DNA of 64,000 nucleotides, from the NCBI RefSeq assembly GCF_963675165.1, contig NC_087379.1, positions 2,980,201-3,044,200 on the forward strand, written 5' to 3'. Numbering within the stretch: the stretch's first letter is position 1; each line of letters starts with the position of its first letter. Positions 1-64,000 of this stretch are shown in pieces. A model generated the notes under the pieces. It saw only the letters and a program-made list of their open reading frames with translations. It did no database searches and was not told the DNA's origin. Source of the stretch: Halichondria panicea. Taxonomy: Eukaryota; Porifera; Demospongiae; Suberitida; Halichondriidae. The translations under genes were made by a program, and so were the position numbers.

Positions 1-7
1 CTCTCAC

Positions 8-1175
8 CTCTCTCTTAATGCAAGCATTTGAGAAGCGAGTGAGGCCCTTCTTGGAGTAGGTAGAGCGGAAGTAGATGGAGGTCTCCTTGATGGCCAGCCC
101 GTAGTAATGGTACTTGGACTGTCCACGGGTGCCCAGGCGTCTAGTTCGAAGATTGGGGAACTTGAGACGAATTATCTGCAAAGACGCAGTAAAACCAGGC
201 AGTAAATAATACCGATCAAGATTCTGGTTTGAAGGTGTTAGTGGTTGATTATACCATATTGACAGTCACACACTACATTGAGAATTAGTAACTCAATAAC
301 TTATCATCAGTTCACTAAAGGACAACTGCTTTTTTATAATGCTACGACATGATTTAAACGTTATACTTTTGAACAGTTTAAGTAGTAGGTTTCTTCAGGA
401 TTGAAAGGATTACAATACTATATTCAAAAACCAATTTTTTCTTGAATTACAAATTCCCCTCACCTTTCCAAAGCTGGCGGCAGAGGATGGTTCGAGCTGG
501 TTCCTTTTGCAAAAGTCCTGGTAGTGAGTATAAAGTACACTGCGTGGCAGACAGCCGCCAGGGGTGTCCTCGTAATTATCACCAAGCCTGAGGGAAGGAG
601 AGGAAGTGTATCAAATAAAGTATACCGTGCTCATTGACAACTACATGCGTTAATTTTAGCGAATCACACGAGAGAAACTTGTATTTGTATCGCATACTAT
701 GAGTCAAAAACCATTGAATGTACCATTTCATGATGAGGGGGCTTGAGCATTTTTTATCCTTTGGTGTTCTTGGTCTTGGGCGACCTGAAGAAATGAATAA
801 TAACAGTGATTAAAAACTACAGGGTAAAGGTGACAGTATCAAACAAACAACTTCAAAACAACTCCGTGTAAACTTCCACAGACACTGCGGACAACATTGA
901 AAAACAAGGTAGGACCTAAAACAAACTTTACCCTTAGGGTCTGAATGCATGACAAATAGACGGAACAGAAATCAGACCGTACTTTTCTTTGTGACTTTGC
1001 CGGAAGATGATTTTGGAATCCCTGCTCGATCTGTGGCACCCTCAGCAAAAGGGGAGGAAGGTTGCGATCCAGCTGCTGGGGTAGGGGAGACCAGGAGACC
1101 GAAGTGATCAGTCACCACGCATTCCTCATAGCATCCGACCTCTTCAGGTGACAAAGTGGGAGTCTCAGAAGACAT
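8..1175 (-). CDS. RFX-family transcription factor (RFX4/6-like), 5' part; runs off the window
   Basis: Coding exons in transcript order are 983-1175, 724-784, 464-587 and 8-175; the donor at 6-7 leads out of the window. All phases fit (1, 2, 0, 0), giving 182 codons so far. After about 80 residues of variable N-terminus comes a winged-helix RFX DNA-binding domain. It starts at SPLIMKWLGDNYED, continues through [16 protein letters not shown], and holds the family signature [17 protein letters not shown] in the last exon. The following KKGLTRFS segment resembles RFX4/RFX6 more than RFX1-3. RFX proteins bind X-box promoters and act in the nucleus, often on ciliary or differentiation genes. The dimerisation region would lie to the left of the window. 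The start is the first ATG of an open exon with no competing upstream frame. Confidence 0.9.
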
Positions 1176-1803
1176 TGTGATGTGTGGGCTATTCGTTGGA
1201 AGAGAATTTGTATGAATTGCTTTGTAAGCGAGGATAATTATTTAGCAGCAGCTGTAAAAACAGTCAAGCTGCAATGGAAAGAGGAGAAGTCAGTGATATG
1301 TAGATAGACATTGTAGTGCCTGCAGGCAAACCGCAGACAGTTTGCAGCTCTATGAATATCATTTAACTACAATCTGATAGTAAACAAACCACGTTCAGCT
1401 AAAAGGCCAGCCAAAGCGGCGCATAGACAATACAAACATATCTCTTCTACGCTACTTAGACTTGGTGCACATAATGCTGCAGCTAACATGCAATGAGAAA
1501 TGAGTACCGTGAAGCAAATTACTAACACTACGTCTAGCTAGCTAGACTAGAGATGTCTAGCTAGGCTTTATTACTGCAACTTACCAACTGCAGTAAAGTG
1601 AGCTGTCGCAGCCAAGGCTTTAAGAGAGACCTGTGCAGAGTTACTACTCCCCTAAGAGAATGAGCTGCTTGGACGACGCAGGGGGTAATTTTATATCAAA
1701 CAGTGAGCCCTGCCTGAGGCAGTAGTGACCATGTGGCTTCAGGAAGTGTAGATTCTAATGCGCATGCTCACAAAACTGCACAGTGTCATGAAAATTACCA
1801 AAG
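1176..1803. other. Spacer: RFX 5' flank and TTLL 3' flank
   Basis: This stretch lies between the RFX start codon and the TTLL stop codon, both on the minus strand. It should contain the RFX promoter or 5' UTR and the TTLL 3' UTR. A minus-strand AATAAA-like signal lies near 1564-1569, about 235 bases after the TTLL stop. No open frame or recognisable repeat was seen. Confidence 0.4.
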
Positions 1804-4800
1804 TCATAAAAAGTGAGCATAATTCAATCTCTCTATAGCTGTATATAAGTGATGTACTTTCCAAAGTGTTCTAGGAAGCTGTAGAGTCCCGAATTTTCTC
1901 AATATCAGATCATGCATGTGGTGAATCAACTTGGAGTATTTCTGCCCATCAGTGGAGGGATAAATCCGTTCAAAACCACCCTTATTGACAAACTCTCGCT
2001 TTGAGTCAATCAGCTTTTGCACCTCTTTGTAGTCAATACAAGCAGTGTGATGGTAAAGATTGCAGAGAGGGCCAGGACTTAATCCGACTTTTAAAAACTG
2101 CAAATCTGCGATTAATTCATCAACTGCAGAATTTGGCTGGAAGAGAATTTGTAGCATATCGTGCATCAGTCCATACTTGGTAGCAGTGTATGGATTATTA
2201 GGATCTGGAGGTGCTCCTAACTCATGTGACAGCTGCATCGAAGGAAGGCCATTTACCTGCAGTGGAGAAAAAGGAATTTGAAATTTGAACGCATGCATTA
2301 ATTGCATCCTGCTTCAACTATAGAATGGGTTCTTATTTGCTGTACATGTGCAGGCAAGGTATTTAGATATGAAACTGTGACATAGGTAACAAAACCACAA
2401 CTCAGGTTGTCACATACACAGATTACTGCAAAGAGCTGGTGTTCTCTTACAGATCCTTTCGAACACTTGATACTATACGAGCACACAGCTCTTCAAAGAA
2501 ATATCAATTATAGAAAATCAGAAAACATGTAAGTACCAAACCACAACATTAATAGAGTAACAAGCTGTGTGAGGCAAATGCGGTTTACGTTTTCTGAGGA
2601 CAGCATCAACAGAATCACAAGCTCATTCTGTGCACTTGGGACTCTTATTCACACATTAACAATGGTTTCTACACTCGGATCAAATAGCAAGAATCACCAT
2701 AAAGGCAATCCTTATAAATGACAAGCTCTATATAGCACTCATGGTCAAATGTCATCATTGGATACAAATGCGTACAGGTGCACTGTTTTGATGATTATTG
2801 ATTGCCGACGATTAAATCGTTAATTAATATGTAATTCTAGTTGAAGGGGACACATTACTGTGATAGAGGTCTAGTAGGTGAAATAGCTCATTATTTTTCC
2901 ATGCCAATTGCTGTAACAATCAATGCATGATCACGTAAATTATGAACGGACTGTGGAGAGGAAGTATACTCGTGGACATGGTGAAAGTTAGCCAGTGAGC
3001 TCAACAAGGTGCATACATGTATAAAAAAAAAGTGCATTTCTGATATGTGAGATGACATGGGAAGCAGTTGGATCGGTGAATATGATGACAAGCTAAAAAT
3101 TGGCTTCACTGGCACTAATTTGTATTAGACGGACAGTCAATATTTGAGTTCATATAGACTTCCTTATAACATGTTAACTATACCACTTACCGTGTACACA
3201 GATGTTTGTAGACTGCAACAAGTACTACATAAATCTTAAAATTAATTCTGATTCTTTTGTGGAACCATTAACACTAGCACGTGCTATACATACTATTATT
3301 GTGTATAGGAGTGTGTGCATTCCAATTTTGTTACTCACAAAAACACTGCATGACCAAACTAATCATGATGAAATTCCTGACTAGCACATATACAAATTTA
3401 GCATATAAAAATGTACCCGCCTGTAAAAATTCAAAGCACTTAGCAAAGCTGACACTTCATAGCTTAGCATGGTTTCAACCACAGTGTATGCACACATCTT
3501 TTCACCACAAAGATAGAAGACATAGTCTGTGTTAAGTATCCCCACACGCACACAACTACTTACTCGCCATGGTAACTAAGAGTTAGACAACAATAAGTGT
3601 ACTTCACTGATGATTGAAACCATGATGTAACAGAGAACAGGAAGTGGGCAGCTAAAATGGATGAGTTATGTAATTATGTATACACTCTGTACCTCTCAAA
3701 TCGAATTAAGAGTAGGAAACTAAAATCCTAGCACTGCATACAGTGAAGTGTTTTATAGGATCGTCCCAATTAACAGAGCTAGAGCGAGGTTACTCACTGC
3801 ATGAGCTCAGGCTCCTAAATAAGAACATGCAGGCACAAAATGAAGTGTAGTAGTTTCAGAGGATCTCTGTATATACTGAGAAACCCTAACCGGCTCAGAG
3901 TAAGAAACAAGACAGACTCCATGCAATTATAGTTATTTTATTCGGACACACAAATAGTATTGGATGGACATCTGTTCATGAGTACTAGCTATAGCAAAAC
4001 ATTAATGTCTTAACAAGCAAAATGTAACAAAGATATAATCACAACTATACTAGCATAATAATTATTTTAGAGCAGCCGTTAAAATCAACTTAGGAAGCGA
4101 TTTAAGAACAGATCACAAATTAATGACATGAAAGCAGAATTCATCGAAGCCCTAGCTTCTAATAAGCCATGCATTGACCTAATCCAATCTACACAAATGT
4201 ACGTCTTATGAAGCCATTACCCTATGACATAAAATCGCACATTATAAATTTGATTACATGTATACAGATTTGCTAAAAAGCACACAAAAACCTTTGGCCG
4301 GACAAGCATTTTGAGACACCAGTGTATCTCTATCCCTAAGGGTAGATGGTACACGACATGCAATGCTATACATAACCTTTTTGCGAAAATCAACCTAAAG
4401 CTAGGAGTCTCCCCGAGATAGTGAGTATATATAATTACACAGACAAGGTACTCAGCTACTGATTATACTGAACACTACCATGACTTTGTTGCTGTACACA
4501 TGTGAACCAAAGGCATAATCAATTTTTGATTTTTGATTACATGGCATAGCTAACTCCATGTACACACGGGGTTATGAATCCCCTCAATTTCCCACCCACA
4601 TGCTGCTGCACTTTTCCGCATAGGGTGGAAACACGAGCTGAGAGAATAGATCATGTGGTTTATTTACGTACAACTGAAGCAATGCATCGGCTGATAAAAT
4701 ATGAAATTTTGATCCATCAAAAACCAACAAATTACGCACATACAAGCACAAGCATATCCAATATCCAGAGGCAATTTGTGGTAATATCTGTCAGGTTTGT

Positions 4801-6316
4801 GGTCAGGGAAACCTATACACTGCTCTTAGCCTTCATAAACAAGTAATTGATGCAGCTGGTTCAACAAACGGTACTCCATAATATCTACTTAGCAAAGGAA
4901 ATTGGCTGCTTATAGACACTTAACATAAACTCTAGCTGGTAATTTCCCTAAATATAGTATTAACACAAATTTGAGGGTCAGGGGGCACACTTATAGCCTA
5001 AGAAAGTTGATGGTGAATGTGACTTTACCTGTGTACATAATTATGCATGGCTGTATACTCACACATGTCACATGCATACTTACCTCAATCACAATTGGTT
5101 GAAGGTTAGAGTCGATGATCACGTCCACTCCGAGCAACTGGAAGCAGTTGTGACAATCATACCCTCCGAGATTAGCCGCAAAGTGCTTGCTGAATCTGTA
5201 CTCTGAAGTCAGTAACGTTCTCACTATGGCTTCATTTAGATTTTCAAACACCCTATCGCTGTCGACTCCTATATGATCAAAGTAATTTTTCAGCTTCTCA
5301 AAAGTCCAAGTTAAGTTTGCCAAATGTGTGTACTTCTTTCCGATTGAAGTATTGGTGAGAAATTGCTGTTCCTTCCCACCTTTTGTTGCATTTCTGTCAT
5401 ATTTACTTGACGCGAGCCGAACCAGCCCCTCTTTGTAAATGTACGCTCTCAATGGAGTTATGGATGTGACGAGAACGTACGTTCTAAAATCAAACTTCTT
5501 CCCATTCACTAGAAAAGGATCCTTTAGTAGCGGTTGAACAACAAAATTGTTGAAGCTCTTGTGTTTGGCAATTTCATCAAATGAATTAACCACAAATATT
5601 CCATGGCCCTCCCCCTGCCCACTTGGTTTCACAATCCAGTTACTTTGTTTCTGCTCCATCACTGTCTGCAGTTTATCTTGATCCATAGGCAAAACCCAGC
5701 AAGGAAAAGTGAAATTCTTTCTTCCCCGATAAGAACTGAGAGCTTCTCTAAGAGTGTAACAAAACGCGTCTTTCTTCCACAGAATATCCCTCAATCCATG
5801 GATTTGGTTATATTTCTGAGCTTGTGATAAAAGACGGAATGAGCTTGGTTTAATGCAGTGCTTATCTTGTGATTGAATTCCAAGGCAAACAAAGACAGAG
5901 AAATCCGAAAGCTTGACAGAAGTTCGAAAAGATTGCTCGATTACTTCAAAGCTGAAATTGTTGTAGGCAAGAGTCCAGCCTTGTAGATCTCTTTGTGCAT
6001 AATAACGTCCAAATGAGATGTCTTTAGTAATAACTATGCCTCCTGAAATTGCACGATGAAAGAGGACAGTAGATTCGATATCGGTAAGTCTTGTCCTCAT
6101 CAACGATTGCTGCTCACTCAACTCATTGTGAAACTGAGGATGCATGGAAACTGACTTCTTTTGTCCAAAATGAACTGTTTTGTGCTGTGTGTGGAGATTA
6201 CACGTCTTGTCGGAGAGTCCCTTTTCAATTAGACCTGGGAGGACCTTGATAATTGAGACAGTTAGTGAGAGAGCAGAGAGGATGAACGCAGCCCTCCACA
6301 GCCAGTGGGGAGACAT
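1804..6316 (-). CDS. Tubulin-tyrosine-ligase-like protein (TTLL), single-pass membrane type
   Basis: Two coding exons, 5084-6316 and 1804-2256, join in phase 0 across a 2.8-kb intron to give 561 residues. The splice rebuilds the TTL motif IVIE|VNGLPSM. Residues about 9-30 are a hydrophobic signal-anchor. The TTL ATP-grasp domain follows, with WIVKPSGQGEGHGIFVV (ATP binding), VVQPLLKDPFLVNGKKFDFR, the LTNTSIGKKY element and CFQLLGVDVIID before the EVN metal-binding motif. TTLL enzymes ligate amino acids (Glu, Gly or Tyr) to tubulin or other proteins. A lumenal membrane-anchored arrangement is known for TTLL15-like proteins and fits here. Substrate cannot be told from sequence. The C-terminal 150 residues are helical and match nothing I recognise. 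The start is the first ATG directly before the anchor. Confidence 0.88.
2257..5083 (-). other. Large intron of the TTLL gene
   Basis: An AT-rich intron of about 2.8 kb. Its donor is GTAAGT (minus strand, 5083 downwards) and its acceptor is CTGCAG ending at 2257. I saw no convincing nested exon; short open frames here lack domain signatures and are treated as chance. Confidence 0.6.
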
Positions 6317-6994
6317 GTTTGCACAAAGATCAGAGATCTGTCAAGCTGCATGGGAGAGAGAAGAGAAGGCTGGCATTAAAGTTGGAAAATACCTGCAGTT
6401 TGGGGGAGGAGCTAGCTCAGCTCTAGGCCACACCAATGTACCAATAGCTAGTTTTCAGCTCTTAATCTCTTTATTAACATAGACATAATAATTATACGTA
6501 GCAGGTTCTTACATGCAGACATAGTGATTATTCTCTTGAATCGATCGATCCACAGTGGCTAGCTAGCTCGATCTGCCATTGTATTCCATGTACCTATATA
6601 AAATCCACCCCCAAATGGTCATCTACATGGTAAAGATCACACAAACAAAAAGCACAACTCTACATGAAATCTCTTATCAGACTATTTTAATCAGCGTGGA
6701 TTCGAGGCTACTCTCAGACTGAATGACAAAATCTGCAACAGGTGTATGTATAGCCATTAGTGTTTACATTACAGCACTTCATACTTCAAGTCACATCCAT
6801 GAGAACGATTGTGTTTCTGTACTGTATTGCGACTGTTCCTGATGGCCGGACGATCGATCGACTACATGTTCATAAATAAGGGTATGGGAGGATCCTCAGG
6901 TTTGTCTGTATAATAATTATAGTGCATGTGGAACATGGTCAATGGAATTCCATTCTTCCACTTTTAATATGAATATCAATTTTGCTATAATTAT
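6317..6994. other. Spacer upstream of the TTLL gene
   Basis: The TTLL 5' flank and presumed promoter. The sequence is AT-rich with no gene, clear repeat or tandem array. A short AGCTAGCTAGCTCGATC-type run occurs near 6561-6575. Confidence 0.4.
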
Positions 6995-7458
6995 AGGATT
7001 GGCCGGGGAAACACTAAAAAGCATAGAAACAAGAAATCAGGCGAGAGCATAACTCCAATCCGTTACAACGTCATGAACATGGCTCTGTGCAGAAAAGTGT
7101 TGATAGAGTAATAGAGTAGTATCGTGCACTGCATTATACACATCTGTCATTCATCACTTCCATGCTAAAATAGATAGATGGAGTCAGTATAGCTGTGCTC
7201 AATAATCCGTTACAACATCATTCACATGTACATTTTCACACAACATTTTATTAAATTTGTTCAGATAATTATATATAATAATTTTTCCACCTATACACTA
7301 ATTTTGGTGGTTTTCCCGGCCAATTCTATTGTTGAGTGTTTAAGTTTTGTGATGAGTTTCCCTAATTATAGTCGAGTTATGCTCTCACCGGATTTCTTGT
7401 TTCTAGGTGTTTCCCCCGGCCAATCCTAGCAACTTTTCACATTGCAAATGTTTTTGTG
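6995..7458. mobile_element. Decayed inverted-repeat MITE, same family as 18874-19419
   Basis: The left arm (6995 to about 7085) carries AGGATTGGCCGGGGAAAC, then the AGAAATCAGGCGAGAGCATA block and a CCGTTACAACGTCATGAACA block. The inverted arm (about 7340-7458) carries GAGTTATGCTCTCACC, GATTTCTTGTTTC and CGGCCAATCCTAGCAA. The outer ends are eroded compared with the better copy at 18874. No coding capacity. Confidence 0.7.
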
Positions 7459-8465
7459 GTACTTGTAATACATACGGTATAGCGAAGACACCTAACTAAG
7501 TAGTGTACTGCATGGGTCACATATGACTTCAAGTATAATTATGGAAAAGAAGTGCAGTTCAGCAGCAGGATTGTTGTACTGACAGTAAGCCAATCGTTTG
7601 TCTCCTTAGCCTGACATTTTTTCCACGGTGCCAGGCAACACGGATGACTATTCAAGGTCGAATCCGTTCAGTCTCTCTTTCTTTAATGTATGAAACTTTC
7701 GATAATTCTTGGGCACACTTGCTGAGTAAACATGATCTTGTACCAGTGTTCGTTGGATAGTATGGATAGTATGCCCTGTTTGTCTCATATGGACGATCTT
7801 TGGGATCTGGGAATAGACAGTGTATAACATAGTGTCTGAGTGCTCGTTTCACCTCTTGCAATTCGGTTATTCCTTCGTACAAGTGTACAGGATGAACTCT
7901 GATGAACTCTTTTAGCAAATCCAGCAAGGCCAGATGTTGGCCAGATGATAATTTCCATGAGCTTGTACAGTGGGGAGTAGGACATAATATTTTGCTGTCG
8001 TCTCCACTTCCAGGGCTGCAATTAATTGTTATCTTGGTGTTTCTCTAGATCGAAGTGAATGGTTGCTGGCCATGGTTCAATGGAACCAGCAAAATTAAAT
8101 CAACTTGTATACGTGAATGTGTGCTGGACAGCCCACTTTGCGTGTATCTTAATTGGAGACATGTTTGACTGGATGTCTGACCAAACTGGCAGTGCTGTTT
8201 TCGAAACAATAAATGATTGTGGCCTATTATGATAACACCCTTGCCTAGTGCATAATAATTTACAATTATACTGCTGTAGACTGACTTCATTACTTACTTT
8301 GGTATTAATAATGGTGTCCCCCTGCACCTGTTTGGATATAGCCTGCTTACTTCAACTGCCCATATTTTTACAGTGCTCAATTTCTGTATTCATTATTCGT
8401 ATCTCATGCAATAGTGTGCTTTGTATCTTTATTTGTACGTAACCAACTTTTTTTTAACTGTGTAG
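7459..8465. other. Spacer with a possible coding remnant on the minus strand
   Basis: No assured gene. On the minus strand, about 7650-8000 reads as an open helical segment (for example LLDLLKEFIRVHPVHLYEG, then ALRHYVIHCLFPDPKDRP) without splice context. It could be a transposon fragment or a broken exon; I do not recognise the family. The right side may contain missing 5' exons of the helical-protein gene, whose first recognised exon begins at 8466 in phase 0. Confidence 0.3.
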
Positions 8466-11400
8466 GGCCCTCAGCATTTGTATAAAACTCATCCTGGACG
8501 TGATGAGGAGGCTACTGCAGGTGAGTGTAGAGATTGATTATGCCTCGGTGCGCATACGCAAGCGAGGTATACGGTAGTGTGTGTGTGTGTGTGTAGACTA
8601 TTTCAGCTGCTCAAGGATCAATGAAGTGCAAGTAAGAGTTTCTATAGGCTTCTAGTCATGTTTTCTTGGCTTGCTATTTGTGGATTTGCAAAATAAAGCT
8701 TCGTTCTCGAGTTATGCCTAGTTTTGCTTACTTGAAATGCCATTGCAGCCTTTTCAGAAGAGTCTGTAGCAAAACTTGTTTCACCGAGTTTTGCTACTCT
8801 ACTTAGTAGTTAGCTCTGCACTAGAACGCTAGCTATTGGTAGCTGCAAGAGTGAGAAGAGAGCTGCAAGGCTCTGCTGACTTGCAGCCAATAGACTTGAT
8901 TTTTGGCATAGATCGTTTTTAACAACAATCATGGTCGATCATTACCCACTATTTGAGTTTCCGATGCAGCAAAAATAAAAATTTTCGTCATGATAATTAT
9001 AATCAATGTGTGTATAAAAGCTAGCTATTAGTAGTTTTATGTTATGTAGCTTTGGCACCTCCACCGAGGCATCAGCACCCGCGGTGCTTTCATTAGCATC
9101 AGTAATTCTTTCCTTATATATAGCCCTATGACTCTCACATTGGATTGTGTGGTTATAGTCAATGGTATCGTGCAAACAAGGGACCCCAAGCAAGGGACCC
9201 CTCAAGCTTTGTTTAGATCATGGCACACACAAGTCCAATACAGTCACTGGCTCAAAGAAAACAGCTCGTATAATTAACAAGCACCTTCATTAGATCAAGC
9301 ACCCTCATTAGATCAGCAGTATGCTCAATTGACTCTTGTCAATGCCCTCATAAGATAAGTAAGCAGCAGAAAGCACAACCATCATAAGATTAGCAAGTAC
9401 CCTCGCCGTCACTCGGTGTATGAAAATACAGCCTCATTAAATCGTGGGTAAAATATTCGTGCTCGGGATTCAACCACGAAATATTTGCCCCCTCAACCAG
9501 AAAATTATCTGCTATACTGTAATTACACACTATTCATAGATCTATAGACATTTTGCTACTCCCCTTAAGTGCTGATTTCACTTTGTGGTACAAAATAGCC
9601 CCTAGGAAACCACTTGGGGAATGCCTACACCTACAAGTATTCACTGTTAACTTTTGGTGTTGCAGACTAGTATAATTATAACAGATCTAGACATTATAGC
9701 TGTAGCTATATAGATCTACCTAGCTATAGCCAAAATGGGTAAGATTAATAGCTATAGCATTGAATAGATAGTCAACCTAGCCTAACCTATGTTAGCTATA
9801 ATTATGATAAGACACACATTGCTACTTTATTGTGTGATATGACACTAAACTGATGCATATTTTTGTCCTGTATAATGTAGCAAACTTCTTACTGTCGATG
9901 TGGGATAACGTCGTCTCCACAGTGACTGAAGGTGTTGACTTTGCTCTCCTTCCAATGCCATCGCCAAAGGAGCCCCCATTTGACCTGGAACTCTCATATG
10001 ATGACCACAGTGCAGCAGGTGGGCCTCCACCCATTCACCCAATGGGTAGCGGTCCTAGAATGGCAGTGGATGGTTTTGAGAGTGCATCCGAACACACGGA
10101 TACATCTCCTGATGATGAGTGTGACTACGATGAGTGTGACTTTAATGAGTGTGGTATTGAGTCCGATACAACTACACAGGGAGCCCCACCTCCTCCCCCA
10201 CCCCCTGGACCACCCCCTCCCCCTATGGTTGCCCTTGTGGATCCACATGTTGAGGCTAAGCAGAAAATATCACGACTGGTGTTACGATTGAAGGGTGTGA
10301 GTGATTGCAAAGAGTTAAAGAAGAAGACTGGAGAAACGGAGAGTGTGTGCTTGGATTATGATGAGATGGATGATAAAGTGAGTTTCAAATAGAGCTTTAC
10401 AGTAAAACTTTAGAGAGCAGCCACTTGGCTCTTTATAGAGAGAAGCTGTCGTTTTGTTGTTTGCTTTAATGAAGACCATACTAGACTATTGAATCGTTTA
10501 GGTTCTCTTATTAACATTTTCAGCCGCGGCTGTTATTCAAAAACAATCTTTGTCATTACAGTATGCAATTACTGAACCGGATGTGATACGGGATTAATTG
10601 CTATACAAACTCCAGTCACTAATAGCACATCATACGATTATAGTTAAACTATAATGGGCAGAGGTCGTTTACTCTCGGCATATTTTTTTGCTTATAGGGA
10701 CGAGAGTGGGCTGATTTTAATGCAAGAGGCCACAAACTAAAGGATGGAAAAGAATTCATTTCACTTGCTAATGAAAAGAGGATGGAAATTGATGAAAAAC
10801 TAGAGGTACCGTACAGCGGGTAATTTTCGTTGGTGCATATTTTCATATGCCCAATTAAATATTCGTGTATTAAATTCGTACAGCTCAGGATAGTTACGTT
10901 GAACGTATTGCGGTAGAATTTTTGTATGATGCTCTACAATACAAAATATATACCGTACTTAACCGTCAAACCGCCCACATCAAATAACCGCCCACCCCCT
11001 ACTTTTCCTGAAAGTTCTGTAGAGGCCTATTTGCAATCGTAGAAGCGCCCAGGATGCATGATTTTTATTTGGCTAGCTAGCTAGCTAGAGAGCTAGAGAT
11101 ATGTCTAGAGTGCTAGCTCAGAAACAATGACTTTAGCTAGATCTATATAGTTGTACAAGTTTGTTGGATCTATTCTAGAACTGACATCAGCGTTCAAGAT
11201 GACACTGTTTCCCTCTGAACACCAGAACACATGGCACTTCCAGCCCTTTTCCTCTTGACAGTTGTGGCAGAGTGTCTTCTTTCTCATCATTCCTGGAGGC
11301 TGTACATCGATCATCCAGCCCATGGACAAATGTATAAACAAGACCTACATGAGACAAGAATGGGAGGAGTGGATCAAGCAGGACAGACCCGTACCCACCA

Positions 11401-14400
11401 CTAAAGCTGGGAATCTTGACTGGGTGTCAAGAGCCTGGGCATCAAGCGATCACAGTGCATTTCTTTTTAGTCTGTGGATTGAATAATGCTCTGGATGAAA
11501 CAGAGGATAATAAAGTTTCAGATGACATCCCTGACATCTGAGGAAGACCAAGTAAACCAGGACCCCTCAGACTCAGATGTAGACAGCATGGGGGATCCCA
11601 ATTATGCTCAAAATGCTGCCTATTAGTCTAGTCTCCAAGTCTCATGCATTGTACCTATTAGTCTTTAATTCTTACCAATTAGTCTCATCAACGAGAATTA
11701 TACTGCAACATCACAGACCTTCTACTAATATTATAAGGACTATATTGCATAGTGAAAGAAATCTTAGAGAAAGAGTTAACTGTACTAGAAATCTACTATG
11801 ATACCTTCTATACGTATATACTCAGTATTAGCATTACTCATGCTATTGAGGCTTAGTCCTTGTCTCGCAAGTCCAGCCCCTTCACTCACCTCACCTGAGT
11901 GAGTGAAGGGACTGGACTTGCGAGACTAAATTGAGCCTATAGTGCTTCTATAAAATCTACCAAAATTTGGTAAAAATTGCCTAATATTTTTGCCTATTAG
12001 GCTGGCATAATGCTCAATGCTCCACCACACTCAAAATTATGCTAGCATAATTGGGCAAGTAGCCACATAATCAAATATCTGCCCACCCCTTGTTTAGCCT
12101 AAATGTAGCTATCAAAACATATGGGCGGTTCGACGGTTAAGTACGTACAAACATTTCCACCGTATGAAAATAACCTGTATAAATAATTATAATAGTTCTT
12201 AGTATAGCGCGATAAATTTCTCTTCAATTAATTATTAATAAAGTTATTTGATGCAGAAACTAGCAGACAAGACTACTAGTGATGGTGTAATGATGTTGAA
12301 AGACCTGATAAAAGTCGTAGAGGTCTTGGGCACAGCTGGTGACTGGTATCAAGGCGGAGTGACCGACTTGAGGGTACATGATATAACTTAACATGCATAA
12401 TTATCATGAAATTATCGAGATTATACTTACTGGCATCATAGATTGAAGAGTTAGAGGGATAGGAAACGGTTGGTATCTCGAGTAACATCCGCGCTACGCT
12501 GCGGTTTAATTGAGGCCATCACAACAATATCTATTTCTACACTCAGTGCATAATAAACTACAAGTAACTGTGCTTAGTCCGTGCAACTCATTTATATTTC
12601 AAGGTCTATACCTATTGTAGTAGTCATAACCAGCACGCTTACACATTATATGTTCCAATAGCTCTAAAACAGCCTTGGGAACATATAACTTTATTGGAAA
12701 GTCTCTTTTTACTGGGTGTGGTCAGTCATTAGCAAGTACTACACGAGGCTCATGGACTAGGCGTGTTATAAATTGCTGAAAGAGATGATGCCTCGAGGAA
12801 ACACAGCTTTGGGAGTTACCCGGCAAAAATGTGCTTAATAGCCTCGTAACGCGGATAATTTTCGAGGCTCCACTGCAGATTCAATGTAAAATCATCACGT
12901 GCACCACTCCGTTTCCTATCCCTCTAACTCTTTAATCTATGCTGGCATTCAGGTACAAACTATATGTATGTGTGTGTTTCCTGTGATAAGGGTGGGAACC
13001 TTTTTTACTGTGGATTAATCGACAACATGAATATGTTGTGCTTGATCAGCTGCACTAACTGTATTATGTCTGACACACTGCATGTCAGTATTCAGTTACA
13101 GCTCTACTATCCATGAATGTGCATTATACACACAGGAGTCTCGTCCACTCTACAAGGAGTTGGAAGGTGTGATTGAATCAATGGTGGAGTTCATTACGCT
13201 GAGGGGTGAAATGATCGAGTTACCACGCCAGCACTATTGTGAGGGTGATGAACAGAAATTGCTTCATAAAACAAAGTAAGTGCTAGCGTTGGTGAATAGC
13301 TAGCTTCAGACAGATTAATCTTTAGGTTGTGTGCATGAAACTTTATCTCATACTTCTTATACGAACAGAACTGAGTTTGAAAAAAAGGACAAACGCTGGG
13401 GGAAAATAATTACATCAGGAGCCCAGTAAGTTACTATACTTAACCTCTATACGCACCTTTATGTTCAGATCCTGCCTATTATGCTAATATTCTTCTCTGC
13501 CCTTATATCAGTCCAAAACAAAAATAATCATGCAATTTTAGTCAAAGCATATATCCCTTTCCATTTACTAAGTGGAGGTAATCAGTCCCAACATTACATA
13601 AACTCGTAACAGATCTTGGAGAGAGAACAGATTTCCAGTGTGTGAGAGGCTAATCACGAGTGCCCATGACTACATGTGTCAACTAGTGATCACCTTTGTA
13701 AGCAAGAGTCTGGAGGGAGCTAGCAAAGGCAAAGTGGACATCAAAAAGGATAATCCCAAAACAGGCACGGTAAGTATATTATAGGCTATACACCACCCTC
13801 AAGCTGGTACAGTTATTTCCCCGTACAATAATACAGACAATGCTATACACCACATACCCTGAGGCTGGTACATTTACTATAGTTATTTCCCCGTACAATA
13901 ATACAGACAATGCTATACACCACGTACCCTGAGGCTGGTACATTTACTATAGTTATTTCCCCGTACAATAATACAGACAATGATATACACCACGTACCCT
14001 GAGGCTGGTACATTTACTATAGTTATTTCCCCGTACAAGAATACGGACAATGCTATACACTAGACTGGCGGCGACAGAGCGACTGGCCAACTGCCTATTA
14101 GTCACTCGTCTCAGCGGAAGTGTATAGATCATATGACACTACCAAACATGAATATCATTATAGATAATGTGGTTAAATTTTGCTAGCTACTATGGAATGT
14201 ACTGAATCCTCTGAAGTGTAAGTGCGGTTACAATTACAGGGCTAATATGACGTTGAGCAATCTGATAGGCTGCAATGCTCGTTGCAGTTTAGCCTCGAGA
14301 CCACACCTGGATTCGAGGCTAGTTGCAGCTGAGACGAGTGACTGATAGGCAGTTTGCCAGTCCCTCGCGCTACGCATGTGAGGGGCTGTCGCCGCCAGTC

Positions 14401-15300
14401 TAGCTATACACCACTCTCAGGCTGGTACATTATTTCCCCGTGCAATAATACAGACAATGCTGTAATTATGCAACTGTTCCCTAGTTATATAGTACACACA
14501 AGTTTTACCCTTCCATAGCACCTCAGACTCACACATACCTGATTGTGTATAGTCCCTACACCCCAATTGCTGACCTACATGTATGTACATTGTACGACAA
14601 CATGCTGTTTTCTCAGGCAAAGAAAAGGCTAGAAGAAGCAATTCAGCTTCTGCAAACAGCTGCCCCTTACTTTACCATGACACATCCCTCCATCTGCACT
14701 TGCGATGAATGCTCAAAAGAGACGTCTGAAGATGTCACTCCCACTCAATGTCAACCTGAGGGCCTTTTGTTTGAATTGCTGAAGCAGACAGTAAAAATTG
14801 CTGAGGCATACCTTGAGCTTGGAATCGGACAGTTTGAGGGATACATTCACAAATTGGGGAAACAGGTAAAAAGCCCATATCAATCCGGTTATGATGATAC
14901 CATTTTTATATAGATACATCGATTTTATAGATTTTATTAATCTTGCAGAAAATTTTTGACCATTTTCAATCAATTCTTGGTCTCCTGAAGAAAATCGAGG
15001 ATCTAATCTCTAGTCTCCCTAGAGATGAGGTGGACAACTGCTGTCTGGAGAAATCAATGTCTCCCATTGTCATAACTGATCTACCTGAGTCCGATAGTTT
15101 GAAAAAAACAATGGAGAAGTCATGTAAGTCTCTATGTAGTCATGTGCAGAGAGAGGCTACTGCCTACAAGGCGATTACTTCTGAGAAAGACTCTGACACT
15201 AAGCAGGAGAAGACAAAAGAGGTACATATCTATACCAAACATTTGGTACTGGATCAACTTATTACCCTGCATATGCGTGTGCAGGGGTAGTGATTGGTGC

Positions 15301-15341
<41 letters not shown>

Positions 15342-16565
15342 CGTGGACACAAAAATGAGCTGTTTGAGAGAACGCACACTTTCATGGACTGTTAAAATAA
15401 TAATGAAACTTGTAGGCAATCTTCGAAGGCAACAAAAAACACTGTTTTCTGTTTATAGATTCACAATTTCCCCATATAAATGTTAAGGTTATTATGGTAA
15501 AAAGTCAGAAGTTATCGTGTTTGTTATGTCAATGCAAGGGTGAATGCTCTATTGAGCATCTAGTTTTTAGTATTTATTTCTTCTTATTTCTACTCTCAGT
15601 GCCTGCACACTTGATTCTTATCCCTATTATTATATACAGTTGGTTCACTGGATGTCGTTTTACTGCAAGTACAGCTACCGTATGTCAGTTGCCGGTATCT
15701 CATTTTCTGACTCCGTCAGCAAGACTGTGCAGATTGCATTCTCCTTCATTGCAGACAATCTCCAACAATATGACAAATTTGTACGTGTCCTGGACAGAAA
15801 GGTATTTCTATTTGTAGAGCCCTTATTATAATAATATTTCGTAAATTTACTATCAGGATCTAAGTAGTAATGGCAATGGTAACGGTACCAACCATAAGGT
15901 GTATGTCCACAAAGCGAAGCCTAATGCATACATAAATACATGCAGAGAATCAAATCCCACTTTGAGCGTATCATGAAAGTCGTAATGTCACTGGTGGCAA
16001 ACATCCCAATCAACGGAAGTTCGAACGTTGACAAACTTCTGAATATGCTACCCAACAGCGATGTCTTGGTGGCCGCGGTGAAGAGTTCATGTGATAAGCT
16101 TTTGAAGCATTATCAGGAACATGCACAGAATGAAGTGAACCTCTGTCAGAGCGATGAACATCAGCCAGATGTAATAGAAAAAAGGAAAAAGGAGGTAATG
16201 GACTAATGGTATACATATCTAGTCTATAATTATATAGACTGACCCCTTTAGTCCGTTTACGTTGATCGCGTTGATGTTGTTTGATGCTGTTTGATTAGCA
16301 CCTGATTATAATATTATGACTCTTCCATGGCAGGCCAGTGCCACAGGCCCACCCCACAGTTATCATATTTATTGAAATATTTCGAGCTCATGCAGTTCGT
16401 GCTTTTGTTATGGGATGCATGCAGGTGTTCAAGTGGTTGGCGTTTGGTGGAGACTATTTGTATGAGATGCTCAAGGCTCTAGGACCTGACCACACTGATC
16501 ATCTTCTGTTGGTGTTCACAGAGTTCGAAAAGGTGGTGCTACGAGTGGAGAAGAGTTTAAAATGA
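8466..16565 (+). CDS. Multi-exon helix-rich cytosolic protein, family not recognised (5' end incomplete)
   Basis: Twelve exons with consistent phases: 8466-8520, 9881-10377, 10698-10805, 12257-12373, 13136-13275, 13369-13425, 13613-13769, 14617-14865, 14949-15221, 15640-15801, 15946-16194 and 16425-16565. They give 734 residues and a stop. The first exon starts in phase 0 without an ATG, so one or more upstream exons are missing, or translation begins at the ATG at 9898. Order: GRDEEATAANFLLSMWDNVV, an acidic DECDYDECDFNEC stretch, a polyproline block (about 10187-10225), then roughly 550 mainly helical charged residues. No signal peptide or membrane segment is visible. The length and helicity recall BAR-like or scaffold proteins, but no diagnostic motif supports that. 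Many introns carry repeats. Confidence 0.75.
8541..9094 (+). mobile_element. MITE family B, copy 1 (TIR TGCCTCGGTG)
   Basis: Begins TGCCTCGGTGCGCAT at 8541; the inverted end CACCGAGGCA closes at 9071. Similarity to the other copy (28201-31454, opposite strand) continues to about 9094 through a small GCACCCGCGGTGC palindrome. The inside has a (GT)n run, CTATAGGCTTCTAGTCATG and GTTCTCGAGTTATG blocks. It sits in the first intron of the helical gene. Related, more divergent copies lie at 22123-22470 and 45040-45420. Confidence 0.75.
9095..9880 (+). other. Intron 1 remainder
   Basis: AT-rich intron sequence. A piece at about 9440-9530 (CGTGGGTAAAATATTCGTG ... CTGCTATACTG) resembles the widespread 'accgtatagcggg' repeat class seen near 10806, 33068 and 34215. 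A clear polypyrimidine/AG acceptor ends at 9880. No gene. Confidence 0.4.
11262..11545 (+). pseudogene. Pogo/Tigger-type DDE transposase remnant
   Basis: The frame reads LIIPGGCTSIIQPMDKCINK followed by TYMRQEWEEWIKQ. This matches the IPGG-x-TS-x-LQPLD-x-x-(V/I)NK hallmark of pogo/Tigger/centromere-protein-B-type DDE transposases. A one-base shift near 11470 is needed to reach the conserved tail VCGLNNALDETEDN, which ends at a stop. The N-terminal DNA-binding half and first catalytic residues are absent, so it is inactive. Confidence 0.75.
11853..11930. repeat. Long hairpin inside the pogo-like element
   Basis: An arm reading TCTCGCAAGTCCAG-CCCCTTCACTCA is followed after a few bases by its inverse, TGAGTGAGTGAAGGG-CTGGACTTGCGAGA. 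It is probably an independent small foldback insertion; it has no run of T to suggest a terminator. Confidence 0.7.
12440..12938. mobile_element. MITE with 30-bp inverted ends
   Basis: Left end AGATTGAAGAGTTAGAGGGA; right end is its inverse, ending CCCTCTAACTCTTTAATCT. About 500 bp, non-coding, in intron 4 of the helical gene. Internal sequence (TCCGCGCTACGCTGCGG, ACTGGGTGTGGTCAGTCATT, TTTTCGAGGCTCCACTGCAG) recurs in intron 2 of TRAF-1 (about 38230-38620) and TRAF-2 (about 41870-42310), so those introns hold further decayed copies. Confidence 0.75.
13786..14462 (+). repeat. 70-bp minisatellite, interrupted by a MITE
   Basis: Units beginning CTATACACCAC start at 13843, 13913, 13983 and 14053, exactly 70 bp apart. 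A shorter first unit lies at 13786 and a last unit resumes at 14403 after a 342-bp insertion. Each carries CCTGAGGCTGGTACA and TTATTTCCCCGTACAATAAT. It lies in the intron between exons 13613-13769 and 14617-14865. Confidence 0.9.
14061..14402. mobile_element. MITE family C, copy 1 (TIR TAGACTGGCGGCGACAG)
   Basis: Inverted ends TAGACTGGCGGCGACAG and CTGTCGCCGCCAGTCTA enclose 342 bp; the next inner blocks (CAACTGCCTATTAGTCACTC and its inverse) extend the match. GCTATACAC occurs on both sides although the surrounding 70-bp unit contains it only once, giving a 9-bp target duplication typical of Mutator-like elements. A second copy is at 57077-57402. Confidence 0.85.
15303..15340 (+). repeat. (GT)n microsatellite
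   Basis: A run of TG repeats in the intron after exon 14949-15221. The flanking sequence (GTGGACACAAAATGAGCTG, CTTTCATGGACTG, CGATCTTCGAAGGC) recurs around another (GT)n at 39605-39635 in TRAF-1, so the microsatellite belongs to a dispersed repeat. Translated frames across it are artefacts. Confidence 0.85.
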
Positions 16566-17518
16566 CATCGAAAAATCGAATTTTTTTCATTATAATAATA
16601 TAGAAAATACAAATAGTAAAAAAGTGTACTTTATATATTTAGAAAATACAAATAGTATAAAAGTGTACTTTTCTTCTATAAAAATTGTAAGTCCAGTTAT
16701 AAATATATAACGGAGCTTCTCACAGTATAGTGGCGAACTAACGAATGCCCATAACTCTTCATGTAGGCCTCTTTGCAAAGTCAATTGTAAGGCATTCACA
16801 ACTCAATCAGGCAAATACTTGCAGACATTGGCTCAATGCTGGGATGCATACTGTTGATTTTGCGGTTGGTCAGCATACAAGCTTGCATGGTTGTGTGTGT
16901 GTGTGCGATATACATGTATCTTACTGACTCGAAAATACCCTACCCCCTTTGTGCAAAACTCTTGCTTCGAAATCAAGGGGGGGGCTTAAATTTAAATGAT
17001 TACCGACATGTTATCTAACAGGATAGTTTCAAGGCAGAGGAGGTCGGACATCACTTGAACTTTCACTAATTATGACCTTTTAATGACATTCCAGGCCAAA
17101 TTGCTTTTCGTTTTTGCTGACTCAGCAGTAGCGGCTAATGTACTTCTCTGCTAGTCTCTATTTTAGCCGCCCTCTAAAAGTTGGGCGGCCTAATCACGAG
17201 TCTATGTTATAGAGGGCGACTAATTCACGAGACAATACTTCTGCACGGTTTCTGTCGCTAAATCTGTTGACAGCTAGTTGTGTTTGGTGTCTATTATAGT
17301 TACTGGACCTAACCCTATCAGCACATAATAGCCATACTAGCTAGATCCAGTCATGTTCTACTGCTGAGTCAGCAAAAACGAAAAGCAATTTGGCCTGGAA
17401 TGTCATTAAAAGGTCATAATTAGTGAAAGTTCAAGTGATGTCCGACCTCCTCTGGTTTCAAGGTACTAAATTTTTGCAGATTGCTCCAAACTAAACGGTT
17501 TGTTTTCGAGGATAGACG
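16320..17518. repeat. Segmental duplication, copy 1 (3' ends of helical gene and kinase gene)
   Basis: This block matches 31480-32306 in the same orientation. Here the last exon of the helical gene (16425-16565, plus) is intact. The kinase last exon (minus, about 16742-16830) is decayed: it has an internal deletion and a TGA inside the RPTAEEVM segment. The block is split by the MITE at 17035-17454, absent from copy 2. Confidence 0.85.
17035..17454. mobile_element. Mutator-like MITE with perfect 97-bp TIRs
   Basis: TIRs at 17035-17131 and 17358-17454 begin CAGAGGAGGTCGGACATCAC and appear to be exact inverses of one another. The element is 420 bp and non-coding. Target duplication GTTTCAAGG (9 bp) lies at 17026-17034 and 17455-17463. 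The paralogous segment at about 32250 has one uninterrupted GTTTCAAGG, a natural empty site, so insertion postdates the segmental duplication. Confidence 0.93.
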
Positions 17519-18873
17519 TATAGTCTAGATCTAGTAGTCTGTTCGGTTTGTGACATCTGAGCCTGCTTACCTGGATGCCATAGTACTGCGTTTACAGCAC
17601 GGATAGCCTCTACACAAACAGGCAGATTTCGATGTAGCCTCGATTCCAGGCCGCTCTCAATTGAGAAAGACGGCCTGGTATACACTGTCTGCGCATGCGT
17701 CAGTTGCCCCAAGATTCTTGGGGATCGAGATATCTTAGTAAATTAGTCAGTATATTGTATATTTTACAATGATGTCATTGCACAAATCACAGCAGAATAA
17801 CACAGCTACTTACAACATTTACGACCTAGACTAGTGACTAGTTTTGTTGTGATGGCTTCTACTTCTGTTTTGCTCTTGCTTAAGCTCTCTCCAGTGTTGA
17901 AAAGTCAGATTTTGTCTTCTTTTGTACTGTGGTAGAGTGGTAGGCGTTTTCTGTCAGTACCGACCGGCTCTGGCAAATCTACTTGCTTCCAGACACTTGT
18001 TTGATGCCATCTCAGTAAGATCAGTGCTCCTCGTATTAGTAAAACCAGTAGGTTTTACATAGGATTGGCAGTGGGTTTGCCTGTGTTTAGCAATATTTCA
18101 ATTATTTTGACTCATGTTCAAACTGTTCTATCTCTGCAGGGAAAGGCCACATCAAGAAACTGGCTGAACAGATAGTTTATTTAGCCTTTTCTCTCTTTGT
18201 ATCTCTCATTTCATAATCCATAAACATTTTAATGAATGAATATTTTTATTTTAAAAATTGCACTATTTCGACGTTTCACCGCTCTTTGTCTGACTGACTA
18301 AGTAAGTAAGTAAGTGAGTAAGTAAGTAAGTAAGTAAGTTTCTTGCCCAGCATTTACTCCAAGTACAGCCATCTCCAGGACATTCTGCACAGGGTTTCCA
18401 AACGACTACAACCTGGATTACAAAGCGCTTCTTCAGATTTGCGATTGCTTCCACGAGGCAGATGACCTCTCAGTCTCTATTTCTCTTACCTAGACAATTC
18501 CGCCATCTTTAATGACTCAGCAATTGCGTTGTGGCCAATAATAATAGATAGGCGTGGCTAATAAACTGTGCGAGAGCCTGAGGTGTTCCTTTTCTTCACA
18601 CTGTTCTGCTTCAGCTCTAGCTCCCTTTCTCTGACAGGCATGCTATATGCACTGGCTAGATATCATGCTCTTAAAATGGCTGTCATTTAATACTGATTCG
18701 CAAATTCAACATAATTATCAAGTAATAAATTATTACTCATTATACTATAATTATTAGTCCAGAGATATTCGAGAAGATATCTGATTAGTCCTGTCTTCTC
18801 TTCTTGTACTGCCTCTTGACGTTCCACTTATGCATGTCATGATACGTAAACTGTACTGAAAAAGTAAGGGAAT
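17464..18873. other. Repeat-rich spacer
   Basis: No gene. A piece at 17540-17650 (TACCTGGATGCCATAG...GCACGGATAGCC) recurs at 33700-33760 and, inverted, at about 47000-47050. Sequence at 18100-18180 and 18300-18480 recurs at 26270-26540, including GGGAAAGGCCACA(T/C)CAAGAAA and GAGGCAGATGACCTCTCAG. A (TAAG)n run is at 18298-18340. These look like older dispersed repeats. Confidence 0.5.
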
Positions 18874-19419
18874 CCGACTAGAAAAACATTTGCAATGTGA
18901 AAAATTGCTAGGATTGGCCAGGGGAACCACAAAAAAGCGTGGGAACAAGAAATCAGACGAGAGCATAACTCCAATCCGTTACAACGTCATGAACATGTAC
19001 AATACATAGTATTAATAGACTGTGTTCCAGATCCACCTATCAGCTTCCATCCACCACATCATTCCATGCAGTCACCAGTACGGTCCGTGCATGTTACTAC
19101 GCATGGATGGACTGTGTGTACCTGTGCTCAACACTGCATGTATTAGGAACATCAATTCATCACAAATCATCATGATTATGTGCCCCACATTCTAAAATGG
19201 ATGTATAATAAATATATATAGGGATTGGTCATCACTCCACCAGTAAAAATTGCGTGGCATATTGGCTGGGAAAACATGGGAAAACTACCAGTATACATGT
19301 GATTGACGTTGTAACGGATTGGAGTTATGCTCTCGTCTGATTTCTTGTTCCCACGCTTTTTTGTGGTTCCCCTGGCCAATCCTAGCAATTTTTCACATTG
19401 CAAATGTTTTTCTAGTCGG
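18874..19419. mobile_element. MITE with ~125-bp inverted ends
   Basis: The left arm starts CCGACTAGAAAAACATTTGC at 18874 and runs to about 18998; the right arm (about 19295-19419) ends with its inverse, AAATGTTTTTCTAGTCGG. Long near-identical arms contain AGAAATCAGACGAGAGCATA. Non-coding. A more decayed relative lies at 6995-7458. Confidence 0.88.
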
Positions 19420-19748
19420 TGAGCCTAGAGTTGTGATGGCGATTTCTCTCTCTTGACACTAAATAGTTTAATCAACCACGTGGGTGATCATAGTACAAAA
19501 GGTTAATTGATAAATTACAAAGAGTTTTACTAACAAATTTACTATTGAATCCACCCACGCGCAAACAATGCCCTCTGGTGAGAGGGATCTAGGCTAATTT
19601 CGATGTTAAAGCTTTGTTGTCACTATAAGCGACTTTTATTAGAGGTAGATTGACATAATCATTTGCAGCTGAAATGATCCTTTACCGGTCTCTATTAAAA
19701 GTAGAATTGTAGTTTGTATAACTTAACACTCCTTTGGTTTATTTATTC

Positions 19749-21769
19749 GATTGCCTCACACGAGATCAACTTTCATGAGATCAACTCCCACGAGATCAAT
19801 TCTTACCAGATCAACTTTGCATGAGGTCAACTCTCAGTAGATCAACTCTCATAGAGTCCACTTTTCATAGAGTCAACTCAACTCCTGAAATCAACTGAGA
19901 TCAACTCCAATTTTAAAATTCAGAAATTAACTATTTTTATAGGTGTTGTTGACCTTTCTTTTATAGCTAATTACTATAGTACATGTGCTAAATATTTTGT
20001 GCCAAAGGTTGACAGGTTTTGACAGGTTTTGACAGGTGATAAAAGGGCCACTAGAACTAGCATGCACTCATTTGCAACATGATGGCTCAACTCGTCAAGA
20101 CAAACCGAGGACGAAAGAACCTTCAATTTGAGGGGTATATTTATACAAAAATAAGAGATGGAACCGATTTTCAATTCTGGAGGTGCAAAAACCACAAGGC
20201 TGGTTGCCCAGCAAGAGCCACTTCAGAGGGTTTGAGTGTGGTTGTAAGGAATGAACATGATCACCCACCCAATCCAGCTGAGATCACCACTCAAGTTGCC
20301 ATTGCGGGAATGAGGAAGAGGGCCAGAGATGAAAGTACCTCCATAAATGTGATATACGATGATCAACTGGACGTAATTAGCCAAGAACAGAACTCTGCTG
20401 ATGTGCTGGCACAACTGCCTAGCCTTGAGTCTATCAGGTCCTCTCTGTACCGAGCTAGACACGAAGACACTCCCATCCTTCTGACCCTCAGAAGAGATGT
20501 CAGCCTCTCTACCAGATTCTCAAACACTCGAAGTGGGGAAGACTTCCTCCTGGTTGACGATGGAGATGATGACAAGATCATGATCTTTGCCACTGAAGAG
20601 AACCTCAGACTCCTGTCTGATGCAGAGGCCTTTTACATTGATGGCACATTCTCAACATGCCCTTCACTGTTCTACCAGGTACATAATTATGTACATGAAT
20701 ATTTTCATTAATCTCTTTTCTGCAGGTGTTTACAATCCATATTCTGCTCTATGGCCATACATTTCCAATGGTATATTGCCTTTTGCCTAACAAACAGAGA
20801 CAGACATATAACAGAGTGTTCATGCCACTCAAAGATGCTGCTCTAGTTAAAGTTCCCGGTATCAGTTTTGATGTTGAAGTAGTTGTGAGTGATTTTGAGC
20901 TGGCCATGGTTCAGGCTTCTACAATGAGCTTTCCGAACTCATATCATCGTGGCTGTTATTATCACTTCATGCAAGCGATTTGGAGAAAGGTATATCTTAT
21001 ATAGCAATAATAACTCTATTCTAACTCTATTTTCTATGCTCTATACAGGTTCAAGCCCTGGGGCTAGCCACAGAATACCGTCGCCCCAATGGGGAGTTGA
21101 AGGAATTCGTACAATTGATGGCATCTGTGGCATTTTGTCCACTGACATTTGTTAGAACAGCCTGGCTTTCCATCCAACAGGATACTCCGAACATCCCAAG
21201 AGTTGACGAGCTAGTGGATTATTTCACTACCACCTGGATCAATGGAAACTTTCCACCAATTCACTGGAACTACTTTAATCAACATCAGCCTAGAACCAAT
21301 AACCATGTTGAGGGATGGCATTCTGGAATGAAAAAGTTATAGGCAACCCTCACCCAAACATCTTCAAATGGATTGAACACATGCAGAGAGAGGAGGCAGT
21401 GACCAAAGCAAAGATTCAGAGCTACATGTTTGGAGCTACTGCTCGGCCACAGAGACGCCGAATGAAAGAGAAGGAAAAGAGGATTCAGACACTGTTTGAC
21501 CGATTTAACACAGGAGGCATGACTCTTAATGTATATTTATCAGCCATCAAGCATCTTACTGGACTCTAATCTAATTTTTTTTTATTCACTTTTGTAATTC
21601 TAATTTCACTTTCAAATTGTAATCGAGTTGATCCCATGAAGTTGATCATATGAAAAGTTGATTCTATGAGAGTTGATCTACTAAGAGTTGACCTCATGCA
21701 AAGTTGATCTGGTAAGAATTGATCTCGTGGGAGTTGATTTCGTGAAAGTTGATCTCGTGTGCACACACC
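19749..21769 (+). mobile_element. MULE transposon with tandem-repeat TIRs
   Basis: TIRs (about 19757-19916 and 21609-21761) are inverses built of short repeats around GATCAAC (CACACGAGATCAACTTTC...). ATTTATTC flanks both ends (19741-19748 and 21770-21777), an 8- to 9-bp target duplication. The uninterrupted target is present in another repeat copy at about 46715-46875 (minus strand), which matches both flanks here. Between the TIRs lies one transposase gene with two small introns. Confidence 0.9.
20079..21569 (+). pseudogene. MULE transposase with FLYWCH-type zinc finger, one frameshift
   Basis: Exons 20079-20678, 20726-20989 and 21049-21569. The N-terminus has a FLYWCH-like finger (RGRKNLQFEGYIY ... 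FWRCKNHKAGCPARA ... HDHPP). The MULE catalytic domain follows: FYIDGTFSTCP (first Asp), VVVSDFELAMVQAS (second Asp), a CYYHFMQAIW zinc or helical motif and NNHVEGWHSGMKK (Glu). At about 21338-21343 the frame runs into TAG after GMKKL, while GNPHPNIFKWIEHMQREEA continues one frame over, as if one base were lost. Everything else is intact, so the copy is young or the shift is a sequence error. It encodes the cut-and-paste enzyme of the surrounding element. Confidence 0.88.
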
Positions 21770-21777
21770 ATTTATTC

Positions 21778-22122
21778 CTGTCAACAGCCGACAGTTAGCA
21801 CTTCAGTGCTCTAGTTTTAGAGTTACTAAATTTCTCAGATTGCTCAATTAAACTAACAGATTATATTTTTGAGGGTATAGGTTCAAAGACGACACCCCTA
21901 CAGTAGAGAAATTGTTCAATACCATAACTAAAATAAGATTCCAAATATTATTTTAAGGTTCAAAGTCAATCTGGATCTAGAGGGGGGCGTTTTGCTGTTT
22001 TCGACCCAACCCTACTATTAGGCTAATAGTAGGGTTGGGTCGAAAATCAGTGCTAATGATTTGTAACAACACCCACTCGCACATGCGCATTACTTAAGTG
22101 TCCACGTGGTTGCAACATGTTA
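21778..22122. repeat. Dispersed repeat flanking the MULE
   Basis: GTTAGCACTTCAGTGCTCTAG and the following 200 bases (GAGGGTATAGGTTCAAAGAC, AGTAGAGAAATTGTTCAATA) recur at 32393-32590. At 22008-22040 a short palindrome reads TTTCGACCCAACCCTACTAT followed by its inverse. No gene. Confidence 0.7.
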
Positions 22123-22470
22123 TGTCTCGAGGCGTAGCCGCACGAGGGATATACGATAAAGCCGCGGGTAAAGCTGACTGTGTCTGTTCCAGCTGAAACT
22201 GCTCAACGGTTACAATGCGACGAAAACTAACAGCTTCTATAGGCTTCTAGCCACGTTCTCTCGGATTACGATTTGTGGATTAGCAAACTAAAACTTCTTT
22301 CTCGAGTTATGGCTAGTTGACTCACATTGAAGGCTGTTGCAGTCTCTTCAGAAGCATCATCTGTTCGCACAAACTTTCTATTCAACTTATGAGTTAGCCT
22401 TGCACTAAAGCGCTAGCTTTTTGTTAGTCAGAAAGAGCTGCTAATTTTAGTAGCGAACTTGCAGACACGC
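22123..22470 (+). mobile_element. MITE family B variant, copy 1
   Basis: Starts TGTCTCGAGGCGTAGCCGCA; interior CTTCTATAGGCTTCTAGCCA and TTTCTCGAGTTATGGCTAGT. Matches 45040-45420 on the opposite strand and, more distantly, 8541-9094. Confidence 0.65.
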
Positions 22471-22549
22471 CCCTTATTCCTTGATGTAATGCGCATGCGC
22501 GCTCAATACCACGTGTCATTTTGATCCTAGTACAGTTTAGCTGCTATCA

Positions 22550-23687
22550 ATGGATATGTACTCTCTCACTTTCAGTCCTGATGAGCTGATCAACTGGTTA
22601 ACAGCCAAAGGGGTGGACTCAGAGGACTGTGCCAAGATCAGAAGTGAGATCGTATCTAGCAAGGGAAAGGGTAGCACAATAGGCTGCTAGGCCTCTCAAG
22701 GGTGCTCCCCATAACAAAAATAAAACACGAATAAAAATACCGTTTGAAATGAGAGGTCAATAAGCTGTAAGGTGGGGCTACTTTAAAACTAGTGAGAGAA
22801 TTTATACTACATACTACTACCGTACCCTCGCCCATCTCCTCTTTTGCTTCGAAGTTCTTGCACGAGGGTATTTTCACTCGATTATAAGCTGAAGAGTTGA
22901 GCATGCGCAGTAGCTGAATGCCACATGTTCACTATTAATTTTAATGAAGAAAGGAAGTTTTAGGTAGTAGCTAGTAAGACTATACTCCTTGCTGGACCAA
23001 GATCAGACATATAACTTTCTCTGTATGGATCTGTTTGCCCTTGAAGATGTATATGCAGGGAAAATTATGCAGAGAAAAGAAAACACAAAGTCCAAGAAAG
23101 TTATCACACAGGCCGGTTACCTTGCCTTGGTTTTCTGAAACAAAGTACCTCTGTAGGAGTATGACCTACCATCCTTTGGGAATTTTCTGCTACATGACAC
23201 AAGCTGCTACATGACACAAGCAACGAATATCGAATAGAGTCAGAGTCCACTTCTTCATGTTTATTCTCTACGTTTATAACGTTGTTGTTGTCAATGAAAT
23301 GTTCATACTATGTAAATACTAAAGAATTGTCATAGAGCAAAGTGTAAACCTCGCCGCGGATGGGCGTATATTCGAATGAAAAATATTCGAATGAAAACTC
23401 GCCGTTCGCGATTAAACGCCCAGTCCCCTAATAAGCCTAGACTTCTTGCAGAAAAGGGTGGGCGTATTTTCGCGAGGGTACGGTACAGAGCTATTCCACT
23501 ATTTGCAAAAAAAGAATATGTATATTAAACAGTTATTTCTAGCATTAGAATGACCTGTGAATTCTTTGTCTGTCCAGAGGCTAAGTTTCAAGGAGAGTCA
23601 TTTGTCTTGATAGAGGAGGAACATTTCGAGGAGTTGGGGATTCCCCCAGGTGCATCACGCCTCCACTTGGAGGACCTGATCAAAGAA
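22550..23687 (+). CDS. SAM-domain protein, N-terminal two exons (rest missing or disrupted)
   Basis: Exons 22550-22670 and 23578-23687 join in phase 1 (SKGK|EAKF) to give 77 residues. They form one sterile alpha motif: SPDELINWLTAKGVDSEDCA, then GESFVLIEEEHFEELGIPPG and ASRLHLEDLIKE. SAM domains mediate protein-protein oligomerisation. The second exon ends in a strong GTAAGT donor, but the expected next exons are not visible before a large DIRS-like insertion starts near 23930. The intron is mostly a MITE (22818-23486). The gene may continue much further right, or be truncated. The start is the first ATG, two codons before another ATG. Confidence 0.7.
22818..23486. mobile_element. MITE family D, copy 1 (TIR TACCGTACCCTCGC)
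   Basis: Ends TACCGTACCCTCGC and GCGAGGGTACGGTA enclose 669 bp in the SAM gene intron. Subterminal blocks include CGAAGTTCTTGCACGAGGGT and CACTCGATTATAAGC. The same element in the opposite orientation fills 45827-46535. Confidence 0.85.
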
Positions 23688-23930
23688 GTAAGTAATACTC
23701 TGATACAGTGGTTTGCACAACAGTTGTCCAGAGCAAAGGCAACTTTTGTGAGCACTGCCCCAAATTCAGTCGAAAGAACTTATATTGACGTCATAAATAA
23801 TTTTTAAAGCAGCACTTCATAACCAAAAATTATCTCTTGTTACATAATCTTTTAGATGTAAAGAAGGCCACGTACCCCATACAAACTACACTGGATCCAG
23901 GACATAAAGTGGTCCACTCCTCGCGGAAGT
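23688..23930 (+). other. Start of intron or broken 3' part of the SAM gene
   Basis: AT-rich sequence after the SAM exon donor. No further exon was recognised before base composition changes sharply to the GC-richer DIRS-like insertion. Confidence 0.4.
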
Positions 23931-25760
23931 GCTGAGCCACCCCCGATTATGAAAGGGTTGGGCCATTAGTGAAGGGGACCTTCACCCACCACACAGCGGT
24001 CGCCCACCCCAATCCAAACATGACCTAAGCCCCGCCAACTCATAATAACACAGCTACAAGGTATTGTCGACGACGAGTATCCAGCGAGTTGCTCACGAGG
24101 ACATAAGTCTTTATCACACAGTCCTCCATACCCTTTGCCGCCGATCCTGAAACTGTGGCTGCAGTACTTGGCCTGATCGACCAGCCAAACGTAGGGCTGA
24201 CTTAACCCTCTCCACGAAACAGGGGCGAGACTAAACCTTTCCGTCACTAAGTCCTGTCTAAGACTCCCTTTCTGAACGGTCAATGATTTGATGTGCGGTC
24301 AGAAGGGTGGTCAAAAGACAAACTTAAGTGGACACTCGCCGTCCCCAGGCACCCCGCACCGTAAAAACCGAAGAACAAAGACAGCACGCTGCCCATATCA
24401 TCTCCCAAACTGACTCTTCGAGTGATCGGCTTGCTCCTGTCTCAGCCTGATTCCGCTTGATCCGAGCCTCGGCCATGACGTCTTGGCAAACGGGCCCGAC
24501 GCTATCTGCAGGAACCGGATCGCTGATAGGTCTTATGCCCTCTCCCTCCAAGAAGGACAGGTCATCCCCCTTTCGGACAGGGTTGACACAAGCATTGAAC
24601 ACAAAATTTAAGGTACCTTGTTAACTTTTTTAGCCCTCCAAGTTTGGGCCGTCCAGTCGGGCCGAACCAGCTTGCACCAGTTCCTCCGAGATTGGTGAAG
24701 GAACACGGGCCACCAACGGACACACTTGGAAAAATAGAGGAAGGTTATCCCGTGACAAGCTGTATCCAGGAATGTGTTCGAAAAATGTTATAATGGGCCC
24801 CCAAACAGGCCCCCAAACACGAGTTTAAAATCGCCACCACCGCGACAGCCATCACGATCGGCAAGAGCTCCTCTACCGTAATGTGGAGCCATGTATATTG
24901 AAACCACGATGTCGCACCCCCAGGAGCCTGATGCATCCGAAGTGAGAATGATGTCCGGGCGTAGCTTGGATCTAGAGAACATAATCCGAGTGCCATTCCA
25001 GTCTGCCAGAAACAAAGACCACCAACGTCAGACCACTCCTACAAGCGTGTTCCTTCACCAATAGTCATCAAGGTAATGTATCAGGCTGTCAGCTAAGGCC
25101 GTGAAATTTTTGAGCGCGAGCAATGTACAGCGACTCCTCCCATACCATTCCCAGCAGGACTGTGACATTCCGATAGGCACTCTCGCAAACTTCCCTGTCC
25201 CAAATCAAGGATCACATCAACCCATTATCAGCACCACACGTCATAATTGGTGCCACATAACCCTGTGCCTGGCAACAACAAAACAACAACACGTAACCAT
25301 TCGTACACTAATGGTTCGTAACGAATCGTCTCTAAGTGGTGAAGTCTCTACCCGGCTGAGGGCCCCTACCGGAAAATCACACTTCCAGTTAAAACAGGCT
25401 CCCCGTATCTTCGTTCTATCCCGGTCGTAGTACTCCCTGGAGAACCCTTGACCCTAACCTGTCTTGCTACCCGTTGGCCAGTCAACTTTGGCTGCCTGTT
25501 CCTCATGAGGGTGCTTTTGGAGCACGCGATCCAACTCAGTAGGTAATGGCCGAGCTCCACCTCCTAGACCCACCTCCAAGCTCCATATTGTCCCGGAGAA
25601 GCTCTGCCATATCCACGTAGTTGTATTTTCTTTACTAACTTGGGTGGAAAAGGGGGCAGGCCGATTACACTGGCCTCCTTCGCTCCCCCCCTGGGGTAAG
25701 AGTACTGAGCTGCGTGACCTACACGCCATGCTCGGAGGAGCTTCGGTACACTACGTTATC
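23930..25760 (-). mobile_element. Decayed DIRS-like (tyrosine-recombinase) retrotransposon
   Basis: This stretch is GC-richer than its neighbours and codes on the minus strand in broken frames. Around 24880-24960 an RNase H reads TSDASGSWGCD followed by EELLPIVMAVAVVA in a shifted frame. At 24730-24775 comes LSRDNLPLFFQVCP, the conserved junction after RNase H in DIRS elements. Near 24140-24180 a YCSHSFRIGG segment matches the HxxR region of DIRS tyrosine recombinases. The order RT/RNase H then recombinase, and the motifs, fit DIRS1/Ngaro-type elements. Many frameshifts mean no product. The terminal repeats were not resolved, so the limits are approximate. Confidence 0.65.
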
Positions 25761-26822
25761 CCACCCCGGCTCAGAGCCTACATTTTCACACGGGCACATT
25801 TTCACACGGGCATACACTTTCACCCCCCCCCCCCGCTCGGAGAGCATCTCCTGCCCTACATTTATCTACAGGGACCGTACTGCCAGCCCCGACAGAATTC
25901 AATGACAATGTACGTACTATACGCTTGGATATTCTACTCTACCAAATGGGGAAAAATCCTTCCCCCCCTTTCGTGCTCCCTTTCTCGCTCTCTTCCTGAA
26001 TCACCTCCCGTAGTAGCATATCCCGGGTGAAAGTGTGGAGGAGAGCAATAGATGCAGGATTCAAAATGATTGAAGCAGCTACGATATTAGACAGGTGGTC
26101 GCACGAGGCTGGTCATCCTAATATGCATGCGCGTCCATACCCTTTTGCCGTTAACTACGTTTAATTACATAACACGTTCAGCAGCCATTGGATTTGCACG
26201 AAACTGACCAAATTCACAACCTCTGCCCCACCAGCAGGATTGACAGTGCAGTTGTGTGTTTTCAATTATTGCACAAATTTTGACTCATGTTTAAACTGCT
26301 CTATTTCTGCAGGGAAAGGCCACACCAAGAAAGTAACTGGATTAGATAGCTGTGATATTATAGTCTATGAATATTCTGATGCATTACTATTGATATTTGA
26401 AAAATTGCCGCATTTCGTCTTAGTAAGTAAGTAACATTCTTGAAAAGCATTTCCTCCTTGTACAGACATGTTCAGATACAGCCTCTAGTCATGTGGGCAT
26501 TTTTCTTAGAATTGCGTTCGCTTCCAAGAGGCAGATGACCTCTCAGGCTAAGACCACCACTAGGAGGGTGCCGCCTAAAAATCAGATGTTAAAAGCAGCT
26601 GGAGGGACCTTCCCACACACAACAAACTGTGCAATAAAACACGCCTCAAGGTTTTTCTCCTTAATATCATTCCTTTGCTATGGACATACAGTGGTCATAA
26701 GTACTCTGTTCCTAGCAGTCAAGTAGGGCATGTCCTAGTATTCCCATGGAAAAGAGAGAGAAAGTGCCCGCTTTTGTATCAGTTTCTAACCCAATGGATC
26801 GTGTTTGGTTTATATATGCACC
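25761..26822. other. Spacer with old repeat copies
   Basis: A C-rich run at 25820-25834 and a (CACACGGGCA)-like duplication at 25786-25812 lie at the left. Sequence at 26270-26540 duplicates pieces of 18100-18480. No gene was supported. Confidence 0.4.
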
Positions 26823-27102
26823 TATCAATGATATGCCCCACCCCTACCCCCCACCTGGGGAGCACGTGGGGAAATGTAGTAGACCGCCTGGGGGAAGTGA
26901 CTTTCAGTTGTAGCCGCCCTCGACCTTTGTATTCATGTTATCTTTAATATACATAGGTACATGTAGTAAATTTTTTGGCCTACTCAACATGAGGAAAGTA
27001 CAAAGCTGATACGCCCGCCGCCCCATACATGGTCACTGATGGGTTGTCACTTCCCCCACGTTTCCCCCATATCACCCCAGGTGGTGGGGCATATCATTGA
27101 TA
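26823..27102. mobile_element. Small MITE (TIR TATCAATGATATGCCCCACC)
   Basis: Inverted ends TATCAATGATATGCCCCACC and GGTGGGGCATATCATTGATA enclose 280 bp. CACCTGGGG/CCCCAGGTG and GGGGGAAGTGAC/GTCACTTCCCCC extend the inverted match inwards. Non-coding. Confidence 0.85.
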
Positions 27103-27170
27103 CACAGTAGGTGAATTAGCAGTAAGTTGCAAATGAGTGTTCAGTTGATTTGGTTCTATGTATAAATTAT

Positions 27171-27500
27171 GTATGTGCAGCAAATCGTGGTTCCTCAACT
27201 AAAGTCAGTACAAATGCGGAAAATGTTTCAAAAGGCTCAAAGGAGGAAAATGCTACAATGTGGTTGAATCTGACTGGTGATGGTAGGTACAAGGAGTACC
27301 TATAGTGATGCACGAGTTTGGCCATGCTTTGGGTCTGGGTCACGAGCATCAAAGAGCTGTTTTCTGGAACAACATCAAAATTTGGCTCTCTATTTAAGGA
27401 CGTTACGTCATATGGAGATATATTCCAGGAGAACCAAGATCTGAGTATGACCCGGACAGTATTATGCATTACCCTATAAAACATGCAATTTTTATGCGTT
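27171..27500 (+). pseudogene. Astacin-like zinc metalloprotease fragment
   Basis: One frame from about 27294 reads VMHEFGHALGLGHEHQRA, the HExxHxxGxxHE zinc site of astacins. After a TAA at about 27394-27396 the same frame continues to YDPDSIMHYPI, the SxMHY Met-turn at the normal spacing of about 50 residues. Just upstream another frame gives ATMWLNLTGDGRYKEY. Only the catalytic core is present, with no start, no propeptide and at least one nonsense codon, so it is a gene relic. Astacins are secreted or membrane endopeptidases. Confidence 0.75.
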
Positions 27501-28200
27501 TATGCTCAGGTTTAATCCTAGTTGGCTTAAAGATGAATACAACGCCGAGACAAAGGTGAATCATCGTAGTGACATTACTGACAAACTTTCTTGAATGGAA
27601 AAGAAAGGGCCTGGCAGAAAATCTATCACATGTTGGTTGTGAAATCGTTGTGGCAACTTATTATGGTAAAAAGTTTACCCAATTATATATAATTATGCTT
27701 TTAGAGAATTTTATTGCAGATCATGTGACTAATACCTAGAGAGTTGAGAGAGACTTGAGAATCGGATCCGGAATTTTAGTCATAGGACACATAATTATAG
27801 TTAAATGTGTGGCCATGTTTAGTTAATTTTTGTATGAAATTGTTCATGATTTTGAATTTCAAGGGCAGTTTTTGATCCAGGGGGGATAACATCTTGCCTG
27901 ACTCAGCAATATGCTGAGTCAGGCAAAGCTTTTTTTTACATAGAGTTCAATCGTAGGGAGGGGATTGGCATAACGATCTGCGTTTCGGGTCTTCTTTCTT
28001 CCAGCCCATGTTTTTAACTACATGCATGCATGGCTGAGTTTTGTCTCTAAAATAATGTTATATCTAGTCAGCGACTTATATTTAAAAACAACTCGGTCAA
28101 GGCTTATACTGACTACGTACAGCAGTTTTCAGCACAACACACACAAATAGGGCTGTCCCAATTATTCTAGAAGAATAATAGGTGAGGCTAAAAATATTAG
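27501..28200. other. Spacer with a hairpin
   Basis: Sequence downstream of the astacin relic. The only structure seen is the hairpin at 27896-27928. No gene. Confidence 0.4.
27896..27928. repeat. Perfect 15-bp hairpin followed by a T run
   Basis: TTGCCTGACTCAGCA, three bases, then its exact inverse TGCTGAGTCAGGCAA, with TTTTTTTT eight bases later. The TGACTCAGCA core also ends the TIRs of the MITE at 17035-17454. It is probably a solo or collapsed MITE end rather than a terminator, since this is a eukaryotic locus. Confidence 0.7.
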
Positions 28201-28692
28201 AATGAAAGCACCACAGGTGCTGATGCCTCGGTGGAGATGCCAAAGCTACAAAGCTTTTATACACATGATAAAACAATTTAATTTTGCTGCATGCAAAAAC
28301 TCACAGAGTGGGTAATGACCTACCATGATTGTTGTTAAAAACGATTGATGCCAAAAGTTCAAGTAATGGCTGCATTAAGCAGAGCCTTGAAGCTCTCTTG
28401 TCACTCTTGCAGTTACCAATAGCTAGCGTTCTAGTGCAGAGCTAACTACTAAGTAGAGTAGCAACACTCGGTAAACAAGTTTGGCTATGTGCTCTACTGA
28501 AAAGGCTGCAATGGCATTCCAAGTAAGCAAAACTAGGCATAACTCGAGAACGAAGCATTATTTTGCAAATCCACGAATAAAAATCCAAGTAAACATGACT
28601 AGAAGCCTATAGAAACTCTTACTTGTACTTGATTCATCCTTGAGCAGCTGTAGCAGTCTACACACACAGACACACAAACACACTACCGTATA

Positions 28693-28695
<3 letters not shown>

Positions 28696-28731
<36 letters not shown>

Positions 28732-31422
28732 CCTTTATGGCGAAACGAGTAGTTAAGGTAAGTACAAACGGGTAGACAGATATAAATCGAAATCTAAGTA
28801 AGGTAAAGATATGAAGAACAAACATATAGTAAGTTTAGGTATGCCCATCAAGCACAGGTGATAGAGTTGGTGACCTGTGAATGAGCATGGAAGCATTCCC
28901 TCGCCAAAGGGCTATGCTGACTCTCCCAAAGAGGTGTTTAATGGTGACTGAGTCTCGGTCCGCGCCTGAGCGGAGACAAATTGACCGGCCGATATCACGG
29001 ATGGTTGAGATGAAGTCCTCTGCTAAGCCTCCCAGGGTTTCGGCCACAAGGGGAATGCATGTCATACCCACAGACCTGCAGCTGGGGAGATTGGAAGCCA
29101 GCTTACGCTGGACCCCCACTTGGAGAGCGTGGCCCTGGGTCCTTGCAGCCTCAGACAGTGTGAGAGACTGGAGAGGAGAAATGACATGGACGTCAAGAGC
29201 CGCTGGACGACCATTGATCCAGTTGGGGAGGAGGACGTCTGCAGGGCGAGAAGCCGAGTCAGGAACAAGCCCTGTAGTTTCTCTTGAGGGGCCCAGAGCA
29301 GCAGACTGAGCCGCTTTAAAAACAACGTCACGGACGGCGTTGTGACGGCTGATACGGTCACTGTTGCCTCCACATCCCACCTGGTGGTCACCAAGGGAGT
29401 CAGCAACACCATGACACTCAGGGCAGGTGAACTGGTCATTGTGCAGCGGGACCCCTAGCCAGTAACACAGGCAAGAGCGAAACTCCCTATCTTGGAGGTG
29501 AAGCCCGAGTGAGGGAGAAGGGATTACGTTCAGCCAGTCGTGAGCGTGAGGGAGACCAGTGGAGAGGGCCAGTGCTCGTGACCTAGTGGTGGGGGCCGAG
29601 GCTAACAGGCTCTTCATAACGGATTCATCAATAGCAGCAGAGAGGGCTCCCTGTCTGAGGGGAATGTCGATGTCGTTCAGAGTCTGCCAGTCAGGACGAG
29701 CAGAGGAGGAGGCAATGGCTGACACTGTTTCATCTAAGAAGATCGAAGGGGGAGGAGGGCGACCTAGGAGTCCTTCAACCAAGGGTGCCGAGCGAAGAGA
29801 GGAGTCCAGATATGCAGCAGGGGCATGAAGTGGGGCACTACGCAGCCCAAGCCCTCCTTTACTACAAGGGAGGGATGCCTTCTGCCACGACCAGTCCGAA
29901 AGAGGTCCTCCCAGGATACTCTCAAGAGCCCTCCGGATGGAGCAGTCAAAATCATGAGCAGTAGTGCCAACGCGGCCTGGGGGGCAGGCCCGGAGTACTG
30001 AGACAACTTTGGGAAGTGCAAGACATGAGCGTAGCAGAGTGGTTTGTGCTTGAGAGTCTTCAAGGGTGTGGAGAAGGTTCAGAGAGAGTTTGATCTTGTC
30101 TATGCGGGTTTGAAATGAAGCCTCGCAGAAATCAGGAGGACCGACTGGGCAACCAAGGAGTGAGAAGCCTTCACGGACTATGGGGATAGCCGAAGGAAGG
30201 GGGTTGACAGATTGATCAGCCTCAGCAGGAATATAGAGGAGAGACTTGGCTTTATTTAAGTGGAGGCCAATTCTCGGACCTTCTCTTTCAATGATCTCGA
30301 GAGCAGACAAGAGGTCGTTGGGCGAACCGATTAGGGTGCCATCGTCCAAATACCACGCATTAAGGGCCAGGCCTGGGACTTCAGATTGAATGCAATCAAT
30401 AATGGGTTGGAGTGTGAGGGCAAAACCGAGGGGGCCTAAAGGATCCCCTTGTTGAACTCCGCTGCAGCTGAGTAGGGAGTGGCTTCCCAGAAGAAGGTTG
30501 GGCTGGCTGGAGTAGCAGGCTTCTATCCAGGGGGAGAGAGAGGGGATGTGCTTGCGGAACTCCTGAAACATGCTTCCCCGATCGATGCTATTGAATGCAT
30601 TAGAAAAATCCACAAGGAGAGTCCAGCACCCGTCGCTGGGGCTTGAGGAGAAGTGGCTGGATACTGCGTGGATAATTGCTTCGCAGCCCCCTTTTACTCC
30701 AACGCCCAGCTGGTTTGGGAGAAAGTGGGGAAGAGCAGTGGGTCGGGTCGAGAAAGCGAGGCATTTCGAAGTGAGCCGACGAAGAGACTCACCGATGGCA
30801 ATTGGGCGTAATCCTCCACATTTCTTCTTAATAGCGATTAGAGTTGCCCCACAGAGATGAGGTGTGATGGAGGGTGGAGCACGGCCAGAAGCTAGCAGGT
30901 TTACCAGGCTGGTTAGAGAGAAGAGCAGTCTATTCCCGTGATCTGGTGACGGGCAAAGAACAGCCTCACGGAGGTGGCTTGGACGGAGACCAGAGGGGCC
31001 CGGGGCTGAGCCAGGGGGGAATGACTTAACTCCTTTCGAGACAATTGACTCCGTTAATTTGATTGGTGATGGGGTAGGGCCAGGGGGAGTCCCAGGAGGA
31101 GGAACCTGGGGGTGCTTGCTTAGCATGTCTTTCAGGACCGTTTCGTCTGCTGGGGCTGCTCCCTCTGAAGTAAGAGCCTTCATGGCTTTTCTGTATTGGC
31201 CGTTCTGAGCGGCATGTAAGGCCCTTTTGGCATTTTGGTTACGGAGGTTCGTCGGCTGTTTGCGACGAGAGGCTTGAGCTTGACTGCTCTCCACTGCTTC
31301 AGTCCAGAGGCCTAGGCAGTCCCCATCGTCCCAACGTTTGAGGCGAGACTTTACTAGCTTAAGGATTTCTCGCCAGCGGAGGCGATGGCCAGAAGCAGGG
31401 CTTGCTAGGACGCACTTGGCTA
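28696..31422 (-). mobile_element. Non-LTR retrotransposon (LINE) with REL-type endonuclease, 5'-truncated
   Basis: A poly(A) tail (T run at 28695-28729 on the plus strand) ends the element. GTATATCT is repeated at 28688-28695 and 31423-31430 as the target duplication. The unoccupied sequence is seen in the MITE copy at 8541 (GCGAGGTATACGG). The open frame continues through the left target copy into the MITE, showing that the 5' end is truncated, as is usual for target-primed reverse transcription. Confidence 0.9.
28835..31422 (-). CDS. LINE reverse transcriptase with C-terminal zinc knuckle and REL endonuclease
   Basis: An uninterrupted frame of about 860 residues inside the LINE; upstream residues come from the host MITE, so no native start is present. 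RT motifs in order: GLRPIAIGESLRRL, LLVDFSNAFNSIDR, SGVQQGDPLGPLGFAL and NAWYLDDGTLIGSP (YLDD instead of the usual Y/F-A-DD). After the thumb comes a C-terminal Cys/His motif, CPECHGVADSLGDHQVGC, then RHNAVRDVV, SRPADVLLP and AALDVHVISP, the layout of the restriction-like endonuclease in R2/NeSL/Hero/Utopia-type elements. The enzyme nicks target DNA and copies its RNA there. The clean frame implies a recent insertion. Clade is inferred from motifs only. Confidence 0.85.
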
Positions 31423-31479
31423 GTATATCTCGCTTGCGCATGCGCACCGAGGCATAATTATAATTATGATCCTTCCATA

Positions 31480-32306
31480 TGGCAAGCCAGTGCCACAGGC
31501 CCACAGTTATGATTTATTATTCTAGCTCATGCAGTTCATGCTTTTGCTGTGGGGTACATGTTCAAGTGGTTGGCGTTTGGTGGAGACTATTTGCATGAGA
31601 TGCTCTAGGACCTGACCCACACTGATCATTTGTGTTCACAGAGTTTGAAAAGATGGTGCTACGAGTGGAAGAGAGTTTAAAATCACATCAAAAATCCAAA
31701 TATAAAAGTGTACTTTAGAAAATACAAATAGTATAAAAGTGTACTTTATATATTAGAAAATACAAATAGTATAAAAGTGTACTTTATATATTTAGAAAAT
31801 ACAAATAGTATAAAAGTATAAAAGTGTACTTTTCTTCTATAAAAATTGTAAGTCCAGTTACAAATATATAACGGAGCTTCTCACAGTATAGTGGCGAACT
31901 AATGAATGCCCATAACCTCTTCAGCTGTAGGCCTCTTTGCAAAGTCAATTGTAAGGCATTCACTTGCTACTTTAACAAGGGAGTTCAACTCTGGTTGATC
32001 CAAGCATGTTTTCAACAACTCAATCAGGCAAATACTTGCAGACGTTGGCTCAATACTGGGATGCATACTGTTGCTTTTGCGGTTGGTCAGCATACAAGCC
32101 TGCATGGTAGTGTGTGTGTGTGCATGATATACATGTACCTTACTGACTTGAAAATACCCCACCCACCCCTTTGTGCAAAACTCATGCTTCGAAATCAAGG
32201 GGGGGGGGGGCTTAAATTTGAATGATTACCGACATGTTATCTAACAGGATAGTTTCAAGGTACTAAATTTTTGCAAACTAAATAGTTTGTTTTCGAGGAT
32301 AGACGT
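31480..32306. repeat. Segmental duplication, copy 2
   Basis: Matches 16320-17518 minus its MITE. Here the kinase last exon (31899-32018, minus) is intact. The helical-gene exon (about 31548-31681, plus) is decayed: the acceptor GCAG|GTGTTC has become TACATGTTC and there are internal deletions (GAGATGCTCTAGGACC). Tracts of AGAAAATACAAATAGTATAA are repeated three or four times at 31690-31815, expanded relative to copy 1. Confidence 0.88.
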
Positions 32307-35300
32307 TCAAATGACCACACCCCATATGATAGAAAGGTCTTTATATAATACCGGAAGTAAACAAATTTTAAGGTTCGTTTATTTATTTCTGTTAACAGCC
32401 GACGGTTAGCACTTCAGTGCTCTAGTTTTTGAAGTACTAAATTTCACAGATTGCTCAATTAAACTAAACATTTTGCAGATTATATTTTTGAGGGTATAGG
32501 TTCAAAGACGACACCCCTACAGTAGAGAAATTGTTCAATACCATTACTAATAAGATTTATTTTGAGGTTCAAAGTCAATCTGCGAAAATTTAGTGCCACA
32601 AAAATAACTCGCTATACGGCACCTCTGCAATACATTTCCTGTTTGGCTAGGGGGGCTTAAATAAGAAGAGGGTATATTTTCGGGTGAGTACGGTAATTCA
32701 TTATATACATGACTGAATATAATTATGCATCACTTGTAGTACAAGTTATTGCATGAGCACCGAGTGCAACATGCCAATAATGGTGAGTGTACATAATTAT
32801 AGTGACAAGATATATTAATTTTATAGTACAAACCTCACGAATAGCCTGTTCTTTGCCCAGCATCTTAAGCAAAATCACACCCATACTCCAGATATCACAC
32901 CACGGACCTTCCACGTCATAGAGGATCTTGCCATCGATCAAAGTCTTCTTATACTCATCTCGACCGGGACATAGTTTGAATTGCTGTATTAAAAAATAGT
33001 GAAACCATTAGAGTTCAGGTACATATAATTATTTACATAATGGTAGTGCTGACATGTGTTGCAGTGTATACCGTAAAGCGGGTAACTTTCAGGTAACTTA
33101 TCCAGATGAAAGATTCAACCAAATTTAATGATATCATAGCAAACACCCACTCGCACATTAAGTGTTCACGTGGTTTTAAACTTTTGTTTTGCTGAAGCAG
33201 CTAAATGCTTCAGATTAGCCTAACACTATAGCTTGCTATCTTGTTTTGTCCACCGATGCATTATGTCCAAGACTAGTACATTTATAAGAGCTCTGGACAT
33301 TGTTTGCTGATTTTGCATGCAGAGGCTACTCGAATTATTGATGGATGTGGCTCATTTAGAGTCATTCTGGTAACCGAATATTTAAGCCATCCGAATGAGG
33401 TGGGGACCCCAGGTATTCGCGGGTAATTTTTGTAGGGTAAAATATTCGTTGAACTTGAACAGCGGTGATTTTCGTGAGTAAAAAAATCCAGTACCATACT
33501 CTACCGGGATTGTTCCTACCTCCACTTGTGAGTGAATGTTCCTGCATAAGCTAATTTGCCTCGAGAATACGACCACCAGGAAGTGATGCGTTTGTCAGTG
33601 ACCGGTGTAAGCTGATTAGCCTCTAGATAGAGCTAGATCTAATAATTTATTACCCTAGGCGCACGTGGGCGGCCACGGGTATAGTAGTCCATTTGTTTGT
33701 GTCTGCTCACCTGGATGTCATAGCGCTGCTTTACAGTATGGATAGCCTTCACAGCAACAAGTTATTAATTTTAAAGTGACAGATTTTGATATTAAAGCGT
33801 CGTTATTGCGAGCAAAATTAACCTACATGTAAGAAGCTTGAACTTGCACGTTGGCTGCATGGCCTCTAGCTATACATGCATCCTTTTTTCGAGGTACTGT
33901 ACGTATTTAGAGCTAAAGTGATCCTGTACCAGAAACAATGGAAAAGGTTCATTCTTAGTTTCTTAATGAGTGGGCATAATTTAAGGCAAACACCACGGGT
34001 GGGTTTAATTTCGAGACAAACTACTGTTTTCGAAATTAAGCCCATCCCACCTGTAGCTGCTTTGCAGCATGCAATTAGGGTGGGCGATCTTGGGTGGAAT
34101 AGGGTATGTGCACTGCACCGCATGCGTTCTGGTAACCAAGCCTAGGTTTACGTGGGTAAAAGTTTCGTCGAAGTCAGCTTGCCCACGAAAAAAACGAATA
34201 TTTACCCCACAAAATTTTCCCGCTATACGGTAATGTAATTAAACTCTGCTATATTATAAGTAATACGTACAATTTAACAATTATTTGATAATATCCTGTA
34301 ACTCACTTCAGGAGCTCTGTAAGAACGTGTCCCTTTCACACGCTCCATTTGAAGATCGGTCATGCTTGTCTCACACACGGAAAACTGATTGGGTTTCCGT
34401 GCAAATTTGGTTTGTTTTGCACAGTCAAAATCTGATATTTTGAGGGTGTACTTATCCTTGTCAACACATGTGCAATGGAGAATACCAACACAACTGCACT
34501 CCTTCTGGACCAGAATATTGCTAGCTGTGTGTGTGTATGTGGGGGAGTAAGGGAGGGGAGGGGGGAGTGTACAAGGCTCTAAATGAGCTCTTAGCTAAGT
34601 TACATGTACCTAAAATACTTGCTGGCTGTGTGTGTGTGTGTGTGTGTGAGGGAGAAAGGTTACAAGCAAAGTTACACGTACATACACTCATAATCATTGC
34701 TGGCTGTGTGTATGTGTGCGTATCGAGGGAGGAGGGAAGAATACAATGAGTTTTTTTACCAAATAATTACGCTGGCTGTTTGTGTGTGCGGGGGAGGGGT
34801 GGGATGTAACAGGTTATAATGAGATGTTAGCAAGCATATGCATGCACACCATGGTATAAGTAATTATACCTTTGAGGTCACCGTGCTGCACCCTCTGTCG
34901 GTCCAAATACACCAATCCCTTACAAATCTCAGCCAAAGTATACTTCAAATTTGAAAGGAACATCTCCCTCTTCTGTGGCTGCTTTTTTAATAGTGTTAAA
35001 AGGTCACCACGATTGATCATCATTGAGCGAAGGTCTCCGGACATTTTTGGCATGAATTGGTAGCAGTTTCCATGCTGTTCTCCAATCATCACGGCTAGGA
35101 GAGGGAGAATGTTTGGATGATGGAGGGTCGACCAAATGTTAAGTTCGTTCTCACGATACCGGGTCTGTGTATATTAAAGGAAGTACAATTCAATCAAGGA
35201 ACCAGGTAAAACAAAAAAAATTACCGTATAGCGCTTGATTTTCGAAGCACTAAGATTTTGCGGCTTTTATTTTGACGATAGAGGTTAAAATGACCACACC

Positions 35301-37580
35301 TTTACAGTAGAGGTCTTTACAATACCAGAATCAAACAACGATTCCAAATTTCGAGGTTCGAGGTCAATCAGTGAAAATGTTAGTGCCTCGAAATAAAGCG
35401 CTATACAGTGTATCAGCGCAGCGTACATGCTAAAAATAATTTATACCCCTCACGTAATTCTTTTTTCTATAGAAATCACTGGGCCTTCCTAAAGTACACA
35501 TACTTTTACCAAAGCCTAGCAATCTGTATTCAGCAGAAAACAAAAATATATATCTGAACAATGTGATCAATGCTTACCACTTTGACTGCATACGATGTAT
35601 CGCGGAGAGGAAACTGAATAACTCGCCCATTCCCTCCTCTCCCCAGTGGGTCCTTATAATGCTCCGATTGTGGCTTGATGTAAACCTCTCCAGCGATTAG
35701 ATTTCTCTGTTATGTGCATGTACAAATGTAGATGTAAACGTAACAATTTTGAATGGGCAATTATCGTCAGGGGTTGCAAATTTTGCAAACACTTAATACC
35801 ACGTGACCTACCACAGTGCTAAAGATGAGGAGTCCAGCTTCTTTGTCGAGTAATTCAAAGGGAGGGAACTGTCCGGCCTCCACGTTTGTAATGAGACTAT
35901 CAGACTCCACTTTATCGCAACGAGTTGGTCGATTGTACTGAAGTTGTTTTTTAAACAAGTCCATGAAACCCCAGCTTCTCTGGTTTTCATCAACAACTTG
36001 CTGTGGGTGCTTAGTTATTGTGTTTGTTTGACCATCCTCATTATTGTAAGCCCTTGATTGGGAATGGAACTGTTGGCTATTTGTATGGTTAGGTTTCACT
36101 TCAAGACTAGAAAGTTCACTCGAGTTGATAGAAGTGGCTTCAAATCGGGGAACCGGGGATTGCTGAACACCTGTATTAGAGAGTTCACTCGAGTTTAGAG
36201 AAGTGGCTTCAAATCGGGGAACCAGGGATTGCTGAACACCTGTATTAGAGAGTTCACTCGAGTTTAGAGAAGTGGCTTCAAATCGGGGAACCAGGGATTG
36301 CTGAACACCTGTATTAGAGAGTTCACTCGAGTTTAGAGAAGTGGCTTCAAATCGGGGAACCAGGGATTGCTGAACACCTGTATTAGAGAGTTCACTCGAG
36401 TTTAGAGAAGTGGCTTCAAATCTGGGCAGAACCGGCAATTGCTGGACACCTGTACTAGAGAGTTCACTTGAGTTGATAGAAGTGGCTTCAAATCTGGGAA
36501 CCGGGGATTGCTGAACACCTGTATTAGAGAGTTCACTCGAGTTTAGAGAAGTGGCTTCAAATCTGGGAACCAGGGATTGCTGAACACCTGTATTAGAGAG
36601 TTCACTCGAGTTGACAGAAATGGCTTCAAATCTGGGAACCGGGGATTGCTGAACACGAACACCTGAAAGGAAATAGGCGATAAAAATATAAAGTACTGAG
36701 CTAAATCATGCAATCCCAATACATGCGTGTACAGCCCGGTATATATACCTATTATAGACGGGTACTGTAGTAATTTTAGCGTTTTCAGATTTTTCTCTGT
36801 TTTTAGGATGCTAATTTTGGCAGGATTTACAGCAAATTCATTAGCAAAAGATGAGTTGTAAGGTTGAATGTAAAGTTTGGGAGTCAGATACAGATGAAAA
36901 AACAAGCTTAGCATACTCTCAAAGTACAAAAGAAAAAAATGAGATTCTTTAATTATTAGCGCAGACATAATTTAGCGTTAATTACAAATTAGTACCCATT
37001 AATTATATGTACATACAGTATCAAATGTGTGTATCATGCCGCTATGCATCGCTTTACCTCTTTTGTGGTGCTTGGAAGACACTGTCAGCGAAGCAAGTAG
37101 TAAAACTGGTGACTGCGCTTGTCCCTCTAGTAGTATTGGGTTTTGTGTAGTGAGGACAAGCTGCGGATCTTGAGATTCAGAATTCACCTCATCAACATTT
37201 TTCACAGTTTGAACAGACTCTTTAGATGGCTGCAAAGTTGGAAAGACTGCCTCCGGCTTTTGATCTTTCATGTTGACTTCTTGGACATCTTTGTTGGGGC
37301 ATACTGTGAGATGTTCAAAATCGGCCTCCAACACTTGAGGGGTGGGTGTTTTTACACCATATCCAGTACTCTCCCCAAAAAACTTGGGGTGTCCATTCTC
37401 AACCTGATCCTGGCCAACAGTCAATACAGGTTCTTGAGCGGCTCCTCTGGACGGAACATGATCATGGCTGTCCTGTCTTTCTTCAACTGGAGCTGAACTT
37501 GCTAGGCCACTGATCGAGCGGCTTATGTACTCATCTTCGTTTTGCGATTGGGCATCACACTTGGCTAGATTGCTTGACAT
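31899..37580 (-). CDS. TKL/RIPK-like protein kinase with N-terminal 23-residue repeats
   Basis: Seven exons: 37058-37580, 35812-36662, 35578-35706, 34870-35164, 34307-34524, 32834-32983 and 31899-32018. All phases agree; 761 residues. Residues 1-174 are acidic and Ser/Thr-rich without a domain I know. Residues about 175-360 hold eight near-identical repeats of VPRFEATSLNSSELSNTG type. The kinase domain (about 470-755) has the loop LGRGGNGRV, YAVKV (ATP Lys), RENELNIWSTLHHPNILPL (helix C), VQHGDLKASNILV (catalytic loop, HGD for HRD), ISDFDCAKQ (DFD for DFG), SYRAPE, CDIWSMGVILL and FAKRPTAEEVM. Catalytic Lys, Glu, Asp and Mg-binding Asp remain, so activity is likely. Its start codon is 196 bp from that of TRAF-1, head to head. 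Ser/Thr specificity is inferred. Confidence 0.88.
33000..34300 (-). other. Kinase intron 5 with 'accgta..agcggg' inverted repeat
   Basis: ACCGTAAAGCGGGTAACTTT at about 33069 and its approximate inverse TTTCCCGCTATACGGTAAT near 34215-34233 bound a possible MITE of about 1.2 kb. A fragment at 33700-33760 matches the dispersed repeat at 17540. No coding sequence was supported. Confidence 0.5.
34521..34800 (+). repeat. Degenerate (GT)n / G-rich tandem repeat in kinase intron 4
   Basis: About four imperfect units begin GCTGGCTGTGTGTGTGTG and are followed by G-rich tracts (GGGGGAGTAAGGGAGGGGAG near 34541-34560). The plus-strand G tracts could form a quadruplex. The array starts right at the acceptor of the kinase exon 34307-34524. 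Confidence 0.6.
36100..36662 (-). repeat. 69-bp coding tandem repeat in the kinase gene
   Basis: Eight units of 69 bp (one has 72) encode the 23-residue repeat. Several neighbouring units look identical at DNA level over most of their length, so the array has been recently expanded or homogenised. Repeat number is likely to vary between individuals. Confidence 0.9.
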
Positions 37581-37776
37581 CCTTAAGCTGAGCTTTTAAA
37601 ATAAGACTTCTAGTGAACTCTTCCTGTTTCTTTCTTGATCTTGTTCTTGATAATACCGGAAAAATCTGGTTTATTCCGGGGCCTAAACTAGATTTTACTG
37701 GCCATAAACCACCCAATATATAAGAGGTGTGCAGAGAATGGGGGTTAAAGCAATTAACTTTAGTAAACAAATCCCG
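37581..37776. promoter_or_regulatory. Putative bidirectional promoter between kinase and TRAF-1
   Basis: Only 196 bp separate the two divergent start codons. A closely similar stretch lies before TRAF-2 (41219-41392), where the kinase side has been cut off after about five codons. A stretch resembling a splice or PU-box-like TTCCTGTTTCTTTCTTG tract lies at 37621-37637. No TATA box at a canonical distance is obvious. Confidence 0.6.
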
Positions 37777-39601
37777 ATGTCAAACTTCAAGTGTATACTT
37801 TGCAGTGATTACCTTCTGCGCAACCCCGTGCAGTGTGAGTGTGGTGACAGATTGTGTGGAACCTGTTTCGAGTCTCTGCAGAAGAGGTAGGTTAGTACTT
37901 TAAGACCACTCTTCTTCTTTTGTTATAGACCATTAATTAATACTGCACTTTGCAGAAAAGAAGATGTATTTCTCTGCCCAACTTGCAATGTGAAGAATCG
38001 ATTGTCTGACTGTTTCCGAGACAAGGCAGTGGAGTATGAGCTTTGTAACATCACCCTCAAGTGTTTGAACCCGTCCTGTCCATGGGAAGCGGAGAGCAGG
38101 TTTTATCAGGTATGCATGGCTGTATAATACTTGGTATGCACGTACTCTAGTGATACTTGCCCTTATCTTAGCATTTTAAGAAAAGCATATTTTGACCCGA
38201 GTGGTTAATAGTGTACCGGTAGAGTTAGAGAACAAAGGTACCCTCGAATAAAATTCGCGCTATGCTGCAGTTTTCTATCTCAACAAGTCAAAGTTGTGTA
38301 TAGTAGTTATAACCTAACCAACACGCTTACACGTTATAGCAATAAAATACTCTAAAACAGCACTTGGGAACTTATAACTTTACTGGAATGCCTCTTTTTA
38401 CTGGGTGACCATAATTATGGTCGGTCATTAGCAAGTCCTACACATGGCTCACGGACTAGGCGTGTCTTTCATGTCAGAAAGAGGTATATAATGTCTCGAG
38501 AAAATACAACTTTAGGCAAAATAGCCTTGTTCGTAGGGCGTAGCGTGGATAGTTTTCGAGGCTCCATTGCAGATTCAATGTAAAAGCATCACATGCACCA
38601 CTCTGTTAGCAATCCTATTTAAGTATGCCAGGGACCTATTCATGGAAAATGCTAACTTTTAGCTGGTTGGAGCTCCATCAGCTCTAAAGCATAGACAGAA
38701 CCGCTTTTTAACAAGGAATTCGATGGTATATGAAAATGTAAACTATGATGAAGTTATGACAACTTTATCGAGGCTCAACTCGACTTTTAATTAGTGTAGG
38801 TTGTTATTCATTGTATTGTTTGAAGGAGAGCTGGACCCAATGAAAGTAGACCTGTGTACTGCCATGTTTTACATGAGCAAGTAAAACTAGTGGATGTTTA
38901 CTGTTTTGGCACACAATTACAGGAACACAAGGCAGTATGCAAGTACATGGTAGTGCCGTGCCCTAACTCTGCGTATGGCTGTCCCTCCAGACTGTCTAAG
39001 GTGGACATGCGTAACCACATGATCACCAAGTGTCGGTTCAGGCCAGTACAATGCACTTGGTGCCTAAAGAATGTTCTGGATGAGCAGGTGATTGCATCAT
39101 TTCACATTCATTATTCTTTTAGAGCTTATTATTATGGTATTATTACATCACATTGTGTATAACGTCGACAATTCAGATTTGTGTGATGTATTTATATGCA
39201 TGTTCGACTGTCTCTGTAGGCTCACATCAAGTCAGAGTGTGAGGATGTGTCTGTCCCTTGCCCTAACAAGTGTGGGGTGTCGGTACCACGGAAAGAGGTA
39301 AGAAATCCTCACTAAAAATTAATTGTCACTGACTATAATTATTATGTACTTTGTTTCCATGCAGCTTTCCAAGCACACTCGTACACTATGTACCCACCAA
39401 CTGAGAAACTGCGACTACAAGAACCTTGGATGTTCATACAAGGTTAGTATAATTACACCAGTAGCAGCCCCAATGTTTGTTAGACAGAGTACTGATTGTT
39501 TGTTTAAAAATGCATGCTACAGTTAATATTGCATATTAGTGACATTGTTTGTTTGTTACTCGATTGTTACCCCGTGCGTGCGCAGCAGAAGTAGAGTGAT
39601 T

Positions 39602-39636
<35 letters not shown>

Positions 39637-40655
39637 ACACAAAATGAGCTGTTTGAAAAACTAGACACTTTCATGGACTGCTTTAACTGCTAACGAGACA
39701 GTGGTTGCAAAATAATAGACTTCAACATAATTATAGTCGAAACTGGTAGGCGATCTTCGAAGGCGGTAAAAAACACTGTTTTCTAATAAAATAATGTTAT
39801 AAGGTAAAAACTTTGTATCCGTTTTACCGCTGTGCAATGAAGCTCAACATACGGGGTGAATGCTCTATGATCATCTTGTTTATTTATTTCTCCTCCATAC
39901 AGGGCACTATCCCACAGTTGACCTCACATGCTAAGGAATATACAGCCTACCACACTCAATTGTTAAAGATGAGCCACAAAGAGGTGCAGGACTCGTTAAA
40001 GACTGAAATTGCACTGCTAGACAATAAAACAGCAGCACTGCAATCTGAGATCACCAAAACGAAATCAGAGCTGAACGGCAAAATCCAGCAGATGGTTAAT
40101 TCTATTGTGAAAGCTGAGTCGTCCATTATCCAACTACAAGATGGACTCAGTGAAGTATCTCTACTATTACAAACACTTCAAGCTACCAATTACGATGGAA
40201 CATTCATTTGGAAAATCCCCGAAGTCACTAGGAGAAGACAGGAAGCTAAAACTGGGAAAACTGTATCTCTGTATTCCGCTCCATTCTACACAAGTCGTCA
40301 TGGATACAAGCTTTGTCTACGACTCTACATGAATGGTGATGGTACTGGCAAAGGCACTCACTTGTCGTTCTTCATCACCCTAATGCGAGGGGAGTACGAT
40401 GCCCTCCTCCCTTGGCCGTTCAGACAGGCAGTCACTCTGACCCTGGTGGACCAGAACAAGCAGCAAGACATTGTCCAATCGTTCCGTCCTGAACCAATCT
40501 CCTCATCATTCCAAAGACCACGCAATGAGATGAACGTTGCCTCAGGCTGTCCGACATTCGCCCCCGTTTCTGTCCTCGACAAAAACTCCTACGTCAAGGA
40601 CGATACTTTGTTCGTCAAGTGCAATATTAACACCACAGAACTAACGAATGAATGA
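37777..40655 (+). CDS. TRAF-family adaptor (RING, TRAF zinc fingers, coiled coil, MATH), TRAF-1 of three
   Basis: Six exons: 37777-37886, 37956-38109, 38923-39087, 39220-39297, 39365-39442 and 39903-40655; 445 residues, all phases consistent. The N-terminal RING-like domain has CILCSDYLL, QCECGDRLCGTC and FLCPTC (Asp where His is common). TRAF zinc fingers follow, including CLNPSCPWE, HKAVCKYMVVPCPNSAYGC, HMITKCRFRPVQCTWC, CEDVSVPCPNKCG and HTRTLCTHQLRNC. The last exon carries a helical coiled coil (LDNKTAALQSEITKTKSEL) and then the MATH/TRAF-C domain (YDGTFIWKIPEV ... LCLRLYMNGDGTGKGTHLSF). TRAFs are cytosolic trimeric adaptors, often ubiquitin ligases, recruited to receptors to activate NF-kB or MAPK pathways. 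AATAAA is present at 40875 and 40940, within a LINE tail. Confidence 0.95.
38230..38620 (+). repeat. Decayed MITE in TRAF-1 intron 2
   Basis: Carries GCGCTATGCTGCAGTTT, AACCAACACGCTTACACGTT, TTTTTACTGGGTGACCA and TTTTCGAGGCTCCATTGCAG, the interior of the MITE at 12440-12938. The ends are eroded. The duplicated copy is in TRAF-2 at 41870-42310, so insertion predates that duplication. Confidence 0.7.
39605..39635 (+). repeat. (GT)n microsatellite in TRAF-1 intron 5
   Basis: A TG run embedded in the same dispersed repeat as 15290-15480 (GTGGACACAAAATGAGCTG, CTTTCATGGACTGC). Confidence 0.85.
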
Positions 40656-40749
40656 CTATAGACTGCATAGTTTATTGATATACATGTACTCGTGTCGTGT
40701 CTTTGCGTTCAATTTCAACCCCATGATTTTTACAGTGACATACTAGTGG

Positions 40750-41096
40750 TAGGTATATGCAGCTATGCAGCTATCTTACCAATTAAGACATCTGAACACT
40801 ACACAGCTTTCGGTCCCATTCGCGGCAACTAATAACTTTAAATTTTCATTCTTCGCAGATACTATTACAACTTGGAATAAATTAAGTTTTGTTACAGACG
40901 GTATTTCACTTGCATCCTTTAAAAATCATTTACTTTATTAATAAAGTGTAATTTAGATTGTTGTGTACTGTTTTTGTGTATGTAGGTAGGTAACTGATTT
41001 GGATTAGCTACTATTCTGCTATTTTCTGTTACCTTTGCTGTATGCATAAATTTGTTTAATAAAAAAAAAAAATAAATAAAAAAAAGAGAAATGTCA
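40750..41096 (+). mobile_element. 5'-truncated LINE 3' end with A-rich tail
   Basis: From about 40770 one frame reads SYQLRHLNTTQLSVPFAATN, then FKFSFFADTITTWNKLS and SLASFKNHLLY before TAA at 40938-40940. This is the typical C-terminus of CR1/L2/RTE-like reverse transcriptases (YSFFPRTI-x-WN-x-LP ... SFK). The non-coding tail ends in AATAAAAAAAAAAAATAAAT. It inserted just behind TRAF-1, or supplies its 3' end. Confidence 0.75.
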
Positions 41097-41205
41097 TGTA
41101 ATTATGTATACCTTTGTGACATAACAAGTTTGCTAGATCTAGTACATCAGTGTTGTGCGGAAAGACATAGGTATAATATGCGGGTTTTAATTTGGCTATA
41201 TTGCT

Positions 41206-42893
41206 TGACATGAATCCTTAATTAAGCTGAGCTTTTAAAACAAGACTTCTAGTGAACTCTTCCTGTTTCTTTCTTGATCTTGGTTTATTCCGGGGCCTAA
41301 ACTAGATTTTACTGGCCATAAAACCACCCAATATATAGGAGGTGTGCAGAGAAAGGGGGGGTTAAAGCAATTAACTTTAGTAAAAAATCCCGATGTCAAA
41401 CTTCAAGTGTATACTTTGCAGTAATTACCTTCTGCGCAACCCCGTGCAGTGTGAGTGTGGCGACAGATTGTGTGGAACCTGTTTCGAGTCTCCGCAGAAG
41501 AGGTAGATCTAGCTATATAGGTTAGTACTTTAAGACCACTCTTCTTCTTTTGTTATAGACCATTAATTAATACTGCACTTTGCAGAAAAGAAGATGTAGA
41601 TCTATTTCTCTGCCCAACTTGCAATGTGAAGAATCGATTGTCTGACTGTTTCCGAGACAAGGCAGTGGAGTATGAGCTTTGTAACATCACCCTCAAGTGT
41701 TTGAACCCGTCCTGTCCATGGGAGGAGGAGAACAGGTTTTATCAGGTATGCATGACTGTATGATACTTGGTATGCATGTACTCTATATGATACTTGCATT
41801 AATCTTAGTATTTTAAGAAAAGCATATTTTGACCCGAGTTGGTTAATAGTATACTGGTAGAGTTAGAGAGGGATGGTACCATCGAATAACATCTGCGCTA
41901 TGCTGCGGTTTGCAATGTCAACAAGTCAAAGTTGCCTACACACAGTGAGTGTAAACAACTGTGCTCAGTCCGTGCAACTCATTTATATTTCACCCATTGT
42001 GTATAGTAGTTATAACCTAACCAACATGCTTACACATTATAGCAATAAAAACAGCACTTGGGAACTTATAACTCTACTGGAATGCCTCTTTTTACTGGGT
42101 GACCATAATTATGGTCGGTCATTAGCAAGTCCTACACGTGGCTCACGGACTAGGAGTGTCTTTCATGTCAGAAAGAGGTATATAATGTCTCGAGAAAATA
42201 CAACTTTAGGCAAAATAGCCTTGTTCGTAGGGCGTAGCGTGGATAGTTTTCGAGGCTCCATTGCAGATTCAATGTAAAAGCATCACATGCACCACTCTGT
42301 TAGCAATCCTATTTAAGTATGCCAGGGACCTATTCATGGAAAATGCTAACTTTTAGCTGGTTGGAGCTCCATCAGCTCTAAAGCATAGACAGAACCGCTT
42401 TTTAACAAGGAATTCGATGGTATATGAAAATGTAAACTATGATGAAGTTATGACAACTTTATCGAGGCTCAACTCGACTTTTAATTAGTGTAGATTGTTA
42501 TTGTATTGTTTGAAGGAGAGCTGGACCCAATGAAAGTAGACCTGTGTACTGCCATGTTTTACATGAGCAAGTAAAACTAGTGGATGTTTACTGTTTTGGC
42601 ACACAATTACAGGAACACAAGGCAGTATGCAAGTACATGGTAGTGCCGTGCCCCAACTCCGCGAGTGACTGTCCCTCCAGACTGGCTAAGGTGGACATGC
42701 GTAACCACATGACCACCAAGTGTCGGTTCAGGCCAGTACAATGCACTTGGTGCCAAAAGAATGTTCTGGATGAGCAGGTGATTGCATCATTTCACATTCA
42801 TTATTCCATCATTGTGTATAACGTCGATAATTCAGATTTGTGTGATGTATTTATATGCATGTTCGGCTGTCTCTGTAGGCTCACATCAAGTTA
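41206..42893 (+). repeat. Tandem segmental duplication of the kinase/TRAF promoter and TRAF exons 1-3
   Basis: Matches 37568-39233 with few differences, introns included. It begins inside the fifth codon of the kinase (minus-strand MSSN remains) and stops inside TRAF exon 4 after GCTCACATCAAGT. The LINE tail at 40750-41096 lies between the two copies. Confidence 0.9.
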
Positions 42894-42977
42894 GCCTCGA
42901 ATCCACGCCGATTAAAATACGGCCTGGTATTCATTGCAGGGGTGTTAGTGCACATGCGCTGCACAATTACCCACTAG
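41393..42977 (+). pseudogene. Truncated TRAF paralogue (TRAF-2): RING and two zinc fingers, no MATH
   Basis: Exons 41393-41502, 41586-41745, 42613-42777 and a chopped exon starting at 42879. Exons 1-3 are open and nearly identical to TRAF-1. Exon 2 has a 6-bp in-frame insertion (KEDVDLFLCP). Exon 4 keeps only AHIK, then runs 28 novel residues to TAG at 42975-42977. The remaining zinc fingers, coiled coil and MATH are absent, and the downstream sequence is unrelated until the opposing TRAF-3. If expressed, it would be a short RING/zinc-finger protein unable to trimerise or bind receptors. Pseudogene is the simpler reading, since it ends at a rearrangement breakpoint. Confidence 0.8.
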
Positions 42978-43815
42978 GCTCTGAGCTGGTCAAGGACTGT
43001 TAAATTTTACCTAAAAAAAGGTCATCACTTTTTATAAGCAGTCTGCATGCACTACGCTGGAGAGTTTTTAGCCTTCATAGTCACTGAAACTGCACAGACA
43101 AAGCTTCGCAGGACTAACAAGGACTAAAGGTAAGTGAGAAGTGTATTGACAAAAGCTAGTAAGAAAAGAACAACTTGCTAACTAGTTGAGCCTCCCACTC
43201 ACTTCTTTCTCAAAGGGAGGTTCCGCCACTGACTATTGGACGCTGAAATTCACCCAGTGATGTTAAATTAAACGTTATAATTAATCTTTAGTACTAATTA
43301 TAAATGTTTGACATTTAATTACGCCAACAATTTACAATTAATGATATTCTACGTTAGACTACAATCAATTCTGGTGGCTAGCCAATTTTATGGACTGAGC
43401 TGTCCAAAATCTTCCTGCAGTATATTTAATACTTGAAATATTTGCCCTGTGGGCAAAGGCTCTAGCTCTCTATAGTCAACACAAAGCCATACTGGTTACT
43501 GGTTGCATTTTGCTGACTATTTTGACCTTCTCTGACAGCTCAAGGATTATTCGTTGCTGTGGAACACAACAATTTGCTTTTCTAGGACCTAGTCTATAGT
43601 TCTTGTCATAAGTATAAGTATCACTACTACTAGTGCTATAGCTATATATATCTCTCCCCTAAAATAAATTGCATACCTTCCACTATAGCTCTTATATACT
43701 TAAAAGAATACTACCACTACACTAAGTATGTACGTGCATGTACATCATGACTGTTCATGTATATAAAATCATGGGGTTGACATTTAAATGCAAAGGCACG
43801 ACACATGTATACTAG
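42978..43815. other. Spacer between TRAF-2 and TRAF-3 3' ends
   Basis: Sequence beyond the TRAF-2 breakpoint; begins near TAGCCTCGAATCCACGCCG. AT-rich, no open frame of note. Should contain the TRAF-3 3' UTR on the minus strand. Confidence 0.4.
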
Positions 43816-46800
43816 TTATTCATTTGTTAGTCCTGTGGTGTTGATCTTGCATTTGACGAACAAGGTATCATCCTTGACGTAGGAGACATTGTCGAGAACA
43901 GAAACGAGAGCAAATGTGGGACAGCCTGAGGCAACGTTCATCTCATTGCGTGGTCTTTGGAATGAGGAGGAGGTTGGTTCAGGACGAAACGACTGGACAA
44001 TGTCTCGCTGCTTGTTCTGGTCCACCAGGGTCAGAGTGACTGCCTGTCTGAACGGCCAAGGGAGGAGGGCATCGTACTCCCCTCGCATTAGAGTGATGAA
44101 GAACGACAAGTGAGTGCCTTTGCCAGTACCATCACCATTCATGTAGAGTCGTAGACAAACCTTGTATCCATGACGACTTGTGTAGAATGGAGCGGAATAC
44201 AGAGATACAGTTTTCCCAGTTTTAGCTTCCTGTCTTCTCCTAGTGACTTCGGGGATTTTCCAAATGAATGTTCCATCATAACTGGCAGCTTGAAGTGTTT
44301 GTAATAGTAGAGATACTTCACTGAGTCCATCTTGTAGTTGGATAATAGACGACTCGGTTTTCATAATAGAATTAACCATCTGCTGGATTTTGCCGTTCAG
44401 CTCTGATTTCGTTTTGGTGATCTCAGATTGCAGTGCTGCTGCTTTATTGTCTGTCAGTGCAATTTCAGTCTTAATTGAGTGCTGCATCTCTTTGTGGTTG
44501 ATCTTTAACAACTGAGTGTGATAGGCTGTATATTCCTTAGCATGTGAGGTCAACTGTGGGATAGTGCCCTGTTATGGAGGAGAAATAAATAAACTGAGTA
44601 ACAAACAAAAATTCTTACTAACATGCAATATTAACTTTTTGAGCAAACAATCAGTACTCAGTATAACTTAACTAACGAGTGTTGCAAGCGTGCGCTTGCT
44701 AATGCCTCTCGCTATGTTATGCTTTCGCTTAAAAAGAATTAGAGTGTTTTAGTACTTTCTATTTCTATATAAACCTACTGAAAAGAAAAGACTTGTTTAT
44801 TGTATGGTATCATTGTAGTGTTTTGTGGTCTCATGCGAGAAAGAAGAATGATTCTTCCAAAATCTATATCATAACTGAGAAGATAAGATGAAAAGAAAAG
44901 ACTTGTGTACATTCATATTGTTATATCTAGCTGTTGTATATGTATATAGTAGCTTACCAGGCCCTCTGGCTCAAGAAAAAGATAAAAGCTGGATTTTATT
45001 CTCTCACACGTGGGGGAGAGCGCTGTACACAGAAATAAGGGGTGTGTCTGCAAGGTCAATGGCTGCTACAGTATAGCTAGTTTTACAGCTCTTTCTAACT
45101 CTTGTAGCTAACAAAAACCTAGCGCTTTAGTGCAAGACTAACTTATAAGTTGAATAGAAACTTTGTAAGAACAGATAATGCTACAAAAGATTCTGAAGAG
45201 ACTGCAACAGCCTTCAATGTGAGTCAAACTAGCCATAACTCGAGAAAAAAGCTTTAGTTTGCTAATCCACGAATCAAAATCCAAGAGAACGTGGCTAGAA
45301 GCCTATAGAAGCTGTTAGTTTTTCGTCGCATTACAACTGTTGAGCAGTTACAGTTGGAACAGACACACACACACACAGTCAGCTTTACCGTATCCCTCAT
45401 GCGGCTACGCCTTGGGGCATAACAAACAGTGAGGCCACCATTGATATATAATTATACTGACCTTGTATGAACATCCAAGGTTCTTGTAGTCGCAGTTTCT
45501 CAGTTGGTGGGTACATAGTGTACGAGTGTGCTTGGAAAGCTGCATGGAAACAAAGTACATAATAATTATAGTCAGTGACAATTTAGTGAGGGATTTCTTA
45601 CCTCTTTCCGTGGTACCGACATCCCACACTTGTTAGGGCAAGGGACAGACACATCCTCACACTCTGACTTGATGTGAGCCTACAGAGACAGACCAAACAT
45701 GTACAGTAACTACTGTACTGTTGAGAAGAGCTGTGAAACTCCACAGCTCTTCTCAACAAAAGTAAACTATCACTACTAAGTTGCAGAAGAAGCCAGCTTA
45801 TTAAAGCAAACATAATAAATAGTCACTACCGTACCCTCGCGAAAATACGCCCACCCTTTTCTACAAGAAGTTTAGGCAAATTAGGGGACTGGGCATTTAA
45901 TCGCGACCGGCGAGTTCATTCGAATATACGCCCATCCGCGGCCTAAATTGAGGTTTACACTTTGCTCTATGACAATTCTTTATGTTTGACAACAGCAATG
46001 TTATAAACTAATGCATGTATGATTAAAGCATGACAAGAGAATGAAGAAGTGGACTCTGACTCTATTCGTTGCTTGTCACTTGAGTCGATGTCAGATGTAG
46101 CAGAAACTTCCCAAACGATGGTATATCGTACTCCTACAGAGCAGCTATCAGGTACTTTGTTTCAGAAAACCAAGGCAAGGTAACCTGCATGGCCTGTGTG
46201 ATAACTTTCTTGGACTTTGTGTTTTCTTTTCTCTGCATATAGGACTACTTGTTCCCTGCATTATACATCTTCAAGGGCAAACAGATCCATACAGAGAAAG
46301 TTATATGTCTAATCTTGGTCCAGCAAGGAGTATAGTCTAACTAGCTACTACCTAAAACTTACTTTCTTCACTAAAAGTAATAGTCAACATGTGGCATTTA
46401 GCTACTGCGCATGCTCAAAATCTTCATTCTGGGTGGGCTTATAATCGAGTGAAAATACTCTCGCGCAAGAACTTCAAAGCAAAAGAGGGGATGGGCGTTT
46501 ATTCAAGATGGGCTTATTTTCGTGAGGGTATGGTATTTATATCCGTACCCTCATACAGTACCAATACAGATATGCCAACACTGAGAATTAATTGTCTTCT
46601 TGCGAAAAAGAACTATACAGTGGAACCTCGATCCATTAACGACTACCTCCAAAGAGTAACCATGCATGCATCCGCTATTAAATATGGTGCACATGCATGA
46701 TGTGGTCTGGATTGAAACTACAACTAGAGCACTGAAGTGCTAACCCTCGGCTGTTGACACGAATAAATAGATCTATAAAAACCGAAGGAGTGTTCAAGAA

Positions 46801-49800
46801 GCAACAAACTAACTTTTAATTAATAGAGACCGGTAAAGGATCACTTCAGCTGCTAATAAATTATGGCTCGAATAACGGTCACATGCAGAGCTGGCCAACA
46901 CGTGCAAGTTTAAGCTTCTGCTCGCTTTTATACGAACTTTTATACGACAATGAAGCTTTAACATCAAGATTTGCCATTGTTAAAACTAAGAACTTGTTGT
47001 GTGAAGGCTATCCATGCTGTAAACGCAATGCTGTGGCATCCAGGTGAGCAGGCTCAGATTGGACTACTATATCTGCTGGCCGCAGCACGGCCTCGAGTAA
47101 TGACTTCAATGTAAAGCAACCTATCAGGAATGGCCACCTCTTTACTTTGTACAACCAGTAGCTGTTTAGCCTAAATCAGCTTTAGCAATGGAAAATAACC
47201 TCCCAAAACGGACAGCCACACACAGAATCAGCAAAAATTATTGCTGAGATAGCATTATTGTGAAAACCTAACTGTTATATATATAGCTCATCCCTACAGC
47301 CTTTTCAAAGCTTGCATGAGCTAGAGAAGCAGTTACTGCACTATTACTCTTATTTCCCAAAAACAATTAGAGAATGGAACTTCCTACAATTCTATTAATG
47401 CACATGTCTTAGTTTGGTTAAAAATCAAGTTCAAATGTACTAAAAATTCACGCTTTCAATGAATAAATTATTGAACCATTATAATTATAGCTACATATTA
47501 TTTGTTCGTATAATTATAGTAGTTACAATGTCATACTTGATTTTGCTTTGGTTTGCAGCCAGACTATGCCTCAGACAATGCCCCACGAGAAGAAAGAAGG
47601 AACTATTCATTGACCGGCAAAAGAACGACACGAGAATGTGATGTCCACATGTCCACGTCAAAGCCTCTACTCTATATCAGCTATTAGGACAGCATTATTA
47701 TCATTCATTTATAGTTTGAACTAGTTTTTGATAATAATTATTTTGCTATATTCTCAAGCCTTCATCATCATCATCATTTTCAGTCAGAACTGTTTCAAAA
47801 CTCATCAAGCATGTATCAATCTGAAACACTCTCATGCAGAGCTGAAACAACTAAAGACACACTTTCAGTAGCCATTTTTATTTGGAATAAACACCCGTTA
47901 TATCAGAGGCAATCACCCATGCAAACGTCCATCATTCACAGAGGTGTTTCATATCCATGTAGTATCTATGGTGTATATACAAGTATCAGATTAAGGTTAT
48001 GGGCAACAGTTGCACCCACGCATACAAATTTTGCTATGAAAATTTTGCTATGAACAAAGACACTCTCATGATGGTGGTCCAATATATAGTTCTGCGTCCG
48101 TTTATGCAGCACTGACAGCTAGTATGCCTTGCTCTGAATTATTGATTTTCTTATAATTAAAATGTTAGGGCAGGGCCTGAAACAAAAAATCCAAGTACAC
48201 TCATAATTAGAGAAGAGTTATTTTTGCTTTCCTTATGCTCTACTGACTAGTACTGAGTATAAATCCACGGTATGTTTTCAAGTCTGAGCTCTCTATGGAA
48301 TGAAAAAGGAGAATCTGGTTGTTTCTGGCCCTCAGTAGGTTGATACCTTGCCATGGTCCTGGAGCCCCTGGTTCTGAGCCTTCTTCTGTCCAAACCGTTG
48401 CGAAAATTTAATTTTGATACAATTATGTACATGTTAGACCAGTACCTACAGTATAGTGTCAATGTTTTCTTTTTTAGGTTATGTTGTGCTGTTGAGATAT
48501 GTATATAAAGTTTGGTACTGCAAAACTTTATTTATTCTCTGGATACAATACCAGTTAGTAAGCGCATGCGCCTATAAGGAAAAGAGCAGGCCTCTATGTG
48601 CCTATTATCCAGATGCGCTTATAGAGATTAACCACGCCCATGACGTTTCAATGAAGCAAATCTCCATTAGCTAGCTCGATCGTTTGTCTGCAAGAGGTCT
48701 ATAGTTCTATGTCATATCTGACAGCAGTAATACAAAAATGCAACGACCGGTATAGTGAAAGAGACTTAACATCTATAAAAAAGTGTGGAGACCAGTTGTT
48801 GGGCAGAGAACTGTGTAGAAAACCATGCGCCTTCTATCCAGGCTCTTGGTCTGTTAACCAGTATGCGCCTATTAGTTAATGTGCACTTATTAATCAAGTG
48901 CACCTAATATATATTAACCAAGTGCGCCTACCGGTAATAAACATGTACCTATAATTAAATATTCACAATATTTTTCCCCAAAAATTTGCACTAAAAACAT
49001 GGATACATCACTGCTAATCTATTATTATATTCACATGATGTAATAATACCAGTAAGCCAATGAATATGCTGAGTGCATTTGTAGTCACAAACAGGAAATG
49101 ATGCAATCACATACCTGCTCATCCAGAACATTCTTTTGGCACCAAGTGCATTGTACTGCCTTAAACCGACACTTTGTGGTCATATGGTTCTCCACGGCCA
49201 CCTTAGCCAGTCTGGAGGGACAGCCATACGTGGAGTTGGGGCACGGCACTACCATGTACTTGCATACTGTCTTATGTTCCTGCAATTGTGTACCAAACCA
49301 GTAAATACCTACTAGTAATATGTATCATTGTATGTGATTCCCATTTACTTACTCATAAGTACATCGTAAAAATATGGCAGTGCACAGGCTGGGTCCAGCT
49401 CTTCTGCAAACCTGATAAAAATAAATTACAGTAGCAATGGCAACACCTATACTAAACAGGTTTCTAAACCCTGTGCACACTACCTATATCCTCTCTGAAC
49501 AATAATGATTACATCCTTAAAGCTATACTATAACCGCTTCAAAAATAATTATGCTTTTTTAAAATTCCAAGATAACCTTTAAACGGTAATTAATTAAGTA
49601 TCACATGCATACGTACGTACCTGATAAAACCTGCTCTCCCCCTCCCATGGACAGGACGGGTTCAAACACTTGAGGGTGATGTTACAAAGCTCATACTCCA
49701 CTGCCTTGTCTCGGAAACAGTCAGACAACCGATTCTTCACATTGCACGTTGGGCAGAGAAATACATCTTCTTTTCTGCGAAGCGCAATACAATATTAAAA

Positions 49801-49968
49801 TAAATGGATCAGGTTTTGAGTATTAAACGACAAGAAGAAGAACATAAATCTACCGTACCTTTTCTGCAAAGACTCGAAACAGGTTCCACACAGTCGGTCT
49901 CCACACTCACACTGCACGGGGTTGTGCAGAAGGTAATTACTGCATACTATACACTTGAAGTTTGACAT
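43816..49968 (-). CDS. TRAF-family adaptor, complete, TRAF-3 of three
   Basis: Six exons: 49859-49968, 49621-49774, 49115-49279, 45602-45679, 45462-45539 and 43816-44568. Each has the same length as its TRAF-1 counterpart, giving 445 residues in the same architecture. Differences include CIVCSNYLLHNP in the RING, KVAVENHMTTKCRFKAVQC in the third exon and KINHKEMQHSIKTEIAL in the coiled coil. Domain signatures QCECGDRLCGTC, SCPWEGESRFYQ, HTRTLCTHQLRNC and YDGTFIWKIPEV are intact. An in-frame upstream ATG at 50016 would add 16 residues; the ATG at 49968 is preferred because it aligns with both paralogues. Intron 3 is swollen to 3.4 kb by repeats. Tail-to-tail with TRAF-2. Predicted role as for TRAF-1. 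Confidence 0.95.
45040..45420 (-). mobile_element. MITE family B variant, copy 2
   Basis: Minus-strand start near 45420 (ATGCCCCAAGGCGTAGCCGC); contains GCTTCTATAGGCTTCTAGCC and CTCGAGTTATGGCTAG as in 22123-22470. It lies in TRAF-3 intron 5. Confidence 0.65.
45716..45756. repeat. Short hairpin in TRAF-3 intron 3
   Basis: TTGAGAAGAGCTGTG followed closely by its inverse CACAGCTCTTCTCAA; a small perfect inverted repeat just upstream (in transcript sense) of exon 4. Confidence 0.7.
45827..46535. mobile_element. MITE family D, copy 2
   Basis: Ends TACCGTACCCTCGCGAAAAT and CGTGAGGGTATGGTA enclose 709 bp. Internal sequence matches 22818-23486 in reverse (CCAGCAAGGAGTATAGTC, CTCTGCATATAGGAC). Lies in TRAF-3 intron 3. 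Confidence 0.85.
46536..49114 (-). other. TRAF-3 intron 3 remainder: repeats and empty MULE target
   Basis: About 46620 carries a Tigger-like end (CAGTGGAACCTCGATCCATT). About 46715-46875 is the minus-strand repeat that holds the empty MULE target (CGAATAAATAG). About 46990-47060 matches the repeat at 17540. CATCATCATCATCAT occurs at 47763-47777. No coding exon was supported. Confidence 0.55.
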
Positions 49969-51640
49969 CGGGATTTCTTCACTGAAGTTAATAACTAACC
50001 CCCTTTCTCTGCACATTCTCTTATATATGGGCGGTTTATTACCGGAAAAATCTGGTTTAGTCCTCGAGTTCTGAGACTATTTTTAGCATAGCATTACATC
50101 ATTAGTAGTGACAAGGGGATGTTTGAACTTCCTTTAGATCCCACTTGTGTGTGTTTAGCAGGGAATTATGAGCCATAATCTCATAGTTTCCCAGGGAATT
50201 ATAAGCTTGAGGGTATAAAGTACAAGTATAATTTTTTTGAATGCACAAAAATGATAATAAAGCTGTAGCTAGCTGCATGATAATTAGCTATGGCTGTTCA
50301 GTTTTTTCACTACCAGTTTCTATAGCGTTTGCTGGGTTGATGGTAAGGTTCACCAGTATCTTTTCTTGTCTCTATGAGGAACACTAAGAGCCAATGATTA
50401 TAACAGTTCTGGGTCCATTGTCACAAGCATGAAAGCATGTCTTCAACTTGTAGTATTATTTTGTCAACTTCGTCCTCCTGACTTCTGTTTCTATCCTGCA
50501 GCCATGTTTCAAACAGTAGACTCCTGTGAACGATAGTGCACTGTAGCATTGCTGCAAGCTGTTCCTTGCTAGCTAGCCGTACATATCAGAACAGTTTACT
50601 GAGAAGCTTGAGCTGGGGGTGGGGCTTGAGTGCAGAGAAAAGAGGAGGCTGGGCTCATTTGTTGCAGAGTGCTTCCTGCACAAGGTGGAGTCACAAGTTG
50701 TCCATTCCAATGTTGAAGCAAGGCCAATGCAAAGGTTTTTTAGCAGAGAAGCAGAAATCATCTAGCTTGTCAAAACAGGACATTTTCAAAAATAAAGCTG
50801 TTGCTAAGGCTTGCTGCTTTTATAGATACACTTCTTGCCTGAGGCAGCCAATGAAAAGTGGGATCTAAATCAGTTAGCACATGTGCATTCGGTATCTATG
50901 GTTATAGTGTCCCTCATCCCTCGGGCAAAGCCCTCGTGATTGGGACACTATAACACATAGATACCTCTGCCCATGTACTATCTATAACGTAGTACTGTGA
51001 ACTGTAGCGCGCGGAGGCTTACATGTAGTACCGTACCTAATTTGTGGTTGTACTAGACGCTTACATGTAGGGGAAAATATCTTTTGTTGAAATAATTATA
51101 TCATCAGTGTTACAAAAATAATTAAAGTACTGTCTATCAATAGATAAATAAATGTACCTAGGACTCATGCGCTTAAAACATACAAAATCATAACAAAATG
51201 GTTTTGCAATGAATGTTCAAGACATGGCAAGGTCTAAAACAAAAATTAATAAGATAGTAACTTGATTTATATAATTATAATTACATGTGTGTAAAATAGT
51301 TACAAGTAATTAGTTTATTATAATAATTGTTTGTGTTCATTCCAGTAAACGTTTATGAGCTAAAAATATTGATCTTGAGCATAACATTGCAGTTTTACCA
51401 GCAGCTAGCAAAATTTCTCTACCTTTAGAAGTTGCTGATCTATTAGTATTCGTGATCACCGCTTGTATAATTGTTTTTATTGCATTAATTGTTTCTAGTT
51501 GGTAGTGACCTATAGTGAACCAGTATTGTAGGGCGATTACTGACTAACCACTATTTAAAATATCTTCAAAGAGACTTATAGGTACTCTGATTTGCTCTGT
51601 TTTCTTTCTCTAGCCTGTTTTATATCATCTGGTGTATTGT
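49969..51640. other. TRAF-3 5' flank and spacer
   Basis: The 5' flank has TTCTCTTATATATGGG near 50018-50032, a possible minus-strand TATA-like stretch. TAGATCCCACTT (50133-50144) and AAGTGGGATCTA (50853-50864) may bound a 730-bp inverted-repeat element. ATAGTGTCCC and GGGACACTAT form a hairpin at 50904-50952. No gene. Confidence 0.4.
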
Positions 51641-54150
51641 TTGGAACTGTTAGCTCTAACTGACTTGAATAGTTTTATTTGCATCTGATACTATAACTAT
51701 AAGTCTGGTCTTAAAGGAGTGACGATTATTGAGGATGGTATTAATTGTAGCTTGAGGTGAATCATAAAATCTAAGACCAGGTATATCAGCATACATAATT
51801 GCTGATGGTACCAAAAGACTTTTTAGTTGACTATACAAGCTCTTCAAAACTGAACCATGTCTCCACGTGTATATCTATACCTTGGTTGAGTGCTTGTGCA
51901 ACTACTTAGTATGTGAGCTGTTGTAGGTCTTGGATTTTGACATAGTTGACACCTACTATCACACTGAATTTTCATCCTTCTTAAGTTCATAGCTGTAGGA
52001 AGAGTGTCAGAACCCGCCTTCAAGAGGAAAGATAGTTGACCTTGAGGTAGGCCCATTCTCATTAATTTTGACCAAACATTTTCAATCATGATGTAATGTT
52101 CAAAAACTTGTTTTGGACTGTTAGTGTTTGGAGGCTTGTTTTGGACTGTTAGTGTTTGGAGGTGATGATTCCAATGTGTTTAGCTTTCAAATCTGTAATG
52201 CTCTTCTTGCAGTGACGTTTTAGAGATGGAATAGTTGACACTATGTGTCTCTCATCCTTAATAATGTCAAAACTAAGCTTAGGAATTCCAATATTATTTC
52301 TAATTGCTGGAGAATCTAACAGGGGAGCCAGTTCCTTAATCGTACGATCACATGAACCTTCAATGGCAACTAGGTAATTTAAGGATGCTTTTGTATACAT
52401 AAAGCTCATCTGCATGGTGGCAGTTTAACACATGCGGGTGATAGAGTATTGCTCTTGTTGCATTTCTAGGTATAGTTTTAGCTTCTTTTTTTTTATTGCT
52501 TGGTCTTCTAAGATAATGCATATATTGCAAGATGGAAATTGATTGAGGGAGCAATATAATGTTGGTAAATCCAAAGTTTATATTCTCCTCTGATTGGACG
52601 TTTATTCAAATTACTTAAAGCTATTTTTACTTTTAAGAGGATATTGGATGAAGGAAGATTAGAGGTCGATCAGTGCTAATTATTCTATACCTAGAAACTT
52701 AGCTGGATTTTTGATGCATTTGTTGTGAGTCCTTGATTTAATTAACTTAATATGTAATTTTTGTCAAACTTCTTTCCTGTAAATGATAATGATATGCACT
52801 GTCCAGCCATAGATGGAGGTCCAAGTCAGAGCAACAATCATCAATTATTCTAGAAAGTGCTATTCTATTATCTTGGACGGTTGATGTAATGATATCAAAT
52901 CATCAGCAAAACCTTTCACCTTATGTTCTGAAGAGGTATTGTAATACTTGTTAGAATGAGTGCTATTTTGTTGTTTTATTTGTGAAGGTTTAGTAGATTT
53001 TGTAAAAAATGTTTTTGATGACTTTTTGGCGTACACCCAATTGATAGATCTTAGATCAATTGATTCTGATTGCGCATCCGAGTAGAATTGTATGAAGACA
53101 CCGTACACTTGTACCAACGAGGTTTCTCCTCAGAATCATCCTCATTCCATTCCACATAATTGATGTACCTGGACTAGGGAGATGTTCTGTATCAGCAATT
53201 GGGATCATAAAAAAGAAACCAGGGCACTAAAGATTATTAGCTAGTTGAATGATTGGATTGAATGACAACAGAAAAATGATTGGGGACATGGTGTCTCCTT
53301 GAAATACCCCTCGAGAGAAAGGAAATAATTGTGTTGAACCACGCTTTTGTACTAACGAATGCATTTAGTTGACTATACGCATTCCTTATGTAACATCTAA
53401 CTGCTGATGGAATTTTGATGTTGTAAAATGTCTGCAATTAGATTGTGAGCAACTGAATCAAAGGCATTTAAAAATGAGGTGCTAAGTGGCAAACCATTTG
53501 ATTTAGCATGTTCTACAATCGATGTTAATGTAAACATATGCTCCATGGTGCCATTTATTCCTCTTAAAAATCCTTTTGTATCGAGGAGTCAACGATTGCA
53601 TTAGCTAAGCAGAATTTTTCCATACGATAAGCTAAGATCTTATGAAAGGCTTACCCACTACACTTGTTAAAGCAATTGGTCTTATCACTTTTCTTGTGAA
53701 TAAGAATTATTTTACCAAAACACCAGATTAGTGGAGCTTCATTAGTATCTAGTAATATTTTTGAGAATAAAATATAAAAAGTAATGACAATTAAAATGGT
53801 AGTTGTTTTAGCATTGCATAAGAAATACCATCCTCGCCAGGTGATAAAGTGGAAGAAAATTTCTTCAAAATTGACTTGATTGCAAACGGTGTAACAGGTC
53901 ACTCATCAAAATCCTCAACAACAGTAGGTGCAAGCATGCAATCATAAACACAAGAGGGAAGAGATTGGTAAGTACAATGACTGCTTGAAAATGAATTTGA
54001 AAAAGGATTAAATGCTTTTGATTCTTAAAAAGATAGAGTTATAATTATTTGCAGAATCATCTGAGCAAGCAGATTTTGCAAACTTCCATGGATTTTTAAC
54101 AAATGCCTTCTCCTGCCTTTTTGTTTATTCAATCAAAATGTAAGTGTTAC
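51641..54150 (-). mobile_element. Decayed LINE with reverse transcriptase remnants
   Basis: Reading minus from right to left: APLIWCFGKIILIHKKSDKT (RT entry, 53800-53700), STSFLNAFDSVAHN-like (about 53470), YIRNAYSQLNAFVSTKAW then a SRG motif (53390-53290), VKGFADDLISL (RT active site FADD, near 52910) and GSDTLPTAMNLRRMKIQCDS with CQLCQNPRPTTAHILSSCT (C-terminal Cys/His motif, about 52000-51910). The order is that of one LINE open frame, but stops and shifts break it throughout. The ends were not defined. Confidence 0.75.
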
Positions 54151-54429
54151 ATGCATGGTTAACGTTTTTGTCCCCACAATTATAATCATGGGTATCCGGA
54201 TAGTGGCACACGAATAGAACTAGAAACTCAGTTTAGAGCTTATGTTGGAGTGGTGATTAGCATACTGTACAAGCCTCGAGGCCATGCTGTTCCTGGAGGC
54301 AGCACCTTGGCACTTTTATATAAGGATATAGCTGTAACATAATTATGTGTGATGAGCTCACCTGTGGTTTGCTGGTCAGGTAGTCTCTGGTTTTCGTGAG
54401 TTACTCATTCAAACTCTGAATAGTGGTGA

Positions 54430-55862
54430 ATCGTAGGTCCTTGGAGGCATTGATCGAATCTTTGTGACATTTTTGTCAGCTAAACAAGCTTGCTCCTGTT
54501 CCACTTGTGCAACAAGATTGGCAACATTTGTTTCCAATTGAGCTATTCGCATAGCTTTAGATGTAAGATTGTTTTTGAGTGTGGGCAAATTGTTGCTTCA
54601 TCTCTTCAGTGAGTTGTTTACATCGAATTTCTAACTTATCGATGGTAGTATCCTTAGAATTCACCAGTGCACCACTTGCATGTGATAGCCAATTAATAAT
54701 TCCTTGTGCTACAATTCCACTCAGAAATCCTCTATCTCCACACTATGTTCAGTTACTAGTTGATTAATTTTAACAAAGTGTACCAATTGCAAACGCTCGA
54801 CAGTATTTTCACTTTCTTACTCTTATCGTCTTTTCTCCTCCGCCAGTGCCTTGATGTCTCCTGCTTTCTCCTCGATTGCCGAGTCCTTCCTTACAACCTC
54901 TTCCTCAAGTTCTCTCTTCTCCGTCAGTAGGGAACTTAGCATTTCCACCCTGTTCTCAAAGGAGGGAGGGTGTTCAAGTACCACACCACCCATCTGACTG
55001 ACTATCTCCGCTGCTGTAGGTCTTTGCTTGGGGTTGTTGCTGAGACAGCGCATGATGAGATCCATCAGAGGGTTTTCTGGGGTGATCCTTCGAAGAAACT
55101 CTTCACGTCGTTCAGCTTCTGTCACTAGTATCAGACCATTGGGGTTAGCAGGATCGATTCATGTCTGGCCAACTTTCGGTAGTGGCCACTCTGCTGTGAA
55201 GGTGTGAATCATCATGACCCCAAAGGAGAATACATCCACACTGGTGCAGTAGTGGGGGTCGGCAACCATCACTTCGGGGGGCATGTATGCTGGGGTGCCA
55301 GGGGTCTCCGTCATTTGACTCACTTGAAGGGGGTGAGGTTCAAGATTCGACCAACCCCCAGATCAGATATCTGGCCATCAGGTTAGTGGACAAGAGAACA
55401 TTGTTGGCCGAGAGGTCTCTGTGCACAATAACTGGCATTTGGCCATGGAAGTATGCCAGGCCCAGTGAAACATCATGGAGGACGGAGAACATTGAGGAGA
55501 ATACTGTTGCGCTCGAGACAACTGGTTAAATTCGTGGGGAGGAACTCCATGGCTAAGATTGGGAATTGAGAGGCTTCCTCAAAACAAACTCCCAGAAACT
55601 GGACAATGTTGGGGTGCCTAGTTTGACTGAGCAGGTGACACTCCTCCAGATACCTTCATGCTGCATGCCCGATTCCAGTCTCGTAGAGAACTCGGTAAAG
55701 CTTCTTGCCAGCACATTTCAGTCCTCGATACTCTAGCTCCATGACAACAGCGTAGGAACCATGTCCCAACTCATTCTCAGTGATGTGAACTTGTCTCAGG
55801 GTGAATTGATTGAAAGCTTGTGGATTTACAGCCATTCTTATCGTTTGCTCATACAGTTGAAT
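54430..55862 (-). pseudogene. TKL/tyrosine-kinase-like pseudogene with coiled-coil tail
   Basis: In order on the minus strand: LRQVHITENELGHGSYAVVM (G-loop), GLKCAGKKLY (ATP Lys), TRHPNIVQFLGVCFEEASQF, AYFHGQMPVIVHRDLSANNV (catalytic loop), ISDLGVGRILNLTP (DLG), TPGTPAYMPPEVMVADPHYC, VDVFSFGVMMIHTFTAEWPL, MDLIMRCLSNNPKQRPTAAE, then a coiled coil RELEEEVVRKDSAIEEKAG and AQLETNVANLVAQVEQEQ. At least three frameshifts (near 55480, 55377 and 55334) and a TGA after PKVGQT at about 55155 kill the frame. The domain is in one block, with no introns inside, consistent with a single large exon or a retrocopy. Confidence 0.85.
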
Positions 55863-57044
55863 CTGTGTAGGGAAGCAAGTAAATTAACCAGCATGTAGTA
55901 TGTATTAGCTATTGCCCAGCACGAGTGCAAATATGCCATATATTTCACTGGAGCAACATAATGCCCTCGGGGCCTGCGGCCATGTCATCCAGTGCAATCT
56001 ATGGCATGTTACACAAGGGCACCTGCAATAACTAACTTGTGCCCAATGACGTCAAACTCTTCTGATTGGTTAACTTAGAATTTGTATTGATTAGTAAATT
56101 CTAGGTTTTCTTCCCACAACTAGTAGTAGCCTATAAAAGGGACCAAAGGGTTGAGGCCTGGAGGGGTGGAGGATAAGTCTAAAATCAGATTTTCATCCAC
56201 TGCATTTACACACAGTGCAACATGCCAGTGCAATATATGGTTGCTATGGTTGCAATGCAACATGCCATATACGGTACAGAGCACTGGATTGCTTTGATCT
56301 GCCCACTCAGTCTAAAGTACATATTATAGCTAGCAACTTTAACAAGCAGTTGCAGATCCAACATCCTGATAATTTAGCATATTTGGCGATTCAGTTAGCG
56401 AATTAAAAACCGCCAAATTATAAGTTTTCCAGTGGACACATTGTCATTGCTGTATAGTAGCCATGCCAGGTTAAAAAACACCAAGTCTGTTAAATGGCTC
56501 ATTCACCACCAGCCAAATTTTCGAGTTACATATAATTCATATACGGTAGTTTATATAGTCTTAATTTTATGTCTACTTAGTTACTGTGTTGATATAAAAG
56601 CATGCGATATTATGTAGGATATATATGTGGAAGCCTATACATGTAGCTATAGAAGTCTTATAGCTATCATATATATATAGCTGTACACATTTTCTATTGG
56701 ACATTGCATGCTTTTATAGAATCTAACATCAAAATTATTGCCGCTTGTAATTCTAGATGAGAACTTTATGATGCTGAGATTGAAGATTGCAACAGCCTTC
56801 ACTGCGAGTAAAAGTAGCCATAACTCGCAAATCCACGAGTAAAAATCCAAGAGAACGTATTATATATAGCCTATATACCTATCTTAGCTAGGTTTCCTAT
56901 CGGAACATTGCAGTATAGTATGCTTTTATAGCGGCCTGGGTCAATGACTCGTGTAACATGGATGACCGGTTACTGAGCTGTGTAAACATTAATTTTGAGA
57001 AATTATTCTGAATCATGCAGGCTTCTGGCTATTATGGTATTCAT
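55863..57044. other. Spacer
   Basis: AT-rich. Small repeats around 55925-56010 and 56215-56280 (CAACATGCCA, ATATGCCATATA). A fragment of MITE family B at about 56785-56860 (CAACAGCCTTCACTGCGAG, CCATAACTCG). No gene. Confidence 0.4.
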
Positions 57045-57434
57045 GCAGGCTTCTGGCTATTATGGTATAAGTCTTATAGACTGGCGGTGACAGCCGCCCG
57101 AGCGTGTAGCGCGAGCGACTGGCAAACTGCCTATCAGTCACTCGTCTCAGCGGAAGTGTAATAGATCGTATGACACTACTAAACATGAATATCGTTATAG
57201 ATAATGTGGTTAAATTTTGCTATGAGATTCAGCTACTATGGAATGCACTGAATCCCCTGAAGTGTAAGTGCGGTTACAATTACAGGGCTAATATGACGTT
57301 GAGCAATCTGATAGGCTGCAATGCTCGTTGCAGCTGAGACGAGTGACTGATAGACAGTTTGCCAGTCCCTCGCGGTACACGAGGGCTGTCGCCGCCAGTC
57401 TATAAGTCTTATACCATAATAGCCAGAAGCCTGC
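57045..57434. mobile_element. MITE family C, copy 2, inside a second inverted repeat
   Basis: The MITE spans 57077-57402 with ends TAGACTGGCGGTGACAG and CTGTCGCCGCCAGTCTA. Its flanks are 32-base inverse copies: GCAGGCTTCTGGCTATTATG... at 57045-57076 and its inverse at 57403-57434. A direct copy of the left arm lies just before it (57019-57039). The whole can fold into one long hairpin. Confidence 0.85.
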
Positions 57435-57783
57435 AAAAAATATAGATCTATATACAGCTCTTATAATATAAGAGCTGTAATATAGATCTAATAATAGATC
57501 TAATTATAGTATAGCTCATTACAGGACGACATCAATGGCACATGCATGCAGTATATACAATATCTATCTTTTATCTCACCTAGAACGTCTGCCCATCGAT
57601 CTACATGGTTTGCCAAAATCAGCCAAACAATTGCAAAATAATTATAATTGTTTGAGCAAAAATTTCGCAAACTATGGCTATAGTGCGGCTACACCTCTCG
57701 GCATAATAAAGCTCCAAAATGGTATATATATGGGGTAACCCAAGAATGTTGACATTAAAATTAGTGTCCATCATATACATAAG

Positions 57784-58819
57784 CTATCTATCAGGCATAG
57801 TACATTGAGTTTCACAGTCATGCATGGTTGCATCCGTGTGATGGTCTTCAATCGATGACAAACTGACAGCAACCTCTGCAAGTGGACAAAATGAGCTTAA
57901 ATTGTCTCGGTCATTTGATGAAAACTCAAGATCTATCACATTAATATGATTATTCTCTTGCACATTCAATTTGTTCACTACAGAAGAATCTTCGATATTT
58001 AGCTCATCTTGTGTTATACCCTCTTGATCTGCCAGTTGAGATACAGAGAAATACGAGTGCATATCTGAGCCACTAAACCCACTCGCATCGTTCGGGTACA
58101 GCTGTACATAATCTCTACCGTCCAAACAAGCAAAGTGCAGTGAACCATATCTCGGAAACGTGTTCTTAAATTCCTGCCCAGGTAACTCGAGCTCCAGAGA
58201 ATTTGTCATATCATAGAGGTATTGTCTTTGCAATGATGTCATGGATACGGCTTTTGGGGTTTCAGGTGGAGATTGGCCAAATTTGTCCAGTATTGTGAAT
58301 GTGGAGTAGGCTGACGGAGAGCGCGATAGTTGGGGGTGGTCCAGTACCATCACAGGGGAGAAATCAAGGTCAATCTTGTGGTCATCCTGTAGAAGGAGAT
58401 TGCACAGTTGCAGTTGTAAGTTTTTAAGGTGAGGGATTTTTGAGGTTAGCCCTCTGTCTTAAAAATGTAACTTAAGCCTCTGATAGTAAGACCAGTACTT
58501 CAACAATGGCACCAATGGTGGCAATCACTGGGGTCGAATAATCCTCATGTTAACTAGATACGGTATCTGCTACCCAATATCATATACCAACAGCACATTC
58601 CCCGACTATTCCAGGAATTCTGTGAGTTAGAGAGACTTAAATTACCCGGTACGTATGATCTAATCCTCACGAATATTTTCACTTACATTTAAGCCAGGAA
58701 TGACTTTGAGTGGATAGTGATACTCTCTGTAGAGCCTGGGTAAAATAGCAGTCAATAATTTTTTGTTGCAAATCACCGTTTCTACACAACTGAAATCGTA
58801 ATTGGAAGCAGGGGTGAGG

Positions 58820-58853
<34 letters not shown>

Positions 58854-59552
58854 ATGTGCAAATACCGCAGTGTATCTAACACTAATGCGAAGGTGGGAAA
58901 CAAGTGCATTGTAACAAAACAGTAAACAATAATATTTACTGTACTAATTGAGTTGTAGAAGAATTCCTGGAAGCTTGGATAATTATAATAATTAACTGTA
59001 ACTGTTACAGTGACATACCTCAAGTAGTATTTCCTGATCACTATGAGTATCAAGACACCTCCAATGATCACGAAGGCTAGAGCCACGCACACCACTGCCA
59101 CCCACACCTTCATCAGTATATCTGCGTAAGAAAAAATCACATAGTGAGGTTCCTGCAAAACATGTGCATCACTATAATAATACCGTAGAAACTGGACTAT
59201 TAATTAGCACATGCGCTCAATAGCAGAGCTCTATACATTTATAATTATTCGAGAATGCGCCTATTAATGCAGCCATTTTTGAGCCCCACCCAGTAACCGG
59301 ATGTCTCTGTGACGAGGGATGACTCGTAAGCTAGCTATAGAAAGTGAACAAGCTCGGCAAACAAAGCAACTCGGACTGGATCTGTATCATACTAATTATG
59401 TACGTGTTACAGTTCATTTTTCGTTCATTTGATCAGGATCCAAGTTCACTTCATTTAAGTCTCCATTCACACACACACACACGCACACACACACACACAC
59501 AGGGGCACACACACACGCACACACAGGGGCACACACACACGCACACACAGGG

Positions 59553-59584
<32 letters not shown>

Positions 59585-62500
59585 TCATTCTCTCAGCATG
59601 ATCAGACAAGGTAACAGCATGCCCTGAGTCCTTCCAGATGGATATCACCAGCTATATATAGCTACCATGCACTGTATACAAGCTAGCTAGCTCATCGATA
59701 AACAAAATGAGCTGAATAAATGTCACTAATATCCTTTGCATAATTGGAAAACTGCTTTAAGTACAAAAACCTGCAGTTGAGCATGCGCTTAAAATAAAGA
59801 TAGGCTTATAATCGAGTATATTAGCGCTAATAATCCAGTTTCTACTGTAGCAGAGGATTGCAATTTTTTTCAGACCATGCTGCAAAACGAGAAGTCATTG
59901 AATTCATATGTTAGGTCAGCATGCTATCTCGAAAAGTACAACAGTATAAAATGCCATGACGTTTAGGTCTGAACAATTAATGTTGATTACAATTTCTAGC
60001 TCTGTACTTTACTATCGAGGTGTGTTGCTGATCGATTTTCTGCACAAAAATATTGTAGTTCAGGTCCCTTCAACATTCACTTCAAAGAGATCTGAGACTG
60101 CCACTGCCTGAAGGTACACTCATGCTTCAAACCAGTAGTCATACTGTATACTAATACACGTGGCGATTAATTTCTATTCTATACAGTGCGCATGCTCTTT
60201 AGATCTAGATTATCTTGCCTGCTCAGCATATTTTGTCAGTCAATAGTGTCTGCTCAAGCTGATGGTGGGCCTGTCCTTAAAGTCATTTGATCGGTCAAAA
60301 CCGATGACGAAACTGTTATAATCCTCACTGGGATAGTGCTTAAATTTCTTTTTAAATTAACGATTGCCATATATGTATGGTGTTAAGTGCCATTAAATTC
60401 TCAAATGACACATGATCCCATAGGACATACCACACATACACCAGTATCTGCTCCCACTTCAGGTGTACACAGTAACAAGGCATACATACCACATCAGATT
60501 ACCAGGAACTCATGTCAGTACTACAGTAGAACCTCGCTAATCCGGACCCCTTTAATCCGAAACCTCACAAATCCGGACAAAATGGCAAACTGAAAAAGAG
60601 GAGGGGCTGTCAGTAGAATAGAGTACTGCGCATGCGCAATGTAAATTGCTTAGCTGAATCAGCAATAATTTTATTGATAAACATCAAGACAATGGCCACT
60701 GCAAAGAAACGAAGAGAGAGCTCACAAGACTCACTGTATTGGAGAGAAAGTTGAGATAAAGACTATTCTAGCTAGCAGCTTCCCTTCTGGCCACAGTAAT
60801 ATCATAATACATGTACAAAAGTGTATTCGTTAATGATATTCATAACCAATTAATGACATCTGTCAATCCGGAAATTTCATGTATTCGAATAGGGTCTGGT
60901 CCCGCTCTATTTGGATTAGCGAGGTTCTACTGTACTGTACACATTATATACCTGAACTGAGGTTTGCTGGGTTGTATGGCACTGGAGTTTCCAAGAATTT
61001 GGATACAGACTGGCCAGACAAAGTTTGCTCTGTTGTTGAGCTGGGATGATCTGTGGGATTTATTAATTTCATTTAATGACCTAGCATAACTCTAACCTAA
61101 ATAGTTGAACAGGGGGTAGGAAAATTGGTCGTTAATTCATCAATGCTTATACAAATTACATCTTCTGGGCTGCCCATGCACTGAGCTTGAGCCTGGTGCA
61201 ACTAACGTAGTAGTAGCTAATGGAGACGGGGAAGGGGCTACAGAAACGACACAAGAACCCCGTATAACGCTTGGACTGAATATCCTGACCAATAGAATGT
61301 GTGTAAAAATACACATGCTGTCAGTACTACCAGGAGTACATGACTCCTGGTACTACACAGTGTTTATTTATATACCTGAACTGAGGTTTGCTGGGTTGTA
61401 TGGCACTGGAGTTTCCAAGAATCTGGATACAGACTGGCCAGACAAAGTTTGCTCTGTTGTTGAGCTGGGATGACCTGTGAGATGTGTTTAATGAATTGGT
61501 CCCATGCATTTCACCTAGCATAACTCTAACCCAAATAGTCGAACAGGGGGTAGGCAATTGGTCGTTAAATCACCAATTCTATACAATGTAACAGTTTACA
61601 AGAGGACATGAACTACGATAAATTAGAAAGAATAACATTGAGGACCTACAGAACAAAAAATTACCTTTTCTGGGCTGCCCATGCACTGAGCTTGAGCCTG
61701 GTGTAACAAACGTAGTAGTAGCTAATGGAGACGGGGGAGGGGCTACAGAAACGACACAAGAATTCTGTATAACGCTGAACAGTAATTATGTTCTGACCAC
61801 AGATTGTGTGTAGAAATACAAATGTAACAAGACAAATTGGCTACCACCGTGAGTAACAATAAAGTTTGATTCACGTTTCCTACAAGACAAATGCCTTCTG
61901 GGGATATAGTATTTCATGAAAATTCCTTATGAGAAAGCTTCACATATAGAACTTACTGCTCAACAGTTGAAAGGTATGTTTGGTTACAGCTGTGGCATCT
62001 ATTGCAAGCTCAGCATTCATTGCACTAGAGGAAACACTGGTTGAGGGCGTGGGGAGAGAGAGTGGTGGTGCTGGGGTGGTGGATGTAGGGGACAGTCCCA
62101 CTATAGGAGTAGCTGTGAATGGGAGAAATTAAAAAATTTGTAACGGTCATTCTAATCGACGGCTCAAAATGCAGTCACTGACTCACTGGTGTAAGTGAAA
62201 TGTATATACATGTATAGGTTACAAATGGCTACATTGGAATGTGTAGGAAGTAAGGTGCTGACTTAGGCACTAGTTAAGTTTGGCCTTAAGAATCTTGTGT
62301 GCACATGCTCAAAATTGCTGCTTGTTTATTGTATTTTAACTCACCTTCCTCGCCAAATGTGCAACTGACAGCATCAAATGGGTAGAAATAGTCGTCGTCC
62401 TTAAAGCACCCAAAATAATGACACACAAGTGTTGTGTTCTCCTGCAGTACGGCATTGGAAACCAGATGGGTGACATTCCCATATTCGTACATTTTGTAAT

Positions 62501-63595
62501 TTTTTCCACCAAGAGTGATCCTTTTTAACCTTGTGGAGCGGAGAGTTGTGTAACTCAACTGAAAGACAAGATTGAGTAAGCACATAAAGTGGTGTCAAAA
62601 GGTGTAAATGCTTGCTCGTTTGATACATCCATGCATACAAAGACATAATTATACACTCACAACTAAGCGGGTACTAAATTACACATACTGTATGTACTTG
62701 ATTAAACGCCCGGGCGTTTATTTCATATCGAAGTCTGTAAAGGGGCGCTTATTCGAAATGGGCGTTTATTGGTCATGTCTACTCCAAACTCTTGCACAGC
62801 AGCAGTTATTATGCTCTTTTTGGCTGCTGCCACAGCTCTCAGCTTAAATCTTAAGTCATAGGAGTGGTGTTTCTCCCTCTGTGTTGGTATCTCTCTCAGC
62901 CATCATAAAAAAAGTATCTATATATTCTATGCTGCCATGCTTCCACTTACTAGTTCAGCTCCACCCACAGTGCCACGCCCATACATGAGCGAAGATGGGC
63001 GTTTATTGACAAAGACAAAGCTTTTACCATGGGCGTTTAATCAAGTAAATACGGTAATTTATAACTGGTAATATTCTAATAAAATTATACTGAAGGGACT
63101 AGCTGTTGACAAAGCTGCATGCAAGCATAAAGCGGGTTACAACACCATACCCGATGAGTATATATACCTGTGTATCGTTAGAACATTGATAATCAATGAG
63201 GATTTCCCCACTTCCAGAATTAGCCTCAACGGTCCAGTACACATCCGACCGGTTACTATGGCAATCAACTTGCAGCTGCACTTCATCGGAAGAGGGCATC
63301 ACATAATCTGAAGCAATCATAATAAAATTGTGAGGCAGTTGACTCAAGCTATCACAATCAAAATTTAATTTTCTACTATTATATACACTATGCTGCATTG
63401 ATATGATATGATTTTCGAATAGCTCACAAGTGCAGGCTAGCTAAATATTATTTGCACAATCTAGATAGACTAATTATACTGTACTGGCAGCCAGACAATG
63501 CATGACCTACCTCCATCATAAGTGCAAGTAGGTATACCAGTAGTGCCACTCAACAACAGGTGCAGTATCCACAGGCAAACAGTCAACGCTCTCAT
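57784..63595 (-). CDS. Type I membrane receptor with mucin-like stalk and tyrosine-rich tail
   Basis: Eleven exons: 63511-63595, 63168-63307, 62345-62558, 61957-62112, 61665-61742, 61376-61474, 61160-61237, 60952-61050, 59019-59121, 58687-58735 and 57784-58386; 567 residues, all phases agree. A signal peptide (MRALTVCLWILHLLLSGTTG) is followed by about 125 ectodomain residues with paired Cys and N-glycosylation sites (NRSD, NDTQ, NVTH, NTTL). This part could be Ig-like or novel. Residues about 147-316 are Ser/Thr/Pro-rich and encoded by phase-1 exons, including a tandemly duplicated exon pair. The membrane segment VAVVCVALAFVIIGGVLILI comes next. The 220-residue tail holds YGSL (Tyr about 447) and YVQL (about 460), spaced like an ITAM, plus other tyrosines. 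It probably recruits SH2 proteins when phosphorylated. The family was not recognised. Confidence 0.82.
58823..58852 (+). repeat. (GT)n microsatellite
   Basis: A TG run in the receptor intron between exons 59019-59121 and 58687-58735. Confidence 0.85.
59122..60523 (-). other. Receptor intron 8 (first part)
   Basis: Contains the CA microsatellite below and AT-rich sequence. No further exon fits the phase-1 to phase-1 junction, so the stalk joins directly to the membrane exon. Confidence 0.5.
59467..59582 (+). repeat. Compound (CA)n array with 28-bp higher-order unit
   Basis: Three units of GGGGCACACACACACGCACA type lie within a longer CA run, forming a minisatellite built from a microsatellite. 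Open frames across it are artefacts. Confidence 0.85.
60524..60932. mobile_element. Tigger/pogo-type MITE (TIR CAGTAGAACCTCGCTAATCC)
   Basis: Ends CAGTAGAACCTCGCTAATCC and GGATTAGCGAGGTTCTACTG enclose 409 bp, with TA on both sides (60522-60523 and 60933-60934). Inside, ATGGCCACTGCAAAGAAACG followed by a frame-broken stretch resembles the start of a Tigger transposase. It is an internally deleted derivative in the receptor intron. Confidence 0.88.
60952..61742 (-). repeat. Tandem duplication of an exon pair in the receptor
   Basis: Exons 61665-61742 (78 bp) and 61376-61474 (99 bp) are repeated as 61160-61237 and 60952-61050 with the same lengths, phases and nearly the same sequence (SPLATTTFV, SSTTEQTLSGQSVS). 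Intron pieces are duplicated too. Each pair adds 59 residues to the Ser/Thr/Pro stalk without changing frame. Confidence 0.92.
62686..63056. mobile_element. MITE in receptor intron 2 (end TACTTGATTAAACGCCC)
   Basis: Left end TACTGTATGTACTTGATTAA and right end, inverse, AATCAAGTAAATACGGTA; inner GGGCGTTTATT motifs occur several times on both strands. 371 bp, non-coding. Confidence 0.85.
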
Positions 63596-64000
63596 CTTGC
63601 TGCATCTACTTATCAATTGCAAGTAGCTACTTGAGACTATGAGTCATGTACAAATGTAAAAAGCAGTCTAGTCAGTCCAGTCTAGTCCATGTGGGGGTAG
63701 CAGGGGGGTGGAGCTGTTTGATGTTGCCCGGGAATTCACTTGCTAGTAGGAAAGAATCACTTTCTGCATCTTCAGCCACCAGCACAGCTAGGAGGGGAAT
63801 TCTCACCGCCTTTTATATCAACAAATTCAGCCTGGGAGGAGGCTAGATTGTCCGAATCGCATCGTACTATACATGAACCATTGGTATACATTATTTTTAT
63901 GCTACTAAAAATCAAGCTGGTATATCAGAATGGTATAAAAGTTGGTATCATTACTTAAGTATGGTGTCTCAATTTTGCCTGCCTCCAAGTTCTTCTCCAT
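63596..64000. other. Receptor 5' flank
   Basis: Presumed promoter and 5' UTR of the receptor. The (TCTAGTCCAG)-like short direct repeat lies at 63667-63688. No other gene was seen to the window end. Confidence 0.4.

Follow-up and report, generated by a model that had tools for sequence, protein, structure and literature searches.

The window, a stretch of 64,000 nucleotides from Halichondria panicea (G000:C3:2980201-3044200), holds two convergent genes, H on the plus strand and K on the minus strand, whose tails are separated by repeats, gene-like pieces and transposons (Table 1). A single assembly of 131 Mb in 39 contigs is the basis for all results, and both gene models were predicted from sequence alone. 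Gene H encodes a putative helical protein. Its internal exon boundaries are all ag/gt, the acceptors comprising one tag and nine cag, its last intron spans 16195-16424, and its product matched no Pfam family at an E value of 0.01. Gene K encodes a predicted protein kinase (Pkinase, PF00069; E = 1.3e-23); its internal acceptors are all cag, its donors are all gt, and intron 6 occupies 32100-32833. Comparison of the K product with solved structures, made for naming the kinase, gave no match at an E value of 1e-10. TRAF-type zinc finger and MATH domains, which point to an animal genome, are encoded next door.

Table 1. Features of the H/K locus, in window positions
Feature	Position	Strand	Description
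Gene H (helical)	9898..16565	+	11 coding exons, assumed ATG at 9898, stop 16563-16565, 710 aa
Left junction copy, core	16305..17519 (16305-17034 + 17455-17519)	+	similarity to right copy, global alignment
H last exon, used copy	16425-16565	+	intact, frame open to stop
Broken K last exon	16738..16885	-	acceptor lost, 53-base gap, in-frame TGA
420-base element with terminal inverted repeats	17035..17454	.	9-base target duplication GTTTCAAGG
Nested insertions	17635..19586	.	one element, 17635-18039 + 19420-19586, split by others at ~18040-19419
MULE-type transposon	19757..21761	+	FLYWCH and MULE transposase domains, 122-base inverted ends
Left copy, distal part	21770..21973	+	counterpart of 32381-32582
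DNA between copies proper	21974..31456	.	9483 bases: repeats, gene-like pieces, LINE, other stretches
Open stretches	22550..23804 (22550-22687, 23529-23804)	+	no Pfam match; exon-like piece at 23565-23689
Decayed metalloprotease-like pieces	27169..27580, ends approximate	+	HExGHxLGLxHEH motif
Interspersed repeat E	28201..31462 (28201-28695 + ~31423-31462)	+	right end abuts right copy
LINE	28696..31422, limits by eye	-	RVT_1, poly-T at left end
Right junction copy	31457..32582 (core 31457-32306, distal 32381-32582)	+	similarity to left copy
Broken H last exon	31559..31685	+	acceptor deleted, three frame-shifting gaps, stop lost
K last exon, used copy	31899-32099	-	intact, open
Gene K (kinase)	31899..37580	-	7 coding exons, 788 aa

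Two direct copies of a convergent junction

The window contains two direct copies of one convergent H/K junction, as a preliminary description of this DNA had recognized. Positions 16305-17034 match 31457-32260 in the same orientation (723 bits), and 17455-17519 match 32252-32306, likewise in the same orientation. In the global alignment of the core, which leaves out the 420-base insert and one copy of its target duplication, 38 of the 740 aligned sites differ (K2P 0.053; bootstrap 0.036-0.071), and there are 23 gap events. The distal pieces (21770-21973 and 32381-32582) differ at 9 of 194 sites (K2P 0.048); they are mutually best matches, scoring 264 bits against 123 for the runner-up when 40 of 521 candidates were scored. 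The equal divergence of core and distal parts, together with this reciprocal best match, argues that the two parts belong to the same duplication and fits one event. The segments proposed in the preliminary description, 16320-17518 and 31480-32306, thus proved to be real copies but larger than drawn: the full left copy spans 16305-21973, including ~4.4 kb of nested insertions, and the right copy 31457-32582. Region 17520-21973 belongs to the left copy, ~4.0 kb of it being nested insertion. A candidate extension past 21973 and 32582 was rejected; 22054-22111 resembles 33126-33175, and both match one and the same place in another locus (L044), which identifies them as an interspersed repeat.

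The edges of the copies fall within the last intron of H and intron 6 of K, and their outer flanks are unrelated. A genome search with the right copy (four matches from three candidates) returned no third copy of the whole segment, and unrelated DNA is flanked on both sides by direct copies of otherwise single-copy DNA. The two halves of the junction may not have evolved quite alike: divergence is higher on the H side (18 of 226 sites) than on the K side (13 of 343; Fisher p = 0.038). Non-coding sequence also differs between the copies. A repeat that is unbroken at 46718-47101 surrounds the left-copy inserts in pieces, only its tail is retained in the right copy, and the repeat unit that ends at ~32373 on the right is missing its second half in the left copy. 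These differing remnants indicate some loss of non-coding DNA from both copies as well.

A divergence of ~5% may occur within very heterozygous marine animals, and the divergence of the copies would fit an assembly artefact in which two diverged haplotypes were chained in one contig. However, the unrelated outer flanks require two real breakpoints regardless, one of the two exons is broken in each copy, the copies differ in their nested insertions and the contig is 8.48 Mb long; we consider such an artefact quite improbable.

Complementary decay of the far exons

Decay is one-sided for each gene, and the losses are complementary between the two copies. As previously described, only the H exon is usable in the left copy, and only the K exon in the right copy. 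The left K exon carries a 53-base gap that leads at once into a TGA, as well as further gaps of 1 and 2 bases; its acceptor has changed from CAG to CAA, a lesion absent from the preliminary description. In the right H exon, a 6-base gap takes out the acceptor AG and there are two 7-base gaps, in line with the earlier account of an exon with deletions and no acceptor; the exon also has one extra base, and its stop codon has changed from TGA to TCA.

The K exon has one paralogue in the genome (C13:2112701; 81% over 186 bases), which served as an outgroup. Eight of the 11 assignable substitutions fall on the left copy and three on the right, a comparison in which only the direction is meaningful, as some columns come from ends where the alignment is poor. 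No outgroup emerged for the H exon, which had no other match when the genome was searched with the right copy.

The remaining exons of each gene occupy a single side of the copies: H exons 1-10 the left, K exons 1-6 the right. With both edges in introns, each newborn copy would have been complete for the last exons of H and K and their acceptors, and the event could have spared both genes. Because each gene body lies on one side, its proximal copy is met first and the far copy would not be easily used, so that decay of the far exon would be the expected default. Probably neither gene ever depended on its far exon, a view argued from geometry rather than expression.

The preliminary description had called the pattern subdivision by reciprocal degeneration. 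Direct duplication and opposite decay bear out part of that statement, but the wording itself is not supported, since the one-sided gene bodies would by themselves make the pattern expected. Subfunctionalisation in the full sense would mean that both copies once served both genes and that complementary losses then made both indispensable. It agrees with the finding that each gene has one intact last exon, in different segments, with complementary losses; yet each gene body is confined to its own side, a geometry that seems to have settled the outcome, and no feature of the DNA demands a phase of shared use. We therefore regard it as unlikely.

DNA between and within the copies

The DNA separating the copies amounts to ~9.5 kb, rather than the ~14 kb of transposon-rich DNA first described, because 17520-21973 lies inside the left copy. 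Nor is it simply transposon, as it includes metalloprotease-like and exon-like pieces. Across 17520-31456, 5886 of 13937 bases match at least one of 44 loci (52 fetched minus eight that overlap the window), a figure that is not an estimate of repeat content because the loci were picked by family. The metalloprotease-like piece matches Pfam M10 and M12A (E = 2.6e-5 each), and its longest relatives show 81% identity over 215 bases and 84% over 143. Neither of the open stretches (22550-22687 and 23529-23804) has a Pfam match; an 83% relative of the exon-like segment 23565-23689 lies on the same contig.

For two regions of this DNA, 23500-23830 and 27100-28130, the genome offers no similarly long counterpart at ~95%. 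Their longest relatives reach 81 to 84% over 92 to 215 bases, and identities of 88 to 100% are attained only by stretches of 32 to 50 bases. The lack of a close source of comparable length argues against copying from an extant locus at the time of duplication, and also against a big tandem duplication. A search of 17520-31456 for remnants of the other exons, 1-10 of H and 1-6 of K, yielded nothing credible; the only matches were at chance level, with E = 4.5 for H and, within the reading frame of the LINE, E = 0.47 for K. A tandem duplication on a much larger scale, comprising the junction, all of K and more, with subsequent deletion of the first K copy, would account for the direct orientation and for the position of the left edge, inside the last intron of H and with a brief overlap of ATTATAAT. 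However, the DNA between the copies shows no trace of K exons 1-6 and the two regions lack a close counterpart, and we regard this explanation as unlikely.

The right end of repeat E, whose best match elsewhere is 94%, coincides exactly with the start of the right copy, where there is a short ATTATAAT overlap. An insertion of repeat E with an adjacent deletion could have shifted the edge of the right copy, a counterpoint to the reading we favor below. The LINE is inserted into repeat E with an 8-base target duplication, GTATATCT, and it is repeat E, not the LINE, that abuts the right copy. We also considered whether the LINE itself created the duplicated junction as an unusually long target-site duplication. 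Its reading frame extends to the start of the right copy, but homology to other LINE copies ends at 31427 and the element has its own target duplication inside repeat E. This candidate was rejected, as the duplicated segment does not directly flank the LINE while GTATATCT does, and such an origin is very improbable.

Several elements are younger than the duplication. The 420-base element, whose outer 101 bases of inverted repeats match at 97 positions, has a copy elsewhere in the genome with which it shares 422 aligned bases at 100% identity; the 3' part of the LINE is 100% identical over 592 bases to a copy elsewhere, and ~18034-18400 has matches elsewhere of up to 100%. Matches of 99 to 100% for these three inserts, against ~5% divergence between the junction copies, place the inserts after the duplication. 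The earlier suggestion that the transposons postdate the duplication thus holds for these three and is less clear for the others, the MULE among them: the best matches elsewhere are 97 to 98% for the element at 17635-19586 and 94% for repeat E. Both the 17635-19586 element and the MULE are nested in the left copy, and their order relative to the duplication comes from nesting only.

Origin of the arrangement and known parallels

We favor, with a probability of roughly 0.6, a single rearrangement that duplicated the junction directly around other DNA, followed by neutral decay of the far exons and by insertion of transposons in the left copy and the middle. In the ancestral state, H and K would have been convergent neighbors with stop codons ~170 to 210 bases apart, an adjacency reconstructed from the copies alone. 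One rearrangement would then have duplicated ~1.1 to 1.3 kb, leaving direct copies on either side of other DNA, each running from the last H intron into K intron 6. As we infer it, the likeliest mechanism is either that a break with widely staggered ends was repaired or that a tandem duplication took in a fragment. Judging from the alignment, each copy when formed would have contained the two terminal exons, complete with acceptors, as well as the tail region that the genes share. Transcription of H would have entered the left copy first and that of K the right copy first, leaving the far exons without a role unless transcripts crossed the middle. The lesions in these exons are observed, and their accumulation would on this reading have been neutral. 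Transposons, whose nesting is evident, would have entered the left copy and the middle.

The locus offers a fairly complete example of how near-touching gene tails can be pulled apart without damage, in which geometry probably chose the copy that each gene kept. Tentatively, copying the shared tail of a packed convergent pair might free intergenic space, turning a site where insertion is harmful into a refuge for transposons, and compact genomes may open repeatedly in this way, with pairs of oppositely broken terminal exons as the signature; we offer this as a speculation. A genome-wide count of that signature (terminal exons broken in opposite ways and paired on either side of repeat-rich DNA) would show how frequently compact genomes gain space by such a route.

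The arrangement shares features with three known systems. In duplication-degeneration-complementation, either copy can serve at first, chance loss decides which does, and complementary loss leaves both copies needed. The H/K junction is similar in its complementary loss in two copies, but here two different genes are affected, and the position of each gene body, to the left or to the right, apparently dictated which exon was lost.

Guillen and Ruiz 2012 (PMC3355041) describe how staggered breaks at inversion breakpoints in Drosophila duplicated formerly single-copy segments of ~1, 4.3 and 7.1 kb that contain genes or gene parts. In one of these cases one copy is intact and the other shortened by deletions; in another, the duplicated sequences enclose two transposon insertions. 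The H/K locus resembles these cases in the duplication of single-copy DNA, probably by a rearrangement, in the decay of copied sequence and in the transposons that lie between. It differs in that the Drosophila copies described there are inverted and flank an inversion, whereas those at the H/K locus are direct and flank ~9.5 kb, and in that the working gene end retained here belongs to a different gene in each copy.

Small tandem duplications that arise by fill-in of complementary single-strand break ends, with short insertions of <100 bases, are described in PMC8355091. These duplications are also direct, but the unit at the H/K locus is 1.1 to 1.3 kb and surrounds other DNA. A word search of open-access titles and abstract starts, which is not proof of absence, found no description of neighbors that keep opposite copies of a duplicated tail-to-tail junction. 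The locus is a clear instance of a process already known in kind, not a new one.

Gene-like pieces between the junction copies

Two gene-like pieces lie in the DNA between the two copies of the convergent gene junction, one exon-like and one metalloprotease-like. A relative of the former and two weak relatives of the latter all fall within positions 1412484-1424339 of the contig that carries the window (C3), <12 kb apart. Because these relatives cluster within 12 kb, the sequence comparison suggests that both pieces may derive from a common source, either one decayed gene or a gene cluster. A further stretch of ∼2.2 kb between the copies gave no match to the 44 fetched loci compared, which were chosen by family, and no Pfam hit in the four reading frames tested from it.

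Repeats in and beyond the kinase gene

Exon 2 of the kinase gene K carries an in-frame tandem repeat of ∼8 copies, its unit encoding 23 residues. On the right side of K, TRAF-like genes (zf-TRAF, MATH) have undergone local duplication, some copies being direct and others inverted; the duplicated DNA takes in the stretch with the start of K.

Features of the window, with identity between copies or to relatives
Feature	Position	Identity
Exon-like piece	23565-23689	83%
Stretch between copies	23996-26235	
Metalloprotease-like piece	27302-27369	80% over 61-65 bases
69-base tandem repeat	36108-36656	
TRAF-like duplication	37561-50066	81-94%
Further direct repeat	60944-61824 (60944-61154 vs 61368-61586; 61153-61317 vs 61658-61824)	86-87%
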